Shown one piece after another: positions 1 through 64,000 of a DNA stretch of 64,000 nucleotides (position 1 is its first letter; the number at the start of each line of letters is the position of its first letter). Under the pieces are notes generated by a model. The model was not told the origin of the DNA and did no database searches. It saw only the letters and a program-made list of their open reading frames with translations. Source of the stretch: Enterobacter sp. CC120223-11 (GTDB lineage Bacteria > Pseudomonadota > Gammaproteobacteria > Enterobacterales > Enterobacteriaceae); contig NZ_OBEF01000012.1 in the NCBI RefSeq assembly GCF_900215375.1, forward strand, positions 62,001 to 126,000, read 5' to 3'. A program made the translations under genes and the position numbers.

Positions 1-151
1 CGCCGAGCAGGTTAACTGGCTGCTCAAGCGTGGGGTGCAGTACTGTCAGGGCTGGCACTTTGCGAAAGCCATGCCGCCGCAGGAGTTTGTTCAGTGGCAA
101 CAGGGCTCAGCGCAGGGGGCGAAGCCGCAGGTGGCTCACGCCGAAATCTGA
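1..151 (+). CDS. pdeC: EAL-domain c-di-GMP phosphodiesterase PdeC (YjcC), 3' end only
   Basis: An open frame enters from the left edge at base 2 and stops at TGA 149-151, giving the last 49 residues. They contain the closing part of an EAL domain: a KRGVQYCQGWHFAKAMP stretch matches the conserved QGYxFxxP end of that fold. The family hydrolyses cyclic di-GMP; the full protein is an inner-membrane enzyme with a periplasmic CSS sensor, but that part lies outside the window. The position next to soxS and soxR is the same as that of pdeC (yjcC) in E. coli. The last 16 bases overlap the 3' end of the convergent soxS. Identity is based on the EAL tail plus synteny. Confidence 0.85.
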   Translation, partial: AEQVNWLLKRGVQYCQGWHFAKAMPPQEFVQWQQGSAQGAKPQVAHAEI

Positions 152-465
152 TGGCGATAGTCGCTCGGCGTGCGGTCGAACTCCCGGCGGAAGACCCGCG
201 AAAAGGTCTGCTGCGACACGTAACCTAAATCCATCGCAATATCAAAAATCGGCCGCTTGGTGGTGCGCAGCGCTTCTGCGGCCATCAGTAACCGGCGCTG
301 ACGAATGTAATCCCCCAGCGTCTGGTGCATCACCGTGCGAAACATCCGCTGCAGATACCACTTCGAATAGCCTGATTTTTTTGCCACCACGTCGATGTTA
401 AGCGGCTGATCAATATGATCATCAATCCATTCAGTCAGGGTTTCAATGATGTCGTGATGGGACAT
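136..465 (-). CDS. soxS: SoxS, AraC-family superoxide response activator
   Basis: A 109-residue AraC/XylS-type DNA-binding protein with no effector domain, nearly identical to E. coli SoxS over the two helix-turn-helix motifs (NIDVVAKKSGYSKWYLQRMF and DIAMDLGYVSQQTFSRVF). SoxS activates sodA, zwf, fumC, acrAB and other oxidative-stress genes. The start at 465 (MSHHDIIETL) is chosen because it aligns with the E. coli N terminus; a longer in-frame ATG at 528 would run through the promoter. It is divergent from soxR, which controls it through the operator between them. The C-terminal HQISA tail is slightly longer than in E. coli and its coding end overlaps pdeC by 16 bp. Confidence 0.97.
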   Translation of the reverse strand: MSHHDIIETLTEWIDDHIDQPLNIDVVAKKSGYSKWYLQRMFRTVMHQTLGDYIRQRRLLMAAEALRTTKRPIFDIAMDLGYVSQQTFSRVFRREFDRTPSDYRHQISA

Positions 466-513
466 AAGCGGCCTCTCTCTCACATTTTCGATTCGTCGTT
501 TGGTCTGCGGGCG

Positions 514-544
514 AGTATAATTCCTCAAGTTAACTTGAGGTAAA
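514..544 (-). promoter_or_regulatory. soxS promoter with SoxR operator
   Basis: The perfect 18-bp palindrome CCTCAAGTTAACTTGAGG occupies 523-540. Read on the minus strand it lies between a -35 element TTTACC (539-544) and a -10 element TATACT (514-519), separated by 19 bp. The over-long spacer and the palindrome are the hallmarks of MerR-type activation: oxidised SoxR untwists this spacer to switch on soxS. The soxR start codon is only 11 bp from the operator, so SoxR may also affect its own gene. Confidence 0.95.
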
Positions 545-551
545 GCGCTTT

Positions 552-1013
552 ATGGAAAAGAAATCCCCCCGCATAAAATCGCTGCTGACGCCGGGCGAAG
601 TGGCAAAACGCAGCGGCGTGGCCGTCTCGGCGCTGCATTTCTATGAAAGCAAAGGACTCATTGAAAGCACGCGCAACGGCGGCAATCAGCGCCGTTACCG
701 GCGTGATGTGCTGCGTTATGTGGCGATCATTAAGATTGCCCAGCGTATCGGCATTCCGCTTTCCACCATCAGCGATGCGCTGGGGGTATTGCCAGAAGGG
801 CATAATCTCAGCCCCAAAGCCTGGAAACAGCTGTCGTCAAAATGGCGTGAAGAACTGGACGAGCGTATCCATACGCTGACCGCGCTGCGCGACCAACTGG
901 ATGGCTGCATCGGCTGTGGCTGCCTGTCTCATCGTGATTGTCCGCTGCGCAACCCCGGCGATATGCTGAGTGAGAAAGGGCCAGGGGCGCATTTCCCGGA
1001 TGAGAACGACTGA
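552..1013 (+). CDS. soxR: SoxR, redox-sensing MerR-family activator of soxS
   Basis: 153 residues. The N terminus holds a MerR winged helix ([20 protein letters not shown], residues 12-31), followed by the dimerisation helix and the [2Fe-2S] ligand motif C119-X2-C122-X-C124-X5-C130, exactly the SoxR spacing. The cluster is oxidised by redox-cycling drugs or superoxide, turning SoxR into an activator of soxS. Transcribed divergently from soxS with the operator in between. Length matches E. coli SoxR (154 aa); the last ten residues are the least conserved part. Confidence 0.98.
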
Positions 1014-1159
1014 AAAAACTAAAGCGCCACAATTGGGCGCTTTAGTTGTTTTCCGGTCTTTGTCTTTCTCTCTATCCCGCTGGTACACGGGAGGGTTTCC
1101 CCCGACATCAGTACGCCTCAGTCGATCAAAAGTGGTTGGAGGTTCCGGTTTGTACTGAC
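1013..1159 (-). ncRNA. ryjA: Candidate RyjA-like small RNA antisense to the soxR 3' side
   Basis: E. coli encodes the ~140-nt RNA RyjA on the minus strand just after soxR. Here the minus strand ends in a strong hairpin plus six T (1013-1047). Upstream there is a plausible sigma-70 promoter: GTGGCA (1189-1194) and TAGACT (1166-1171), 17 bp apart, predicting a start near 1159 and a transcript of about 147 nt. The position, terminator and size fit RyjA; I could not compare the sequence, so the identity is an inference. Confidence 0.45.
1017..1052. terminator. Bidirectional Rho-independent terminator after soxR
   Basis: An inverted repeat (AACTAAAGCGCC paired with GGCGCTTTAGTT, loop ACAATTG) starts a few bases after the soxR stop. 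It has a T-rich tail on the plus strand and a run of six T on the minus strand (bases 1013-1018), so it can end soxR and also a minus-strand transcript arriving from the right. Confidence 0.85.
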
Positions 1160-1280
1160 ACTTTAAGTCTATGCCGAACCCCTTTTTTTGCCACCTGAAA
1201 GGGTGATTTTTTCGCCGAAATTTTTCCCGCCTTGCACCACAGTTCCTATAGTTATTTTGAACAACTCACAGGAGATCTCC

Positions 1281-1949
1281 ATGCTGACCGTGCATCATCT
1301 GAATCTTTCGCGTTCCCAACGCGTGCTCTGGGCTTTAGAAGAGCTGGAGCTGCCCTACCAGATTGTGCGCTATCAGCGTGAGCCAACGATGCTGGCACCT
1401 GAAGCGCTGAAAAAGGTGCACCCTCTGGGCAAGTCACCGGTGCTGGAAGACGAGGGTACGATCCTCGCCGAGTCCGGGGCGATTCTGGAATATATTCAGG
1501 AAACGCGCGACCCGGAACAGCGCCTGAAGCCGCAGAGCCCGCAGGACAACATTCAATATCGCTTCTGGCTCCACTATGCCGAAGGTTCACTGATGCCGAT
1601 GCTGCTGATGAAGCTGGTGTTCGGCAGCCTCGGCAAGCCACCGGTGCCCATCGGGCTGCGAACGGTGGGAAAAATTCTCGGGCAGGGCGTACAGAAGGCG
1701 TACCTCAACAAGCAGTTGGCAACCCACGCGGCCTTTATTGAAGAGCATCTGGCGCAAAACACCTGGTTTGCCGGGGAGCAACTGAGCATGGCCGACATCC
1801 AGATGAGCTATCCGGCGATGGCACTGCTGGCGAGAGGCGGTCAGGGTGATTTACCGCATCTGACGGCGTGGAAAAAACGCGTCGAAATGCGTCCGGCCTG
1901 GCAGCGGGCCATTCAGCAGGGTGGCCCGCTCGACTTTCCCGGAGGGTGA
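1281..1949 (+). CDS. Glutathione S-transferase family protein
   Basis: 222 residues with a thioredoxin-like N-terminal GST domain (about 1-78; LSRSQRVLWALEELELPY is the start of the glutathione-binding site, and LGKSPVLEDEG plus ESGAILEYI are the cis-Pro and Glu-Ser glutathione-contact motifs) and an all-helical C-terminal domain with the usual FAGEQLSMADIQM capping box near residue 170. It probably conjugates glutathione to electrophiles or reduces peroxides in the cytoplasm; the substrate is unknown. The start at 1281 follows a clear AGGAG (1270-1274). It sits between soxR and ghxP, where E. coli K-12 has no gene, so it may be a lineage-specific partner of the oxidative stress genes, though no SoxS box was identified. 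Confidence 0.85.
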   Translation: MLTVHHLNLSRSQRVLWALEELELPYQIVRYQREPTMLAPEALKKVHPLGKSPVLEDEGTILAESGAILEYIQETRDPEQRLKPQSPQDNIQYRFWLHYAEGSLMPMLLMKLVFGSLGKPPVPIGLRTVGKILGQGVQKAYLNKQLATHAAFIEEHLAQNTWFAGEQLSMADIQMSYPAMALLARGGQGDLPHLTAWKKRVEMRPAWQRAIQQGGPLDFPGG

Positions 1950-2024
1950 TTCATCATCATAAAAAGCGATGACCGGGCGAAATGAAAATAATCTGCCATA
2001 AAATTGTTGCCAGATTGCGCAGGG

Positions 2025-2229
2025 ACGATATCGTTTGCGCATACGTTGGCGATTTCTTCGCCGTCATAAGCGAAATTTAGCGAAATGACGCAAACATCAG
2101 TTGAAAAGGGCAGCGCAAAAGCCAGATAATCGTTTGCCTTTTTTGCCCGCCCTGGTTTTCTTATGGATAAACCGCAGGGCAGGTCACATTGAATACCGTT
2201 TTTGTCTGCGCGGAGTTAATCGTTTGCTT
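2025..2229. promoter_or_regulatory. ghxP leader with repeated PurR-like half sites
   Basis: The 392-bp gap between the GST gene and ghxP holds no gene. It carries the motif CGTTTGC three times (2032-2038, 2131-2137, 2221-2227), twice followed by a T run, and ACGCAAAC once (2088-2095). These match the halves of the PurR operator ACGCAAACGTTTGCGT; the best full match is 2025-2040 with 12 of 16 bases. ghxP takes up purine bases, so PurR control is expected. Whether each copy binds PurR is not known. Confidence 0.5.
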
Positions 2230-2341
2230 TTTTGTGGCTCCCCTTAGCCGCGATGTAGCACAGGGAGATGACGCTTAGCTGGCAGTGGATTGTCCCTCAC
2301 GCAGACGGACGAATGATAAAAACTCTCAGGGGATGTTTTCT

Positions 2342-3688
2342 ATGTCTACGCCTTCAGCGCGTACCGGCGGTCTGGACGCCTGGTTCAAAATTTCAGCTCG
2401 TGGCAGTACCGTACGTCAGGAGATTGTTGCCGGTTTAACCACCTTCCTGGCGATGGTCTACTCCGTTATCGTCGTGCCGGGCATGCTCGGCAAAGCGGGC
2501 TTCCCGCCAGCCGCCGTCTTCGTGGCAACCTGCCTGGTCGCGGGTGTGGGTTCACTGGTGATGGGTCTGTGGGCCAACTTACCGCTGGCCATTGGCTGCG
2601 CCATCTCGCTGACCGCGTTTACCGCATTCAGCCTGGTACTTGGTCAGCACATCAGTATTCCTGTTGCCCTGGGCGCCGTGTTCCTGATGGGTGTGCTGTT
2701 TACGGTGATTTCCGCCACCGGCATCCGTAGCTGGATCCTGCGCAACCTGCCGCAGGGCGTTGCGCACGGGACCGGCATCGGTATCGGCCTGTTCCTGCTG
2801 CTGATTGCGGCGAACGGCGTGGGCCTGGTTGTTAAAAACCCGCTGGACGGCCTGCCGGTGGCTCTCGGCCACTTCGCAAGCTTCCCGGTGATCATGTCGC
2901 TGATTGGCCTGGCGGTGATCATCGGTCTGGAAAAAATGAAAGTGCCGGGCGGCATTCTGCTGACCATTATCGGCGTCTCCGTCGTCGGCCTGATTTTTGA
3001 TCCGAGCGTGCATTTCTCCGGCATCTTCGCTATGCCTTCTCTCAGCGATGAGCACGGCAACTCGCTGATTGGCAGCCTGGATATCATGGGTGCGTTGAAC
3101 CCGGTTGTTCTGCCAAGCGTGCTGGCGCTGGTGATGACCGCGGTGTTTGACGCCACGGGCACCATCCGTGCGGTAGCCGGTCAGGCGAACCTGCTGGATA
3201 AAGACGGGCAGATCATCAACGGCGGTAAAGCGCTGACCACCGACTCCCTGAGCAGCGTGTTCTCTGGCCTGGTGGGCGCGGCCCCGGCGGCGGTGTACAT
3301 CGAATCCGCAGCGGGTACGGCGGCAGGCGGCAAAACCGGCCTGACGGCGATCACCGTCGGCGTACTGTTCCTGCTGATCCTGTTCCTCTCCCCGCTCTCC
3401 TACCTGGTGCCTGCCTACGCCACCGCTCCGGCGCTGATGTACGTGGGTCTGCTGATGCTGAGCAACGTGGCGAAAATCGACTTCGCTGACTTCGTTGACG
3501 CGATGTCTGGCCTGATCACGGCGGTATTTATCGTCCTGACCTGTAACATCGTTACCGGCATCATGATCGGTTTCGCGACCCTGGTGATTGGCCGCGTGGT
3601 CTCCGGTGAGTGGCGCAAGCTGAACATCGGCACCGTGGTGATTGCCCTGGCACTGGTAGCCTTCTATGCAGGCGGCTGGGCGATTTAA
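2342..3688 (+). CDS. ghxP: GhxP, guanine/hypoxanthine permease (YjcD)
   Basis: A 448-residue NCS2/AzgA-type purine permease, almost identical along its length to E. coli GhxP (YjcD, 449 aa). It imports guanine and hypoxanthine with protons across the inner membrane. The sequence is a chain of hydrophobic segments with the family motifs [14 protein letters not shown] near residue 275 and the [15 protein letters not shown] stretch near 325. The start at 2342 ([10 protein letters not shown]) matches the E. coli protein; an upstream in-frame ATG at 2285 would add an unconserved leader. Single-gene unit, ended by its own terminator; yjcE follows in the same direction. Confidence 0.96.
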
Positions 3689-3705
3689 GCCCTCCGGCTG
3701 TGCAT

Positions 3706-3742
3706 AAAAACGGGTGGCTTCGGCCGCCCGTTTTTGTTTTTT
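3706..3742 (+). terminator. Rho-independent terminator after ghxP
   Basis: Stem CGGGTGGC / GCCGCCCG with a TTCG loop, flanked by A5 and T5GT6, eighteen bases after the ghxP stop codon. Confidence 0.92.
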
Positions 3743-3915
3743 CAGATGCGTTCAGGGCAGAAGCGCTGCGACTGAGAGCGCACGATAAGTCATTCAACTC
3801 AATGAATTGTTTAACCTTTGCTATTTTAGGGAACATCCTGTTGTGCTTTGCGATAAGCTGAAAGGCGTATTATCAGACACAGCATAAGAGTTAAGACAAC
3901 GCATACAGGGATAGC

Positions 3916-5562
3916 ATGGAAATTTTCTTCACAATACTGATCATGACCCTCGTGGTCTCTCTCTCCGGGGTCGTTACCCGCGTCTTGCCCTTTCAGGTTC
4001 CGCTGCCGTTGATGCAAATCTTCATCGGGGCGGCGCTGGCGTGGCCGACCTTTGGCCTGCACGTTGAGTTTGACCCGGAGTTGTTCCTCGTCCTCTTCAT
4101 TCCACCGCTGCTGTTTGCCGACGGCTGGAAGACGCCGACCCGCGAGTTTATCGAGCACGGACGAGAGATTTTTGGCCTGGCGCTGGCGTTAGTCCTGGTG
4201 ACGGTGGTCGGGATTGGTTTTCTGATTTACTGGGTGGTGCCAGGCATTCCGCTGATCCCGGCGTTTGCGCTGGCGGCGGTGCTGTCGCCGACCGATGCGG
4301 TGGCGCTCTCCGGCATCGTAGGCGAAGGGCGCATCCCGAAAAAAATTATGGGCATTTTGCAGGGCGAGGCGCTGATGAACGACGCCTCCGGCCTGGTGTC
4401 GCTGAAGTTTGCCGTCGCCGTGGTGATGGGGACGATGATCTTTACCGTTGGTGGGGCCACGCTCGAATTTTTCAAAGTCGCGACTGGCGGCATTCTGGCA
4501 GGCTTTATCGTCAGCTGGCTCTATGGGCGTTCCCTGCGATTCCTCAGCCGCTGGGGCGGTGACGAACCGGCCACGCAGATTGTGCTGCTGTTCCTGCTGC
4601 CGTTCGCTTCATACCTGATTGCCGAACACATCGGCGTGTCGGGCATTCTCGCCGCTGTCGCCGCCGGGATGACCATTACCCGTTCAGGCGTGATGCGTAC
4701 CGCGCCGCTGGCAATGCGCCTGCGTGCGAACAGCACCTGGGCGATGCTGGAGTTTGTGTTCAACGGCATGGTGTTCCTGCTGCTCGGCTTGCAGCTGCCG
4801 GGCATTCTTGAGTCCTCGCTGGTGGCGGCCGAAGCCGATCCGAACGTGGAAACCTGGATGCTGTTTGCCGACATCATCCTGATTTATGCGGCGCTGATGC
4901 TGGTGCGCTTTGGCTGGCTGTGGACCATGCAGCGCTTCAGCCAGCGCTTCCTGAAAAAGAAACCGATGGAGTTTGGCAGCTGGACCACGCGTGAACTGCT
5001 GATTGCCACGTTTGCGGGTGTGCGTGGGGCAATTACCCTGGCCGGTGTGCTGTCGATTCCGCTGCTGCTTTCCGATGGCAACGTCTTCCCGGCCCGCTAC
5101 GAACTGGTGTTCCTGGCGGCGGGTGTGATCCTGTTCTCGCTGTTTGTGGCGGTAATACTGATGCCGATTTTGCTGCGTCATATTGAAGTGGCTGACCACT
5201 CGCAGCAGCACAAAGAGGAGCGTCTGGCGCGTGCCGCAACGGCGGACGTGGCGATTGTCGCCATCCAGAAGATGGAAGAGCGTCTGGCGCAGGACACCAA
5301 AGAGAACATCGATAACCAGCTGCTGACGGAGGTCAGTTCCCGCGTAATCGGTAACCTGCGCCGCCGTGCCGACGGGCGTAACGATGTGGAAACCTCCATG
5401 CTGGAAGAGAGCCTCGAACGCCGTTTCCGCCTTGCGGCGCTGCGCTCCGAGCGTGGTGAGCTGTACCATCTGCGCGCCACCCGCCAAATCAGCAACGAAA
5501 CGCTGCAAAAGTTGCTGCACGACCTCGATTTGCTGGAAGCGCTGCTGATAGAAGATCAGTAA
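3916..5562 (+). CDS. yjcE: YjcE, CPA1-family Na+/H+ antiporter
   Basis: 548 residues: about twelve transmembrane segments over residues 1-420, then a ~125-residue cytoplasmic tail rich in charged helices. CPA1 motifs are visible: FIPPLLFADGW near 62, AAVLSPTDAVALSGI near 120 and EALMNDASGLV near 152 with the ion-binding ND pair, and FAGVRGAITLAGVLS near 365. It exchanges sodium or another monovalent cation for protons at the inner membrane. The E. coli gene yjcE lies at the same place after ghxP. A promoter is likely in the 170-bp gap beyond the ghxP terminator but no clear site was picked out. Confidence 0.94.
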   Translation: MEIFFTILIMTLVVSLSGVVTRVLPFQVPLPLMQIFIGAALAWPTFGLHVEFDPELFLVLFIPPLLFADGWKTPTREFIEHGREIFGLALALVLVTVVGIGFLIYWVVPGIPLIPAFALAAVLSPTDAVALSGIVGEGRIPKKIMGILQGEALMNDASGLVSLKFAVAVVMGTMIFTVGGATLEFFKVATGGILAGFIVSWLYGRSLRFLSRWGGDEPATQIVLLFLLPFASYLIAEHIGVSGILAAVAAGMTITRSGVMRTAPLAMRLRANSTWAMLEFVFNGMVFLLLGLQLPGILESSLVAAEADPNVETWMLFADIILIYAALMLVRFGWLWTMQRFSQRFLKKKPMEFGSWTTRELLIATFAGVRGAITLAGVLSIPLLLSDGNVFPARYELVFLAAGVILFSLFVAVILMPILLRHIEVADHSQQHKEERLARAATADVAIVAIQKMEERLAQDTKENIDNQLLTEVSSRVIGNLRRRADGRNDVETSMLEESLERRFRLAALRSERGELYHLRATRQISNETLQKLLHDLDLLEALLIEDQ

Positions 5563-5569
5563 TTTCCCC

Positions 5570-5597
5570 AAAAAAAGAGCCGCCTCCAGGGCGGCTC
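5570..5597 (-). terminator. Rho-independent terminator of the murQP operon
   Basis: Minus-strand stem GAGCCGCC / GGCGGCTC (5577-5597) is followed by seven T. The T run is only on the minus strand, so it primarily ends murQP; the hairpin lies just after the convergent yjcE stop as well. Confidence 0.88.
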
Positions 5598-5618
5598 AAA
5601 GGGGGGAACAATCAACCG

Positions 5619-7067
5619 CTATTGCAGGTCGACGTCTTTACTGCCAAAGAACCAGGTCAGCACAAAACCAGCAGCATAAGAAATCAGGATGCCCGCCACG
5701 TAAACCGCCATCCCGGCAAAGATGCCTTGTGATGAGGTCATCAGCGGAATCGACACCAGGCCAGACGGGCCGAACACGGTGTTCAGGCCAATAGGCAAGC
5801 CCATCCAGGACACCAGACCGATAAAGAATCCACCGACCGCGCCACCGATACAGGCTGTCACGAACGGTTTCAGGCGCGGCAGGGTGACGCCGTAAATCAG
5901 CGGTTCGCCGATGCCGAGCAGGCCCGGGAAGATGGCGCCTTTAATCTGCGTGCGCAGCACGGAGCCGTGTTTGGCGCGGAAGTACAGGGCAAGCGATGCG
6001 CCTACCTGTCCGGCACCGGCCATCGCCAGAATCGGGAACAGGGAGTTGAAGCCCTGGGCGTCCATCAGCGCGAAGTACACCGGCACGAAGCCCTGGTGAA
6101 TACCGAACACCACCGCAATCAGGAACAGGCCAGCCAGCACCGCGGTGCCAAACGGGTTGCCGTTGAGGTGCAGGAACAGCCAGGACATCCCTTTGAACAG
6201 CTCGCCGCCAATCGGCATGATGACGGTGAAGGTAATGGCCCCGGTGATCAGCAGCGTGATGGCGGAGGTCAGGATCATATCCAGCGAGTCGTGGATAAAA
6301 CGGCGCACCTGGCGCTCAATCCATGCCCCTAGAATACAGGCCAGCAGCACGCCGATGATGTTGCCACGCGGGTCAATCGCCAGGCCGAAGAAGTCCTGCA
6401 TCCCGGCGTAGTAGCCCACTTTGCCTTCCGGCACGTAGCGCAGAATAAATAGCGAGGCGATGATCGCGCCGTTCACGCCCGAACCGCCGAAGGCTTTTTG
6501 GGTGTTGAAGCCAATCAGAATGCTGAGGAAGGTAAACAGGCCAATGCTGAACACCTTCATATAGGCAATCAGATGCACCAGCCAGGCGGCCGGGGTTGCA
6601 CCGTCAACCACAAAGATCTGCTGCAGCAGCGTGGCGATACCCAGCAGCAGGCCCGCGGCGATAAAACCGGGGATCAGCGGGGTGAAGATGGTCGCGAATT
6701 TGGTGAGGAAGTTGTGCACCGCGCTGTTCTGCTTGCCTTTCATCTTCGCCTTGTTTTCGCTGGCCTGTGATTTCAGATCGGCACCTGCCGCCGGGGCGAT
6801 ATCCTCACCATCGGCTTTGATCATCTCATTCATCATTTCGCTGGCGGTCTGTGCTTTGCCAGGGCCGAGGATGATTTGCAGCTGGTCGTCGCCGTTGATA
6901 ACGCCCATCACGCCAGGCACGGCTTTCAGCTGATCGATATCGATAATATCGCGGTCGACAAGCGTCAGGCGCAGGCGCGTCATGCAGTTACCGCAGACGC
7001 TGATGTTGGCCTTGCCGCCTGCCAGCCGGAGCAGTTGCTCAACCATTGGGGCTGTGATTTTCGCCAT
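5619..7067 (-). CDS. murP: MurP, PTS EIIBC for N-acetylmuramic acid
   Basis: 482 residues (E. coli MurP 474). Residues ~1-85 form a glucose-type EIIB domain with the phosphoryl Cys28 in [10 protein letters not shown]; after a charged linker ([10 protein letters not shown]) an EIIC domain of about ten membrane segments begins ([24 protein letters not shown]) and includes the conserved [14 protein letters not shown] near residue 385. It imports N-acetylmuramic acid as MurNAc 6-phosphate, borrowing EIIA-Glc because no EIIA is attached. murQ lies 2 bp upstream in the same operon and removes the lactyl ether from the product. Used in peptidoglycan recovery. Confidence 0.96.
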
Positions 7068-7069
7068 GA

Positions 7070-7981
7070 TTAGTTGCCCCCGATGCCCTGAATGGCGCTG
7101 CGAATAAAGCCGTTGTTTTTGGTGAGTATTTCGCTGGCTTCTGCTGCGTTAAGGCCGGCCAGAATCATCACGATAGCGGTCTTACAGTGGCGGTTGCAGG
7201 CACTCAGCGCAGCTTCTGCGGTGGCGGGATCGCACTCGGTCGCCTGTACCACGATATTCACCTGGCGCTGGAGCAGCTTGGCGTTGGTGGCTTCCACGTC
7301 GACCATCAGGTTGCCGAACACTTTGCCGGAGCGGATCATCGCGCCGGTGGTCAGCATATTCAGGATAAGTTTTTGCGCGGTGCCTGCTTTCATGCGGGAA
7401 GAACCGGTCACCACTTCTGCGCCGACCAGCGGCTCCATGGCGATGTCGGCCAGTTTGCCAATTTCGCTGCCGCGGTTGCAGGCGATTGCGCCTGTGGTTG
7501 CGCCCACGCTGCGGGCATAGTTCAGCGCGCCAATAACGTACGGAGTACGGCCGCTGGCGGCGATGCCGACGACCACGTCGCGCTCGTTCAGCGCCAGGTC
7601 ACGCAGATCCTGCTCGCCGAGCTGGACGTTATCTTCGGCGTTTTCAACCGCCTGAAGAATCGCGGTGTGACCGCCAGCAATCAGGCCGACTACCATTTCG
7701 CGAGGCGTGCCGTAGGTTGGCGGGCATTCGCTGGCATCCAGAATACCCAGACGGCCCGAGGTGCCCGCGCCGCAGTAAATCAGGCGGCCGCCGCAGGCAA
7801 ATGCTTTGGTTATCGCATCGACGGCCTGCGCGATAGCGGGCAGCTGTGCTTCCACCGCCAGCGCGACCTTCTGGTCTTCCGCGTTGATGACTTTCAGCAT
7901 CTCCAGGGTGGAGAGGTTATCGATGTTTTCGCTCGCCTGGTTGCGGCTTTCGGTGGTCAGGGCGGATAAATCAATTTTCAT
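7070..7981 (-). CDS. murQ: MurQ, N-acetylmuramic acid 6-phosphate etherase
   Basis: 303-residue SIS-domain enzyme that splits MurNAc 6-phosphate into GlcNAc 6-phosphate and D-lactate, linking MurP uptake and anhydro-MurNAc recycling to amino-sugar metabolism. The sugar-phosphate site [17 protein letters not shown] (about residues 69-85), the general-acid Glu in SECPPTYGT, and the [18 protein letters not shown] motif near 190 are all present, as in E. coli (298 aa). First gene of the murQP operon, divergent from its repressor gene murR. Confidence 0.97.
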
Positions 7982-8013
7982 AACGACCTCGATGAATAAC
8001 GTGCTTAATGGAT

Positions 8014-8087
8014 GGAATAATATATTCCTTAAAAAAATGATAGAAGTAATATTTTATCCCAAAGGCGGTTCTGTGATCTTTGTCACC
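8014..8087. promoter_or_regulatory. murQ/murR control region: palindrome and CRP site
   Basis: Between divergent murQ and murR there is a perfect 15-bp inverted repeat, GGAATA-ATA-TATTCC (8014-8028), 33 bp before murQ, a good candidate MurR operator. Farther on, TGTGA-TCTTTG-TCACC (8072-8087) matches the CRP consensus in 9 of 10 key bases. E. coli murQP is repressed by MurR and activated by CRP-cAMP, in agreement with this layout; the MurR assignment is inferred from position and symmetry. Confidence 0.65.
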
Positions 8088-8186
8088 CTGATGGTGTTAC
8101 AGCCTGAAACAGGATGAAGAGGTGTAATACGCCCGGGGATGACTTATCATTTTACTCCCGGCTGAGCCTGCAAAACCGAGCGTTTT

Positions 8187-9041
8187 ATGAAACACATCAA
8201 CACCATCCTGCATAACAAAGCGCTGTTTACCCCCGGCGAGCGCAAGATTGCGGATTTCATTCTTGATAACCCCGGCCGCGTGAAGCAGTTCTCTTCGCCG
8301 GAGCTGGCGCAGGTGCTCGGCATCAGCCAGTCGAGCATCATTAAATTCGCCCAGAAGCTCGGCTTCAAGGGCTACACCAATTTCAAAATGGCGCTGGTGG
8401 AAGAGTGGGGTCAGCAGAGCACCGAGCGTAAAAACGATGTCGCCTGGATCCACAATGAAATCAGCAGCGAAGATACCTTCCCACAGATTGCGGAAAAGCT
8501 GCTGCTGGAGAAACAGCAGGCGCTGCGTGACACCACGAGCGCGCTTGATTTTACTACGCTGACTCAGGTTGTGGATTTGATCCGCGTTGCCGGACGCGTG
8601 CAAATCACGGCCATCGGGGGCTCCTCGCTTATCGCCAAAGACCTCGCCTATAAGCTGATGAAAATCGGCTATCCGGTGATGCATGAGATGGACAGCCATG
8701 TGCAGATCACCGTGGCGCAGTCGCTCACGGCGGCCGATTTGCAGATTGCCATTTCGTTCTCCGGTAACCGCCGTGAGGTGCAGGTTGCGGCGGAAGCCGC
8801 GAAAGCGCGCGGGGCAAAAGTGGTTGCGTTGACGTCGCTCCAGCACTCGCCGCTGCGTCAGGTGGCGGATCTCACTCTCGACACCCTTGCCGACGGCAGC
8901 AAAACCCACAGTTCGTCAATTTCCGTGCGCACGGCGCAGCATACGTTGATCGACCTGCTTTTCGTCTGCTTGCTTCAGCAGGGGGATGCCGGACGTCGTC
9001 AACTGGTTTCCGAGAGCCGGATACTGGTGGATAAGCTTTAA
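8187..9041 (+). CDS. murR: MurR, RpiR-family repressor of murQP
   Basis: 284 residues: N-terminal HTH_6 (LAQVLGISQSSIIKFAQKLGFKGYTNFK, about 45-72) and a C-terminal SIS domain (ITAIGGSSLIAKDLAYKLMKIG and ISFSGNRREV near 140-200) that would bind MurNAc 6-phosphate and release DNA. Divergent from murQP as in E. coli. The start at 8187 gives the standard MKHINTILHNKALFTPGERKIADF N terminus. 102 bp separate its stop from that of the convergent LysR-type gene. Confidence 0.93.
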   Translation: MKHINTILHNKALFTPGERKIADFILDNPGRVKQFSSPELAQVLGISQSSIIKFAQKLGFKGYTNFKMALVEEWGQQSTERKNDVAWIHNEISSEDTFPQIAEKLLLEKQQALRDTTSALDFTTLTQVVDLIRVAGRVQITAIGGSSLIAKDLAYKLMKIGYPVMHEMDSHVQITVAQSLTAADLQIAISFSGNRREVQVAAEAAKARGAKVVALTSLQHSPLRQVADLTLDTLADGSKTHSSSISVRTAQHTLIDLLFVCLLQQGDAGRRQLVSESRILVDKL

Positions 9042-9143
9042 ACGTTGCAGGCAGAACAGGGGAATGGCGAAGAGGGGAAAACATCGGAGGCCAGAAACCC
9101 AAAGCTGCTGACGGTGGAAACACCACGCGCCAGCTATCTTAAA

Positions 9144-10031
9144 TCAGGCCTTCGGCGGCCAGAATCCCTCGCAGCATTTAAGCCACGCATGGGCGCTGTG
9201 GGAGAGGTAAGTGCCTTCACGCCAGATAAGCCCGAGCTGCCAGAGCAGCGGGCTGTCGAGTGGGATCCAGCGCAGGGTGTTTTTATCGAGCCGCTGGCAA
9301 ATCGGCTCCGGCAAAATCGCCACGCCCACGCCCGCCTGCACCATCGCCGCCAGGAAATCCCACTGACCGCTGCGCACCGCAATCCGCGGTTTGACGTCGT
9401 GTTCGGAAAAGAGCTGCATCAGCTGGCGGCTGAGGGCGAAATCTTCGTTGTAAATCAATAGCGGATGCGCGGCGAGCTGCTCGGGGCTGATGGTTTCCAC
9501 ATTCAGCCACTCGCCGGAGCGTGGCACCAGCACGCAGAGCGGATGGCTGAACAGCGGCAGCGTGGCGAGGCCGCTCTCTTCATCCACGGGCAGAGCGGTC
9601 ATTGCCACATCCAGCTCGCCGTTGACCACCGCCTGCTGCACGGTCAGGCCGCCAAACTCGGAAATTTTCAGCTCCACGCCGGGGTAGCTTTGACGAAACA
9701 GGCTAATAGGTCCCGCCATCAGCATGCCAACCATGGGAGGTATTCCGAGACGCAAAAGGCCTTTGTGCAGGTGATTGATGTCGCTGAGTTCGGCTTCCAG
9801 CTGACGAAATTCAGTCAGGATAGCCACGCCTCGCTCGAACACCACGCGCCCGGTATCGGTCAGCAGTAGCTTGCGGCCATCGCGAATGAGCAGGGTACAG
9901 TTGAGCTCATCTTCCAGATTTTTCAGCATCTTACTGATGGTGGGCTGGGTGACGAACAGCTTCTCAGCCGCGCGGGTGAAGCTCTGCTGGCGAACCACTT
10001 CCACGAAATAGCGCAGCGTTCTGATATCCAT
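9144..10031 (-). CDS. LysR-type regulator, probable CidR-like controller of cidAB
   Basis: 295 residues. The first 60 form a LysR winged helix (FTRAAEKLFVTQPTISKMLKNLEDEL at 18-43); the rest is a two-lobed effector-binding domain (LRLGIPPMVGMLMAG... to LPEPICQRL). It is divergent from a cidA/lrgA-cidB/lrgB pair with only 102 bp between starts, the same arrangement as CidR and cid genes in Gram-positives and related enteric loci. CidR-type proteins respond to acetate or overflow metabolites; here the effector is unknown. Interestingly the acetate genes actP-yjcH-acs lie directly beyond cidB. Name kept functional because homology to a specific named regulator was not tested. Confidence 0.8.
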   Translation of the reverse strand: MDIRTLRYFVEVVRQQSFTRAAEKLFVTQPTISKMLKNLEDELNCTLLIRDGRKLLLTDTGRVVFERGVAILTEFRQLEAELSDINHLHKGLLRLGIPPMVGMLMAGPISLFRQSYPGVELKISEFGGLTVQQAVVNGELDVAMTALPVDEESGLATLPLFSHPLCVLVPRSGEWLNVETISPEQLAAHPLLIYNEDFALSRQLMQLFSEHDVKPRIAVRSGQWDFLAAMVQAGVGVAILPEPICQRLDKNTLRWIPLDSPLLWQLGLIWREGTYLSHSAHAWLKCCEGFWPPKA

Positions 10032-10133
10032 GATTATTCCTCGGAACTATACCTTCAATGATTTTAATTCATTTCAGTCGCAGTCGGCGGCTCACTATAC
10101 TGAGCGCCTTCACTTTTTTCAGGAATTCCTTTC

Positions 10134-10544
10134 ATGGCTGTGGCCTTAGGGCGCGTAACGCCTGCTGTCCTGCATCATCTTCAGGTTCCGGTGCAGGTGG
10201 TTCTGTATGCCGGATTGTTTGTGTTGGCGGAGCATCTTGTGGCGTGGGGACATCTGCCGCTGCCCGCCAACCTGGTGGGTTTAGTGCTGATGCTGGCGCT
10301 GATTGTCTGCCGCGTTTTGCCTCTTAACTGGGTGCGCGCGGGCTCCCGCTGGCTGTTAGCGGAAATGCTGCTGTTCTTCGTGCCTGCCGTGGTGGCGGTG
10401 GTGAATTACGCCCAGTTGCTGATGGTTGACGGCTGGAAAATCTTTCTGGTGATTGCGCTGAGCACGCTGCTGGTGCTGGGCGCGACGGCCTGGGTGGTGG
10501 ATAAAGTCTATCGCTATGAAATACGCAGGATGAAGCATGAGTAG
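10134..10544 (+). CDS. CidA/LrgA family holin-like membrane protein
   Basis: 136 residues with four hydrophobic segments (about 20-38, 42-60, 68-92, 100-122) and the family pattern LPLPANLVGLVLMLALI and WLLAEMLLFFVPAVVAVVNY. CidA/LrgA proteins are small inner-membrane proteins thought to act like holins or as part of a pyruvate/acetate-linked transport complex with CidB/LrgB. The gene starts after AGGAATTCC. Its stop lies within the start of cidB (8-bp overlap), so the two are translationally coupled. Confidence 0.85.
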   Translation: MAVALGRVTPAVLHHLQVPVQVVLYAGLFVLAEHLVAWGHLPLPANLVGLVLMLALIVCRVLPLNWVRAGSRWLLAEMLLFFVPAVVAVVNYAQLLMVDGWKIFLVIALSTLLVLGATAWVVDKVYRYEIRRMKHE

Positions 10545-11226
10545 CTTAACGCTGAGCCTGCTCTGCCTGGCGATCACCCTCGGGCTTTATTACGCCAATA
10601 AACGTCTGTATCGACGCTTTCGCAAACTGCCGCTGATGCCGCTGGTGTTCACGCCGATCCTGCTGGTGCTGATGCTGGTGTTCGGCCATATCTCTTATCA
10701 GAACTACATGGGCGAAGCGCACTGGTTGCTGTGGCTGCTCGGCCCGGCGACCATCGCCTTTGCGGTGCCGGTGTACGACAACCTGGCGGTGATCAAGCGT
10801 CACTGGATGTCGCTCACCGCAGGCGTGACGACGGCTGTGGTCGTTGCGGTGACCAGTTCCGTCTGGCTGGCGCGCCTGTTCACGCTCCCTGATGAAATTC
10901 AGCGCAGCCTCGCGGTGCGTTCTATCACCACACCCTTCGCCCTTGCGGCAGCTAAACCGATTGGCGGTCAGCCGGAGCTGGTGGCGCTGTTTGTGGTGAT
11001 CACGGGCGTGTTCGGCATGGCAGTGGGCGATGCGCTGTTTATGCGTCTGGCGATTCGTGAAGGAATGGCAAAAGGGGCCGGGTTTGGTGCTGCCTCGCAC
11101 GGTGCCGGGACGGCACGTTCTTATGAGTTAGGGCCGCAGGAAGGGGTTGTCGCAAGCCTGGTGATGATGCTTTCTGGCGTCGCCACGGTACTGGCAGCGC
11201 CGCTGGTGGCGTGGGTGATGTTCTGA
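10537..11226 (+). CDS. CidB/LrgB family membrane protein
   Basis: 229 residues, LrgB family, six to seven membrane segments, with conserved blocks SITTPFALAAAKPIGGQPELVA (near 127-148) and GFGAASHGAGTARSYELGPQEG (near 180-200). Works with the upstream CidA/LrgA protein; this family is variously described as an antiholin/murein hydrolase exporter and as a pyruvate or dicarboxylate uptake system, and in plants as a glycolate/glycerate carrier. Overlaps the previous gene. Followed by a BIME and then the convergent actP. Confidence 0.87.
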   Translation: MSSLTLSLLCLAITLGLYYANKRLYRRFRKLPLMPLVFTPILLVLMLVFGHISYQNYMGEAHWLLWLLGPATIAFAVPVYDNLAVIKRHWMSLTAGVTTAVVVAVTSSVWLARLFTLPDEIQRSLAVRSITTPFALAAAKPIGGQPELVALFVVITGVFGMAVGDALFMRLAIREGMAKGAGFGAASHGAGTARSYELGPQEGVVASLVMMLSGVATVLAAPLVAWVMF

Positions 11227-11236
11227 AAGCCCTCAT

Positions 11237-11322
11237 TGCCGGGTGGCGCTGCGCTAACCCGGCCTACCTGATTGCAGGTCTGGTTTGTAGGCCAGGTCAG
11301 GCGTTAGCCGCCACCTGGCAAT
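11237..11322. repeat. BIME (paired REP elements)
   Basis: Two REP-like palindromes in opposite orientation (GCCGGGTGGCGCTGCG... and GTAGGCCAGGTCAGGC...) fill the gap between convergent cidB and actP. Typical enteric intergenic repeat that can stabilise 3' ends. Confidence 0.85.
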
Positions 11323-11342
11323 CAGCGCCACCGGGCATTTCT

Positions 11343-13303
<1,961 letters not shown>

Positions 13304-13352
13304 CACAGAGTCTCCAGAGGGTAAAGCGAGGGTAGAGGTTTTTGGTTTTATT

Positions 13353-13437
13353 CCCTCTCCCTGAGGGAGAGGGTTAGGGAGAGGGGGAAAGAGCGGTCTG
13401 ATGCCCTCTCCCCGGCCCTCTCCCACAGGGAGAGGGG
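13353..13437. repeat. Two palindromic CCCTCTCCC/GGGAGAGGG elements between acs and yjcH
   Basis: Two copies (13353-13387 and 13404-13437) of an inverted repeat built on CCCTCTCC...GGAGAGGG with the side motif TTAGGGAGAGGG or CCCCGGCCCTCTCCC. The same family occurs at least eight more times in this window. Lying inside the acs operon, the hairpins could attenuate or stabilise the mRNA. Confidence 0.85.
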
Positions 13438-13448
13438 GAAAACGCTTG

Positions 13449-15407
13449 TTAAGACGGCACCGAAATGGACTGCTTCTCTTCGAGCAGTTTTTCCACCACG
13501 CCCGGGTCGGCGAGCGTCGAGGTATCGCCAAAGTTGCTGGTATCCCCGGCAGCAATCTTGCGCAGAATACGGCGCATGATTTTGCCGGAGCGGGTTTTCG
13601 GCAGCGAGTCGGTCCAGTGCAGCACGTCCGGCGTTGCCAGCGGGCCAATCTCTTTGCGCACCCAGTTACGCACCTCGGTGTACAGCTCCGGGCTCGGCTC
13701 TTCACCGTGGTTCAGGGTGACGTAGGCATAAATCGCCTGGCCTTTGATGCTGTGCGGAATGCCGACCACCGCCGCCTCGGCGATTTTCGGGTGCGACACC
13801 AGTGCAGACTCAATTTCAGCGGTACCCAAACGGTGACCGGAGACGTTCAGCACGTCATCCACACGGCCGGTGATCCAGAAGTAACCGTCTTCGTCACGGC
13901 GCGCGCCGTCGCCGCTGAAGTACATGTTTTTAAAGGTGGAGAAGTAGGTCTGCTCGAAACGCTCATGGTCGCCAAACAGCGTGCGCGCCTGGCCCGGCCA
14001 GGAGTCAGTAATAACCAGATTGCCTTCGGTCGCGCCTTCCAGCTTGTTGCCTTCGTTATCGACCAGCGCAGGCTGCACGCCAAAGAATGGACGCGTTGCC
14101 GAGCCTGCTTTCAGTTCAGTCGCGCCCGGCAGCGGGGTGATCATAAAGCCGCCGGTTTCGGTCTGCCACCAGGTGTCCATCACCGGGCACTTCTCGTTAC
14201 CGATTTTCTTCCAGTACCACTCCCAGGCTTCCGGGTTAATCGGCTCGCCGACAGAGCCCAGAATGCGCAGAGTTGAGCGGTCTGTGCCCTGAATGGCTTT
14301 GTCGCCTTCGGCCATCAGCGCGCGGATAGCGGTTGGTGCGGTGTAGAGAATATTGACCTTATGTTTGTCGACCACCTCGCTCATGCGCGCAGGCGTCGGC
14401 CAGTTTGGTACGCCTTCGAACATCAGCGTGGTTGCGCCGCAGGCCAGCGGGCCGTACAGCAGATAGCTGTGGCCGGTGACCCAGCCCACGTCGGCGGTGC
14501 ACCAGTAGATATCACCCTGATGATAATCAAAGACGTATTTGAAGGTGGTGGCCGCATAAACGAGATAGCCGCCGGTGGTGTGCAGCACGCCTTTTGGCTT
14601 GCCGGTGGAGCCGGAGGTGTAGAGGATGAACAGCGGATCTTCCGCGCCCACTTCCACTGGCTGGTGCTGGTCGCTGGCTTTTTCGGTCAGGTCGCTCCAC
14701 CACAGGTCGCGGCCTTCGTGCCACTCGGTTTTGCCGCCGGTGCGCTTGAGCACCACGACGTGCTCAACGGTTTTGACGTTCGGGTTCTTCAGCGCGTCGT
14801 CGACGTTCTTCTTCAGCGGAATCGAACGCCCGGCGCGCACGCCTTCATCGGCGGTGATCACCAGCCGGGAGCTGGAGTCGATAATACGCCCGGCAACCGC
14901 TTCCGGTGAGAAGCCCCCGAAAATCACCGAATGCACTGCGCCAATGCGTGCGCAGGCGAGCATCGCCACAGCGGCTTCCGGCACCATCGGCATGTAAATC
15001 GCCACCACGTCGCCTTTTTTAATGCCCAGATCGGTCAGGACGTTGGCGAAGCGGCACACGTCGCGGTGCAGCTCTTTATAGGTAATGTGCTTGCTCTGGC
15101 TGGCGTCGTCGCCTTCCCAGATGATGGCAGTCTGGTCGCCGCGCTCCGCCAGATGGCGGTCAAGGCAGTTCGCTGCCAGGTTCAGGGTGCCGTCCTCATA
15201 CCATTTAATGGAGACGTTGCCCGGCGCGAAGGAGGTGTTTTTCACGGTATTGTAGGGTTTCATCCAGTCGAGGATTTTCCCCTGCTCGCCCCAGAAGGCG
15301 TCCGGGTCGCTGACCGACTGTTGATACTTCGTCTTGTACTGTTCCGGGTTAATCAGGCAGTTTTCCGCAATGTTTGCGGGAATGGAGTGTTTGTGTACCT
15401 GGCTCAT
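13449..15407 (-). CDS. acs: Acs, acetyl-CoA synthetase
   Basis: 652 residues, same length as E. coli Acs. It converts acetate, ATP and CoA to acetyl-CoA through acetyl-AMP: the high-affinity acetate assimilation route. Motifs: AMP-binding P-loop [18 protein letters not shown] (about 264-281), [10 protein letters not shown] near 411, and the A10 motif [11 protein letters not shown] near 604-614 whose Lys609 is the acetylation switch controlled by Pat/CobB in enterics. First gene of the acs-yjcH-actP operon. Upstream are CRP-like sites. In E. coli nrfA lies divergent to acs; here gltP does. Confidence 0.98.
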
Positions 15408-15458
15408 GGCTTTTGCTCTCCTTATTAGAATGTTAAATATATGTCAAACAATCGTTAA

Positions 15459-15506
15459 TAATAGAGTTATCACAGGCTTTGTTTATTATTTGGGCGACAG
15501 ATCACG
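15459..15506 (-). promoter_or_regulatory. acs upstream region with two CRP-like sites
   Basis: The 417-bp gap between acs and gltP has no gene. Read toward acs, TGTGA-TAACTC-TATTA (15459-15474) and CGTGA-TCTGTC-GCCCA (15491-15506) each carry a good CRP half site and a weaker second half, about 32 bp apart, i.e. three helical turns. E. coli acs is activated by two tandem CRP sites at this distance from the gene and antagonised by Fis and IHF. The rest of the gap is AT-rich, plausible for IHF/Fis binding, with a GCACG/CGTGC hairpin near 15688-15703 on the gltP side. Confidence 0.55.
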
Positions 15507-15824
15507 CATTGTTTGTAGAGTATGAAAAATCGCCAAATGAATCTTTGAAGGCAAATAATAACGACAATGAATTTATAGTTTTTTACGATGAGAAAAGTTT
15601 TCTATAACAAAAGGTTAATTTCCGTAACCGAACTTAATTCGCACTAATCTCGCTTTTGTCAGCCCAAAGCCCCGTTCTGAAAGGCTTGCACGACATGCCG
15701 TGCAGGTGGTACTGATACGCCGCGTTAAAAAACTCCACTTAAATACGCAACACAAATCATCCCCCTTTCAGTGAGTGACATTCATTAACATGAATGCCGC
15801 TGTGCATTGAGGAAGTCTGTAATT

Positions 15825-17138
15825 ATGAAAAAAGCGAAAGTCAGCCTGGCCTGGCAGATTCTGCTGGCGCTGGTGCTGGGTATTCTCCTGGGAAGCTACC
15901 TGCATTACCAAAGTGACAGCCGCGAATGGCTGATTGCCAACCTGCTGTCACCTGCCGGCGATATCTTTATTCACCTGATCAAAATGATTGTGGTGCCGAT
16001 TGTTATTTCGACGCTGGTTGTCGGGATTGCGGGCGTGGGCGATGCCAAATCGCTGGGGCGTATCGGCGCAAAAACCATCATCTATTTTGAAATCATTACC
16101 ACCGTTGCCATCATTCTCGGCATTACGCTGGCGAACGTATTCCAGCCGGGTGCGGGCATTGATATGTCGACGCTGGCCACGGTCGATATTTCTAAATACC
16201 AGAACACCACCGCCGAAGTGGCCAGCCACGCGCATGGCCTGATGGGCACGATCCTGTCGCTGGTGCCGACCAACATTTTCGCCTCGATGGCGAAAGGCGA
16301 AATGCTGCCGATTATCTTCTTCTCGGTGCTGTTTGGCCTTGGTCTGTCGTCACTGCCGTCAGCGCATCGTGAACCGCTGGTCACCGTGTTCCGCTCCGTG
16401 TCTGAAACGATGTTCAAAGTGACGCACATGGTGATGCGCTATGCGCCGATTGGCGTGTTCGCGCTGATCTCGGTGACCGTTGCTAACTTCGGTTTTGCTT
16501 CACTGTGGCCGCTCGCCAAGCTGGTGATTCTGGTCTACGTCGCGATCCTGTTCTTTGCGCTGGTGGTGCTTGGCGCGGTCGCGAAAATGTGTGGGCTGAG
16601 TATCTGGATTTTGATTCGCATCCTGAAGGACGAGCTGATTCTGGCGTACTCCACGGCAAGCTCCGAGAGCGTGCTGCCGCGTATTATTGAGAAGATGGAA
16701 GCCTACGGCGCGCCTTCGTCGATTACCAGCTTCGTGGTGCCGACGGGCTACTCCTTCAACCTCGATGGCTCAACGCTGTACCAGAGCATCGCGGCAATTT
16801 TCATCGCGCAGCTTTACGGCATTGATCTGTCGCTCGGTCAGGAAATCATTCTGGTGCTGACGCTGATGGTCACGTCAAAAGGGATTGCAGGCGTGCCTGG
16901 CGTGTCATTCGTGGTACTGCTGGCGACCCTGGGCAGCGTGGGTATTCCGCTGGAAGGCCTGGCGTTTATTGCCGGCGTCGATCGTATCCTCGACATGGCG
17001 CGTACCGCGCTGAACGTGGTGGGTAACGCACTGGCGGTGCTGGTGATTGCCAAATGGGAACACAAATTCGACCACAAAAAAGCGCAGGCTTACGAGCGCG
17101 AAATGCTGGGCAAATTTGACAGGACCGCGGACCGTTAA
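15825..17138 (+). CDS. gltP: GltP, proton-glutamate/aspartate symporter
   Basis: 437 residues, equal to E. coli GltP, of the DAACS family. Imports L-glutamate and L-aspartate with protons. Visible motifs: AYSTASSESVLPRIIEKME with the HP1 serine-rich loop (about 273-291), PTGYSFNLDGSTLYQ in TM7 (304-318) and GIAGVPGVSFVVL in HP2 (345-357). Start at 15825 chosen by alignment to E. coli (MKKAKVSLAWQILLA) and a GAGG upstream; an in-frame ATG six codons earlier is possible. In E. coli the nrf operon separates acs and gltP; it is absent here. Confidence 0.96.
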   Translation: MKKAKVSLAWQILLALVLGILLGSYLHYQSDSREWLIANLLSPAGDIFIHLIKMIVVPIVISTLVVGIAGVGDAKSLGRIGAKTIIYFEIITTVAIILGITLANVFQPGAGIDMSTLATVDISKYQNTTAEVASHAHGLMGTILSLVPTNIFASMAKGEMLPIIFFSVLFGLGLSSLPSAHREPLVTVFRSVSETMFKVTHMVMRYAPIGVFALISVTVANFGFASLWPLAKLVILVYVAILFFALVVLGAVAKMCGLSIWILIRILKDELILAYSTASSESVLPRIIEKMEAYGAPSSITSFVVPTGYSFNLDGSTLYQSIAAIFIAQLYGIDLSLGQEIILVLTLMVTSKGIAGVPGVSFVVLLATLGSVGIPLEGLAFIAGVDRILDMARTALNVVGNALAVLVIAKWEHKFDHKKAQAYEREMLGKFDRTADR

Positions 17139-17146
17139 TGTTTGAA

Positions 17147-17172
17147 AACATCCCTCCGTCAGGAGGGATGTT
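17147..17172. terminator. Hairpin between convergent gltP and yjcO
   Basis: Perfect 11-bp stem AACATCCCTCC / GGAGGGATGTT with loop GTCA, starting 8 bases after gltP and overlapping the yjcO stop codon by two bases. There is no long T run, so termination strength is uncertain; it may serve both directions. Confidence 0.6.
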
Positions 17173-17845
17173 ACTCCCCGCTCAGCGCATCCAGCGCTTC
17201 ACAGCCTGAATCATTCCCTTCCAGACAGCTGACATTAAACCAGCTCAGTGCCTTCTGCTTGTTGGGTTCGATAAAGCCCTTTTCCCCCACGCGGAACATC
17301 TCGCCCGCCCAGTATTCGGCATAGCCAGAGCGCGACAGCATTGAGCTACTTTTGAAGTACTCTGTCGCCTTCGCGTCATCCTCTTTGATCTCACTGCCGT
17401 TGGCGTAAATCAGCCCGAGCAGCATCTGTGCATCCACGGCGGCGTCGTCGTCGGTCTTCTCTGCCGCTTTTTCCAACAGCGAAAGGGCTCGTGGGTAATC
17501 AGTTTTGCCCGCCTGACTGTTCACCAGAGTGTGGGCGAGGGTGATTTCACCGTTGGTACTTCCCGCAAGCGTGGCCTGTTCGGCAAGCTTACGCGCATCG
17601 GGCAGGCTGGTTTTCATCATCATCTGCGCCAGCAGAGCAACGGCATCCGGTTCGCCGTTTTGCGCCGCTTTCTCTGCCCAGAAACGAGCGTGCTGCTCAT
17701 CACCGGAGCTGTAATAGGTATCGGCGAGATAATACTGCGCGCGCCTGTCGCCCGCTTCGGCCTGCTCTTTATACTGTGAGCCAATCTCATCGGCGTGAGC
17801 CAGCAATGGGAATAAAAGCAACCAGGTGCTGCGTTTCATCATCAT
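17171..17845 (-). CDS. yjcO: YjcO, exported Sel1-repeat protein
   Basis: 224 residues with a signal peptide (MMMKRSTWLLLFPLLAHA) followed by a series of Sel1/TPR-like repeats, for example AEAGDRRAQYYLADTYYSSGDEQ split over 32-54, and AQNGEPDAVALLAQMM, and a last repeat with FNVSCLEGNDSGCEALDAL. Periplasmic; function unknown, Sel1 repeats usually bind proteins. In E. coli it also lies between gltP and fdhF. The start may be any of the three tandem Met codons. Confidence 0.88.
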   Translation of the reverse strand: MMMKRSTWLLLFPLLAHADEIGSQYKEQAEAGDRRAQYYLADTYYSSGDEQHARFWAEKAAQNGEPDAVALLAQMMMKTSLPDARKLAEQATLAGSTNGEITLAHTLVNSQAGKTDYPRALSLLEKAAEKTDDDAAVDAQMLLGLIYANGSEIKEDDAKATEYFKSSSMLSRSGYAEYWAGEMFRVGEKGFIEPNKQKALSWFNVSCLEGNDSGCEALDALSGE

Positions 17846-17914
17846 TTTTCATCTGTAAGGAAGGACACGCAGTATAAAGGGCGACCAAAAAGATTGAAAT
17901 GGCGCATCGGTACC

Positions 17915-17943
17915 AAAAAAAGGGGTGAAATAAATTCACCCCT
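17915..17943 (-). terminator. Rho-independent terminator of fdhF
   Basis: Minus-strand stem AGGGGTGAA / TTCACCCCT (17921-17943) followed by seven T, 22 bases after the fdhF stop codon. Confidence 0.92.
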
Positions 17944-17964
17944 AAAGCCATCAACGAATCAGCT

Positions 17965-20112
17965 TCAACCCAGCGCACTCTCACGTAAACGGGATTTCAG
18001 CTTGTTGTATTCGTCGATCACGTACTGCTCTGCGGCATGCTGATCCTCGATACGCTCCACCCGAACGGCGCAATATTTGTATTCCGGCGTTTTGGTTATC
18101 GGGCTCAGGTTCTCGGTCACCAGCTCGTTACAGGCGCCAATCCACCACTGGTAGGTCATGTACACCGCCCCGACGTTCGGACGATCGCTGACCTGCGCAC
18201 GGGTGATGACTTTGCCCTTACGCGAATTCACCCACACCAGCGCTTCGTTCTCAATGCCGAGCCTTGCGGCATCCGCAGTGTTGATTTGCGCGTAGCCTGG
18301 TTCGTCGGCTAATGCTGCCAGCGCCGCACAGTTACCGGTCATCGAACGACAGGAGTAGTGGCCTACCTCGCGCACGGTGGAGAGCACCATCGGATACTCT
18401 TCGGTGAGCTTATCAATAGGTGCCACCCAGTCGCAGGTGAAGAACTGTGCGAGTCCGTTCGGCGTGTCGAACTTCTCTTTGAAGAGATAGGACGTGCCCT
18501 GATCTTCGTCGGACTCATCGCGGCACGGCCACATCACATAGCCCAGCTCACCCATTTTTTCGTAAGTGGCCCCTTTGAAGCTCGGGCACAGGTTACGCAA
18601 CTCATCCCAGATTTCCTGGGTGTTGTTGTAGTGCATCGGGTAGCCCATGCGGGTGGCGATTTCGCTGATGATTTGCCAGTCGGTTTTCAGATCCCACTTC
18701 GGCTCTACCGCCTTGAAGAAGCGCTGGAAGCCACGGTCAGCGGCGGTGTAAACGCCTTCGTGCTCGCCCCAGGAGGTGGACGGCAAAATGACATCCGCCG
18801 CCGAAGCGGTTTTGGTCATAAAGATGTCCTGCACGATAACCAGTTCGAGATCTTCAAACCCTTTGCGTACCGCAGAGAGTTCGGCGTCCGTTTGCAGCGG
18901 ATCTTCGCCCATGATGTACGCCGCGCGCACTTCGCCATGCGCCGCACGGTGCGGCAGCTCGCTGATGCGATAGCCAGTGTGTTCAGGCAGGCTTGGGACG
19001 CCCCAGGCTTTGGCGAATTTTTCGCGGTTGGCCGGGTTGTTGATGTACTGATAGCCCGGATAGGTGTCCGGCAGCGCGCCCATGTCGCACGCGCCCTGCA
19101 CGTTGTTCTGCCCACGCACCGGGTTCACGCCCACGCTTGGACGACCGAGGTTGCCGGTCAGCATTGCGAGGCTCGTCAGCGAGCGCACGGTTTCCACGCC
19201 CTGATAGAACTGGGTCACGCCCATGCCCCACAGGATAGCGGCAGATTTCGCGGCCGCGTACATCCGTGCACACTGACGAATTTCCTGCGCGCTCACGCCG
19301 GTAATGGCTTCCACCGACTCCGGCGTATAGCCTTCGACGATTTTGCGATACTCCTCGAAGCCCTCGGTACGGCTGGCAACAAACGCCTGGTCGTAGAGAT
19401 TCTCTTCGATGATCACGTGGCCGATGGCGTTCAGCAGCGCGATGTTCGAGCCGTTTTTCAGTGCGATATGCATGTCGGCAATGCGCGCGGTTTCAATTTT
19501 GCGCGGATCGCAGACGATAATCTTCGCCCCATTGCGTTTGGCGTTGATCACGTGGTTCGCCACAATAGGGTGTGAATCTGCCGGGTTGTACCCGAAAATA
19601 AACACGAGATCGGTGTTATCAATCTCCGTGATGGCATTGCTCATAGCGCCGTTACCGACCGACTGGTGCAGACCTGCAACCGAAGGGCCGTGTCAGACGC
19701 GTGCGCAGCAGTCGACGTTATTGGTTCCAATAACGGCGCGCGCAAATTTCTGCATGATGTAGTTGGTTTCGTTGCCCGTTCCGCGTGAGGAACCGGTGGT
19801 CTGAATAGCGTCCGGGCCGTATTTGGCCTTGATAGCGCTCAGACGGTCGGCCACGTAGTTCAGCGCTTCATCCCAGGACACCGCTTCCAGCTTGCCGCCG
19901 CGCTCGCGACGGATCATCGGGGTTTTCAGGCGTGGGGTAAGGATTTGGGTATCATTGATAAAATCCCAGCCGTAAAAACCCTTCAGGCACAGCGTGCCCT
20001 GGTTGGTTTTCCCCTGCGCCGCTTCCGCCCGGACTATTTTGCCGTTATCCACCACCAGGTTTATCTTGCAGCCCGATGCGCAGTAAGGGCAAACCGTGAC
20101 GACTTTTTTCAT
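17965..20112 (-). CDS. fdhF: FdhF, selenocysteine formate dehydrogenase H
   Basis: 715 codons, exactly the length of E. coli FdhF, when the in-frame TGA at 19693-19695 (codon 140) is read as selenocysteine. The context NNVDCCARV-U-HGPSVAGLHQ is that of the E. coli active site, and a SECIS hairpin follows. N terminus: [4Fe-4S] motif C8-X2-C11-X3-C15-X26-C; molybdopterin-binding domains follow. The enzyme oxidises formate to CO2 in the formate hydrogenlyase complex, facing the cytoplasm. Start at 20112 (MKKVVTVCPYC). A sigma-54 promoter lies upstream. An annotation that treats TGA as stop would split it into two ORFs. Confidence 0.97.
19656..19695 (-). promoter_or_regulatory. SECIS element and UGA(Sec) of fdhF
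   Basis: The 40 bases starting with the TGA codon, read on the minus strand, fold into the bacterial fdhF SECIS hairpin. The apical part GGTTGCAGGTCTGCACC is the same as the SelB-binding loop of E. coli fdhF; stem changes are few. It directs SelB with Sec-tRNA to the UGA, so the organism must have selABC/selD. Confidence 0.93.
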
Positions 20113-20151
20113 CGGTTTCGCTCCAGTTAACAATGCGTTCAGCACCCGCTA

Positions 20152-20168
20152 ATGCAGGTTTTATGCCA
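20152..20168 (-). promoter_or_regulatory. Sigma-54 promoter of fdhF
   Basis: TGGCATAAAACCTGCAT on the minus strand has the GG-N10-GC spacing of sigma-54 promoters, 40 bp before the start codon, nearly identical to the E. coli fdhF promoter. A perfect inverted repeat TCGACA-N9-TGTCGA lies at 20230-20250, about 97 bp upstream of the predicted start, at the distance expected for an enhancer site of FhlA. Confidence 0.9.
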
Positions 20169-20365
20169 CTCTTTACTGTGTGGGTATTGGCGGGGTCTGG
20201 CGGGCATCGGCATGACGAAACCGGACGACTCGACAGTTTTGACGTGTCGAAAAACGCCGTGATGTGACGGCGGTTAAAGATTCATCATTGGATGCTGGCA
20301 TTGGCTGGAGTGCGCCGCAGAATCATCCAGACTTACTCCATGGCGAACCAGGCAGGGGAATGGCG

Positions 20366-21097
20366 ATGAAACCGGTCATACTGGTGATTGATGACGACGC
20401 GGCAATCTGCGAACTCCTGCGGGACGTGCTCGCCGAACACGTGTTTGATGTGGCAGTGTGCCATCTCGGGCAGTCTGGCGTAGAAACGGTGGCGCAGCGG
20501 CCTGATATCGCGCTGGTGCTGCTCGACATGATGCTACCCGACATTAACGGTTTACAGGTGCTGACGCAGATCCAGCGGCTGCGCCCGGAGCTGCCGGTGG
20601 TGATGCTGACCGGTATGGGCAGCGAGTCCGACGTGGTGGTGGGGCTGGAAATGGGCGCTGACGACTACATCGGTAAGCCGTTCAACCCGCGCATCGTGGT
20701 GGCTCGCCTGAAGGCAGTATTACGCCGCAGCGGCGCGCTGGCGGTTGAAGCGCGCAGCGGGCAGGGAAGCGGCATGAGTTTTAACGGCTGGCGGCTGGAC
20801 ACCGAACGCTGCGAGCTGTTCGCCCCCACTCAGCAGGCGGTGGCGCTGACGCAGGGTGAATACGGTCTGCTGCTGGCGCTGGCGCAAAACGCCCGGCGAG
20901 TGCTGAGCCGCGAGCAGCTGCTGGAGCTAACCCACAGCGAAAGCATCGAGGTGTTTGACCGCACCATCGACGTGCTGATCATGCGCCTGCGCCGCAAAAT
21001 CGAAACCAATCCACACCAGCCGACGCTGATTAAAACCCTGCGTGGGCTGGGATATGTGTTTGCTGCCGACGTGGTTCATGGCGATAAAGCTGCGTAG
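20366..21097 (+). CDS. OmpR-family response regulator of the accessory sugar locus
   Basis: 243 residues: receiver domain 1-120 with acidic pocket DDD 9-11, phospho-acceptor Asp54 (ALVLLDMMLP), Thr in MLTGMG and Lys in GKPFNP; then an OmpR/PhoB winged helix 140-235 (LTQGEYGLLLALAQN..., EVFDRTIDVLIMRLRRKIE, TLRGLGYVF). Start at 20366 because AGGGG lies 7 bp upstream; ATG 20360 is an alternative. TorR-like in pattern. There is no kinase next to it; the likely partner is the hybrid kinase at 29051, on the other side of the sugar operon that ends against this gene. It probably activates that operon. Not present between fdhF and als in E. coli K-12. Confidence 0.85.
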   Translation: MKPVILVIDDDAAICELLRDVLAEHVFDVAVCHLGQSGVETVAQRPDIALVLLDMMLPDINGLQVLTQIQRLRPELPVVMLTGMGSESDVVVGLEMGADDYIGKPFNPRIVVARLKAVLRRSGALAVEARSGQGSGMSFNGWRLDTERCELFAPTQQAVALTQGEYGLLLALAQNARRVLSREQLLELTHSESIEVFDRTIDVLIMRLRRKIETNPHQPTLIKTLRGLGYVFAADVVHGDKAA

Positions 21098-21099
21098 TT

Positions 21100-21245
21100 T
21101 TGCCGGATGGCGCTGACGCTTATCCGGCCTACAAAAACTGTAGGCCCGCGCCAGCGAAGCGCCGCCGGGCAATGCCTTGTCAGGTGGCGCTGCGCTTACC
21201 TGACCTACAAAAATCCGTAACCCAGGCAAATAGTCTGCCACCCGA
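21100..21245. repeat. BIME cluster of REP elements
   Basis: Three REP-type palindromes (around GCCGGATGGCGCTGACGC, GTAGGCCCGCGCCAGCG and CAGGTGGCGCTGCGC) fill the space between the response regulator and the convergent kinase gene. Probably protects or terminates both transcripts. Confidence 0.85.
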
Positions 21246-21249
21246 CAAT

Positions 21250-22257
21250 CTAAACTCCGTTCTCACGGATAAACAGCTGCAGCTCATCGAGGGACTTCGC
21301 GCCGTCAATCGCATTGGCGCACAGCAGGCTGGCGCGGGCACAGGCGTGGGCGAGCTGCACGCTCTCTTTTAATCCCCAGCCTTCGTGGCAGCCGTAGAGG
21401 AATCCGGCACAGAAGGCATCTCCGGCCCCGACGCTGCCGACAATCTCACGTTGCTCCAGCCGCCACGACGGCACCCATTGCCCTTTGTCCTCTGGCGTCT
21501 GGCACCACGCGCCTTCCGGGCAGTGAATGACCACCCGCTGCCGGACGCCCGCTTTTAACAACAGCGCGGCGGCAGCGGCGATATTGTCGACAAGCGGTTC
21601 GCCTTCTTCGGCCCGAATCACCAATTCGCTGAATTCGCCCGCCTCCAGTTCGTTAATCACTAAGTAATCAAGGTGCTGCAAAGCCGGGCGCACCAGCGGC
21701 TGATAGCGCGGGTCGCCTTTACGCGACACCAAATCCAGCGACGTTTCGTAGCCTTTGTCACGCATCTGCGCCAGCAGGCGAGCGGCGCGGGTGCCGTACT
21801 CTTTGTCCGCCAGATCGAGGCTGTCGAGCAGCAGCAGATAACCGAGATGGAAGATCTTCATCGATCCTTCCAGCCTGTCGAAGGCGGGCAGGTCCAGCAG
21901 GCGGTTCGCGCCAGGCGAGTGGAAAAACGTCCGCTGACCGCTGGGATCGGTCATTACCTGCGACATCGACGTTGGCGCAAAGCTGGTGCGCTGCACGTGC
22001 TGGCGGTTGACGTGATACTGGTCGAGCATTGCCATGATGTAGTCGCCGTCGCTGTCCTCGCCCACCAGCCCGACAGCCTGCAAGGGAAGATGGCTGCGCA
22101 TTTTGGCGAGCGTCAGCAGCACGTTCAGCGGTGCGCCGCCGGTGGAGCGTTCGCTGTGGGTGATCTCCGCGAGCCAGCCGCGCTCCGGCCACTGCACGAT
22201 TTTATGCACGTGATCGACCAGCATATTCCCGGCGGCAATAATGCCGACGCGCTCCAT
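21250..22257 (-). CDS. PfkB-family sugar kinase
   Basis: 335-residue ribokinase/PfkB enzyme: N-terminal GGAPLNVLLTLAKM substrate motif (40-53) and the catalytic GSVGAGDAFCAGFLYG (about 283-298) with the Asp base and anion hole. Last gene of the minus-strand operon, overlapping the aldolase gene by one base (TGATG). With a class II aldolase and an aldose-ketose isomerase beside it, a likely role is phosphorylation of the ketose from the isomerase (xylulose, or fructose) before aldol cleavage. Substrate is inferred from neighbours only. Confidence 0.85.
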   Translation of the reverse strand: MERVGIIAAGNMLVDHVHKIVQWPERGWLAEITHSERSTGGAPLNVLLTLAKMRSHLPLQAVGLVGEDSDGDYIMAMLDQYHVNRQHVQRTSFAPTSMSQVMTDPSGQRTFFHSPGANRLLDLPAFDRLEGSMKIFHLGYLLLLDSLDLADKEYGTRAARLLAQMRDKGYETSLDLVSRKGDPRYQPLVRPALQHLDYLVINELEAGEFSELVIRAEEGEPLVDNIAAAAALLLKAGVRQRVVIHCPEGAWCQTPEDKGQWVPSWRLEQREIVGSVGAGDAFCAGFLYGCHEGWGLKESVQLAHACARASLLCANAIDGAKSLDELQLFIRENGV

Positions 22258-23117
22258 CAGGCTTTCCCCGCGCTGCCGAAGATACGCATCTGTTCGGCGA
22301 CGGTATCGGTAATAGCGGTTTCGATGCCGAGCAGCAGTTCGGCAAATTCGTCATAAATCGGCTGACGGTTCGCCATGCGCTGCTCTACCGCGCCGAGCGC
22401 CGCCTGCGACATGCCGGTGTAGAAGTTGATTTTGTGAATGCCGAGCTCGATGGCGCGGCGGAAATCTGCATCGCTGATGCCGGAGCCTCCGTGCAGCACC
22501 AGCGGCAGGCCGGTTTGTTCGCGAATGGCATCGAGGCGCGTGAAGTCGAGTTTTGGCTCGCCTTTGTATTTGCCGTGGGCGTTGCCGATGGCGACGGCGA
22601 GGGCGTCAATGCCCGTTCTGTCGACGAATTCACGGGCCAGATTCGGATCGGTGAAGAACGCCTCGTCAGCGTGGCCGTACAGCGCGCCACCTTCATCGCC
22701 ACCGACTGCGCCGAGTTCCGCTTCCACCGACACGCCCACCGCGTGGCACATCTTCACCACTTCGCGGGTCTGGCGAATGTTTTCGTCATAGTCGAGCGTT
22801 GAGCCATCGAACATCACAGAGCTGAAGCCCAGACGCAGGGCGCGCACGACCGCCTCAAAATGCAGGCCGTGATCGAGGTTCAGCACCACTGGAATGTCAT
22901 GGCGCGCGGCCTCAAAGCGCACGGCTTCCACCAGCGACTCAAGCGACAGGTACTTAAAATGCACCTCGGCGATGTTGATGATAAATGGCGAACGCTCCTG
23001 CTCGGCGGCGGCAAACAGCGCACGCAGGAAGTGGGAATCGAGGACGTTGAACGCCCCCAGCGCGTAGCGATGCTCGCGGGCGTGGGCGAGGCCGTCGGCA
23101 AGGGAGATCAGAGGCAT
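22257..23117 (-). CDS. Class II (zinc) ketose-bisphosphate-type aldolase
   Basis: 286 residues, related to GatY/KbaY/FbaA. Zinc and active-site motifs are present: NLDHGLHFE (~75-83), EAELGAVGG (~130), GNAHGKYKG (~180) and VLHGGSGISD (~208). Cleaves a phosphorylated ketose into DHAP and an aldehyde. The start at 23117 has AAGGAG ahead of it (MPLISLADGL); a longer ATG at 23141 precedes that SD. One-base overlap with the kinase downstream. If the kinase makes xylulose 1-phosphate, products would be DHAP and glycolaldehyde. Confidence 0.85.
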   Translation of the reverse strand: MPLISLADGLAHAREHRYALGAFNVLDSHFLRALFAAAEQERSPFIINIAEVHFKYLSLESLVEAVRFEAARHDIPVVLNLDHGLHFEAVVRALRLGFSSVMFDGSTLDYDENIRQTREVVKMCHAVGVSVEAELGAVGGDEGGALYGHADEAFFTDPNLAREFVDRTGIDALAVAIGNAHGKYKGEPKLDFTRLDAIREQTGLPLVLHGGSGISDADFRRAIELGIHKINFYTGMSQAALGAVEQRMANRQPIYDEFAELLLGIETAITDTVAEQMRIFGSAGKA

Positions 23118-23244
23118 TATCTTCTCCTTCATACCCGTCATCTTTCAGGCTGCAGATGCGTTGGCGGTGTTCACAAACCCGAATCACTTGCTGAAGTAAG
23201 CTCATCGGGGTTTGCTCTCTTGCCGCCTTTCTGCAACCTGAAAT

Positions 23245-23940
23245 CTATAGGGTATGGTTGATGAAAAGGCGGTATTCGTTGCACAGCACCAGATGCGCTG
23301 GCTCGTCTTCTTCAATGCTGTTGTAGCGGTCAAGCGGGTAGAGGAAGTGGTTGTCGTGGTCGTCGTCGTTGACCGTCGACACTTCGCCCACCAGCACGTC
23401 ACCAAAGCCACGCTCGCCCCAGAAGCTGTGATAAAGCCCCGGCGGCAGGCAGATGCTCTCGCCCGGTGACAGCCGAAGCTGGCTGCCTGCGGCATGGGTT
23501 TGCCGACAGCCGTCAATCGTGACGGTGACGTCGGTGTTTTCGGTTTGTTCATGCGCGTCGGCGTTCCACAGCTCGATAATCAGATTACCGCCGCCGCGGT
23601 TGATAATGTCTTCCCGCTTGCGCCAGTGGAAATGCATCGGCGTCACCTGTCCGTCGCGCACGTGCATGATTTTCTCCGCATAGCTCTTTTCATAGGGCAT
23701 GGCGTTGGGCGAGCCGTTGCGCAGGGTGAAGAGGGTCAGCCCCTGCGCCAGAAAATTGCTGCCGCCAAAGGCGGTCACGTCCCAGCCGAGCTTCAGGGCA
23801 AACACTTCATGCCAGGTGTCAGGATCGAGCTGCTGCCACTTCGTCGGCGGGAAGCTGGCAAACGGCGGCAGGTGCACGTCGTGCATCGAGAAAAATTGCC
23901 GCGTCTGACCGAGCATGTTGTTGATGTCGGAGCGTTTCAT
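23245..23940 (-). CDS. D-lyxose isomerase (D-lyxose ketol-isomerase), cupin fold
   Basis: 231 residues matching the D-lyxose isomerase family (the type characterised from E. coli O157:H7 and Providencia). Metal ligands are visible: HFHWRKREDI (His-X-His then Glu in LIIELW region) and His in PPGLYHSFWGERG. The reaction is D-lyxose to D-xylulose, and more slowly D-mannose to D-fructose, with Mn2+. Third from the end of the accessory operon; 127 bp separate it from the aldolase and a 366-bp repeat region separates it from the sugar-binding protein gene upstream. Confidence 0.88.
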   Translation of the reverse strand: MKRSDINNMLGQTRQFFSMHDVHLPPFASFPPTKWQQLDPDTWHEVFALKLGWDVTAFGGSNFLAQGLTLFTLRNGSPNAMPYEKSYAEKIMHVRDGQVTPMHFHWRKREDIINRGGGNLIIELWNADAHEQTENTDVTVTIDGCRQTHAAGSQLRLSPGESICLPPGLYHSFWGERGFGDVLVGEVSTVNDDDHDNHFLYPLDRYNSIEEDEPAHLVLCNEYRLFINHTL

Positions 23941-23966
23941 GGAATCTCCTTGAAGTCGGTGGAAGG

Positions 23967-24296
23967 CCCTCTCCCCGGCCCTCTCCCGGAAGGGAGAGGG
24001 AGAAAATCAGGTTCAAAAACCGCAGCGGCCAGTTCCCTCGTCCTGAGAGAGGGAGAAAATCAGGTTCAAAAATCGCAGCGGCCAGTTCTCTCGCCCTGTG
24101 AGAGGGAGAAAATCAGGTTCAAAAATCGCAGCGGCCAGTTCTCTCGCCCTGTGAGAGGGAGAAAACCAGGAGCAAAAACCGCAGTGGCCAGTTCCTTCGC
24201 CCTATTGAGAAGGAGAAAACCAGACCCGGTGCAGTCATCGGAAAGCCGCACAGAACCAGTTCCCTCTCCCTCCGGGAGAGGGTTAGGGAGAGGGCG
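23967..24296. repeat. 53-bp tandem repeat array bounded by palindromic elements
   Basis: A 53-bp unit is repeated four to five times: the word CAGG(T/A)(T/G)C recurs at 24008, 24061, 24114 and 24167, then a decayed copy at 24221 (spacing 53, 53, 53, 54). Each unit holds GAGAGGGAGAAAA, AAAAA(T/C)CGCAG(C/T)GGCCAGTTC and a small CTCTC/GAGAG stem. The two ends are full palindromic elements of the CCCTCTCCC family (23967-24001 and 24262-24296). Inner copies are nearly identical, outer ones diverged. It lies within the operon, between the isomerase and the sugar-binding protein genes. No gene in this 366-bp stretch. Confidence 0.93.
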
Positions 24297-24306
24297 AGTG
24301 CAATCC

Positions 24307-25248
24307 TTACTTAACCGTCCAGCCCTTATAAGTTCCGACGTTTTTCTTGTCGATCATCGTCACCGGGATCAGCACCGGCTCTTTCGGCGCGGGCTTGCCC
24401 TGTAAAATGTCATAGCCGATTTCCACCGCTTTGGCCGCCATTACCTGTGGATCCTGCGCAGGGGTCGCCACAAACAGCGAGTTCTCACGCTTCAGGGCTT
24501 CTTCACCGTCAGGGCTGCCGTCGACGCCAACGATAAAGAACTCTTTACGCTGCGCCTGCTTCGCCGCCAGATCGGCCCCGATCGCCGTCGGATCGTTAAT
24601 CGCGAACACGCCGTCGATCTTCGGATTCGCCGCCAGCAGCGAGGTCATCACCTCCAGCCCGCCTTCGCGGCTGCCTTTGGCGTTCTGGTTGTCAGAGAGC
24701 ACCTTGATATCCGGGTGTTTTTTGAATTCGGTCTGACAGCCTTCCACACGGTTTTGCACAGCAGAGACCGGCGGTCCGTTGATGATCACCACGTTGCCTT
24801 TACCTTTCAGGCGGTCGGTGATGTATTTACAGGCCATTTCGCCCGCCTGGGTGTTGTTGGAGGTGATGGTCGCATCGGCCCCTTCGGCCGCCACGTCAAC
24901 CGCCACTACCACGATGCCTGCCTCTTTCGCCCGCTTCACCGCCGGGCCAATGCCTTTCGAATCGGCGGCATTGAGGATGATCATGTCGACCTTCGCGGCG
25001 ATAAAGTTATCGATCTGCGCCACCTGCTGGCCGAGATCGTACCCGCTGGAGACCAGCGTCACCTTCACGTTGTCGCCCGCAAGCTTACGGGCTTCCAGCT
25101 CAGCCCCTTTGGTGATTTGCACGAAGAACGGGTTGGCGAGATCGCCGACCGTCACGCCGATGGATTTCAGCTCTTTGGCCTGCACAAATGGCGCGGCGGC
25201 GAGCAGGGTGCCTGCACAGAGTGCGAGGACGAGTGGCTTTAAACGCAT
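24307..25248 (-). CDS. Periplasmic sugar-binding protein, ribose/allose family
   Basis: 313 residues with a signal peptide (cleavage after AAAPFVQA, about residue 24) and a type I periplasmic binding fold (Peripla_BP_4): ...IGVTVGDLANPFFVQITKG, VDMIILNAADSKGIGPAVKRAKEAGI split over 88-113, GVFAINDPTAIGA. Delivers a sugar to the permease and ATPase encoded upstream. The ligand is probably the pentose or hexose handled by the isomerase (D-lyxose is the first guess). It could also present the sugar to the periplasmic part of the histidine kinase at 29051, as ribose-type binding proteins do in other systems; that is inference. Confidence 0.85.
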   Translation of the reverse strand: MRLKPLVLALCAGTLLAAAPFVQAKELKSIGVTVGDLANPFFVQITKGAELEARKLAGDNVKVTLVSSGYDLGQQVAQIDNFIAAKVDMIILNAADSKGIGPAVKRAKEAGIVVVAVDVAAEGADATITSNNTQAGEMACKYITDRLKGKGNVVIINGPPVSAVQNRVEGCQTEFKKHPDIKVLSDNQNAKGSREGGLEVMTSLLAANPKIDGVFAINDPTAIGADLAAKQAQRKEFFIVGVDGSPDGEEALKRENSLFVATPAQDPQVMAAKAVEIGYDILQGKPAPKEPVLIPVTMIDKKNVGTYKGWTVK

Positions 25249-25278
25249 GTTGTGATCCTCTGTCGTAGGGTGTTGTTG

Positions 25279-26271
25279 TTATGCACTTTGATGGTGTCGG
25301 GTACGGTATTTGTCGATCAGTACCGCAATGATGATCACCGCCCCTTTGATCACCAGTTGCCAGAAGTAGGAGACGCCCATCAGTGTCATGCCGTTGTTGA
25401 GGGTGGCGATAATCAGCGCCCCGACCAGGGTGCCGGTGATGGTGCCAATGCCGCCGACGAAGCTGGTACCGCCGAGTATGACCGCCGCGATGGCGTCCAG
25501 CTCGTAGCCCATGCCGAGGTTGCCGTTGGCGCTGTAAAGCCGCGAGGCGCTCATCACGCCGCCAAGCCCGGAGAGCAGGCCGCTCATGCCGTACACGAAC
25601 AGCAGCACCAGCCACACCTTGATGCCGGTCAGGCGCGCCGCCTGCATGTTGCCGCCCACCGCGTAAATATGAACGCCAAGCGTGGTGCGGCGCAGAATGA
25701 ACCAGCACACCGCAATGACCGCCAGCGCGATCACCACCAGCCACGGAATCGGCCCGAGGTAGTTGTTACCTATCCACTCAAAGCTGATGTTGGAGTTGAT
25801 CACCGTGGTGCCGTCCGCCAGCAGGTATGCCGCACCGCGCAGCGCCGTGTAGGTGCCGAGGGTGACGATAAACGGCGGTAGCCCCGCGAAAGCCACCAGT
25901 GCGCCGTTGAACAGCCCGAGCAGCAGGCCGAGCATCAGCGCGGCGGGAATGGACAGCATGGAGAATTCCGGGATCAGCGACACCACCATCGCTGCCACCG
26001 CCGTGGTGCCGAGAATCGAGCCTACGGAGAGGTCGATCCCGCCGGTCAGGATGATGAAGGTCATCCCTGCTGCCAGCACGATGTTGATCGACGCCTGGCG
26101 GGTGATGTTCAGCAGGTTGCTTTCAGTGAAGAAGTTTGGCGCAACGAAGCCAAAGACCGCCACTATCAGGATCAGGATCGGTAAGATCCCGACCGTTTGC
26201 ATCAGATCGCCCATCAGCATTTTACGGGCTGAGGCCTTTGCCACCTGCTGTGGCGCGTTTTGCGTGGTCAT
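25279..26271 (-). CDS. Sugar ABC transporter permease (RbsC family)
   Basis: 330 residues, RbsC/AlsC-type with about ten membrane segments and the landmarks [19 protein letters not shown] (~79-97), [18 protein letters not shown], and [21 protein letters not shown] (~265). Its start overlaps the ATPase stop by 4 bp, and the binding-protein gene follows 30 bp later, so all three are one transporter unit in the order ATPase-permease-binding protein. Confidence 0.92.
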
Positions 26272-27788
26272 GGTTGCACCGCCTGGTGATGGGATTCGTT
26301 CACGCCGGTTGCCAGCGTCATAATATTTTCCTGGGTGATGTCGTGGTTCAGCAGCTCTCCGGCAATGCTGCCTTCGCGCATGACGTACACGCGGTCGCTC
26401 ATGCCAACGATTTCCGGCAGCTCGCTGGAGATCATCAGGATGGCCACGCCCTGACGCGCCATCTGGTTCATGATGCGGTAAATCTCGCTTTTCGCGCCGA
26501 CGTCCACGCCGCGCGTGGGTTCATCAAGGATCAGAATGCGCGGGCCAATCGCCACCCAGCGGGAGATCAGCAGCTTCTGCTGGTTACCGCCGGACAGACC
26601 GCCCGCCCGCACCTGAGAATGTGGTACGCGGATATTCAGCAGCTTGATGGCGTCGTCGGAGATGGTCTGCGCCTTTTTGCGGTCGAGCATGCCGTAGTGC
26701 GCATCGCGCTCGAGCGTCGCCATAGTGATGTTTTCCTGCGCCGCCAGTTCGAGAAACAGCCCTTGCTCTTTGCGGTTTTCAGTGAGGAAGCCGATGCCTA
26801 AATCAATGGCCTCGCGCGGGGAGTGAATGAGTACGGGTTCGCCGTCCACTTCAATCACGCCGCCGGTGGCCTTGCGTACGCCGAATATCAACTGCGCCAG
26901 CTCGGAGCGGCCCGCGCCGACTAAACCTGCCAGACCGACGATTTCCCCCGAACGCACCAGCAGGCTGCATGGCTGGACTTTGCCGCCGTCCGTCAGATGA
27001 TGGACGTTGAGGCGCGCCTGGCCGTGGGGAATGTCGCGTTCCTTGTTGAACAGATCGCTCAGCGGGCGGCCCACCATCATGCGCACCAGTTCGGAGGCGT
27101 TGAGCTTGTCGCGCATCAGGCTGCCGACGTACTGCCCGTCGCGCAGCACGCTGACGCGGTCGGACAGCTCATACACCTCCGCCATGCGGTGGCTGATGTA
27201 GATGATGGCCATCCCTTCGTCGCGCAGGCGCAGAATGAGTTCGAACAGGCGGTGGGTTTCACGGGAGGAGAGGGCGGCGGTGGGTTCGTCCATCACCAGA
27301 ATGCGGCTGTTGCGGTGCAGCGCGCGGGCAATTTCCACCTGCTGCTGTTCGGCGATGGTCAGCTTCATCACCAGATCGGTGGCTTTGAACTGCGCGCCGA
27401 GGCGGTTAATGACCTCCTGGGCTTGGGCGACCATGGTTTTGCGCTGCACCAGACCGCCGCGAGAGAGCTCGCTGCCGAGGAAAATGTTTTCGGCGACGGT
27501 CAGATTCGGGGCCAGCTGCATCTCCTGATAAATCAGAGTGATGCCTGCCGCCAGCGCGTCTTTTGGGCCTTTGATGGCGTGCGGCTTGCCGTCAATCAGG
27601 ATCTCACCGCTGGTGGCGGTATACGCCCCGGCAAGAATTTTCATCAGCGTGCTTTTGCCCGCGCCGTTCTCCCCCATCAGGGCGTGGATTTCGCCGGGGA
27701 ACACCGTTAAGTCCACCCCCTTCAGCGCATAAAATTTGCCGAACGCTTTGGCAATATTGCGCATCTCAAGTACCGGCGTCTGATTCAT
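26268..27788 (-). CDS. Sugar ABC transporter ATPase with two ABC domains (RbsA/AlsA family)
   Basis: 506 residues with two tandem ABC domains. The first has Walker [15 protein letters not shown] (39-52), Walker [14 protein letters not shown]; the second has a degenerate Walker [14 protein letters not shown] and signature [14 protein letters not shown] with [15 protein letters not shown], as usual for RbsA-type proteins. First gene of the minus-strand accessory operon. Upstream (27789 on) lie palindromic repeats and the remnant of the divergent kinase gene; the operon promoter must be there but could not be assigned. Confidence 0.93.
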
Positions 27789-27906
27789 GGCGCAACTCCT
27801 GAGGGATGGTCGATATCAGCAGTCCATCACAGGAAAGTAAATGCAAAATGTCAGAGGCCGTTCATATTTGTCATAGTGCGTGAAATTTGAACTTGATCGT
27901 GAGTTT

Positions 27907-27999
27907 CCCCTCTCCCCGGCCCTCTCCCAAAGGGAGAGGGTGAAAACAAGATCGCGCTGAACGGTTCCCTCTCCCCCCGGGAGAGGGTTAGGGAGAGGG
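27907..27999. repeat. Two palindromic CCCTCTCCC/GGGAGAGGG elements
   Basis: Copies at 27907-27940 and 27967-27999 upstream of the ABC transporter operon. The second copy leads directly into the duplicated 5' end of the histidine-kinase gene; a partial copy (29003-29023) has the same position before the intact kinase gene. Confidence 0.85.
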
Positions 28000-28017
28000 C
28001 AACCACTATTTGAACCA

Positions 28018-28112
28018 ACGGAGACACCATGCCACTACGCCGACCCTCATTTTCGCCAGCGCTCGCGGCCACCTGCTGTTTTTCAGCCATCGACCAAAGC
28101 CTTATCTTGTAA
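28018..28112 (+). pseudogene. Decayed duplicate of the 5' end of the hybrid kinase gene
   Basis: Bases 28020-28087 repeat the leader and first ~58 bases of the kinase gene at 29041-29109: GGAGACACC, the ATG and the next fourteen bases (ATGCCACTACGCCGACC) are identical, later bases differ at several places and one T is lost, so the frame shifts and ends at TAA 28110-28112 after 27 codons (MPLRRPSF is shared). Similarity stops at about 28087 and AT-rich DNA begins. It looks like a relic left by an insertion or by a tandem duplication with later loss. Confidence 0.85.
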
Positions 28113-28435
28113 CGTTGAGCCTTTATAAGCGACGTCTTGTTGTTTGTTAAGTCATTGCAGGGATTGACCTGGAGTGATTTTTTGTTTTTTATTGCAAGTC
28201 TAAATAAAACAATTAGTTAGATAATTAAAAAAACATCAACATTTGCCAATTATTAGTTTTCAAGAAAAGAGGTCATTTTTTTATGTCGATAAAACACCTC
28301 TGTAGTTTTATTCTCTTCATTTCTTATTTAAACAGAGGGGGATTAATTATCTGATAACAAAATTGTAATAAACATAAAGCTGGAAAGCAGCACCCTATAC
28401 AAAGCTAAATTCACCGTTACCCACCAGAGGTTTTT
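28113..28435. other. AT-rich non-coding stretch ahead of the LptA-like gene
   Basis: No credible gene. Base composition changes abruptly to AT-rich with long A and T runs (28190-28400), unlike the GC-rich operon to the left. It presumably carries the promoter of the small exported protein that follows; no confident -35/-10 pair was chosen. Such DNA is typical for H-NS-bound transferred segments. Confidence 0.6.
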
Positions 28436-28765
28436 ATGAAAAATCTACTCACTTTGTCAGTTGTCTCTGCCGCTCTTTTTTTCGCCGTTCCTGCGTATTC
28501 CATGGAGGTTTCCGCTGATGCGACTCAGACCCTTCAGGAATACAATGGAAATGCCCGAATCGTGTTTAAGCCGGGTGAAAAATTCGAAATTTCCGCGGAT
28601 AAAACATCAAAAAATAACGGCGCTACCGTTTTCTCCGGCAATGTAGTCGTAACGTATGAAGGGACTACACTGGAAACGGACTCTATGACTTTGAGAAAAC
28701 AAGCAGATGGAGCCGTTCTTCTTGAAGCGAAAAAATTCCTGATGAAGCATGCGGGTGTAAAATAA
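28436..28765 (+). CDS. Small exported protein resembling the LptA/OstA domain
   Basis: 109 residues: signal peptide MKNLLTLSVVSAALFFAVPAYS, then about 87 residues with an OstA/LptA-like pattern, FEISADKTSKNNGATVFSGN followed by VVVTYEGTTLETDSMTLRK ("ADK...FSGNVVVTYEGTTLETDSM" parallels the ADxAxY...GNVxxxxGxxxLxADxL signature). LptA family members bridge lipopolysaccharide across the periplasm; this one is half as long and stands alone, so it is unlikely to be the main LptA. AGAGG precedes the start. It lies in the AT-rich insert between the kinase remnant and the real kinase gene. True function unknown. Confidence 0.65.
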   Translation: MKNLLTLSVVSAALFFAVPAYSMEVSADATQTLQEYNGNARIVFKPGEKFEISADKTSKNNGATVFSGNVVVTYEGTTLETDSMTLRKQADGAVLLEAKKFLMKHAGVK

Positions 28766-29050
28766 AACTCTCACCACAGCTATGGACAAATACCGCCTGT
28801 TGTCCAGAAACCATCCACAATCAAAGGTATTGAAGTGATGCGTGTGCCGGGTAAAGGCCATTCTTCACCTTTTTATTAGGGTGCTCCCCTGAACGGATGC
28901 GTCTGGTGAGCAGTGTTTTTGAAATGTAAGGCCTTTCAATAAGATAAAAGCTGCCTTATCGTGAACTTTGTAACCGTGCCCGAAGGACTGCTCTGAACCG
29001 TTCCTCCTCCCTACGGGAGAGGGTAATCACCGCAAACCACAGGAGACACC

Positions 29051-31372
29051 ATGCCACTACGCCGACCGTCATTTTTCGTGAGCGCCCGCGGCCGCCTGCT
29101 GTTCTTCAATCTGCTGGTGGTGGCGGTGACGCTAATGGTGAGCGCGGCAGCGGTGCTGGGGTTTCGTAACGCCAGTCAAATTCAGGAGCAGGTGCAGCAG
29201 CAAACCTTCGATGACGTCACCAGCAGCATGAACCTGGCGCGCGACACGGCGAACGTGGCGACGGCGGCAGTGCGGCTTTCGCAGGTGGTGGGCGCGCTGG
29301 AGTACAAAGGCGAAGCGGAGCGTTTACAGGCGACGCAAAAAGCGCTCAAACATTCCCTCGAGCAGCTGGCGGCGGCCCCTCTCGCCAGCCATGAACCGGA
29401 GCTGGTGCAGCGCATCATCCAGCGTAGCAATGAACTTCAGCAAAGCGTGGCGGGTATGCTGCAACGCGGGCAGCAGCGTCATCTGGAACGCAACGCGCTG
29501 TTGAGTTCGCTCTATCAGAACCAGAGCTATCTGCGTCATCTGGAAGCCATCAACCAGCGGCCCGGTGAAGGCGCGCTCGACGGACGTCTGCTGCTGGAAA
29601 TGGACAGGCTAATCACCGCCGCGATTGAAACGCCCACACCACGTTCGGCAGTACGCCAGTTAGACGTGGTGATGGCGGGCGTGCCTGCCGAAAGCGCCGA
29701 TCCGCCCGTCGCCTTCATCCTGCCGGACTTTAACGCCGAACTGCGCAAGCTGGCCCCGCTCTCCGTGAAGCTTGAGCAAAGCGACCTCGCCATCAGCTGG
29801 TACATGTTCCACATCAAGGCGTTAGTCGCCATCCTGAACGACGACATTAACCAGTACGTGACGCAGGTGGCGCGCTCCTCCGAACAGCGCGTGGCCCAAA
29901 GCCATCGTGAGCTGGGCTCAATTGTCGATCTGATAGTCAGCTTTGCCCTGCTTGCGCTGATCATCACTGGCTTCGCAGGCTGGTATATCTATCGCAATCT
30001 GGGTTCGAATCTGAACGCCATTTCTTCGGCGATGTCGCGGCTGGCGCACGGCGAGCAGGATGTTTCCGTGCCTGCGCTTCAGCGGCGCGACGAACTCGGG
30101 GAGCTGGCTCGCTCGTTTAGCGTATTCGCGCGCAACACGGCTTCGCTGGAACATGCCTCGCGCCTGCTGAAAGAAAAAACGACGCAGATGGAGCTCGATC
30201 GCATTGAGCGCCAGGGGCTGGAAGATGCCCTGCTGCACAGCCAGAAGATGAAGGCGGTCGGGCAGCTGACCGGCGGCCTGGCCCATGATTTCAACAACCT
30301 GCTGGCGGTGATTATCGGCAGCCTCGAACTGGTAAAACCGAATGAATCCGATGAGGCGCGCATCTCCAGGGCGCTGAAGGCCGCCGAGCGCGGGGCGATG
30401 CTCACCCAACGCCTGCTGGCGTTCTCGCGTAAGCAGTCGCTACACCCGCACGCCGTGGAGATGAAAGGGCTGCTGGAGAACCTCGGCGAGCTGATGCGCC
30501 ACTCTTTGCCGTCGACGCTCACGCTGGAGCTTGAGGCCCAGACCCCGGCGTGGTCGGCATGGATCGACGTCGGCCAGTTGGAAAACGCCATCATCAACCT
30601 CGTGATGAACGCCCGCGATGCAATGGACGGGCAGTCCGGCGTCATTAAAATCCGCACCTGGAACCAGCGCGTCACCCGTAGCGACGGGCGCAGGCAGGAC
30701 ATGGTGGCGATTGAGGTGATTGACCATGGCAGCGGCATGTCGCAGGAGGTGAAGGCGCAGGTGTTCGAGCCGTTCTTCACCACCAAGCAGACCGGTAGCG
30801 GCAGCGGGCTCGGCCTGTCGATGGTGTACGGGTTTGTGCGCCAGTCCGGCGGGCGGGTAGAGATTGAGAGCGCGCCGGGGCAGGGCACGACGGTACGTCT
30901 ACAGCTGCCACGCTCTTCGCTTCAGGCGGTGGAGCGATTGCCGGAAGCGGTGGTGGCCGATGAAGTACCCGAGGAGCGTCTGGCACTGGTGCTGGAAGAC
31001 GAAGCCGACGTGCGCCAGACCTTATGTGAACAGCTGCACCAGCTGGGCTGGCTGACGCTGGAGGCCGCCGACGGTGAGCAGGCCATCGCGCTGCTCGATG
31101 CAACAGATGAGATAGCGATGCTGATAAGCGACCTGATGCTGCCGGGCAAACTGAGCGGTGCGGAGGTGGTGAATCACGCGCGCACGTATCATCCACAGGT
31201 AGCCGTATTAATGATCAGCGGTCAGGATTTGCGTCCGGCAAACAATCCTCAGCTGCCGGACGTGGAGCTGCTGCGAAAGCCTTTCACCCGAACGCAGCTC
31301 GCACAGGCGCTACGGCAGGCGCAGGCAGGTGCTGGCTCCGGGCAAGCGTCGCCGCGCCTTGTGCGCCGTTGA
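29051..31372 (+). CDS. Hybrid sensor histidine kinase with C-terminal receiver
   Basis: 773 residues: TM1 ~15-38; ~250-residue periplasmic helical sensor; TM2 ~292-314; HAMP ~315-367 ([20 protein letters not shown]); DHp with His412 in [12 protein letters not shown]; HATPase ~500-620 with N box [12 protein letters not shown] boxes DHGSGMS and [13 protein letters not shown]; receiver ~640-765 with Asp694 in LISDLMLP and Lys in LLRKPF. There is no HPt domain. Divergent from the sugar operon and probably the partner of the regulator at 20366. GGAGACACC precedes the start. The last 89 bp overlap the convergent alsK; the LRKPF receiver motif is in the overlap edge, so the coding end is genuine. 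Confidence 0.9.
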
Positions 31373-32228
31373 AGGCGGAAGAGGAGGCGGCGATAAAGCG
31401 CACCGCGTCATGCGGCAGCGGGCGGCGAAGATGCTGTTTTATCTGCGCAATCAGCGCCTCGCGCGGGAAGTCTGCCATGTCCATTACACCGCCGCCGAGG
31501 ATCACCGCGTCGGGGTCGAACAGGTTCACGCTGGTGGCAATGGCGCGGGCGGCGTGGGAAAGCAGCGCGGTAACGAAGGGCTCGTTCTGCGCAAAGACAA
31601 ACAGCTCGCCCATTTCATAGTCGCGCGGCGCTGAGTCATACCAGCGCTTCAGCGCAATGCCGGAGCAGACGGTTTCGAGGCACCCCGCGTTACCGCAGCC
31701 GCAGGTGAGCGACATATCGCCCTGCGGAATGTGGCCAAGCTCGCCCGCCACGCCGTGCGCCCCGGTCCAGGGCGCGCCGTTGAGCCAGACCGCAAAGCCC
31801 ATTCCGGTGCCGAGATAGGCGCCAAGCACCTGACTCTCCTGCAAGCCGTTCTGCGCCACGTCGAACGAGAGCTGCAAATTCACATCGCGGGAAAATTCCA
31901 CCGGGCAGCCGAGTGCGTCTTCCAGCTTGCCCGCCAGTTCGTTCAGCTCCTCGGCCCGCAGCGGCAGATTGGGCGTGGAGATAATGGTGCGCTTGTCTTT
32001 GCCGACCAGCGCCGGGAAGCCCATCACCAGGCCCCGACAGCGCGCTTTCAGCCGTGCCAGCGGGGCGCCGAGCAGCGCAGCAATGCCGCAGACCACGCCG
32101 CCTGTAATCACCTCGGCGGTGCGCTGCTTTTCGCAGTGCAGCACTTCGCCGTTGTCATCCATCAGGCACAGGCGGATATGGGTTGCGCCCATATCAATAC
32201 CTGCCACCACGTTAAGCGCTTTTAGCAT
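31284..32228 (-). CDS. alsK: AlsK, D-allose kinase (ROK family)
   Basis: 314 residues, close to E. coli AlsK (309). ROK sugar kinase: ATP motif [13 protein letters not shown] (10-22), catalytic [13 protein letters not shown] signature [10 protein letters not shown] with zinc ligands [10 protein letters not shown], and [14 protein letters not shown]. Phosphorylates D-allose to D-allose 6-phosphate. Start at 32228 ([10 protein letters not shown]) because the homologous region begins there; it overlaps the alsE end by 17 bp. The C-terminal ~20 residues differ from E. coli and are encoded in the 89-bp overlap with the histidine-kinase gene. Confidence 0.94.
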
Positions 32229-32907
32229 GAGGCATGACCTCGTTTCGGGCCGCCAGGATCTGCTCACTCATCACCTGCCAGGCGTCGTCGATGTTCTGAG
32301 CGTGGTTAAACAGCCCGGAGGTGCCGACGATAAACACATCCGCCCCGGCGTTCATGAGGCGTTCATAGGTGGCGGCGTTACAGGAGCCGTCGATTTCAAT
32401 TTCATACTCCAGCCCTTCGCGTTCGCGCCAGGCTTTAAGCTCCGCCACCTTGTCGAGCATTTCGGGAATGAACGGCTGGCCGGCAAAGCCCGGGTCCACG
32501 GTCATCACCGTAATTTTGTCCGCCTTATGAATGTAGTACTTCATCGCCTCGACCGGGGTTTCCGGGTTGAGAATAAGCCCCACCTTCATGCCGTGGCGGC
32601 GAATCTCTTCAATCAGGCGAAACGCCTGGCCGTTGATGGTTTCCGGGTGCAGGGTGATGTAATCGGCCCCGGCCTGTGCCAGCTGACTGATGTAGTCCTG
32701 CGGGCGCGTCACCATCAGGTGGCAGTCGAGCGGCTTGCTGGCGAGCTTCTTCACCTGGCCGACGAAAAACGGCGACAGCGTCAGGTTCGGCACAAAGTGG
32801 CCGTCCATGATGTCGATGTGAAAGTAGTCCGCGTGCTGGTCGATAAAGGCGATCTGCTCCTGGAACTTCGCCAGATCCATGCACATCAGAGAGGGGGAAA
32901 TTTTCAT
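32212..32907 (-). CDS. alsE: AlsE, D-allulose-6-phosphate 3-epimerase
   Basis: 231 residues, same length and almost the same sequence as E. coli AlsE. Ribulose-phosphate-epimerase-type TIM barrel: [17 protein letters not shown] (31-47), [26 protein letters not shown] (~135-152), IEIDGSCN. Converts D-allulose 6-phosphate to fructose 6-phosphate in allose breakdown. Two adjacent ATGs; 32907 has the better SD spacing (AGGA). Starts 10 bp after alsC. Confidence 0.96.
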
Positions 32908-32917
32908 CATGGGATCC

Positions 32918-33898
32918 TTATTTACTGATTAACCGGTCCAGGGCTACGGCGGCGATAATCAGCCCGCCCATCACCACCAGCTGGTAGTAGGTTTGTACCT
33001 GGAGAATATTGAGGCCGTTATTGATGGTGCCGATGATAAGACCCCCAATGACGACCGAGAAAATGCGCCCTTTGCCGCCGAAGAAGCTGGTGCCGCCGAT
33101 AATGGCGCTGGCAATGGCGTAGGTTTCAAAGCCCATGCCCGCCAGCGGCTCTGCCGCGCCTAAACGCGCCGTCGACACCACGCCCGCTAGCCCCGCGCAG
33201 ATCCCGGAGATGATGAACACCACCAGAATGTGAAACTTCACGTCGATGCCGGAATAGAACGCCGAGTTTTTGTTGCCGCCGAGCGCGTAGATGTTGCGTC
33301 CGAGCCGCGTGCGGGTGGTGATGAACCACAGAATCAGCGCGATTAGCAGGGCGAAAATTACCGGCACCGGAATGCCGAGCGGGGCGGCGGCAAAGAAATT
33401 CACAAAGCCAAAGTCAAAGCCGTACACCGAGTTGGCGTCGGAAATCACCAGCGTTGCGCCGCGGAAGATGGCGTTGGTGCCGAGCGTGATGATGAACGGA
33501 TGCAGCCCCGTCCAGTTCACCAGGCAGCCGTTGATCGCCCCGAGCAGGCCACCGACCAGCACGCCGCCGATAAGTGCGGCCAGAATCGGGTCCATTCCGG
33601 CGAGCATCAGCTTGGCGGTGACCATCCCGGAAAGGGCGAGGATCGCGCCAACCGACAGGTCAATCCCCGCCACCAGAATGGCGAAGAATTCCCCCATGCC
33701 GATAAGCACCGTCACCGAGCTTTGTACAAAGATGGCGCTGATGTTGTTGGCGGTCAGGAAGTACTCCGACGACAGGGTGCCGAAGATGCCGACGATGATC
33801 GCGAGGATAAAAAAGGTGCCGTATTTATCCCAGAACAGCGCGAAGTTGAACGGCTTTTTGTCGCCCGGTTCGGCCTTCATTCTTGTGGTAATGCCCAT
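32918..33898 (-). CDS. alsC: AlsC, D-allose ABC transporter permease
   Basis: 326 residues, as in E. coli. RbsC-type permease with about ten membrane segments; landmarks GIDLSVGAILALSGMVTAKL (~79), WTGLHPFIITLGTNAIFRG (~128), GGTSFFGGKGRIFSVVIGGLI (~270). Start overlaps the 3' end of alsA by 22 bp, so it is coupled to the ATPase gene. Part of alsBACEK. Confidence 0.95.
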   Translation of the reverse strand: MGITTRMKAEPGDKKPFNFALFWDKYGTFFILAIIVGIFGTLSSEYFLTANNISAIFVQSSVTVLIGMGEFFAILVAGIDLSVGAILALSGMVTAKLMLAGMDPILAALIGGVLVGGLLGAINGCLVNWTGLHPFIITLGTNAIFRGATLVISDANSVYGFDFGFVNFFAAAPLGIPVPVIFALLIALILWFITTRTRLGRNIYALGGNKNSAFYSGIDVKFHILVVFIISGICAGLAGVVSTARLGAAEPLAGMGFETYAIASAIIGGTSFFGGKGRIFSVVIGGLIIGTINNGLNILQVQTYYQLVVMGGLIIAAVALDRLISK

Positions 33899-35409
33899 GC
33901 CATGATCTCCTCTTCGCTCATGTCGTCGCGATTGGTCAGAATTTGCGTCAGTCGCCCCTCGCAGAACACGGCGATGCGGTCGCAGACGGCGATGATTTCA
34001 GGAAGTTCGGACGACACCATCAGGATGACCTTTCCGTCATCGCCTAGCTGGCGCATCACTTTGTAGATTTCAGCCTTCGCGCCGACGTCGATGCCGCGCG
34101 TCGGTTCGTCAAAAATCACCACTTCCGGGTTGCAGCACAGCCATTTGGAAATCAGCACCTTCTGCTGATTGCCGCCGGAAAGCTCGGTGATGTTCTGATC
34201 GACGCTGTGGCACTTCAGCCCCAGCAGCTGGCGCTGCGCCTCGGCGGTTTTGCGTTCTTCCGCCTCGGCGAGCAACCCCATCGCGCCCTTGTAACCGCCC
34301 ATTTTCAGGCTGCGGCTGAGCGCCATGTTCTGGGCGATGGAAAAATTCGGAAAGAAGCCGTTCTCACGGCGGCTTTCGGTAATGTAGCCCATGCCTTTTT
34401 TCAGCGCGTCGAGCGGCGAACGCGGAGAGATGTTTTTGCCGTTGAGGTGAATCTCCCCGCTGGCGCGTTTGTCGATACCGAACAGGCAGTTCATCAGTTC
34501 GGTGCGCCCGCTGCCGACGAGGCCTGCGAAGCCGAGAATTTCACCACGGTTTACGCTGAACGAAATATCGCGCACCTTTTTGCGGTCGCGGCTGGTGACG
34601 TTTTTCACCTCGAAGACCGTGTCGCGCTCCACGTTGCCGGTGCTCTCTTTCATGGCATTAAAGCGGTTTTGCAGCTCGCGGCCCACCATCAGGCGCACGA
34701 TATCGTCGTTGGTGACGTCGCTGACCTGGCCGCTGCACACGCTGCTGCCGTCCTTCATCACCGTGTAGCGGTCGCAGATGCGGCGAATTTCGGCGAGCTT
34801 GTGGGAGATGTAGACGATCGCCGTGCCTTCTTTACGCAGCTGATTCATGATCAGAAACAGATAGTCCACTTCGTTATTGGTCAGCGAAGACGTGGGCTCA
34901 TCCATAATGATCACTTTGGCGTCGAGCATTAAGGTTTTGGCGATTTCCAGCATTTGTTTATGGCTGATGGATAAATTCGCCACCTTTTCATCGAGATCCA
35001 CTTTTAAGCCGACGCGCAATAACATCATTGCCGCGCGAATACGCATCTCTTTCCAGTCGATAATATTCAGGCCGAGCACTTTTTTAGTGGTGTGGCGGCC
35101 AATATAGAGATTTTCCAGCACCGTTAATTCATCAATGACGCTGAGTTCCTGATAAATAATGCCAATGCCTAATTGCGCCGCTAACTTATGATCAAGTTTG
35201 TCGTAGGAAATATCATTAATAACGATGGTGCCTTTGGTCGGTTCATGAATCCCCGACAACACTTTCATTAAGGTTGATTTACCGGCCCCATTTTCCCCGA
35301 GCAGCGCGTGTATTTCGCCCGGGTAAAGGGTTAAATCAACCGACTTCAATGCGTGAACCGGGCCAAAGGATTTGCCGATCCCCGCCATGGAGATATATGG
35401 CGTGAGCAT
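33877..35409 (-). CDS. alsA: AlsA, D-allose ABC transporter ATPase
   Basis: 510 residues, two ABC domains: first with Walker [15 protein letters not shown] (~38) and [15 protein letters not shown]; second with degenerate Walker [17 protein letters not shown], signature [14 protein letters not shown] and [15 protein letters not shown]. Energises allose uptake (also low-affinity ribose in E. coli). Similar in build to the ATPase at 26268 of the accessory operon. Separated from alsB by 126 bp filled with palindromic repeats. Confidence 0.96.
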
Positions 35410-35433
35410 AGCTGAACCTCATGTTGTAATTCG

Positions 35434-35526
35434 CCCTCTCCCTAACCCTCTCCCAAAGGGAGAGGGAACAGAACGGAGCAGGTTTGGTCATCTCCCTCTC
35501 CCTCCGGGAGAGGGCCGGGGAGAGGG
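35434..35526. repeat. Two palindromic CCCTCTCCC/GGGAGAGGG elements between alsB and alsA
   Basis: Copies at 35434-35466 and 35493-35526. Hairpins just after a binding-protein gene are a common way to keep its mRNA more abundant than that of the ATPase and permease, so these repeats may have been co-opted for that. Confidence 0.85.
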
Positions 35527-35535
35527 GATACTGAA

Positions 35536-36474
35536 CTATGACTTCGTCACTAACACCGAATCCACCAGCTTGAACTCCGGTGCTTTATCAAGCGGAATAA
35601 CCTTGCCGGTTTTGGCTGCGTCCACCAGCAGCTTCAGGCCGGTTGCACCAATGTCTGCCGGGTTTTGCGCGACCGTGGCGGTCATCTGCCCGGCGTCCAC
35701 CATCTTGCGTGCTTCCGGAATACCGTCGGTTCCTACAACCAGCACTTTGCCGGTTTTACCCGCGTTGGCCACGGCCTGAGCCACACCCATTGCCATGGTG
35801 TCGTTGGCGCAGTAGAAGGCTTTCAGGTTCGGGTTGCGCTGTAAGACGTTAGTGGCCACGTCGAGTGCCTTAATGCGGTCCCAGTCGGCGGGCTGGCTTG
35901 CCACCAGCTTGATTTGGCTCGCTTTCTTGAAGGCATCCGTCGCACCGTTGCGGCGTGCTTCACCGGAGGCGTTACCCGCTTTTCCTTCAATAATAGCCAC
36001 TTCGCCGCCCTGAGCGCCGAGCTTGTCGATAATGAAGTCCGCGCCTTTTGCGCCGACGGCCACGTTATCGGTGGTGACGAAAGCTTCGACGTTGCCGCCC
36101 GCTTTTTTCAGGTTATCCATATCGATTTTTTCATCGAGGTTGACCAGGTAAATGTCCTTTTTCCACGCACGGGCAACGGGCATCACCAGGTTCACCGACG
36201 AGAGCGGCGCAAAGGCGATGCCTTTGTAATTTTTATTGCTCAGGTCTTCAAAAAGCTGCAATTGCGACTGGAAATCCCCTTCCGACGGTGAGGCAAATAC
36301 GTCGACGGTGACGCCTAACGTTTTCGCTTCGTCCTCAATCCCTTTTTTCATATCCACCCAGAACGGGTTGGATAAGGTTTTTAACACCACGGCATAATCG
36401 GCGGCGGCAAAGGCATTGGCGGACAACATCATACCCACAGCCGCACCGCTGAAATATTTCAGATATTTATTCAT
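35536..36474 (-). CDS. alsB: AlsB, D-allose-binding periplasmic protein
   Basis: 312 residues (E. coli AlsB 311). Signal peptide MNKYLKYFSGAAVGMMLSANAFA followed by a type I sugar-binding fold (YAVVLKTLSNPFWVDMKKGI; VEAFVTTDNVAVGAKGADFI; FYCANDTMAMGVAQAV). High-affinity allose capture. The start at 36474 matches E. coli and has GAGA at proper distance; 36480 is an alternative. Next upstream is rpiR, 59 bp away in the same direction. Confidence 0.96.
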   Translation of the reverse strand: MNKYLKYFSGAAVGMMLSANAFAAADYAVVLKTLSNPFWVDMKKGIEDEAKTLGVTVDVFASPSEGDFQSQLQLFEDLSNKNYKGIAFAPLSSVNLVMPVARAWKKDIYLVNLDEKIDMDNLKKAGGNVEAFVTTDNVAVGAKGADFIIDKLGAQGGEVAIIEGKAGNASGEARRNGATDAFKKASQIKLVASQPADWDRIKALDVATNVLQRNPNLKAFYCANDTMAMGVAQAVANAGKTGKVLVVGTDGIPEARKMVDAGQMTATVAQNPADIGATGLKLLVDAAKTGKVIPLDKAPEFKLVDSVLVTKS

Positions 36475-36533
36475 GGTCATATTCTCAATGTAGGGTGAGA
36501 GCGGCGACGCTGAATATCAGCGCCACCTGTTTT

Positions 36534-37424
36534 TTACTTCAGCGCGCCCGGGGAGAAGAAATCCACAATTGCGCCAGTCTTTTGCATATTTAAAGTAGCC
36601 TGTTCAATATTTTGCTGAGCCACGGAAACAAATAAGGCATCTAATAATGTTAATTGTAATATACGCGCGGAGGCGTTTCTCCCTAATAAAGGGGTCTCTG
36701 GTGCTGGCGAACAAATAATAAAATCTGCAAGGCGGGCAATCGGCGAATGGTAACTGTGGGTGATACAGATGATTTTCGCCCCGTTCTTTTTCGCTAACTC
36801 AACCGCCGCTTTCAAATCGCTGGTGCGCCCGGAGTGGGAGACCACCAGCACCACATCGCCCTCTTTGAGCAGCGAGGCGGACATCATCATAATGTGCGCG
36901 TCCTGATAAGCCTGGCAGCGCACGCCGATGCGTAAAAACTTGTGCTGAATATCGGCACAGATGGCGTTCGAGCCGCCGACGCCGTACAGATCCCGCTGGT
37001 TGGCCTGGGCAAAAAAGCGGGCCGCCCGATGAATTTCGTCGACGTTAACGATCGACTGGCCTTCCATAATGGTGCGCAGCGTAATGTTGAACACCTTGTT
37101 GACCACGTCTTCCGGCGCTTCGTCAAAGGCCAGCTCCGTTGGCAGCACCTGCTCTGATTCAGAGAAATAGGCCACCAGCGCGCTGCGCAGATTACGAAAA
37201 CCGCTGAACCCGAGCAGCTTCGATACTTTGACGATCATCGCTTCCGACACCGCCAGTGCTTCGGCCACGTCTTTAATTGCCGGGGCATCGCTCAGGTTGC
37301 CGGGCTTCAGGAGCCAGTCGACGATCCGGCTTTCATTGTCCGTCATCCCTTCCTGCTTCATGCGCAGCCAGGGGGCGAGGCCGATCCCGTTAGGCAGTTG
37401 TGCATCACTTTCTGACTGACTCAT
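36534..37424 (-). CDS. rpiR: RpiR/AlsR, repressor of rpiB and the als operon
   Basis: 296 residues, same length as E. coli RpiR (AlsR). N-terminal HTH_6 (IKDVAEALAVSEAMIVKVSKLLGFSGFRNLR split over 50-80) and C-terminal SIS domain (GVGGSNAICADIQHKFLRIG; VVSHSGRTSDLKAAVELAKKNGAKII in two parts). Represses rpiB and als until allose is present. Start at 37424 (MSQSESDAQLPNG) by homology. Divergent from rpiB. Confidence 0.95.
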   Translation of the reverse strand: MSQSESDAQLPNGIGLAPWLRMKQEGMTDNESRIVDWLLKPGNLSDAPAIKDVAEALAVSEAMIVKVSKLLGFSGFRNLRSALVAYFSESEQVLPTELAFDEAPEDVVNKVFNITLRTIMEGQSIVNVDEIHRAARFFAQANQRDLYGVGGSNAICADIQHKFLRIGVRCQAYQDAHIMMMSASLLKEGDVVLVVSHSGRTSDLKAAVELAKKNGAKIICITHSYHSPIARLADFIICSPAPETPLLGRNASARILQLTLLDALFVSVAQQNIEQATLNMQKTGAIVDFFSPGALK

Positions 37425-37492
37425 CTGGTTCTCTTGTCCTTGAAATGAAGACGACACTATATCACCACAGGTCGGACAGAAAATATGCTGGC

Positions 37493-37540
37493 AACTTCAC
37501 AAAAACTATAAATTCATAAAGTTTTATTTTTTGTGAAGTT
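37493..37540. promoter_or_regulatory. rpiR-rpiB intergenic region with 13-bp inverted repeat
   Basis: The 354-bp gap holds no gene. Perfect inverted repeat AACTTCACAAAAA (37493-37505) and TTTTTGTGAAGTT (37528-37540), spaced 22 bp, so the two centres are 35 bp apart. It lies 69 bp before rpiR. As RpiR-family proteins bind inverted repeats near their divergent genes, this is the likely RpiR (AlsR) operator. The rest toward rpiB is AT-rich with possible promoters, not assigned. Confidence 0.55.
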
Positions 37541-37778
37541 TATGTGTTGACGATATTTTGACTTTATCGTTATAAAACATGTTGTTATGTTATTGATGGG
37601 CGTCAAACATGCGATTGGTGTTTAGCATGTTTACGGAATAAATGCGTTGCTCCGTAAAGTTGAACGGTGTAGAAGTGAGCTCGAACCCGGCGATTTTGCC
37701 GACAAAATGGGCAGTGAACCGGTCTGAAATCACAGAAGTCGCCGGGTTCGTAAAGTTAACCTGACAACGAGGCGAATC

Positions 37779-38228
37779 ATGAACAAAATTGCATTCGGGT
37801 GCGATCACGTGGGATTTCAGCTCAAAGCGGAGATCCTCGCGCATCTGCAGGGACGGGGCGTTGAGGTAATAGATAAGGGAACGGACTCTGCTGAGCGAAC
37901 CGATTACCCGGAGTACGCCAGTGCGGTAGCTCAGGCGATTGGCCGCGGCGAAGTGGACGGCGGGATCCTGATCTGCGGCACAGGAGTTGGGATCTCCATT
38001 ACGGCGAACAAGTTTCCAGGGATCCGCGCGGTGGTGTGCAGCGAGCCTTATTCGGCGCAGCTTTCGCGCCTGCACAATAACACCAACGTGCTGGCATTTG
38101 GCTCGCGGGTGATAGGCGCGGAGCTCGCAAAAATGATCGTGGACGCGTGGCTTGATGCGGAGTTTGAAGGCGGGCGTCACCAGAAGCGCGTGGAGGCAAT
38201 TGCTGCGATTGAGCAGCAGCGCAATTGA
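37779..38228 (+). CDS. rpiB: RpiB, ribose-5-phosphate/allose-6-phosphate isomerase B
   Basis: 149 residues, equal to E. coli RpiB. LacAB_rpiB fold with FGCDHVGFQLK (7-17), catalytic Cys in LICGTGVGISITANKFPGIRA (~64-84), HNNTNVLAFGSRVIG (~99-113). Interconverts ribose 5-phosphate and ribulose 5-phosphate, and acts on allose 6-phosphate, giving allulose 6-phosphate for AlsE. Divergent from rpiR and als. Confidence 0.97.
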   Translation: MNKIAFGCDHVGFQLKAEILAHLQGRGVEVIDKGTDSAERTDYPEYASAVAQAIGRGEVDGGILICGTGVGISITANKFPGIRAVVCSEPYSAQLSRLHNNTNVLAFGSRVIGAELAKMIVDAWLDAEFEGGRHQKRVEAIAAIEQQRN

Positions 38229-38297
38229 GATTCGTCCGCTACCCGCCGGTGTGGGCGTTGATTACGCTGAGGTCAGTTCACTCCAGAGTTTGACCCG

Positions 38298-38630
38298 ATG
38301 AAACGACCCGCAACGGCGCTGCTGTTTTGTACGCTCTCCCTGTTAAGCCAGCTGGCCCATGCCGATATCATTGATGATGCGATCGGCAATATTCAGCAGG
38401 CGATCAATGACGCTTACAAACCGGATAACGACCGCGTTTATCACGACGACCGCGACGACGATGACAGCGATCGTCCGCAAAATACTGAGCGCAGCCGTCA
38501 ATACGATGACCGCTACCGTCAGCTTGAAGACCGGCGTCGTCAGTTAGATGACAGGCAGCGCCAGCTCGACCAGGAGCGCCGTCAGCTGGACGATGAAGAA
38601 AATCGTCTGCGGGATGATTACGACCGTTAG
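38298..38630 (+). CDS. yjdP: YjdP, small exported charged-repeat protein
   Basis: 110 residues: signal peptide (MKRPATALLFCTLSLLSQLAHA), then DIIDDAIGNIQQAINDAY and a tail rich in Asp, Arg and Gln with repeats of (R)RQLDDRQ (residues 65-108) that should form a highly charged helix. Homologue of E. coli YjdP, which follows rpiB in the same way. Function unknown. Confidence 0.88.
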   Translation: MKRPATALLFCTLSLLSQLAHADIIDDAIGNIQQAINDAYKPDNDRVYHDDRDDDDSDRPQNTERSRQYDDRYRQLEDRRRQLDDRQRQLDQERRQLDDEENRLRDDYDR

Positions 38631-38773
38631 CGTTTAACTGGGGTGTCATTCCGGATTGCCTGATTGAGAAAGGTAATGAGCAGGGCGGTCATCAGAGTTG
38701 CAATCAGGCGAGATAACCCAGTGGGTTAGGGTAATTGCACCTTAAACCATCCATGCAAGTTGATGTGATATGA

Positions 38774-39373
38774 CTAGGGTGTCAGTAACAGGAGTTTCGA
38801 CATACGCATCACATTATAAATGACCTGCATATTATGGGTTCTTAGTTTCTTCTTGATATTCCCTTTATGGGTGGAAACTGTTTTTGAACAAATACTGAGA
38901 GCCTTGCTAATGTCAGATGTGTTCATGCCTGCCATCCATAAACTCACCAGCATGCGCTCCTTTGGACTCAGAATAAATTTGCAGATATTATCGGCGACAG
39001 GGGTACTGAAAAAATTGGAGGAAAACAGGGCGTTCAGCGTCAAAGTATCAATCTCTTTAGAGCAAATAATCACGTTGTCATCAAGCAATACCAGTTCCTG
39101 ATAGCGTAAGTTAAAAGAGGTAACGAAGATGACAAATAAAACATCAACATGTTCTGATATTATTTTCTTAATTTCATTTAAACAAGGGATGTTCTCATTA
39201 ATAATATCTTCATTAATCACTACGATACGGGGAGTTATGTTTTTAAATAAATCACCAAGGGTGTTTGTTGAGCTGATATCGAGAATGATATCTCTGGACT
39301 TTATTTTCCCTATTTGATTGATAATTCCACTCTTAGTATAGCAGCAATGATCCATTATCATTATTGGTTTCAT
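38774..39373 (-). CDS. RcsA-like LuxR-family transcription co-regulator
   Basis: 199 residues. The N terminus (MKPIMIMDHCCYTKSGIINQI) and the INED stretch at 53-56 follow E. coli RcsA (TIIMDLCSYTRLGL; FINED); the C-terminal LuxR helix-turn-helix (134-195) includes KTVSTHKGNIKKKLRTH and NMQVIYNVMR, matching RcsA KTVSSHKGNIKRKIKTH and NKQVIYHVVR. No canonical acidic receiver pocket, as in RcsA and RmpA, which work as partners of RcsB. AT-rich coding sequence, unlike rpiB and phnP. It lies directly after an RcsB-like gene in the same direction. Probably a horizontally gained auxiliary Rcs regulator; the main rcsA would be elsewhere. Confidence 0.8.
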   Translation of the reverse strand: MKPIMIMDHCCYTKSGIINQIGKIKSRDIILDISSTNTLGDLFKNITPRIVVINEDIINENIPCLNEIKKIISEHVDVLFVIFVTSFNLRYQELVLLDDNVIICSKEIDTLTLNALFSSNFFSTPVADNICKFILSPKERMLVSLWMAGMNTSDISKALSICSKTVSTHKGNIKKKLRTHNMQVIYNVMRMSKLLLLTP

Positions 39374-39468
39374 AACATCCCTTGTTTGGTATTATTCTAT
39401 TTTGGATTGATGAAAGCGATTTTTGCCAACAAAGCCATACAAAACAATAGGATGTGCTAACCACTTAC

Positions 39469-39482
39469 TAAGAAGTTCCTTA
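39469..39482. promoter_or_regulatory. RcsAB-box-like site upstream of the RcsA-like gene
   Basis: TAAGAAGTTCCTTA is a near-perfect dyad matching the RcsAB box (TAAGAATATTCCTA) in 10 of 14 positions including both outer half sites. It is 96 bp before the RcsA-like start; E. coli rcsA is itself activated through such a box. The surrounding 304-bp gap (39374-39677) has no gene I could recognise. A short CCCC/GGGG hairpin with T5 on the minus strand (39508-39524) might end the RcsB-like transcript. Confidence 0.5.
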
Positions 39483-39677
39483 AAATCTTACCAGGGATCT
39501 CTTTTTTAAAAACCCCTTCCGGGGACAGTTTTAAGAAATGACTAAATTCTGGAGATACCCTCCTGACAGAGCTCGGCAAGAATCCAGGTCTTGGCCAGGC
39601 ACTTATTTCGTTGATGCCGAACCTTAGGGTACTGAGTCTGCATAATCGCGAGTTTCTGTTCAAATACTGCCGCCGCG

Positions 39678-40316
39678 CTATGGCAGCAATACAGTGCTCT
39701 TGGTGGTAGACGACATGCTAACCTCAGTACCCAGCCCGGCAGTCTGAGCACACTGAAAAAGCTCGAAATCATTTGCCGCCCCCAGTTTGCACATCGCGCT
39801 CTTCTTTTGCGCACTGATTGTCTGTTTAGTTCGGTTAAAATAGCCGCTTATCTCATTGACGGTCATGCCACTCAGTAACAAACGAACCACTTCAGTTTCC
39901 CTCTGCGTGAGTTGGGTTATAGGTTTTTCCGCCATTTTCATACTGCGCGAAGAACAGCGCAGGATTTTCAGCAGATCGGTCAACATGCTGTTTTTACTCA
40001 ACACCTTAACGCCAAAACTTCGTATAGTTGCCAGCAGCCCTGGATTGGATATCATGGTTACCACCACAATTATGCATTGCGGGTAATCCCTCACTAGCTT
40101 CCGCACCATGGTAATCCCATCAGGAAAATGAATTCCAGGCATGCACAGATCGGTAATAATAATATCGACCGGTTGAATCGCCAGCTTCATCATTACGTCA
40201 TCCGAATTCATCGATTCATGAACAACATTGTAAAGATCTTTCCTTGTATTTAACAATGTCTTGAGTCCAAGTAAGCAAACAGGATGATCGTCCGCAATAA
40301 GTACAGTTTTAACCAT
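39678..40316 (-). CDS. RcsB-like response regulator (NarL/FixJ type)
   Basis: 212 residues. Receiver 1-120: acidic pair Asp9-Asp10 in IADDHP, phospho-acceptor Asp56 in IITDLCMPG (same position as RcsB Asp56), Lys108; DGITMVRKLVRDYPQ and VVTMISNPG parallel RcsB DGITLIKYIKRHFPS and VLTMNNNPA. LuxR domain 135-195: LTQRETEVVRLLLSGMTVNEI, TISAQKKSAMCKLGAANDFEL, close to RcsB TISSQKKSAMMKLGVENDIAL. The ~20-residue tail is not RcsB-like. Start at 40316 (MVKTVLIADDHP). Upstream at 40427-40442 is a looser TAAGAA...TCCTA motif. No phosphorelay kinase is nearby, so it may be fed by RcsD or act unphosphorylated. Confidence 0.82.
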   Translation of the reverse strand: MVKTVLIADDHPVCLLGLKTLLNTRKDLYNVVHESMNSDDVMMKLAIQPVDIIITDLCMPGIHFPDGITMVRKLVRDYPQCIIVVVTMISNPGLLATIRSFGVKVLSKNSMLTDLLKILRCSSRSMKMAEKPITQLTQRETEVVRLLLSGMTVNEISGYFNRTKQTISAQKKSAMCKLGAANDFELFQCAQTAGLGTEVSMSSTTKSTVLLP

Positions 40317-40590
40317 AACACCAACTATAGTTGGAAGGGATGATGCCTCAATAATATCAGGGATACTTTTTAACTTATATGCCAGGGAATTAGATATGAT
40401 AGGTATGCAAGACACATCTTAGGCTATAGGAGGTATTTCTTAGTCATCTGGTTATTGCATCCTAATGCTGGTTTTATTCTGGTATGGCAATCCCACAGAG
40501 CCGATAAAAATAGCTATAAAAATCATTGGTGAAACATTTAAGAGAGAATAAGATTTGTTAAACAATCCATATTGAAGCCGATCCCTGGCG

Positions 40591-41349
40591 CTATTCAAGC
40601 GCAATCTCCATCCCGTCAAACCCCGCTTCAAACCCTTCCGGCAGTGGATTGTCCATCATCCACGAGTCGAACTGATGGCTGATATGCGTCAGTACCACGC
40701 GCGGGCAGCGGACGATCTCGTTGATCTTTATCACTGTGTTCAGATCGCAATGATTGCGCGGCGGCTCTGCGCGCGGCTCATGGCTGCAGTCGATGATCAT
40801 CACCTGCGGGTGATTGTTGAGTAAAAATTTCAGCGTTTTCTCCGGCAGCCCGGCCGTGTCTGAGAGCCAGGCGACGCGACTGTGGGCGGATTCCAGCAGG
40901 TAGCCGAAAGTGAGCTTTGAGTGGTTGAGCGGCAGCGGTGTGACCCGCAAGCCCTGTAGCTCAAATGCTACAAACGGCTCGACGGTGAAGCTGAAATCGA
41001 GCAGGCCAGGGTGCTTGAAGAGATCGTCGCAGCCCTGTTCGTCTGGCGGGCCGTAAACGGGAATTTTCTCGCCCACGCCCCAGCGCAGCGGAAACAGGCC
41101 CTGGACGTGATCCATATGGTAATGGGTGAGTAAAAACTGGCGGAAGCTGCCCGCCGAATGGTGGTCCATCAGGTCCGGAATGCCCGCATCCAGCAGAGTG
41201 ACGGCGTCGTTGTAGCGCACTTCAGCGCTGCACGGGCGACGGCGAAAATCGGGGTTGAGTCGGGCACGCTGGCAGGCTTTGCATTCGCAGCCAAAAGCGG
41301 GCACCAGCTGCGCGCCGCCGGTGCCAGTAAGGCGGATGGACAGGTTCAT
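40591..41349 (-). CDS. phnP: PhnP, phosphoribosyl cyclic phosphodiesterase
   Basis: 252 residues, metallo-beta-lactamase fold with the zinc motif HYHMDHVQG (~76-84), DTAG near 169 and terminal LTHISHQFD. The N-terminal CXC...C zinc structural site is visible in [11 protein letters not shown] (19-29). It hydrolyses 5-phosphoribosyl 1,2-cyclic phosphate, the end product of C-P lyase, to ribose 1,5-bisphosphate. Last gene of phnFGHIJKLMNOP; 94 bp with a BIME separate it from phnO. Confidence 0.95.
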
Positions 41350-41367
41350 GGTTTTCCTCGTCAGGGT

Positions 41368-41439
41368 GCGCCGGGTGGCGGCTTCGCCTTACCCAGCCTA
41401 CAAAACCGTAGGCCCGGCAAGCGCAGTGCCGCCGGGCAA
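41368..41439. repeat. BIME between phnO and phnP
   Basis: Facing REP elements GCCGGGTGGCGGCTTCGCC and GTAGGCCCGGCAAGCGCAG joined by CTACAAAACC; fills the spacer between two co-directional phn genes. Confidence 0.85.
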
Positions 41440-41443
41440 TTGT

Positions 41444-41875
41444 TCACAGCGCTTTCTTAAACCGAAAATGGCTCTGCTCGTACCCTTCGCGCTGGTAGAA
41501 ACGGTGCGCATCGGTGCGCACCTTGCCGCTGGACAGCTCCATCAGGCTTGCGCCGCGATTGCGGGCCTCCTCTTCGGCCCACTCCAGCAACGCTTTCCCG
41601 ACGTTCAGGCCGCGCATCTGTGGCAGAACGACCAGTTCCTGAACCTCACCAATCCAGCAGTTGAGGTTCAGCGGGAACATGATCTGGATGCCGATAAGTC
41701 CGACGATTTCGCCGTTCACCTCGGCCAGCTGATAGCGCTGCTGCAGGTGACTGAGGTTGGCGGCAAAGCCCGCCGCGAAGGTGTGCCGGTCATACGCTTT
41801 CTGTTTCAGTTCACATATCAGGCCATAAACCGCTTCAGTATCGGCGAGGCTTGCGGGACGAAGGTTACAGGACAT
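41444..41875 (-). CDS. phnO: PhnO, aminoalkylphosphonate N-acetyltransferase
   Basis: 143 residues (E. coli 144), GNAT fold with acetyl-CoA motif [19 protein letters not shown] (~88-106) and closing [18 protein letters not shown]. Acetylates aminoalkylphosphonates such as aminomethylphosphonate before cleavage. The start at 41875 ([10 protein letters not shown]) fits homology and overlaps the phnN end by 11 bp, as in E. coli. Confidence 0.95.
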
Positions 41876-42431
41876 GCTGATTCTCTTTCTGATTGCCATG
41901 GGTGAGGATCATCTGCAAAAAGATGTCCACAGACTGTAGCAGACTGCCGTCGTTGTTCAGCATTAAACAGTTGTCTGGCGTGTAGCGAGCGGCGCGGTCC
42001 AGGCGCTGGGCTATCTCTTTTTGCGTTTCCCGCCCGCGCTGTTCGAGGCGGCTGCGCAGCACGTCGGGTGAAACCTGCAGGCACACCGGCAGCAGAGCCT
42101 CGGCGTAGCGTGCTTTGGCCTGCGGGAGATGCGCCCGCGAGCCGTTCACCACCACGTCAAACCCGGCGTGCAGCCAGACGTCGATTTCAATGCCGACGCC
42201 GTAATACAGTGCGTTAGCGTGCCAGCTCAGGGCAAAAAGCTGACGCTCGGCGCGGGTGAAAAATTCATGCTCGCTGAGCGCGATATGGTTTTCACTTCCG
42301 GCGTTGGCCGGGCGGGTGATGTAGCGATGCGCGACCAGCATGCGTGCGTGCTCCCGCTGGCGCAGCGCTGCCAGCAGGCTGTCTTTCCCTGACCCGGAAG
42401 GGCCGACTAACCAGATAAGCCTTCCCGTCAT
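41865..42431 (-). CDS. phnN: PhnN, ribose 1,5-bisphosphokinase
   Basis: 188 residues; P-loop [11 protein letters not shown] at 9-19, guanylate-kinase-like fold, [20 protein letters not shown] split over 36-55. Phosphorylates ribose 1,5-bisphosphate to PRPP, closing the C-P lyase route. The start at 42431 ([10 protein letters not shown]) overlaps the phnM stop by one base (TGATG). Confidence 0.95.
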
Positions 42432-43567
42432 CAGAACACCCTCTTGCCCTGGCGCCACACGTGGTCGATATGGACGTGCTCGCCTTTGCGGTGCACCAGC
42501 ACCAGGTCTGCGCGTTTGCCTTCGGCAATCACGCCACGGTCATCCAGGTTTAGCGCCCGCGCCGGGTTGCGCGTCACAAGGTGAATCGCCTGCGGCAGGC
42601 TGAACGCGTTGCGATCGTCGTCTGCGATGCGGAAGGCGGCATCCAGCAGGCTCGCCGGGTAATAGTCAGACGAGAGAATATCGAGCAGGCCTCTTGAGGC
42701 CAGTTCGTGAGCCGCTACGTTGCCGGAGTGCGAGCCGCCGCGCACGATGTTCGGCGCGCCCATCAGCACGTTCATTCCCAGCAGGCGGGAAGATTCCGCT
42801 GCCTCAAACGTGGTGGGAAATTCGGCGATCACGCTGCCAATTTGATGCGATTCCAGCACATGTGCATGAGTCGCGTCGTCGTGGCTTGCCAGGGCGATGT
42901 CGCGTGCGCGGCAGGCTTCGGAAATCGCCATCCGGTTCGGATACGACCACTCCTCCGCCAGCGCGGTTTGTTCGGCCTCGAAGCGTTCCATCTGCTCGTT
43001 GGTCAGGTGATATTTGCCCTGATAATACTCGCGGTATTTGGAACGGTCAGCGTACTGGCGCTGGCCCGGCGAGTGATCCATCAGCGACACCAGCGACACC
43101 AGTTCACGGTCGACCAGCTTTTCAAACAGCGGCAGGGTGGTGAAATGCGGCAGCTCGCAGCGCAGGTGCAGACGGTGTTCGGCGCGGTTAAGGCCGCGCT
43201 TTTGCGTGTCCTCGACGGCGTTGATCATCTTCTCTAAGTTTTCCAGCCGGTCGCCGCCGTCACGCACGTCACCAATCGCCACTGCGTCCAGCACGGTGGT
43301 GATGCCGCTCGCCACCATCAATGCGTCGTGGCTGCTCATGGCGGAGTGTGCGGGCCAGTCCACTTTCGGGCGTGGGGTGAAGAACTTATCGAGGTTATCG
43401 GTGTGCAATTCGATAAGACCGGGCAGCAGCCAGCCGCCTTCGCCGTCCATCGCCTGTGGGTTCTGGCTTTGGGTTTCGGCGAAGGTGCGGATGACGCCGT
43501 CCTGAATGTCGATTGAGCCGTGAACCACTTCGTTTTCAAGCACTAACTTCACGTTGTTGATAATCAT
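42431..43567 (-). CDS. phnM: PhnM, alpha-D-ribose 1-methylphosphonate 5-triphosphate diphosphatase
   Basis: 378 residues, same as E. coli PhnM. Amidohydrolase-type metal site: [16 protein letters not shown] (49-64), [18 protein letters not shown] (~243-251), LSSDYYP near 313. Removes pyrophosphate from the RPnTP intermediate formed by PhnGHIL. Overlaps phnL by 4 bp. Confidence 0.96.
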
Positions 43568-44244
43568 GCTGCGGCTCCCATCGGGTGCAGACGGTCGGCG
43601 ACGCGGGTGCGCACCGCTTCATCATGGAAAATACCGACGATCGCCGCGCCGCGCGCTTTGGCTTCATCGATAAGCTGAACCACGGCGGCACTGTTCTTTT
43701 CATCCAGCGAGGCGGTGGGTTCATCAAGCAGCAGAATCGGGTAGTCCACAACAAACCCACGGGCGATATTGACGCGCTGCTGTTCGCCGCCGGAGAAGGT
43801 TGAAGGCGCGAGGTGCCACAGGTGTTCCGGCACGTTCAGGCGCGTTAACAGGCTCGCGGCTTTGACATAGCACTCTTCGCGTGGCACGCCGAGATCCAGC
43901 AAGGGCTGCATGACCACGTCCAGCGCTGAAACACGCGGGATAACGCGCAGGAACTGGCTTACCCAGCCGATGGTGCTTTTACGCACTTCCAGCACTTTGC
44001 GCGCCGGAGCCGTGACTAAATCGACCCACTCCTCGCCGTGCTTCACGTGAATGTGGCCGGTGTCCGGCAGATAGTTGGCGTAAAGCGAGCGTAAGAGCGT
44101 CGATTTACCGCTGCCGGAATGGCCGTGCAGCACCACGCACTCCCCGGCGTTGACCGTCAGCTCAGCTTTCCAGAGCACCGGCAGGTGAATGCCGTTTTGA
44201 TGATGCAGGACGAAGGTTTTACTCAGGTTTTCAACGCGAATCAT
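43564..44244 (-). CDS. phnL: PhnL, ABC-type ATPase subunit of C-P lyase
   Basis: 226 residues with Walker [16 protein letters not shown] (~40-54), signature [15 protein letters not shown], Walker [14 protein letters not shown]. Needed with PhnGHI to attach the phosphonate to ATP's ribose; binds the core complex over PhnK rather than a membrane permease. 101 bp with a BIME separate it from phnK. Confidence 0.95.
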
Positions 44245-44263
44245 GTTGGCCTCTTGGTTCGGT

Positions 44264-44340
44264 TGCCGGGTGGCGCTTCGCTGACCCGGCCTACAAAAAC
44301 ACGCCGCTGTAGGTCGGGTAAGGCAAAGCTGCCACCCGAC
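44264..44340. repeat. BIME between phnK and phnL
   Basis: Facing REP elements (GCCGGGTGGCGCTTCGCTGA and GTAGGTCGGGTAAGGC...) within the phn operon. Confidence 0.85.
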
Positions 44341-44345
44341 AAAAA

Positions 44346-45104
44346 TCAGTTCTGCAACACGGATGACACGAGCAGCTGGGTATACGGATGATGTGGATCG
44401 TCGAGCACGCGGTCGGTTAATCCACTTTCCACCACCTGACCCTCTTTCATCACCATCAGGCGGTCGGCCAGCAGGCGCGCGACGCCCAAATCATGGGTGA
44501 CAATCACCACCGCCAGATCCAGTTCCACCACCAGGCCTCTGAGCAGGTCGAGCAGGCGCGCCTGTACGGAAACGTCCAGCCCGCCCGTCGGTTCGTCCAT
44601 AAACACCAGCCTCGGGTGGGTCACCAGGTTGCGGGCGATTTGCAGACGCTGCTGCATGCCGCCGGAGAAGGTGGTGGGCAGTTCGTCGATGCGTGAGGGT
44701 GGAATTTCCACAGCCTCCAGCCACTGCTGTGCGGTTTCGCGGATGTTGCCGTAGTGGCGCGCGCCGGTGGCCATCAGGCGTTCACCGATGTTGCCGCCCG
44801 CCGAAACCTGGCGGCGCAGGCCGTCCATCGGGTGCTGATGGACGACGCCCCATTCGGTGCGCAGCAGGCGGCGGCGCTCGCCTTCGCTCATGCCGTACAG
44901 CGACTGGTTTTCGTAAATGACTTCGCCCTGTTGCGGCGCGAGACGTGCGGAAATGGCCTTCAGCAGCGTGGTTTTGCCGGAGCCGGACTCGCCGACGATG
45001 CCGAGCACCTCGCCCGGCCACAGCTCAAAGGAGACGTCGGTGAAGCCTTTGCCTGGCGCATAAAGGTGGGTCAGGTTATTGACCGAAAGTAACGGCTGAT
45101 TCAT
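44346..45104 (-). CDS. phnK: PhnK, ABC-type ATPase subunit of C-P lyase
   Basis: 252 residues, Walker [15 protein letters not shown] (~36-49), signature [15 protein letters not shown], Walker [15 protein letters not shown]-loop VTHDLG. Docks on the PhnGHIJ core as a dimer. Four-base overlap with phnJ (ATGA). Confidence 0.96.
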
Positions 45105-45946
45105 TGGCTTAGCGCCTCACTCTGTTGGCGGCAGTAGTCGGTATCGGAGCAGACAAACATCCGTTTGCCGGAATCGTCGAGCACCACTTCATCGAGGTAG
45201 CTGTGGCGCGAGCCGCAGATGGCGCAGGGCTCATCCCACTGCTGCACGGTGAACGGGTGATCGTCGAAATCGAGGCTTTCCACGCGGGTGTACGGCGGCA
45301 CGGCGTAGATGCGCTTCTCGCGCCCGGCGCCAAACAGCTGCAGCGCAGGCATGTTGTCCATTTTCGGGTTATCGAATTTCGGGATTGGCGACGGATCCAT
45401 CACGTAGCGCTCGTTGACCTTTACCGGATAGGCGTAGGTGGTGGCGATGTGGCCGAAGCGGGCGATGTCTTCGTACAGTTTCACCTGCATCACGCCGTAC
45501 TCTTCCAGCGCATGCATGGTGCGGGTTTCGGTTTCCCGCGGCTCGATAAAGCGCAATGGCTCAGGGATTGGCACCTGGAAAATCAGGATCTGATCTTCAA
45601 CCAGCGGCGTTTCGGGAATGCGGTGACGCGTCTGGATAAGCGTCGCATCTTCGGTTTTTTCCGTGGTGTTGACGCCGGTGACGCGTTTGAAGAAGTTGCG
45701 GATCGACACGGCGTTGGTGGTGTCGTCGGCGCCCTGGTCAATCACCTTCAGCACGTCCGCTTCGCCGATGACGCTGGCGGTGAGCTGGATGCCGCCGGTG
45801 CCCCAGCCGTAAGGCATCGGCATTTCACGCCCGCCGAAGGGTACCTGATAGCCCGGAATGGCGACGGCTTTCAGGATGGCGCGGCGAATCATGCGCTTGG
45901 TCTGTTCGTCGAGATACGCGAAGTTATAGCCGCTGAGATTAGCCAC
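45101..45946 (-). CDS. phnJ: PhnJ, radical-SAM carbon-phosphorus lyase
   Basis: 281 residues (E. coli 281). The unusual [4Fe-4S] motif C-X2-C-X21-C-X5-C sits near the C terminus (CAICGSRHSYLDEVV..., FVCSDTDYC). It cleaves the C-P bond of 5-phosphoribosyl-1-phosphonate, releasing the alkane (methane from methylphosphonate) and the cyclic phosphate used by PhnP. Overlaps phnI by 8 bp. Confidence 0.97.
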   Translation of the reverse strand: MANLSGYNFAYLDEQTKRMIRRAILKAVAIPGYQVPFGGREMPMPYGWGTGGIQLTASVIGEADVLKVIDQGADDTTNAVSIRNFFKRVTGVNTTEKTEDATLIQTRHRIPETPLVEDQILIFQVPIPEPLRFIEPRETETRTMHALEEYGVMQVKLYEDIARFGHIATTYAYPVKVNERYVMDPSPIPKFDNPKMDNMPALQLFGAGREKRIYAVPPYTRVESLDFDDHPFTVQQWDEPCAICGSRHSYLDEVVLDDSGKRMFVCSDTDYCRQQSEALSQ

Positions 45947-47003
45947 GGTTGCGCTCCTGTTGCAGGCGTTTAAGCAGTTCCAGTTCGGCCTGGAAATCGA
46001 CGTAGTGGGGCAGTTTGAGGTGCGAGACGAAGCCTGCGGCCTCGACGTTATCGGCGTGGGCCAGCACGAACTCTTCGTCCTGCGCCGGGCCCGCGATGTG
46101 CTCGCTGTACTCTGGTGCCTGTAGCGCGCGGTCCATCAGCGCCATCGCCATCGCTTTACGTTCGCTGAGGCCAAACACCAGCCCGTAGCCGCGCGTAAAG
46201 TGCGGCGCTTCATCTTCCGGGTCGACAAAGCCGTTGACCATTTCGCATTCGGTTATCAGCAGTTCGCCGACGTTCACCGCAAAACCAAGCTCTTCCGGCA
46301 CGATTTCTACGTCAACGTGACCGCTGCGAATCTCCCCGGCAAACGGATGGTTACGCCCGTAGCCGCGCTGCGTGGAGTAGGCCAGCGCCAGCAGATAGCC
46401 CTCGTCGCCGCGCATCAGCTGTTGCAGGCGTGAGGCGCGCGAGCACGGGTAAACCGGCGGCGTACGGGTAATGTCGTCCGGCGTGTCGCCGGTGTCCTCT
46501 TCGGCCTTCGCCAGTCCCTGGCGAGTCAGCAGGCTGAACACATGCGGCGAGGCGGCAGGTTGTTCATCGCTGGTGCGAACTTCAGGCGTTTCACCGTTAG
46601 CCAGCAGGGTGAAATCCAGCAGGCGATGGGTGTAATCGTAAGTCGGGCCGAGCAGCTGTCCGCCGGGCACGTCTTTGTAGACGGCGGAAATGCGGCGCTC
46701 GATGCGCATGTCGGCGGTGTTAATCGGCTCGCTGACGGCGAATTTTGCAAGCGTAGTGCGGTAGGCGCGCAGCAGAAAGATGGCTTCGACGCTATCGCCG
46801 CTCGCCTGCTTCAGCGCCAGGGCCGCCAGTTCGCGATCGGCGATGCCGCCTTCGGTCATCACCCGGTCAACGGCGAGATTGAGCTGCTGGTCGATTTGTT
46901 CGACGGCGATCTCCGGCAAAGCCGGATTGCCACGACGTTTTTGCTCCTGCAAAGCGTGCGCGGCGGCGATGGCCTTTTCGCCCCCTTTGACGGCAACGTA
47001 CAT
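45939..47003 (-). CDS. phnI: PhnI, C-P lyase core subunit (nucleosidase)
   Basis: 354 residues, identical length to E. coli PhnI. Conserved blocks GPTYDYTHRLLDFTLLANGE, TRTPPVYPCSRASRLQQLMRG in two parts and HADNVEAAGFVSHLKLPHY near the C terminus. Catalyses, with PhnG, H and L, replacement of adenine of ATP by phosphonate. The start at 47003 ([12 protein letters not shown]) overlaps the phnH stop by one base. Confidence 0.96.
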   Translation of the reverse strand: MYVAVKGGEKAIAAAHALQEQKRRGNPALPEIAVEQIDQQLNLAVDRVMTEGGIADRELAALALKQASGDSVEAIFLLRAYRTTLAKFAVSEPINTADMRIERRISAVYKDVPGGQLLGPTYDYTHRLLDFTLLANGETPEVRTSDEQPAASPHVFSLLTRQGLAKAEEDTGDTPDDITRTPPVYPCSRASRLQQLMRGDEGYLLALAYSTQRGYGRNHPFAGEIRSGHVDVEIVPEELGFAVNVGELLITECEMVNGFVDPEDEAPHFTRGYGLVFGLSERKAMAMALMDRALQAPEYSEHIAGPAQDEEFVLAHADNVEAAGFVSHLKLPHYVDFQAELELLKRLQQERNRG

Positions 47004-47587
47004 CAGCAAACCTCCACGTGAGTGGTGCGCGGGATGGCCAGCAGCCGGTCGCCACAGGTCAGGATCAGGTCAATGCCCAGCGGGAACGGGTGCGGGCGTT
47101 CGGTCAGCTCATGCAGGATGCATTCCGGCAGCTGCGGGGCGATCATTCGCTCTTCCAGAATGCCCGCGCCTGTGAGGCGCAACATGCGACCACCGCTCAG
47201 ACTGCTCAGTTGGACAATCAGCGTGGCGCTGGTTTCCGGGGCGATGGCGCTGCCAGCGCAGAGCGCGTTCAGCTGTTCGGTGCTGATGGAGGCATCGGTC
47301 ACGGCGAACAGCGCGTGGTGCGGCTGCTCAACCAGCGGGGCGTTGGTATGAAAGCGCAGGTTCTGGCGGGCGATGTCGTTGTCCATGGCCGCCGACAGCC
47401 ACACCGGGGTGTCGTTGTCGGCGAGCGTCAGCAGCACGCTGGTGGACGCGGGGGAGAGCGGCTGCCAGCCGTGCTTGTGCTGATGCAGGGACACAATCAC
47501 GCCGGGCTCGCTCATGGCCTTCAGCAGACGGCGGAAACTGTGCTGGGCATCCTGCACCGGAAGAGGGAAAGCGGTCTGTAGGGTCAT
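47003..47587 (-). CDS. phnH: PhnH, C-P lyase core subunit
   Basis: 194 residues, matching PhnH in size and in blocks such as [23 protein letters not shown] and [24 protein letters not shown] in two parts. PLP-transferase-like fold without PLP, essential part of the PhnGHIJ core. Overlaps phnG by 4 bp. Confidence 0.95.
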
Positions 47588-48036
47588 GCGTTGTCTCCAC
47601 GCACTAAGGTAAAGAAGTCCACCCGGCTGGCGTTCAGTTCAGCCTGACGCGCGCTTATACGCGCCTCGCGTTCGGCTTCCAGCGGGGCAATTAAGGTTTC
47701 CATCAGGGTCTGAAAGTGGGCGTCGTTTTGCAGCAGGGCGTCCACCAGTGCACAGCGTTCAGCGTGTGCTTTGTCACGCCCGAGGAGCCAGCTGTAGCCG
47801 ATTGTTCCGTCGGTCAGGCGCACGGCGGCGCGGGTCAGCGTTGCATCTCCGGCGAAGAAGCGGGAACCCGTGGCGCCCATCCGGGCCTGAATTTGCACCA
47901 GACCGCTCTCGGGCGCACGGAGGGTTTCATATTCAGGCGCTAGCTTCAGGGCCTGCATGCGTGCGGCGAGCGTAGCGGGCTCGCTGTGGGCCAGCGCCGA
48001 CATCCAGCGCTGGCGGGTTGCGGTATCGAAGGGCAT
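47584..48036 (-). CDS. phnG: PhnG, C-P lyase core subunit
   Basis: 150 residues, PhnG family ([42 protein letters not shown] in two parts; [23 protein letters not shown]). With PhnI forms the nucleosidase-type active centre. Begins immediately at the phnF stop codon. Confidence 0.95.
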
Positions 48037-48765
48037 TCAGTGCTCCATGGTGAATTCAATCATGTCGGCGCGGGTCAGGCTGACGGAGTACTCCGCCGCA
48101 TTGGCCTCGCCTTCACGATGGTTCAGGGTGCGCACGCACAGCAGCGGCGCCATATTCGGGATCTCGAGAACTTTGCTCTCTTTCGCCTGGGCGCGACGGG
48201 CGCTGATGCGCGTCTGGGTGCGCGTCAGGCTTAAGCCCAGCTCGGCGTGCAGGAAATCGTGCAGCGAGCCGCTGCTGAAGCGCTGCAGGGCAGGCCAGAA
48301 CTGCATGTCGGCAAAGTAGTGGTCGATGAGGCACAGCGCGACGCCGTTGACGCGGCGCAGGGTGCGCAGATGAATAACGTTGTCGCCCTCCTGGATACCC
48401 AGCGCATCAGCCACGTGACCGGAGGCCGGGCGCAGCACCGACAGCAGTTTTTCGCTGGTAGGATGGCTGCCCTGGTCGAGCAGATTCTGGCTGAAGCGCG
48501 TCTGAGCGTTGAGCGGGTAGTCAAATGGCCGCATCAGCACCAGTACGCCCACGCCCTGACGGCGCTGCACCCAGCCTTTTTCCACCAACTGATCGATGGC
48601 GCGGCGCAGGGTGTGGCGATTGACCTCAAAGCGGGCCGCCAGCTGATGCTCAGCCGGGAGGTAGTCTCCGCAGCGGTACTGGCTGCGCAACTCCTGTTCG
48701 AGCTTCGCGGCAATTTCCTCATAGCGCGTCGGGTAACTGGTCGGATGTCTGGACAGGTGGATCAT
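48037..48765 (-). CDS. phnF: PhnF, GntR/HutC-family regulator of phn genes
   Basis: 242 residues, E. coli 241. N-terminal winged helix (LPAEHQLAARFEVNRHTLRRAIDQL split over 42-66) and a UTRA effector domain. Start at 48765 (MIHLSRHPTSYPTRY) by homology; a longer frame upstream only translates a palindromic repeat. It is the first gene of the operon here because phnCDE are missing. Effector unknown; may repress phn genes. Confidence 0.95.
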   Translation of the reverse strand: MIHLSRHPTSYPTRYEEIAAKLEQELRSQYRCGDYLPAEHQLAARFEVNRHTLRRAIDQLVEKGWVQRRQGVGVLVLMRPFDYPLNAQTRFSQNLLDQGSHPTSEKLLSVLRPASGHVADALGIQEGDNVIHLRTLRRVNGVALCLIDHYFADMQFWPALQRFSSGSLHDFLHAELGLSLTRTQTRISARRAQAKESKVLEIPNMAPLLCVRTLNHREGEANAAEYSVSLTRADMIEFTMEH

Positions 48766-48800
48766 AAGGTAGACCTCTTCAACGTATGCCTCGCCTGTAA

Positions 48801-48914
48801 CCCTCACCCTAACCCTCTCCCTGTAAGGGAGAGGGAACAGCAAGGCGCTTCGGTATAACAAGGTGCAGTGGTTTTTCTCCCTCGCCCCTCAGGGGAGAGG
48901 GCCGGGGTGAGGGG
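48801..48914. repeat. Palindromic repeats where phnCDE are expected
   Basis: Two elements, 48801-48836 and 48879-48914, each with CCCTC(A/T)CC...GGGAGAGGG symmetry. They lie between phnF and yjdN, the place occupied by phnC, phnD and phnE in E. coli. CTGTCAT and CTGTCAC, PhoB-box half sites, occur on the minus strand at 48942-48948 and 48997-49003 but not as a full tandem box. Confidence 0.8.
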
Positions 48915-49029
48915 AAACTGCCCACATCCTGACGAGGCAATATGACAGCGCCGTTAAGGCACGGTGACTGAGAGATGAAGAGTTGAGGTGAGTCGTGTGA
49001 CAGGGCGAGTGGCCTCGCCCTGAAGGGGA

Positions 49030-49461
49030 TTACTGCGGCTGTTTGACGACGTTTATCATCCAGGGCACGCCGAACTTATCAGCGACTTTGCCAAACCCGT
49101 GCGCCCAGAAGGTTTCCTGCCAGTCCATTTCGACGTTGCCGCCCTGCGCCAGGGCATCGAACCAGCGCTTCCCTTCGTTCACGTCCTGAGTGTCGAGCAC
49201 CAGCGTGAAGCCGGAGTAGCTGACGCTGCTGGTCATCCCGTCGCTCATCATGATGTCGCTGCCCGCAATACGGACGTTAGAGTGGGCGATGGCGTCAGGC
49301 GGGAAGCTCATGCCTGAGGGGCAGCCTTCTTCGCTGTTTTCTGATTTGGGCATTTCGCCAAAGGTAATGGTGTAACCGACTTCTGCGTTCAGCGCCTGTT
49401 GATAAAACGCGTGGGCTTCTTTGCAGTTACCGGCAAAAGAGATGTAGGGACTTAAAGGCAT
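49030..49461 (-). CDS. yjdN: YjdN (PhnB), VOC-superfamily protein
   Basis: 143 residues, glyoxalase/VOC fold with the YjdN pattern SPYISFAGNCKEAHAFYQQAL and FWAHGFGKVADKFGVPWMIN. Formerly PhnB although not needed for phosphonate use; function unknown. In E. coli it precedes phnC, here it precedes phnF. Confidence 0.92.
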   Translation of the reverse strand: MPLSPYISFAGNCKEAHAFYQQALNAEVGYTITFGEMPKSENSEEGCPSGMSFPPDAIAHSNVRIAGSDIMMSDGMTSSVSYSGFTLVLDTQDVNEGKRWFDALAQGGNVEMDWQETFWAHGFGKVADKFGVPWMINVVKQPQ

Positions 49462-49550
49462 AACGATGACCTCGGTCTGAATTGACCCGATAAGTGTAGT
49501 TACGCGGCGTGAAAGTAACCAAGCGGTAAGAGTTGGGGGGGAGGAAATAG

Positions 49551-49629
49551 CCCGGCGGCACGTTGTTTGCCGGGCCTACAAAACCAGCATTACCTCGTAG
49601 GCCCGGTAAGGCGCAGCCACCACCGGGCA
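49551..49629. repeat. BIME between yjdM and yjdN
   Basis: REP palindromes GCCCGGCGGCACGTTGTTTGC and GTAGGCCCGGTAAGGCGCAG around CTACAAAACCAGC. Confidence 0.85.
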
Positions 49630-49641
49630 AAAAAGGTGAAA

Positions 49642-49977
49642 TCAGTTCTTTTTCACGAACTCAGATTTCAGCTTCATCGGGCCAAAACCATCAATTTTGC
49701 AGTCGATGTTGTGATCGCCTTCTACAAGGCGGATATTCTTCACTTTTGTGCCGATTTTCAGCATCGAAGAGCTGCCTTTGACTTTCAGATCCTTCACCAC
49801 GGTGACGCTGTCGCCGTCGGCCAGCAGGTTGCCGTTAGCATCTTTTACAATAAGCGCGTCGCTGTCCTGCGCAGGCTCGGCATCGTTCCACTCATGGGCG
49901 CATTCAGGGCAGATAAATACGCCGTTATCTTCATAGGTATATTCAGAGTTGCATTTTGGGCAATGTGGCAGAGACAT
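49642..49977 (-). CDS. yjdM: YjdM (PhnA), zinc-ribbon protein
   Basis: 111 residues: N-terminal zinc ribbon C-X2-C (PHCPKC) and C-X2-C (FICPEC), then a beta-barrel domain ([34 protein letters not shown]). Named PhnA in the past but not a phosphonoacetate hydrolase and not needed for phosphonate growth. Conserved neighbour of yjdN. Confidence 0.94.
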
Positions 49978-50405
49978 AGGAACCTCGTAATAATTGAAAA
50001 TGCGCCACAGACCATGAAAACCGCCGCTGAGCGCTAAAAGTATGGCTCATTATACTGCATGTCCACAATTTTGTCGGGACTATTTGCTATAAGCCTGTAC
50101 AGCAAACGTCTGCCGGTACAAATTTGACGTTTCGAAATTGCCGATGAATGCAGTTTACGTTATGGTGAAGATCACATATCTGATTATTACCCGGCGCTAC
50201 CTTATCCCTACTAAATCAGGCAGGAAATTTATATGCAATATATCCTGTCGAATGTTGCTTATGGCGCTAATCTGTATATCTCCTGATTTTTTAAGCCCTG
50301 CGGAATCCGTTGTGGGTCGATAATTATATAAGAAATTAAAATCGGGAAATAAAAAAGTCTGACTAATAAAAGTTATAAAATTTGCGTTAAGGGAATACTT
50401 TAACC
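49978..50405. other. AT-rich spacer between divergent yjdM and crfC
   Basis: No gene seen in 428 bp. The half next to crfC (50150-50400) is AT-rich with several TATAAT-like words, so promoters for crfC, and nearer 50050 for yjdM, are expected, but I cannot assign one. No REP element is present. Confidence 0.5.
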
Positions 50406-52751
50406 ATGTACACACAGACAATATTTGAATTGAGTCAGGAAGCCGAGCGCCTGCTCGCTCTGGCGTTGCAACATCTCGCTACTCTGAACGGGCTTCCGGG
50501 CCACTCGTTTAGCGATTTGCAGGCCTTGTCGGAGGCGCCTGGGGGGGCGCATAGCCGTCATCCGGGGAATCATTTACTGAGTACCCAGCAGGGCACGCTG
50601 AATAACGAGCTGCGCAAAATTACTCGCCTTGAAATGGTGCTGGCAATTGTCGGCACAATGAAAGCCGGGAAATCGACCACCATTAATGCCATTGTGGGGA
50701 CGGAGGTTCTACCGAACCGCAATCGCCCGATGACGGCATTACCAACCCTTATTCGTCACACCCAGGGCCAAAAAGAGCCGGTGCTGAATTTTATTCATGT
50801 TGAACCTATAGAGCGCTTAATGCACGAACTGCAGGAGAAGCTTTGCAGTATCGATCGGGCAAAACTGGCGCTCAGGCTGGAAATGGATAAAGACATGAAC
50901 GTGCTGCTCGACCGTATTATCGGCGGCGTCGCGTTTGAAAAACATTACCTCGGCGCACAGCCGATATTTCAGTGCCTGAAAAGCCTCAACGATCTGGTGC
51001 GGCTCTCCCGGGCGTTGGACGTTGATTTTCCCTTCGCCGACTACGCCGCGATTGAGCACATTCCGGTGATTGAGGTGGAGTTTGTTCATCTGGCGGGGCT
51101 GGGCGAAAACGCCGGACAGCTGACGCTGTTGGACACGCCGGGGCCTAACGAGGCCGGACAGCCGCATCTGCAAAAAATGCTCAATGAGCAGCTCGCCCGC
51201 GCGTCGGCAGTGCTGGCGGTGATGGATTACACCCAGTTGAAGTCAATTTCCGATCAGGAAGTGCGGCAGGCCATTGCCGCGGTCAGCAAGTCGGTACCGC
51301 TCTACGCGCTGGTCAACAAGTTCGATCAGAAGGACCGTAACAGCGATGATGAAGATCAGGTGCGGGCGATGATTTCCGGCACCCTGATGAAGGGCTTTAT
51401 TACGCCGGGGCAGATTTTTCCGGTGTCGTCGATGTGGGGCTATCTGGCTAATCGCGCCCGCCATGAGCTGAACATCCACGGCAAACTGCCCGATCACCAG
51501 GAGCAGCGCTGGGTGCAGGATTTTGCCGAGGCGGCGCTGGGCCGCCGCTGGCGCACCGCCGATCTGGATGACGTCACCCACATTCGCCACGCTGCGGATT
51601 TACTGTGGGAAGATTCGCTGTTTGAAAAGCCGATTAACAGGTTGCTGCATGCGGCACATGCCAATGCTTCCCTGTTCGCGCTGCGTTCCGCTTCGCACAA
51701 GCTGCTCAATTATGCGCAAAACGCGAGGGATTTTCTGGAGTTCCGCCTGCAGGGGCTGACGGTGGCCGCCGGGCAGCTGCAGGAGAATATCGCGCGGCTG
51801 GAAGAGGACATGGCGCAGTTTGGCGTGCGTCAGCGGGTGGTCAGCGAAGAGATTCATCACGAAGTCGGCCAGGCGATGGAGGCCGCCGAAACCTTTATCG
51901 CCGGGCAGCAGCAGGAGATTTTGCAGCTTATCGACAGCAGTTTCAGCCCCGACAACCTGAGGTTGATGAGCCTTTCTCACGGGGCGGAACTCAACTGGTC
52001 GCAGCAGGCTGGCAGCGGTGAGCTTATCCTTGAAGACGAAGCGCAGGCCACTCGCCTGCTCAATATCATCCGTGCGGATTGCGAAAGTACGGTGTTTGCC
52101 TGCCAGCAGACCCTTATCCGCGAGCTGTCGTTGCGCTTCAGCCAGCTGGAAACGTCGCTCAGCCGTTCGCTGGACGATGCCCTCAAGCCGATTGAATCTC
52201 ACGTGAAGGAAGAGCTGCATCGTGCCGGGTTCCGCACGCGGATCGCGCTGCCGGTGTTTCAGTCCGGCGCACTGCAAATCACTATGCCGCACTGGTTTAA
52301 CGGCACCATCGAGACGGAAGATTTGCCGGTGGGCAGCGTGCGCGGCGGGATGCGGGAAACCGTCAGCCGCTGGCTGAACAATCCCAACTGGGGTTGGGAC
52401 GACTATGTGTTGACCAAAACGCGTTATATCATTGATGTAAATGCCATTAAGGGGCGAATTGTCGACAGCGTGTCGACCTTCTGTGCACAAATCCTTAAAG
52501 CTTTGGCTACGCAAGTCGATGTCTCTGTTACGGCGGGAATGGAGACCTTCTTTGCAGAGTTTTCGCAGAGCCTCAGCGGCCTACAGAAAAGTTTGCAGGA
52601 GAGCCTGACGTTACGCCAGCAGCATCAATCCACGGTTAACGCGCTCTGCCAGCAGCTCACGCAGGGCCTCGCGACGGTGCGCTGGATTGAAGAGGATGCG
52701 CGCCTTTTGCGCGATGACATTCAAACCCTTTTTGCGGCTGAACAAAGATGA
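50406..52751 (+). CDS. crfC: CrfC (YjdA), dynamin-like clamp-binding GTPase
   Basis: 781 residues (E. coli CrfC 742). Dynamin-type GTPase: P-loop GTMKAGKST 83-91, switch RPMTALPTLIRH (~107-118), G3 LLDTPGPNEAGQP (~241-253), G4 LVNKFDQKD (~301). Long helical, coiled-coil C terminus and closing LLRDDIQTLFAAEQ. E. coli CrfC binds the replication clamp DnaN and helps keep sister origins together. The start motif MYTQTIFELSQEAERLL is conserved; the ~30-residue region after residue 30 and parts of the stalk account for the extra length. The canonical N-terminal clamp-binding motif of E. coli was not clearly visible. Coupled to yjcZ (4-bp overlap). Confidence 0.93.
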   Translation: MYTQTIFELSQEAERLLALALQHLATLNGLPGHSFSDLQALSEAPGGAHSRHPGNHLLSTQQGTLNNELRKITRLEMVLAIVGTMKAGKSTTINAIVGTEVLPNRNRPMTALPTLIRHTQGQKEPVLNFIHVEPIERLMHELQEKLCSIDRAKLALRLEMDKDMNVLLDRIIGGVAFEKHYLGAQPIFQCLKSLNDLVRLSRALDVDFPFADYAAIEHIPVIEVEFVHLAGLGENAGQLTLLDTPGPNEAGQPHLQKMLNEQLARASAVLAVMDYTQLKSISDQEVRQAIAAVSKSVPLYALVNKFDQKDRNSDDEDQVRAMISGTLMKGFITPGQIFPVSSMWGYLANRARHELNIHGKLPDHQEQRWVQDFAEAALGRRWRTADLDDVTHIRHAADLLWEDSLFEKPINRLLHAAHANASLFALRSASHKLLNYAQNARDFLEFRLQGLTVAAGQLQENIARLEEDMAQFGVRQRVVSEEIHHEVGQAMEAAETFIAGQQQEILQLIDSSFSPDNLRLMSLSHGAELNWSQQAGSGELILEDEAQATRLLNIIRADCESTVFACQQTLIRELSLRFSQLETSLSRSLDDALKPIESHVKEELHRAGFRTRIALPVFQSGALQITMPHWFNGTIETEDLPVGSVRGGMRETVSRWLNNPNWGWDDYVLTKTRYIIDVNAIKGRIVDSVSTFCAQILKALATQVDVSVTAGMETFFAEFSQSLSGLQKSLQESLTLRQQHQSTVNALCQQLTQGLATVRWIEEDARLLRDDIQTLFAAEQR

Positions 52752-53620
52752 ACACGCGATTGCTGGAGGGGCCGGGCCGCTGTCTGGAATCCCTCCATGC
52801 CCGATTTATAGTGGATCTTGTGCTGGGGATTGAAAACCCCCGGCAGCACAGGCTCGCCCCGCAACAGCAACAGTTTCGCGAACGCCTGATGAATGAAATT
52901 CTGGCACAAACGCAGCTGCGCCCCTGGTCGGTGGCGGGGTTGTTCAGCGATAATCCCGCCATGCGCCTCGGGCTTGCGGAGAAGCTCGCCAGTCAGTTCG
53001 ATCCTGGCCATCTGGCGCTGGATCGCATGAGCCATTATTTGCGGCTTTTGCAGGCCAGAAGCCAGGGCTCGCCTGAGCTGCGACAGCAGTATGTGCTTAT
53101 CAGTGAGCAGTTCAGCCAGCGTGCAGAGTACAAGCTGCGGGCGCTGACGCAGCGCGGGCTCATGGTGGAATCGGGTATTCACAGTGATGAGGTATTTACC
53201 CGCTGGCACGCCGGTCAGTATGACGGGTGGTCGCTGGCGGGCCGCTGTTTTATCGTGCTGGAGGAGTTGCGTTGGGGCGCTTTCGGCGATGCGTGGCGGC
53301 TGGCAAACGTCGAAGTGCGTACCTTGCTGAAGGACAGTCTGCGTTCAATGGCCTCCCAGTACCTTGGCGAGGGCATAGGCGCGGCAAAGGAAACGCGGCA
53401 TTTTTATCATCAGTGGCTGGCCTCACCGACGTCCGTTGGCCTGATGGATCATAAAGAGATGCTGGCGTGGCTCGGGAGTCGTTGTGATGCGGTGCTGCAG
53501 CCTGTGTGCTGGTCGGTGACGCAAACCTGGCAGCCGGTGGCGCTGGGGATGCCGCGGCTTTGTTCGGCAACGAGGCTGGTGGATGCGATGATTGAAGAGT
53601 TGTTCGTGGATGAAGTTTGA
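52748..53620 (+). CDS. yjcZ: YjcZ, conserved protein paired with CrfC
   Basis: 290 residues, homologous to E. coli YjcZ (292 aa), which always follows crfC. No known domain or membrane segment; begins MNTRLLEGPGRCLESLHARFIVDLVLG in two parts, and is helical. Probably helps or regulates the dynamin-like protein, by gene pairing only. ATGA overlap indicates coupled translation. Confidence 0.88.
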   Translation: MNTRLLEGPGRCLESLHARFIVDLVLGIENPRQHRLAPQQQQFRERLMNEILAQTQLRPWSVAGLFSDNPAMRLGLAEKLASQFDPGHLALDRMSHYLRLLQARSQGSPELRQQYVLISEQFSQRAEYKLRALTQRGLMVESGIHSDEVFTRWHAGQYDGWSLAGRCFIVLEELRWGAFGDAWRLANVEVRTLLKDSLRSMASQYLGEGIGAAKETRHFYHQWLASPTSVGLMDHKEMLAWLGSRCDAVLQPVCWSVTQTWQPVALGMPRLCSATRLVDAMIEELFVDEV

Positions 53621-53621
53621 T

Positions 53622-53645
53622 TGCCGGGCGAGATGCCGCCCGGCA
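53622..53645. terminator. Hairpin between convergent yjcZ and kdgT
   Basis: Stem TGCCGGGCG / CGCCCGGCA with loop AGATGC directly after the yjcZ stop. T-rich only weakly on the plus strand (ATTTGTCT), so a bidirectional terminator or REP-like remnant. Confidence 0.6.
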
Positions 53646-53654
53646 TTTGTCTGC

Positions 53655-54650
53655 TTAATGGTGCAGGGATTCTGCCGCCACAGCCTCCGGCTGCTTTGCC
53701 TGAACCTTACCAAAACGTTTGGCATACAGTGCCGTGATAATCGGTACCAGGATGGCGGTGACGATGACGCTCGCTGCGACCAGCGCCGTTGCCGAAGCGG
53801 CAACCGGTTCAAAGGCTGGGTTAATCTGCGCGATAATCACCGGGTTTGCCACCGCAGCACCTGCCGCTGAAGACGCGGCCACACCTGCCGTCCCGTTCCC
53901 ACCGCCAATCACACGGTCGGCAATAATCAGCGGAATACCGGTGATAACAATCACTGCCACGCCCAGCACGATACCCAGCAGGCCGGTGTCCATGATGACG
54001 CCCAGGTTAATGGTGTTACCGAGTGCGAAGCCGAAGAACGGAATCAGCACCGGAGTTGCCTTACTGAAGAAGGCGCGGAAATCGTGGTCGAGGTTACCCA
54101 GCGTAAAGCCAATCAGGAACGGCAGCACAGCCCCGACGAAGTGATGTGGTTCAAAAGAGGCGAGGCCTGCGGAACCGAGGATAACCATGGTCATCAGCGG
54201 GCCGGATTCCAGCGACATCAGCACGAACGCACCCGATTCTTCTTTAGAACCGTACTGGTTCATCAGGCTGGCGTACAGGCCGCCGTTGGTCATGTCCATG
54301 GCGGACACCAGTGCCAGTACGGAGAGTCCGGCGAAGAAACCGGTCTGAATACCTTCGTCAGGAATAAAGGAGGCTGCAATCATTGCCACGACCCAGGCAA
54401 CCGCAATTTTCGTGATGACCAGCGTGCCTGATTTGCGTAAAACCGTGCCGGTGGCGCGTAAATCAATGGAAGCCCCGATGCAGAAGAACCAGACCGCCAG
54501 AATAGGTACCGTTCCGCCGATCATCCCTTTCGTGAATGAACCAAAATAATTCCCGGTATCCGGCGCAAAGGTATTTAATACGGCACCGAGCAGTAACGGG
54601 ACTAACATCATCCCGCCGGGGATACGTTCAATCGTGGCTTTAATTTTCAT
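53655..54650 (-). CDS. kdgT: KdgT, 2-keto-3-deoxygluconate permease
   Basis: 331 residues, KDGT family, about ten membrane segments; start [20 protein letters not shown] and blocks [22 protein letters not shown] in two parts and [20 protein letters not shown] are typical. Takes up 2-keto-3-deoxygluconate, a pectin and glucuronate breakdown product, by proton symport. E. coli K-12 has kdgT at a different locus; here it is between yjcZ and proP. A KdgR-box match lies 202 bp upstream. Confidence 0.95.
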
Positions 54651-54851
54651 TTTCTATCCTCACTTCCCTGAAGCCCGCAGACCGGGAAGACATGAAAAAG
54701 AGTCTCAACAAATTAGCCGATGAGAAAATCGGGTATCTGTTTGTTTATCTGAGCAAAACTAAGCAGAGGTAGCCTGTCTGGTGTGCTGCTGTCCGCAGCG
54801 GGGTGATGCTCTGGCGTTATAATGCGATCATTGGAATATTGATTCAATGAA

Positions 54852-54870
54852 AATAAAACGGTGTTTTAGT
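54852..54870. promoter_or_regulatory. KdgR-box match between kdgT and the small ORF
   Basis: AATAAAACGGTGTTTTAGT fits the KdgR consensus AATRAAAYRNYRTTTYATT in 18 of 19 positions. A plausible minus-strand promoter for kdgT has -10 TATAAC at 54816-54821, so the box would lie just upstream of it. The same box lies 31 bp before the small ORF on the plus strand. KdgR represses kdgT in enterics. Confidence 0.7.
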
Positions 54871-54900
54871 TGTGTGGATCACATATTCAGAGGAAAGGCG

Positions 54901-55053
54901 ATGGCCGCCATTAATAATGAGTGGGGCTGTGAATTATATGTAAATAAATGTCGAGTGAAATTCGTTAGCACAGCAATTACATTCAGGCTGGATGATGTGC
55001 AAATCGAGGATGGAAAAGGGTTTTATCTGCCGCAGAGACAAGTCCGCATATAA
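54901..55053 (+). CDS. Hypothetical 50-residue protein
   Basis: MAAINNEWG... to ...RQVRI, preceded by AGGAAAGGCG as a good ribosome site; an upstream in-frame ATG at 54847 would give 68 residues but runs through the KdgR box. No membrane segment or recognised domain; slightly basic with two Cys. Divergent from kdgT and sharing the KdgR-box region, so it may be co-controlled with hexuronate genes. Could also be a chance ORF. Confidence 0.4.
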   Translation: MAAINNEWGCELYVNKCRVKFVSTAITFRLDDVQIEDGKGFYLPQRQVRI

Positions 55054-55122
55054 GAAAGGGACTAAATCCGATTTGAACTTATTGACGTTTCATGAATCAA
55101 CTTAACAGTAAGCAATATTTTC

Positions 55123-55278
55123 CGTGAAGTTGATCACACATATAAACGCTGTTAGGGTAAGAAAGAAAGTATCACTACACACAGAGGTTTTGGTCAGAAT
55201 CTTTTACTGCCAGAGCAGGCGTCAACAGGTTCGGTTGTACAGGCTGTGAGCAGCCAGTGTAAGTAAACCTGCTACGCT
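55123..55278 (+). promoter_or_regulatory. proP promoters P1 (CRP) and P2
   Basis: The 330-bp gap before proP has no gene but keeps E. coli proP control elements: CRP site CGTGA-AGTTGA-TCACA (55123-55138), P1 -10 TAGGGT (55153-55158), and P2 extended -10 GCTACGCTT (TACGCT at 55273-55278), the sigma-S/Fis promoter. The P1 CRP site is very similar to E. coli TGTGA-AGTTGA-TCACA, where CRP represses P1 until osmotic stress. Confidence 0.75.
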
Positions 55279-55384
55279 TGAAATGTGGGGCCCGGCCATT
55301 TTACCGCCCCGCTACCGCACCCGCACGAACCTTTGCGTTCGTTACCCCTGGCGTGCGCTCACGGCGATAGTTAACGAGGACAAC

Positions 55385-56887
55385 ATGCTAAAAAGGAAAA
55401 AAGTTAAGCCGATTACGCTGGGCGATGTCACCATCATCGACGACAGCAAGCTGCGCAAAGCGATCACCGCCGCGTCGCTCGGTAATGCGATGGAATGGTT
55501 CGATTTCGGCGTTTACGGTTTTGTGGCCTACGCCCTTGGTAAGGTCTTCTTCCCGGATGCCGATCCCGGCGTTCAGATGATTGCCGCTTTAGGGACTTTC
55601 TCTGTTCCCTTCCTGATCCGCCCGCTTGGCGGCCTGTTTTTCGGAATGCTAGGCGATAAGTACGGTCGCCAAAAAATCCTGTCTATCACCATCATCATCA
55701 TGTCGCTCAGTACCTTCTGTATCGGTCTGATCCCGGGGTATGCCACCATTGGCATCTGGGCACCGATCCTGCTGCTGCTGTGTAAGATGGCGCAGGGCTT
55801 CTCGGTGGGCGGTGAGTACACGGGGGCTTCTATCTTCGTTGCCGAGTATTCGCCTGACCGTAAACGCGGCTTTATGGGCAGCTGGCTCGACTTCGGTTCG
55901 ATCGCGGGCTTCGTCCTTGGCGCGGGCCTGGTGGTGCTGATTTCCACCATCGTCGGCGAAGACAACTTCCTCGACTGGGGCTGGCGTCTGCCGTTCTTCC
56001 TGGCGCTGCCATTAGGCATTATCGGTTTGTATCTGCGTCACGCGCTGGAAGAGACACCCGCCTTCCAGCAGCACGTCGAAAAGCTTGAGCAGGGCGATCG
56101 TCAGGGCCTGCAGGAAGGGCCGAAGGTTTCGTTTAAAGAGATTGCCACCAAACACTGGCGTGCGCTCTTGGTTTGCGTGGGGATGGTGATTTCTACCAAC
56201 GTCACCTACTACATGCTGCTGACCTACATGCCGAGCTACCTGTCGCACAACCTGCATTATTCCGAAGACCACGGTGTGATGATTATCATCGCCATCATGG
56301 TCGGGATGCTGTTCGTGCAGCCGATTATCGGTATGCTGAGTGACCGTTTTGGCCGCCGTCCGTTTATTCTGATCGGCAGCGTGCTGCTGTTTGTGTGCTC
56401 GATTCCGGCGTTTATCATGATCAACAGCGATGTTATCGCTCTGATATTCTCCGGCCTGCTGCTGCTGGCGGTGATCCTCAACTGCTTTATCGGTGTAATG
56501 GCATCGTCGCTGCCGGCGATGTTCCCGACCCATATCCGCTACAGCGCGCTGGCAAGTGCGTTTAACATTTCGGTACTGATTGCGGGTCTGACCCCGACGC
56601 TGGCCGCATGGCTGGTGGAGTATACTCAGAACCTGATGATGCCTGCGTATTACCTGATGGTCATCGCGGTGATTGGCCTGCTGACAGGTATCACCATGAA
56701 GGAAACGGCTAACCGACCGCTGAAAGGCGCCACGCCAGCCGCGTCTGATATTCAGGAAGCGAAGGAAATTCTGCGCGAGCATCACGACAATATCGAACAG
56801 AAAATCGAAGATATTGATGCGGAGATTGAAGCGTTGCAGGCGAAGCGTTCCACCCTCGTGGATCAGCATCCGCGCATTAACGAATAA
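55385..56887 (+). CDS. proP: ProP, osmosensory proline/glycine betaine symporter
   Basis: 500 residues, same as E. coli ProP. MFS fold with twelve membrane segments; GDKYGRQK loop 2-3 motif, GGEYTGASIFVAEYSP, DRFGRRPF. The C-terminal ~50 residues form the osmoregulatory antiparallel coiled coil (AKEILREHHDNIEQKIEDIDAEIEALQAK in two parts), which sets the osmolality of activation. Start at 55385 (MLKRKKVKPITLGDVT) as in E. coli. Takes up proline and betaine with protons under high osmolality. Confidence 0.97.
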   Translation: MLKRKKVKPITLGDVTIIDDSKLRKAITAASLGNAMEWFDFGVYGFVAYALGKVFFPDADPGVQMIAALGTFSVPFLIRPLGGLFFGMLGDKYGRQKILSITIIIMSLSTFCIGLIPGYATIGIWAPILLLLCKMAQGFSVGGEYTGASIFVAEYSPDRKRGFMGSWLDFGSIAGFVLGAGLVVLISTIVGEDNFLDWGWRLPFFLALPLGIIGLYLRHALEETPAFQQHVEKLEQGDRQGLQEGPKVSFKEIATKHWRALLVCVGMVISTNVTYYMLLTYMPSYLSHNLHYSEDHGVMIIIAIMVGMLFVQPIIGMLSDRFGRRPFILIGSVLLFVCSIPAFIMINSDVIALIFSGLLLLAVILNCFIGVMASSLPAMFPTHIRYSALASAFNISVLIAGLTPTLAAWLVEYTQNLMMPAYYLMVIAVIGLLTGITMKETANRPLKGATPAASDIQEAKEILREHHDNIEQKIEDIDAEIEALQAKRSTLVDQHPRINE

Positions 56888-56908
56888 GATTGGGTTTTGA
56901 AGCTGACG

Positions 56909-56939
56909 AAACGCCTTCCAGCCGGAAGGCGTTTTTTTA
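56909..56939 (+). terminator. Rho-independent terminator after proP
   Basis: Stem AAACGCCTTCC / GGAAGGCGTTT with loop AGCC and a T7 tail, 21 bases after the proP stop. Confidence 0.94.
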
Positions 56940-56946
56940 TGCCCGA

Positions 56947-57909
56947 TTAGCACCCGGCGGCAATGTAATCGCCGTTGGCGCTGATCGGGATGACGGTTAA
57001 AAACAGCACCACGGCAAACAGGATTATCAGCGCTCCGCCGATGATTTTCACCGCAGGCATCAGCCAACGGATCTGGCTGGTGCCTTCACCAAACCACGCC
57101 ACTGCACGCTCGCGCGCGTAGCGCACCGCCAGCGACAGGCCAAGAATCGACAGCGCCGTGCCAAAAGCCATCGTCATGACCGCCATTATCCCCCAGGTGA
57201 CGATCCCGAGTGCGTTTGAGAACAGCAGGATCATAATTGCACCGCTGCACGGGCGTGCGCCGATAGCGAGCACGATCCCCGCACGAGTTTTCCAGTCGGC
57301 ATGGGTGATATCCGCACCTACGCCGTGATGCCCACAGCCACAGTCTGCGCCGTGCGCGTGCTCCTGCACGGGTGTGAGTCGGCGAATACGCATTGCTTTC
57401 GGTTTCAGGCTTTTGAGCGCTTGCCAGATAACGAACGCGCCGAAGCTGCCAATCAACACGGCGCTGATTTTTTCGATGTACCAACGGCTTTCGCTGAGAT
57501 CGCCGGAAGCCAGATTCATCCCCACCGCGAGAATGAACACGAACAAAATGGCGCTGACGCCCTGCATAAGGCTGCCGATAAACGGCACCACCCGCGCGGC
57601 AAGCAGACTTTCTTCGTGGGTACTGAGATAGGTGGTGACAATAAATTTGCCGTGACCGGGGCCGATGGCGTGCAGCACACCATAAATGAAGGAGCCGACC
57701 AGCAGCCACAGACCACCGCTGTACTGGTGGTTATTGAGCTGCAACAGGTACATCACCAGGTAGCGGTGCAGCGTGATTTGGGTGGCGAGGCACCACTGGA
57801 TAAAGGCGGGCCAGTGGGCATGCAGCTGGAAGGCAAAGGCCAGCAGTACGGCGGCAAGCAGTATGGCCGTGGGGATACGCCAGTCACGCCGGGCAACAGA
57901 AGTCGTCAT
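56947..57909 (-). CDS. ZevB/RcnA-family nickel/cobalt/zinc-type membrane transporter
   Basis: 320 residues, six to seven membrane segments. Family motifs HAIGPGHGKF (~80-89) and ARPCSGAIMILLFS (~218), plus a cytoplasmic metal-rich loop HAHGADCGCGHHGVGADITHAD in two parts (~182-203). NiCoT/RcnA-like proteins move Ni2+, Co2+ or Zn2+; the length and motifs fit ZevB, a zinc uptake partner of the periplasmic protein ZevA (DUF1007), but no zevA is adjacent. Could be import or export. Convergent with proP. Confidence 0.75.
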   Translation of the reverse strand: MTTSVARRDWRIPTAILLAAVLLAFAFQLHAHWPAFIQWCLATQITLHRYLVMYLLQLNNHQYSGGLWLLVGSFIYGVLHAIGPGHGKFIVTTYLSTHEESLLAARVVPFIGSLMQGVSAILFVFILAVGMNLASGDLSESRWYIEKISAVLIGSFGAFVIWQALKSLKPKAMRIRRLTPVQEHAHGADCGCGHHGVGADITHADWKTRAGIVLAIGARPCSGAIMILLFSNALGIVTWGIMAVMTMAFGTALSILGLSLAVRYARERAVAWFGEGTSQIRWLMPAVKIIGGALIILFAVVLFLTVIPISANGDYIAAGC

Positions 57910-58008
57910 AATCAGAATGCGTCGTCAGCAAAGGAATAGGGCAAGTATAAGGGAAGGGTGGCGAAAAGGGGCCAGCCCGCAGGCTGGCTTTGTGTCAAAG
58001 GGTGTCTG

Positions 58009-58305
58009 CTACAGATAGCGCTCGAGCCGCTGGAGGAGCAGGCGGTTCTCCTGCCTGAGGCGTTCGTTTTCATCCAGCAGGGTCAGCGTCACGGCGATGC
58101 CCGGCCAGTCGAGCGCCAGTTCACGGCGCAGGCGGAGCGCACGATGCACGACGGTCACGGCACGGTCGTCAAACTGCCAGCCCTTGTCGGCACCCGTATC
58201 AGGTTCAATGACGCCCAGCCCGACGATTTCGTCGAGCTCCTCTCTGGAGACGCCGGTATGCAGACAAAACTCCGTTACGGTGAAAGTAATGGTCACATTA
58301 GCCAT
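58009..58305 (-). CDS. cbpM: CbpM, chaperone modulator of CbpA
   Basis: 98 residues (E. coli 101). [24 protein letters not shown] and [19 protein letters not shown] match CbpM, a MerR-like helix-turn-helix fold that binds the CbpA J-domain and blocks its action with DnaK. Start at 58305; overlaps cbpA by 8 bp. Confidence 0.95.
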
Positions 58306-59227
58306 GATTTTTACCCCACTGCTGGCGCGGCTCAAAGGTGGATTGGGCCTCTGCCAGCCGTTGCCACAGCGCGGCGGTTTTCTCATCCGCTTTTGGTGGC
58401 ATCACGATTTTAATCACCGCGAACAGATCGCCGGTGTGCTGTTTGTTCACCAGGCCTTTGCCTTTAATGCGCAGCCGTTGCCCGGCCTGGCTGCCCGGCG
58501 GAATAGTCAGCAGAATGGAGTCTTTGAGCGTCGGTACCGTGACTTTCGCCCCCAGCGCGGCTTCCCACGGCGCAAGTGGCAGCACGATTTCCAGATTGTG
58601 GCCGACGATATCAAACAGCGGATGCGGCGCGATGCGGATGATAAGCCACAGGTCGCCCGCAGGCCCGCCGTTATCGCCCGGCGTGCCCTGGCCTTTCAGG
58701 CGAATGCGCTGCCCGTCGCCGACGCCTGCCGGAATTTTGACGTTGAGCGTTTTGGGGATTTCCTGTTCGACAATGCCAAACACGTTGTACACCGGCAGTT
58801 TATAGCTGATGGGGCGCGTGTGGGCTTCGAGCGTTTCCTCAAGGAACACGGCAACTTCAATTTCCACGTCGTGACCACGCGCCGAATGACGCTGATGCGA
58901 CTGCTGAGCGCGCTGGCCAAATATAGAAGAGAAGATGTCGTCGAAATCTTCCTGGCTGTAGCCCTGCTGCTGACCGCCGGAATGTGGCTGCTGGCGGAAC
59001 TGCGGATCGTTGCGGTGCGCCCACATGGCATCGTACTCGGCGCGGCGCTGTTCATCGTTCAGTACTTCCCAGGCTTCAGCCACTTCTTTAAAGCGCGCTT
59101 CGGCATCGGGCTCTTTGCTGACGTCAGGGTGATATTTGCGGGCGAGGCGGCGGTAGGCGGTCTTGATGGTCTTGAGATCGTCCGTCGGCTTCACGCCCAT
59201 GATGGCGTAATAATCCTTTAATTCCAT
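58298..59227 (-). CDS. cbpA: CbpA, DnaJ-like co-chaperone and curved-DNA-binding protein
   Basis: 309 residues (E. coli 306). J-domain 1-70 with the HPD motif in [15 protein letters not shown], a Gly/Gln/His-rich linker, then two DnaJ C-terminal domains ([21 protein letters not shown] in two parts; [22 protein letters not shown] in two parts). No zinc-finger domain. Works with DnaK and binds curved DNA in stationary phase. Start at 59227 ([11 protein letters not shown]). In E. coli K-12 cbpAM lies elsewhere on the chromosome. Confidence 0.96.
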
Positions 59228-59339
59228 GGCATTATCTCTTGTAAATGACACAAACAGAGCAGGTTCCCTGAAGAACTTGACGTTGTAAGTGTAGGATACG
59301 CCTGTGGAAGGGGGAGGGGAAATGGGGGAGTACAAAAGT

Positions 59340-59392
59340 AAAAAACCAGCCCGTAGGCTGGTTTCTTTAAATTAGTGGTGCCCGGACTCGGA
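59340..59392 (-). repeat. Duplicate of the tRNA-Phe 3' end and terminator
   Basis: TGGTGCCCGGACTCGGA at 59376-59392 is identical to the last 17 bases (with CCA) of the tRNA-Phe gene at 59539-59555, and is flanked by a second copy of the terminator hairpin AACCAGCC-CGTA-GGCTGGTT (59343-59363). Identity ends inside the T-arm. It has the look of an att-site scar left by an element that used this tRNA. The 111 bp between the two copies hold short inverted repeats and no gene. Confidence 0.85.
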
Positions 59393-59503
59393 CTAACGCC
59401 GAAGGAGTTTGAACAACGCGCTCGTCGCGTTGGCCCCGAAGGGGTGAGCCGCTTTGCGGCGAATCATCGAACCCGTTCGATGCAGAGTCCAAACGCCAAA
59501 AGC

Positions 59504-59528
59504 AAAAAACCAGCCCGTAGGCTGGTTT
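59504..59528 (-). terminator. Terminator of tRNA-Phe
   Basis: Minus-strand stem AACCAGCC / GGCTGGTT with a short loop followed by T-rich tail, 10 bases after the tRNA 3' end. Confidence 0.9.
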
Positions 59529-59538
59529 CTCTAAATAG

Positions 59539-59614
59539 TGGTGCCCGGACTCGGAATCGAACCAAGGACACGGGGATTTTCAATCCCCTGCTCTACCGAC
59601 TGAGCTATCCGGGC
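59539..59614 (-). tRNA. pheU: tRNA-Phe (GAA), pheU-like
   Basis: 76 bases on the minus strand, starting GCCCGGATAGCTCAGTCGG and ending GAGTCCGGGCACCA, with the anticodon loop TTGAAAA (GAA) and TTCGATTCC T-arm; identical to E. coli tRNA-Phe as far as I can compare. CCA is encoded. Position next to yjdC-dsbD corresponds to pheU. Confidence 0.99.
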
Positions 59615-59739
59615 AACGGGGCGTATTAAACCCTAATCGGGGGAAGCCCGTCAACCCAAATCACCGAAAACCGGCGCGTTTGCTTAAGTTTGCGGCAATT
59701 TGCGCAAATTGGCTGCTATTCGCGACGGTCAGCGTGAAA

Positions 59740-60315
59740 TCAGGTGAGTGCGCCACCTGAACGGCAACGGGCGAAGCGTAAAATATCCTCTGCCAGCCGC
59801 TGCGCGGTGTCGACGTCCTGCTGGCTGCGTTTGACCAGCAGGCGGCTCAGACAGCCCTCCAGCACCAGCTCCATTTGCCTTGCGACCATCGTCGGGTCAT
59901 CCACTTCAAGCTTTGACAGCAGCTCATGAGTGAACTCATGCGCGGCACGTTTCTGCAGATCCGCGAGCTGGTGAATCGGGTGCTCCGGGTCCGGGTAGAA
60001 CGTACAGGCTGCGATAAACAGGCAGCCAGGGTAGCGGTTATTGCTGACGCATTCGGTCAGCGCGCCGTAGCGGGCCAGTATTTTTTGCTCGTGGCTCAGC
60101 TCCTCATTGAGGATCAGCTGGCGACGCCAGATATCGACTTGCTGGCTGAGATAGCGCAGCACGTCATACAGCAGCGCTTCTTTGTCGGGCCAGAAGCGCT
60201 TCAGGTCGTCGAGCGGCATGCAGGCCTCTTCGGCCACCATGTCCAGCGTTGTGTCGGCAATCCCTTTAATCTCAAGTAATTGCAGGGCTTTCCCCAATAC
60301 GTCTTCGCGTTGCAC
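59740..60315 (-). CDS. yjdC: YjdC, TetR-family regulator
   Basis: 191 residues as in E. coli YjdC. N-terminal TetR helix-turn-helix ([32 protein letters not shown] in parts, 17-48) and a C-terminal ligand domain. Targets not known; follows dsbD by 36 bp in the same direction and may be co-transcribed. Confidence 0.93.
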
Positions 60316-60351
60316 GGCTTTATCCTCCGTTTATCCCTTTAAAAGTGTCGT

Positions 60352-62076
60352 TTACCGGGCCAGTTTCTGCAAATGCGCATGAAACGCGGCGGCATCCATA
60401 AATCCGGCAACCCGCATGGCTGGGATCTCTTTACCTGCGGTATCAAAAAACAGAATGGTCGGCAGACCCGGAACGTGCAACTGTTTTAGCAGAGCAGCAT
60501 CCTGGGCTGTGTTACGCGTCACGTCGGCCTGAAGCAAAACGCTGCCTTTTAACGCCTGCTGCACCTGCGGATCGCTAAAGGTGTATTTCTCAAACTCTTT
60601 ACAGGCCACGCACCAGTCTGCGTAGAAATCGAGCATCACCGGTTTACCTTTGGCCGCGATGAGCGCCTGATTGAGTTCATCCACATTGCTGATGCGCGTG
60701 AAATTCAGGTGTGCCTGCTGCTGCGTTTGCGTGGTGCCAAATGCCCAGTCCTGCAACGGACGAGCGCTGATAAGCGCGGCGGCCAGCAGGATAATCTGCA
60801 TCATCCGCAGCCAGGGTTTGCTCGCCGAAAGGCTGGTGATAAAGGCCCAGCCGAAGAAGGCGACGCCGAGCATCGACCACAGGCGTAAGCCCCAGACGTC
60901 ACCGATGATGCGTTCCAGTAAGAATACGGGGAGCGCCAGAATGACAAACCCGAAGGCAATTTTGACCTGCGCCATCCACGGGCCGCTTTTCGGCAGCAGG
61001 CGGTTGCCAAAGACGGTGACCAAAATCAGCGGCAGGCCCATACCGAGTGCGTACAAATAGAGCGTGCCGCCCCCGAGCCACAGGTTACCGCTCTGGGCGA
61101 TGTATAGCAGAATGGCGCTCAGCGGCGCGGTAGTGCAGGGCGAGCAAATCAGCCCGGCGATGGCACCCATGGCGAACACGCCGCCTGCGGAGCCGCCTTG
61201 CTGACGATTACTCATCAGCGTCAGGCGGGTTTGCAGCGATGACGGTAGCTGCAGGCTGAACAGGCCAAACATGGAGAGCGCCAGCAGAATAAAGACCGCA
61301 GAGAGGCCAATCAGCACGTAAGGGTGCTGGAGCGCTGCCTGGAACTTCATACCTGCCGCAGCGACCACGAGGCCCAGTGTCGTGTAGGTCAGTGCCATAC
61401 CCTGAACGTAGATAAATGCCAACAGCAGCGCGCGCCCTGTAGACAGGCGCTTTTGGCCGCCGAGGACAATGCCGGAGATGAGTGGGTACATCGGCAGCAC
61501 GCAGGGCGTGAAGGCGATGCCGATACCGATCAGCAGCGCCCAGAGAGCGGAGAAGGGGAGTTCGGTGTTGGTTTCTCCCCTCACCCCGGCCCTCTCCCCA
61601 GAGGGGAGAGGGGGAACAGCAGGTGATGCTTCGGTGGACTGAGGGGAAGCCGTCACCGCGCTCAGCGGCACCACTTTGGTTTCAGGCGGGTAGCAGAAAC
61701 CGGCCTCGGCGCAGCCCTGATAGGTCACCGTCAGCGTGGCGCCTTTACTGGCCTGTTCAACCGTGAGGGGCAGCGTCAGCTGATGGCGATAAATTTCGCT
61801 TTTGCCAAAGAATTCATCTTCATGCCATTCGCCTTTTGGCATCAATAATGGCGACACGGAAGCCTGAGCGGGAGTGATGCTCACCTGCTTACGATACAGG
61901 TAGTAGCCATCTTTTATCTGCCAGCTCAGATTCAGGTCGTGCGCGTTCTGCTGAAAATCGAAGGCGAAAGCCTGGTCGGCAGAAATAAAGTTTGAGCGGC
62001 CGGGGGCGTCAAACAACCCGGCGAAGGCCGATGTGCTGCACAGCAGCAGGATCAGCGTAAGGATGCGTTGAGCCAT
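60352..62076 (-). CDS. dsbD: DsbD, thiol:disulfide interchange protein
   Basis: 574 residues (E. coli 565). Signal peptide 1-19; periplasmic alpha domain with Cys122 and Cys128 ([13 protein letters not shown]); eight-TM beta domain with the two redox Cys in [11 protein letters not shown] and [12 protein letters not shown]-terminal thioredoxin domain with WCVACK. Carries electrons from cytoplasmic thioredoxin to DsbC, DsbG and CcmG. The linker after the alpha domain (residues ~155-167, [13 protein letters not shown]) is encoded by a palindromic repeat element and explains the extra length. Start overlaps the cutA end by 25 bp. Confidence 0.96.
61579..61613. repeat. Palindromic repeat embedded in the dsbD reading frame
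   Basis: CCCTCACCCCGGCCCTCTCC and CAGAGGGGAGAGGGG are the same family as the intergenic elements at 48879-48914 and 27907-27940, but here they lie in frame inside dsbD and translate to a P/G/R-rich linker. No frame shift or stop results. Confidence 0.9.
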
Positions 62077-62375
62077 GAGAGGTAATCGTTGTCTCCGTGA
62101 GAAACGGGTAAAACCAGCAGTTCCGGGGTCTGATACGGGTGGTGAGCCTTCAGGCAGTCCAGCAGCGTCTGCTGATGAGCGGTGTCAGATTTCAGCAGCA
62201 TCTGCACTTCATACTCCTGCTCCAGCTTGCCTTCCCAGTAATAGAGAGAGGTCGCGCCGGGCAGCAGCGTCACGCAGGCGGCGAGTTTCTCTGCCAGCAC
62301 TTTGGCCGCTAAATCCTGGGCAGTGGCTTCGTCCGGGGCGGTACAGAGAACAACAACGGCTTCTGGCTGGGTCAT
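62052..62375 (-). CDS. cutA: CutA, trimeric divalent-cation tolerance protein
   Basis: 107 residues (E. coli 112), CutA1 fold: [29 protein letters not shown] in two parts, [32 protein letters not shown]. Small PII-like trimer that binds copper; linked to copper tolerance but exact role unsettled. Start at 62375 ([10 protein letters not shown]). Overlaps dsbD. Confidence 0.95.
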
Positions 62376-62471
62376 CGGCAACCTCGTATCGGCGAAAAAA
62401 GGCACTATAGCACGATGCGGGGAGGAGACATGAACGACGCGGGCCGCTGAGCGGCCCGACTTTAAGTAATT

Positions 62472-63773
62472 TTACAGAATAAAACTGCCGAGCAGGAAAC
62501 CGAAGCAGACTGAGAAAATCACGCCCATGGTGCCTGGAATGAAGAACGGATGGTTAAACACAAAGCGGCCAATGCGCGTGGTGCCGGTGTCGTCCATCTG
62601 CACCGCCGCAACCAGCGTCGGGTAGGTCGGCAGAATAAACAGGCCCGATACGGCAGCAAACGAAGCCACGGCGGTCAGCGGGGAGACGTTCAGCGCCAGC
62701 GCCATTGGCATAAGGGCTTTCGCCGTTGCCGCCTGGGAGTAGAGCAGGGCGGAGGCGAAGAAGAAGATCACCGCCAGCAGCCACGGATGGCCCTGAATCA
62801 CGCTGCCCGCCGTCTCTTTGATCCAGTCGATATTGTGGGAAACGAAAGTGTCGCCGAGCCAGGCCACGCCGAGAATACAGATACAGGCGCTCATCCCGGC
62901 CTTAAAGGTGCTGGAGCTCAGAATGCTGTCGGTTTCGACCTTGCAGATAATCGTCGTCAGGGTGGCAACGCTCAGCATGATGATCAGAATCGCGTTGGTG
63001 GTGTTCATCAGCGGTTTGGCGACCAGACCGAGGCTGGGGCTGTTAATGATGGCATAGGCCACCACGCACACCACGCCCAGCAGGAACAGAAACACCGACA
63101 GTTTTGCTTTCGGTTTGATCTCCATCTGGCGTTCACCGCGCAGCTCAATCAGCCCTTCTTCCAGACGCTTCAGGTACACCGGATCGTCAGAGAGCTTTGA
63201 GTTAAACAGCATTGTGACGAGGAAGGACATCAGCAGCACCGCCATCAGCGTGGATGGAATCACTACCGAAAGCAGATGAATGTAGCTGACGCCGTGGCCT
63301 TCCATAACGGAGGACATATACACCACGGCAGCGGAAATCGGGGAAGCGGTAATCGCAATCTGCGCGGAGACAACGGCGGTGGAGAGCGGACGGCAAGGTT
63401 TGACGCCTTGCTCTTTCGCCACTTCAGCGATAACCGGCAGCGTGGCCAGCGAGATGTTGCCGGTACCCGCAAAAATGGTCAGGAAGTAGGTAACGATCGG
63501 GGCCAGAATGGTGATGTATTTCGGGTTACGGCGCAGCAGCTTTTCCGTTTGGTTGACCAGGTAGTCAAGACCACCGGCGATCTGCATCGCGGAGATCGCC
63601 GCAATCACTGCCATGATGATGGAGATGACGTCGAATGGAATTTTGCCAGGCTCCACGCCAATCGCGGCAAGAACCAGTACGCCCAGGCCACCCGCATAGC
63701 CTATACCAATTCCTCCCAGCCTGGCGCCAAGAAAGATCGCCGCTAATACAATGATAAGTTCGATGACTATCAT
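62472..63773 (-). CDS. dcuA: DcuA, C4-dicarboxylate antiporter
   Basis: 433 residues, same as E. coli DcuA, ten or more membrane segments. Motifs: GAGTGNISLATLPVIAEVA-like stretch near 100 (FAGTGNISLATLPVIAE), QIAITASPISAAVVYM, GLFILPTYPTLVAAVQMDDTGTTRIG in two parts. Exchanges aspartate, fumarate, malate and succinate, and supplies AspA. A GGGCCGC/GCGGCCC hairpin at 62441-62457 separates it from cutA. Confidence 0.97.
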   Translation of the reverse strand: MIVIELIIVLAAIFLGARLGGIGIGYAGGLGVLVLAAIGVEPGKIPFDVISIIMAVIAAISAMQIAGGLDYLVNQTEKLLRRNPKYITILAPIVTYFLTIFAGTGNISLATLPVIAEVAKEQGVKPCRPLSTAVVSAQIAITASPISAAVVYMSSVMEGHGVSYIHLLSVVIPSTLMAVLLMSFLVTMLFNSKLSDDPVYLKRLEEGLIELRGERQMEIKPKAKLSVFLFLLGVVCVVAYAIINSPSLGLVAKPLMNTTNAILIIMLSVATLTTIICKVETDSILSSSTFKAGMSACICILGVAWLGDTFVSHNIDWIKETAGSVIQGHPWLLAVIFFFASALLYSQAATAKALMPMALALNVSPLTAVASFAAVSGLFILPTYPTLVAAVQMDDTGTTRIGRFVFNHPFFIPGTMGVIFSVCFGFLLGSFIL

Positions 63774-63838
63774 GATCGCTTCCCTTGATTGTTAGATGTT
63801 GGATACTTAAATGTTATTTTTTTGATGTTCCAGAAAAG

Positions 63839-63866
63839 AAAAAAGGCACGTCAGCCGACGTGCCTT
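63839..63866 (-). terminator. Terminator between aspA and dcuA
   Basis: Minus-strand stem AAGGCACGTC / GACGTGCCTT with a T-rich tail, about 20 bases after the aspA stop. In E. coli part of the aspA transcripts stop here and part continue into dcuA. Confidence 0.88.
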
Positions 63867-63887
63867 GCCTGATTTTAACCTGAATTA

Positions 63888-64000
63888 TTACTGTTCGCTT
63901 TCATCGGTAAAACGCTTAGCTTTGTAGGCCGGGTGCATCAGGTTCTGTGGCGAGAAGATATCATCCAGCTCTGCTTCGGTCAGCAGGCCGCGCTCCAGCA
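63888..64000 (-). CDS. aspA: AspA, aspartate ammonia-lyase, C-terminal end only
   Basis: The last 37 codons enter from the right edge: ...[32 protein letters not shown] in parts, stop at 63888-63890. This ending is that of E. coli AspA (…KAKRYTDESEQ). AspA converts aspartate to fumarate and ammonia. Upstream of dcuA as in E. coli. Confidence 0.95.

Follow-up and report, generated by a model that had tools for sequence, protein, structure and literature searches.

We identified an insertion of foreign DNA, ending in a remnant of an IS6/IS26-family element, between a hybrid sensor histidine kinase gene and the divergent region upstream of it. It lies in a 64-kb window (the whole stretch of DNA that was analysed). 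The insertion is secure, and about 140 bp of native DNA is now present on both sides of it. The locus as a whole is real, derived and ordinary: an IS-associated insertion, partial duplication of the adjoining gene and one orphan ORF.

The duplicated kinase start and its counterparts in relatives

The native left flank is marked by a divergent neighbour, a sugar ABC transporter ATP-binding gene (26268-27788, minus strand; Pfam ABC_tran). It is followed by the native divergent intergenic region (27789-28028), which has two palindrome pairs and a block, putatively a promoter region, that is conserved in Enterobacteriaceae and was seen in the six congeners as well as in C. freundii and E. coli O157. 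The upstream copy of the duplicated segment (27950-28088, plus strand, left edge approximate) comprises the native kinase leader and the first 20 codons with a 1-base deletion. Alignments place the downstream copy at 28986-29110 (plus strand), joined to the intact hybrid sensor histidine kinase/response regulator gene (29051-31372, plus strand; Pfam HAMP, HisKA, HATPase_c and Response_reg), whose product has 88-95% amino acid identity in the six congeners.

GGAGACACC-ATG was found at 28020-28031 and again at 29042-29053, and the leader GGAGACACC, the ATG and about 58 further bases occupy 28020-28087 and 29042-29110. These positions agree with those given for the duplicated start in an earlier note on this DNA. 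When 28016-28090 was aligned locally with the rest of the window, cut into 400-base segments and taken on both strands, the second copy scored 48 and the next-best place 14. The repeat exceeds the length first stated there and stretches upstream of the kinase start, to about 140 bp in all. When compared with the congener G004, the left match ended at 28088 and the right match started at 28986, so that 140 bases of G004 are covered by both; for G006, the left match also ended at 28088, the right match began at 29015 and the overlap was 99 bases. One 74-base stretch of G001 matches both window copies, and G003 likewise shows overlap; in G002 and G005, the remaining members of this six-congener comparison, the left match ends short of the upstream copy.

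Both copies have the leader GGAGACACC, which all six congeners lack; the two copies therefore stem from the lineage of the window. They differ at 9 of 61 aligned columns, at which the congeners differ mutually by 3-11, and the upstream copy has a frameshift (the 1-base deletion) and an Arg-to-His change. Codons 1-19 contain seven differences, a tally that omits two more at the junction; the upstream copy carries the base commonest among the congeners at 4 of them and the downstream copy at the other 3. The assignment is weak at positions 18 and 36, since the congeners themselves vary there, and positions 29 and 30, adjacent changes in the downstream copy, may represent a single event. The upstream copy runs on unbroken from the conserved divergent region and is therefore, by position, the original kinase start.

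The earlier note drew attention to palindromes in front of both copies. They are present but not diagnostic, as the window contains 30 occurrences of the 9-mer CCCTCTCCC where 0.36 would be expected; their position in front of both copies follows from their lying within or beside the repeated segment. Being found at many places in the window, they were ruled out as insertion marks. Clusters of the CCCTCTCCC / GGGAGAGGG palindromes, which are REP-like, occur at 13353-13436, 23967-24294, 27908-27999, 29015-29023, 35434-35526, 48813-48901 and 61590-61612, and are tandem-like in the same intergenic region of G005.

We compared the locus with 85 relatives, comprising 79 named Enterobacteriaceae loci and the six congener stretches; L034-L038 appear to be the genomes of congeners G006, G002, G003, G004 and G005, so these 85 loci partly overlap. 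In 74 of the 79 named loci the kinase has the ABC transporter ATPase gene upstream of it; in the other 5 the script did not detect this gene. The ATPase-kinase gap is 134-497 bases in the six congeners (221 in G004, a value taken from its matching record L037) compared to 1262 here, and 113 to 497 bases in 71 of the 74 measurable named loci. No second kinase start was detected in the 79 named loci, where the best score was 14 against 39 in the window, the positive control; for L043 and L089 this search had only 208 and 131 upstream bases, respectively. The insert (28089-28980) had no match at E 0.01 in the 79 loci and six congener stretches. Single-copy, insert-free relatives, the comparison proposed in the earlier note, were thus found, and their lack of both the insert and a second start indicates that the insert is derived in the lineage of the window. 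The same note had read the locus as an insertion that duplicated the 5' end of a gene, with the upstream copy a decayed by-product. The insertion does part the kinase from its ancestral upstream region; however, the view of the upstream copy as a mere decayed by-product is not supported, given its native position and its 4 commonest congener bases against 3.

Among the congeners, G004 has the intergenic region most like that of the window, and in this comparison native homology is back 6 bases past the right end of the element, which is roughly where the alignment of the two window copies with each other also begins. The intergenic regions of the other five congeners are more divergent, and there the right match begins only at 29015-29042. 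The return of native homology right past the element end in G004 indicates that the element landed upstream of a kinase.

Bigger gaps were observed in three named loci: L084 (959 bases), L098 (1795) and L108 (2108). ORFs in the gaps of L084 (2099-3000) and L108 (about 890-3000) are other, unrelated genes, and the insert of the window had no match in any of the three. Because these gaps are enlarged by unrelated content, the ATPase-kinase gap may be a recurrent insertion site.

Content of the insert

The insert consists of about 0.9 kb of foreign, partly AT-rich DNA between the copies. In the earlier note it was described as AT-rich, which holds for its left part (28089-28435), with 31.7% GC, and not for the LptA-like ORF, with 43.9%; the flanking genes have 60.9% and 62.3%. 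The AT-rich part has no informative relatives and is missing from the 85 related loci.

That note also held that no transposase remains. In contrast, the right part of the insert (28815-28980, plus strand) matches the last 168 bp of an IS6/IS26-family element, bases 653-820 of the 820-bp IS26 copy in L002, with 82% identity (E 1e-41 when the 64-kb window was searched), and genes annotated as IS26 transposase overlie the matches of this remnant. It contains two single-base deletions, a frameshift and an in-frame stop at the end of the transposase gene. Its right inverted repeat (28967-28980) is 14 bp long, begins with GG, and has 2 mismatches to the IS26 end and 4 to the family terminal inverted repeat consensus given in PMC6807381. 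Since only bases 653-820 are retained, frameshifted and with a stop, this is a remnant and not an active element; unlike IS26, it is truncated, has no left end, no intact transposase gene and no target-site pair. Two plus-strand sites in 27789-29050 have 4 mismatches in 14 to the terminal repeat, one in a palindrome (27918) and one at the start codon of the LptA-like ORF (28429); as candidates for a left inverted repeat both were judged to be chance. The remnant was matched in at least 29 of 295 family genomes, including its own, when the best two candidates per genome were scored, and the best other match had 83% identity over nearly the full length. The own genome gave one match to the insert (among the best 8 of 11 candidates) and one to the remnant (among the best 2 of 9).

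The insert was also sought elsewhere, as the earlier note had suggested, and searches with 28085-28805 returned short AT-rich matches or none. The blastn search of plasmids gave short matches in 3 records (best E 0.06), that of phages 2 records (E 0.7) and that of E. coli genomes none. At least 7 of the 295 family genomes had a match with the best two candidates per genome scored, namely the own genome and 6 with short AT-rich matches.

The small LptA-like ORF reported between the copies was verified. It has 109 codons (28436-28765, plus strand) and, by eye, a signal-peptide-like N-terminus. Residues 53-100 match PF03968 (LptD_N/LptA), a domain that it shares with LptA, and pass the Pfam cut-off narrowly (22.6 vs 20.4 bits). 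However, the ORF fails the LptA equivalog TIGR03002 of NCBIfam (18.9 bits vs a cut-off of 71.7), is shorter than the LptA of the same genome (186 codons) and lies outside any lpt gene cluster; the host has its own lptA (G000:C26) and an lptD-like gene elsewhere. A single-sequence structure model had a mean pLDDT of 66.5. In a fold search with this model there was no match at E <= 0.001; the top candidate was DcrB (E 0.043), followed by weak matches to LptA/LptH chains with probability 0.93-1.00 yet E 0.06-0.57. A sequence search of the PDB gave LptH at E 0.32.

Close relatives of this ORF were not detected in genome contigs and viral contigs by short exact peptide patterns, which detect close relatives only. 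A protein search in phages gave none, and a search of PHROGs gave nothing below E 0.1. The plasmid search gave a single weak match (40% over 65 residues), located in a Leisingera plasmid at a place with no annotated gene and no forward-strand ORF of at least 50 aa covering it. In whole genomes, matches were found in 2 of 295 genomes of the family, 2 of 369 of the class and 1 of 398 of the phylum, sets which overlap and each of which counts the own genome. The two non-self matches belong to reading frames of 787 and 743 aa, which presumably encode LptD. With no close relative in the sets searched, the LptA-like ORF is, as far as sequence comparison goes, an apparent orphan. It seems improbable that it represents an intact, mobile, half-length LptA-like periplasmic protein that is carried by an IS6-family element, co-transcribed with a sugar-linked hybrid kinase and the source of new control of that kinase.

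Possible origins of the two copies

An IS6-family insertion does not by itself account for this layout. IS26 insertion is described in PMC6807381 as producing 8-bp target duplications and cointegrates; here the flanking duplication is about 140 bp, so a further recombination step is needed. The expected site of the 8-bp duplication of the element, placed by position from its end, would be 28981-28988.

We lean, if only a little, towards an origin in which the arrival of an IS6-family element with foreign cargo was followed by an illegitimate join of two haplotypes of one lineage. The element would have landed upstream of the kinase in one haplotype, with the foreign cargo on its other side. 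The element-bearing and element-free haplotypes of the same lineage would then have been joined. One of the two junctions would be due to homologous pairing and the other, after codon 20, would be illegitimate, the mechanism being either homology-facilitated illegitimate recombination or else a single crossover with a later deletion. The old start would thereby have been stranded, the kinase retaining its own ribosome site and full coding sequence, and later deletion and mutation would have worn the element down.

In homology-facilitated illegitimate recombination, linear DNA integrates by homology at one end and by an illegitimate join at the other, as described in PMC3240628. Such an event would leave a partial target duplication like that seen here; the match to this locus is one of layout. 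The process is rare in E. coli, with a value of 3x10^-10 per recipient for conjugation in the same source. Our literature search found no comparable case, which does not prove that none is in print.

A join of two haplotypes is consistent with the differences being found on both copies (4 downstream, 3 upstream), as would be the case for two alleles. Two alleles of one lineage would fit these small numbers slightly better than a gene and its freely decaying twin. Counting against this, seven differences are few, two of them are at congener-variable positions and two are adjacent.

A serious alternative, though the less likely one, is that in-place duplication in one genome gave two identical starts around foreign DNA which diverged later, for example through a large tandem duplication or the single-crossover integration of a plasmid, followed by deletion. 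The private leader of both copies agrees with this, the frameshift and Arg-to-His change of the upstream copy fit loss of function, and a difference at 9 of 61 columns, about the congener level, leaves time enough for divergence. However, the free copy should have changed more, yet the two changed about equally (3 vs 4), again on small numbers.

Retention of the upstream start as a translated leader that regulates downstream genes is very unlikely. The 1-base deletion leaves open a frame of 27 codons, which starts at the old kinase start, enters the insert (28029-28112, plus strand, from translation) and has an intact GGAG site in front. However, the two-copy layout occurs in no other locus compared, a short shifted frame is what chance yields, and every Rfam match stayed below the gathering score of its family, all five of these weak matches falling within palindromes; this frame is probably fortuitous. 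An assembly error fusing two loci is hardly credible: the genome is a draft of 39 contigs, but the site is about 90 kb and 57 kb from the ends of a 147-kb contig, the copies are too different to mislead an assembler, and the insert was matched once in its own genome (among the best 8 of 11 candidates).

The kinase and its surroundings

The kinase has its full length. Its closest congener is G006, as it is for the neighbouring genes, which makes import from a distant source unlikely and suggests, at the level of sequence comparison, that the gene is probably native and under normal constraint.

In G006 the kinase is directly followed by a yjdP-like gene; in the window a sugar-operon-like block (31284-38216) lies between the kinase and the yjdP-like gene (38298-38630). 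The block opens with a ROK-family gene (Pfam), the start of which overlaps the kinase 3' end by 89 bases; a search for a ROK gene in the six congeners, covering 14-kb stretches, gave none. The genes after it we take, by eye, to be an epimerase-like gene, two ABC transporter genes, a binding protein, a regulator and an RpiB-like gene, and we presume a resemblance to the allose operon. The stretch 38630-40589, which is missing from G006, has two ORFs (38774-39373 and 39678-40415) that look, by eye, like LuxR-type regulators.

The outward -35 in the inverted repeat of IS6-family elements can form a hybrid promoter. The promoter scan lent no support to such a promoter here, nor to the new promoter region that the earlier note placed in the insert: a sigma-70 consensus scan of 27789-29110 gave no forward promoter, and the two promoter-like sites that it did give, where 1.7 were expected, are on the minus strand. 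An IS257-derived hybrid promoter appears in a title in the reference list of PMC6807381.

If the kinase is still expressed, this would be from a promoter other than the close ancestral one, or by read-through of about 1 kb. The locus is a worked example of an insertion which is element-free to the eye and holds a worn IS26-family end, with a stranded start that marks the former beginning of the kinase gene.
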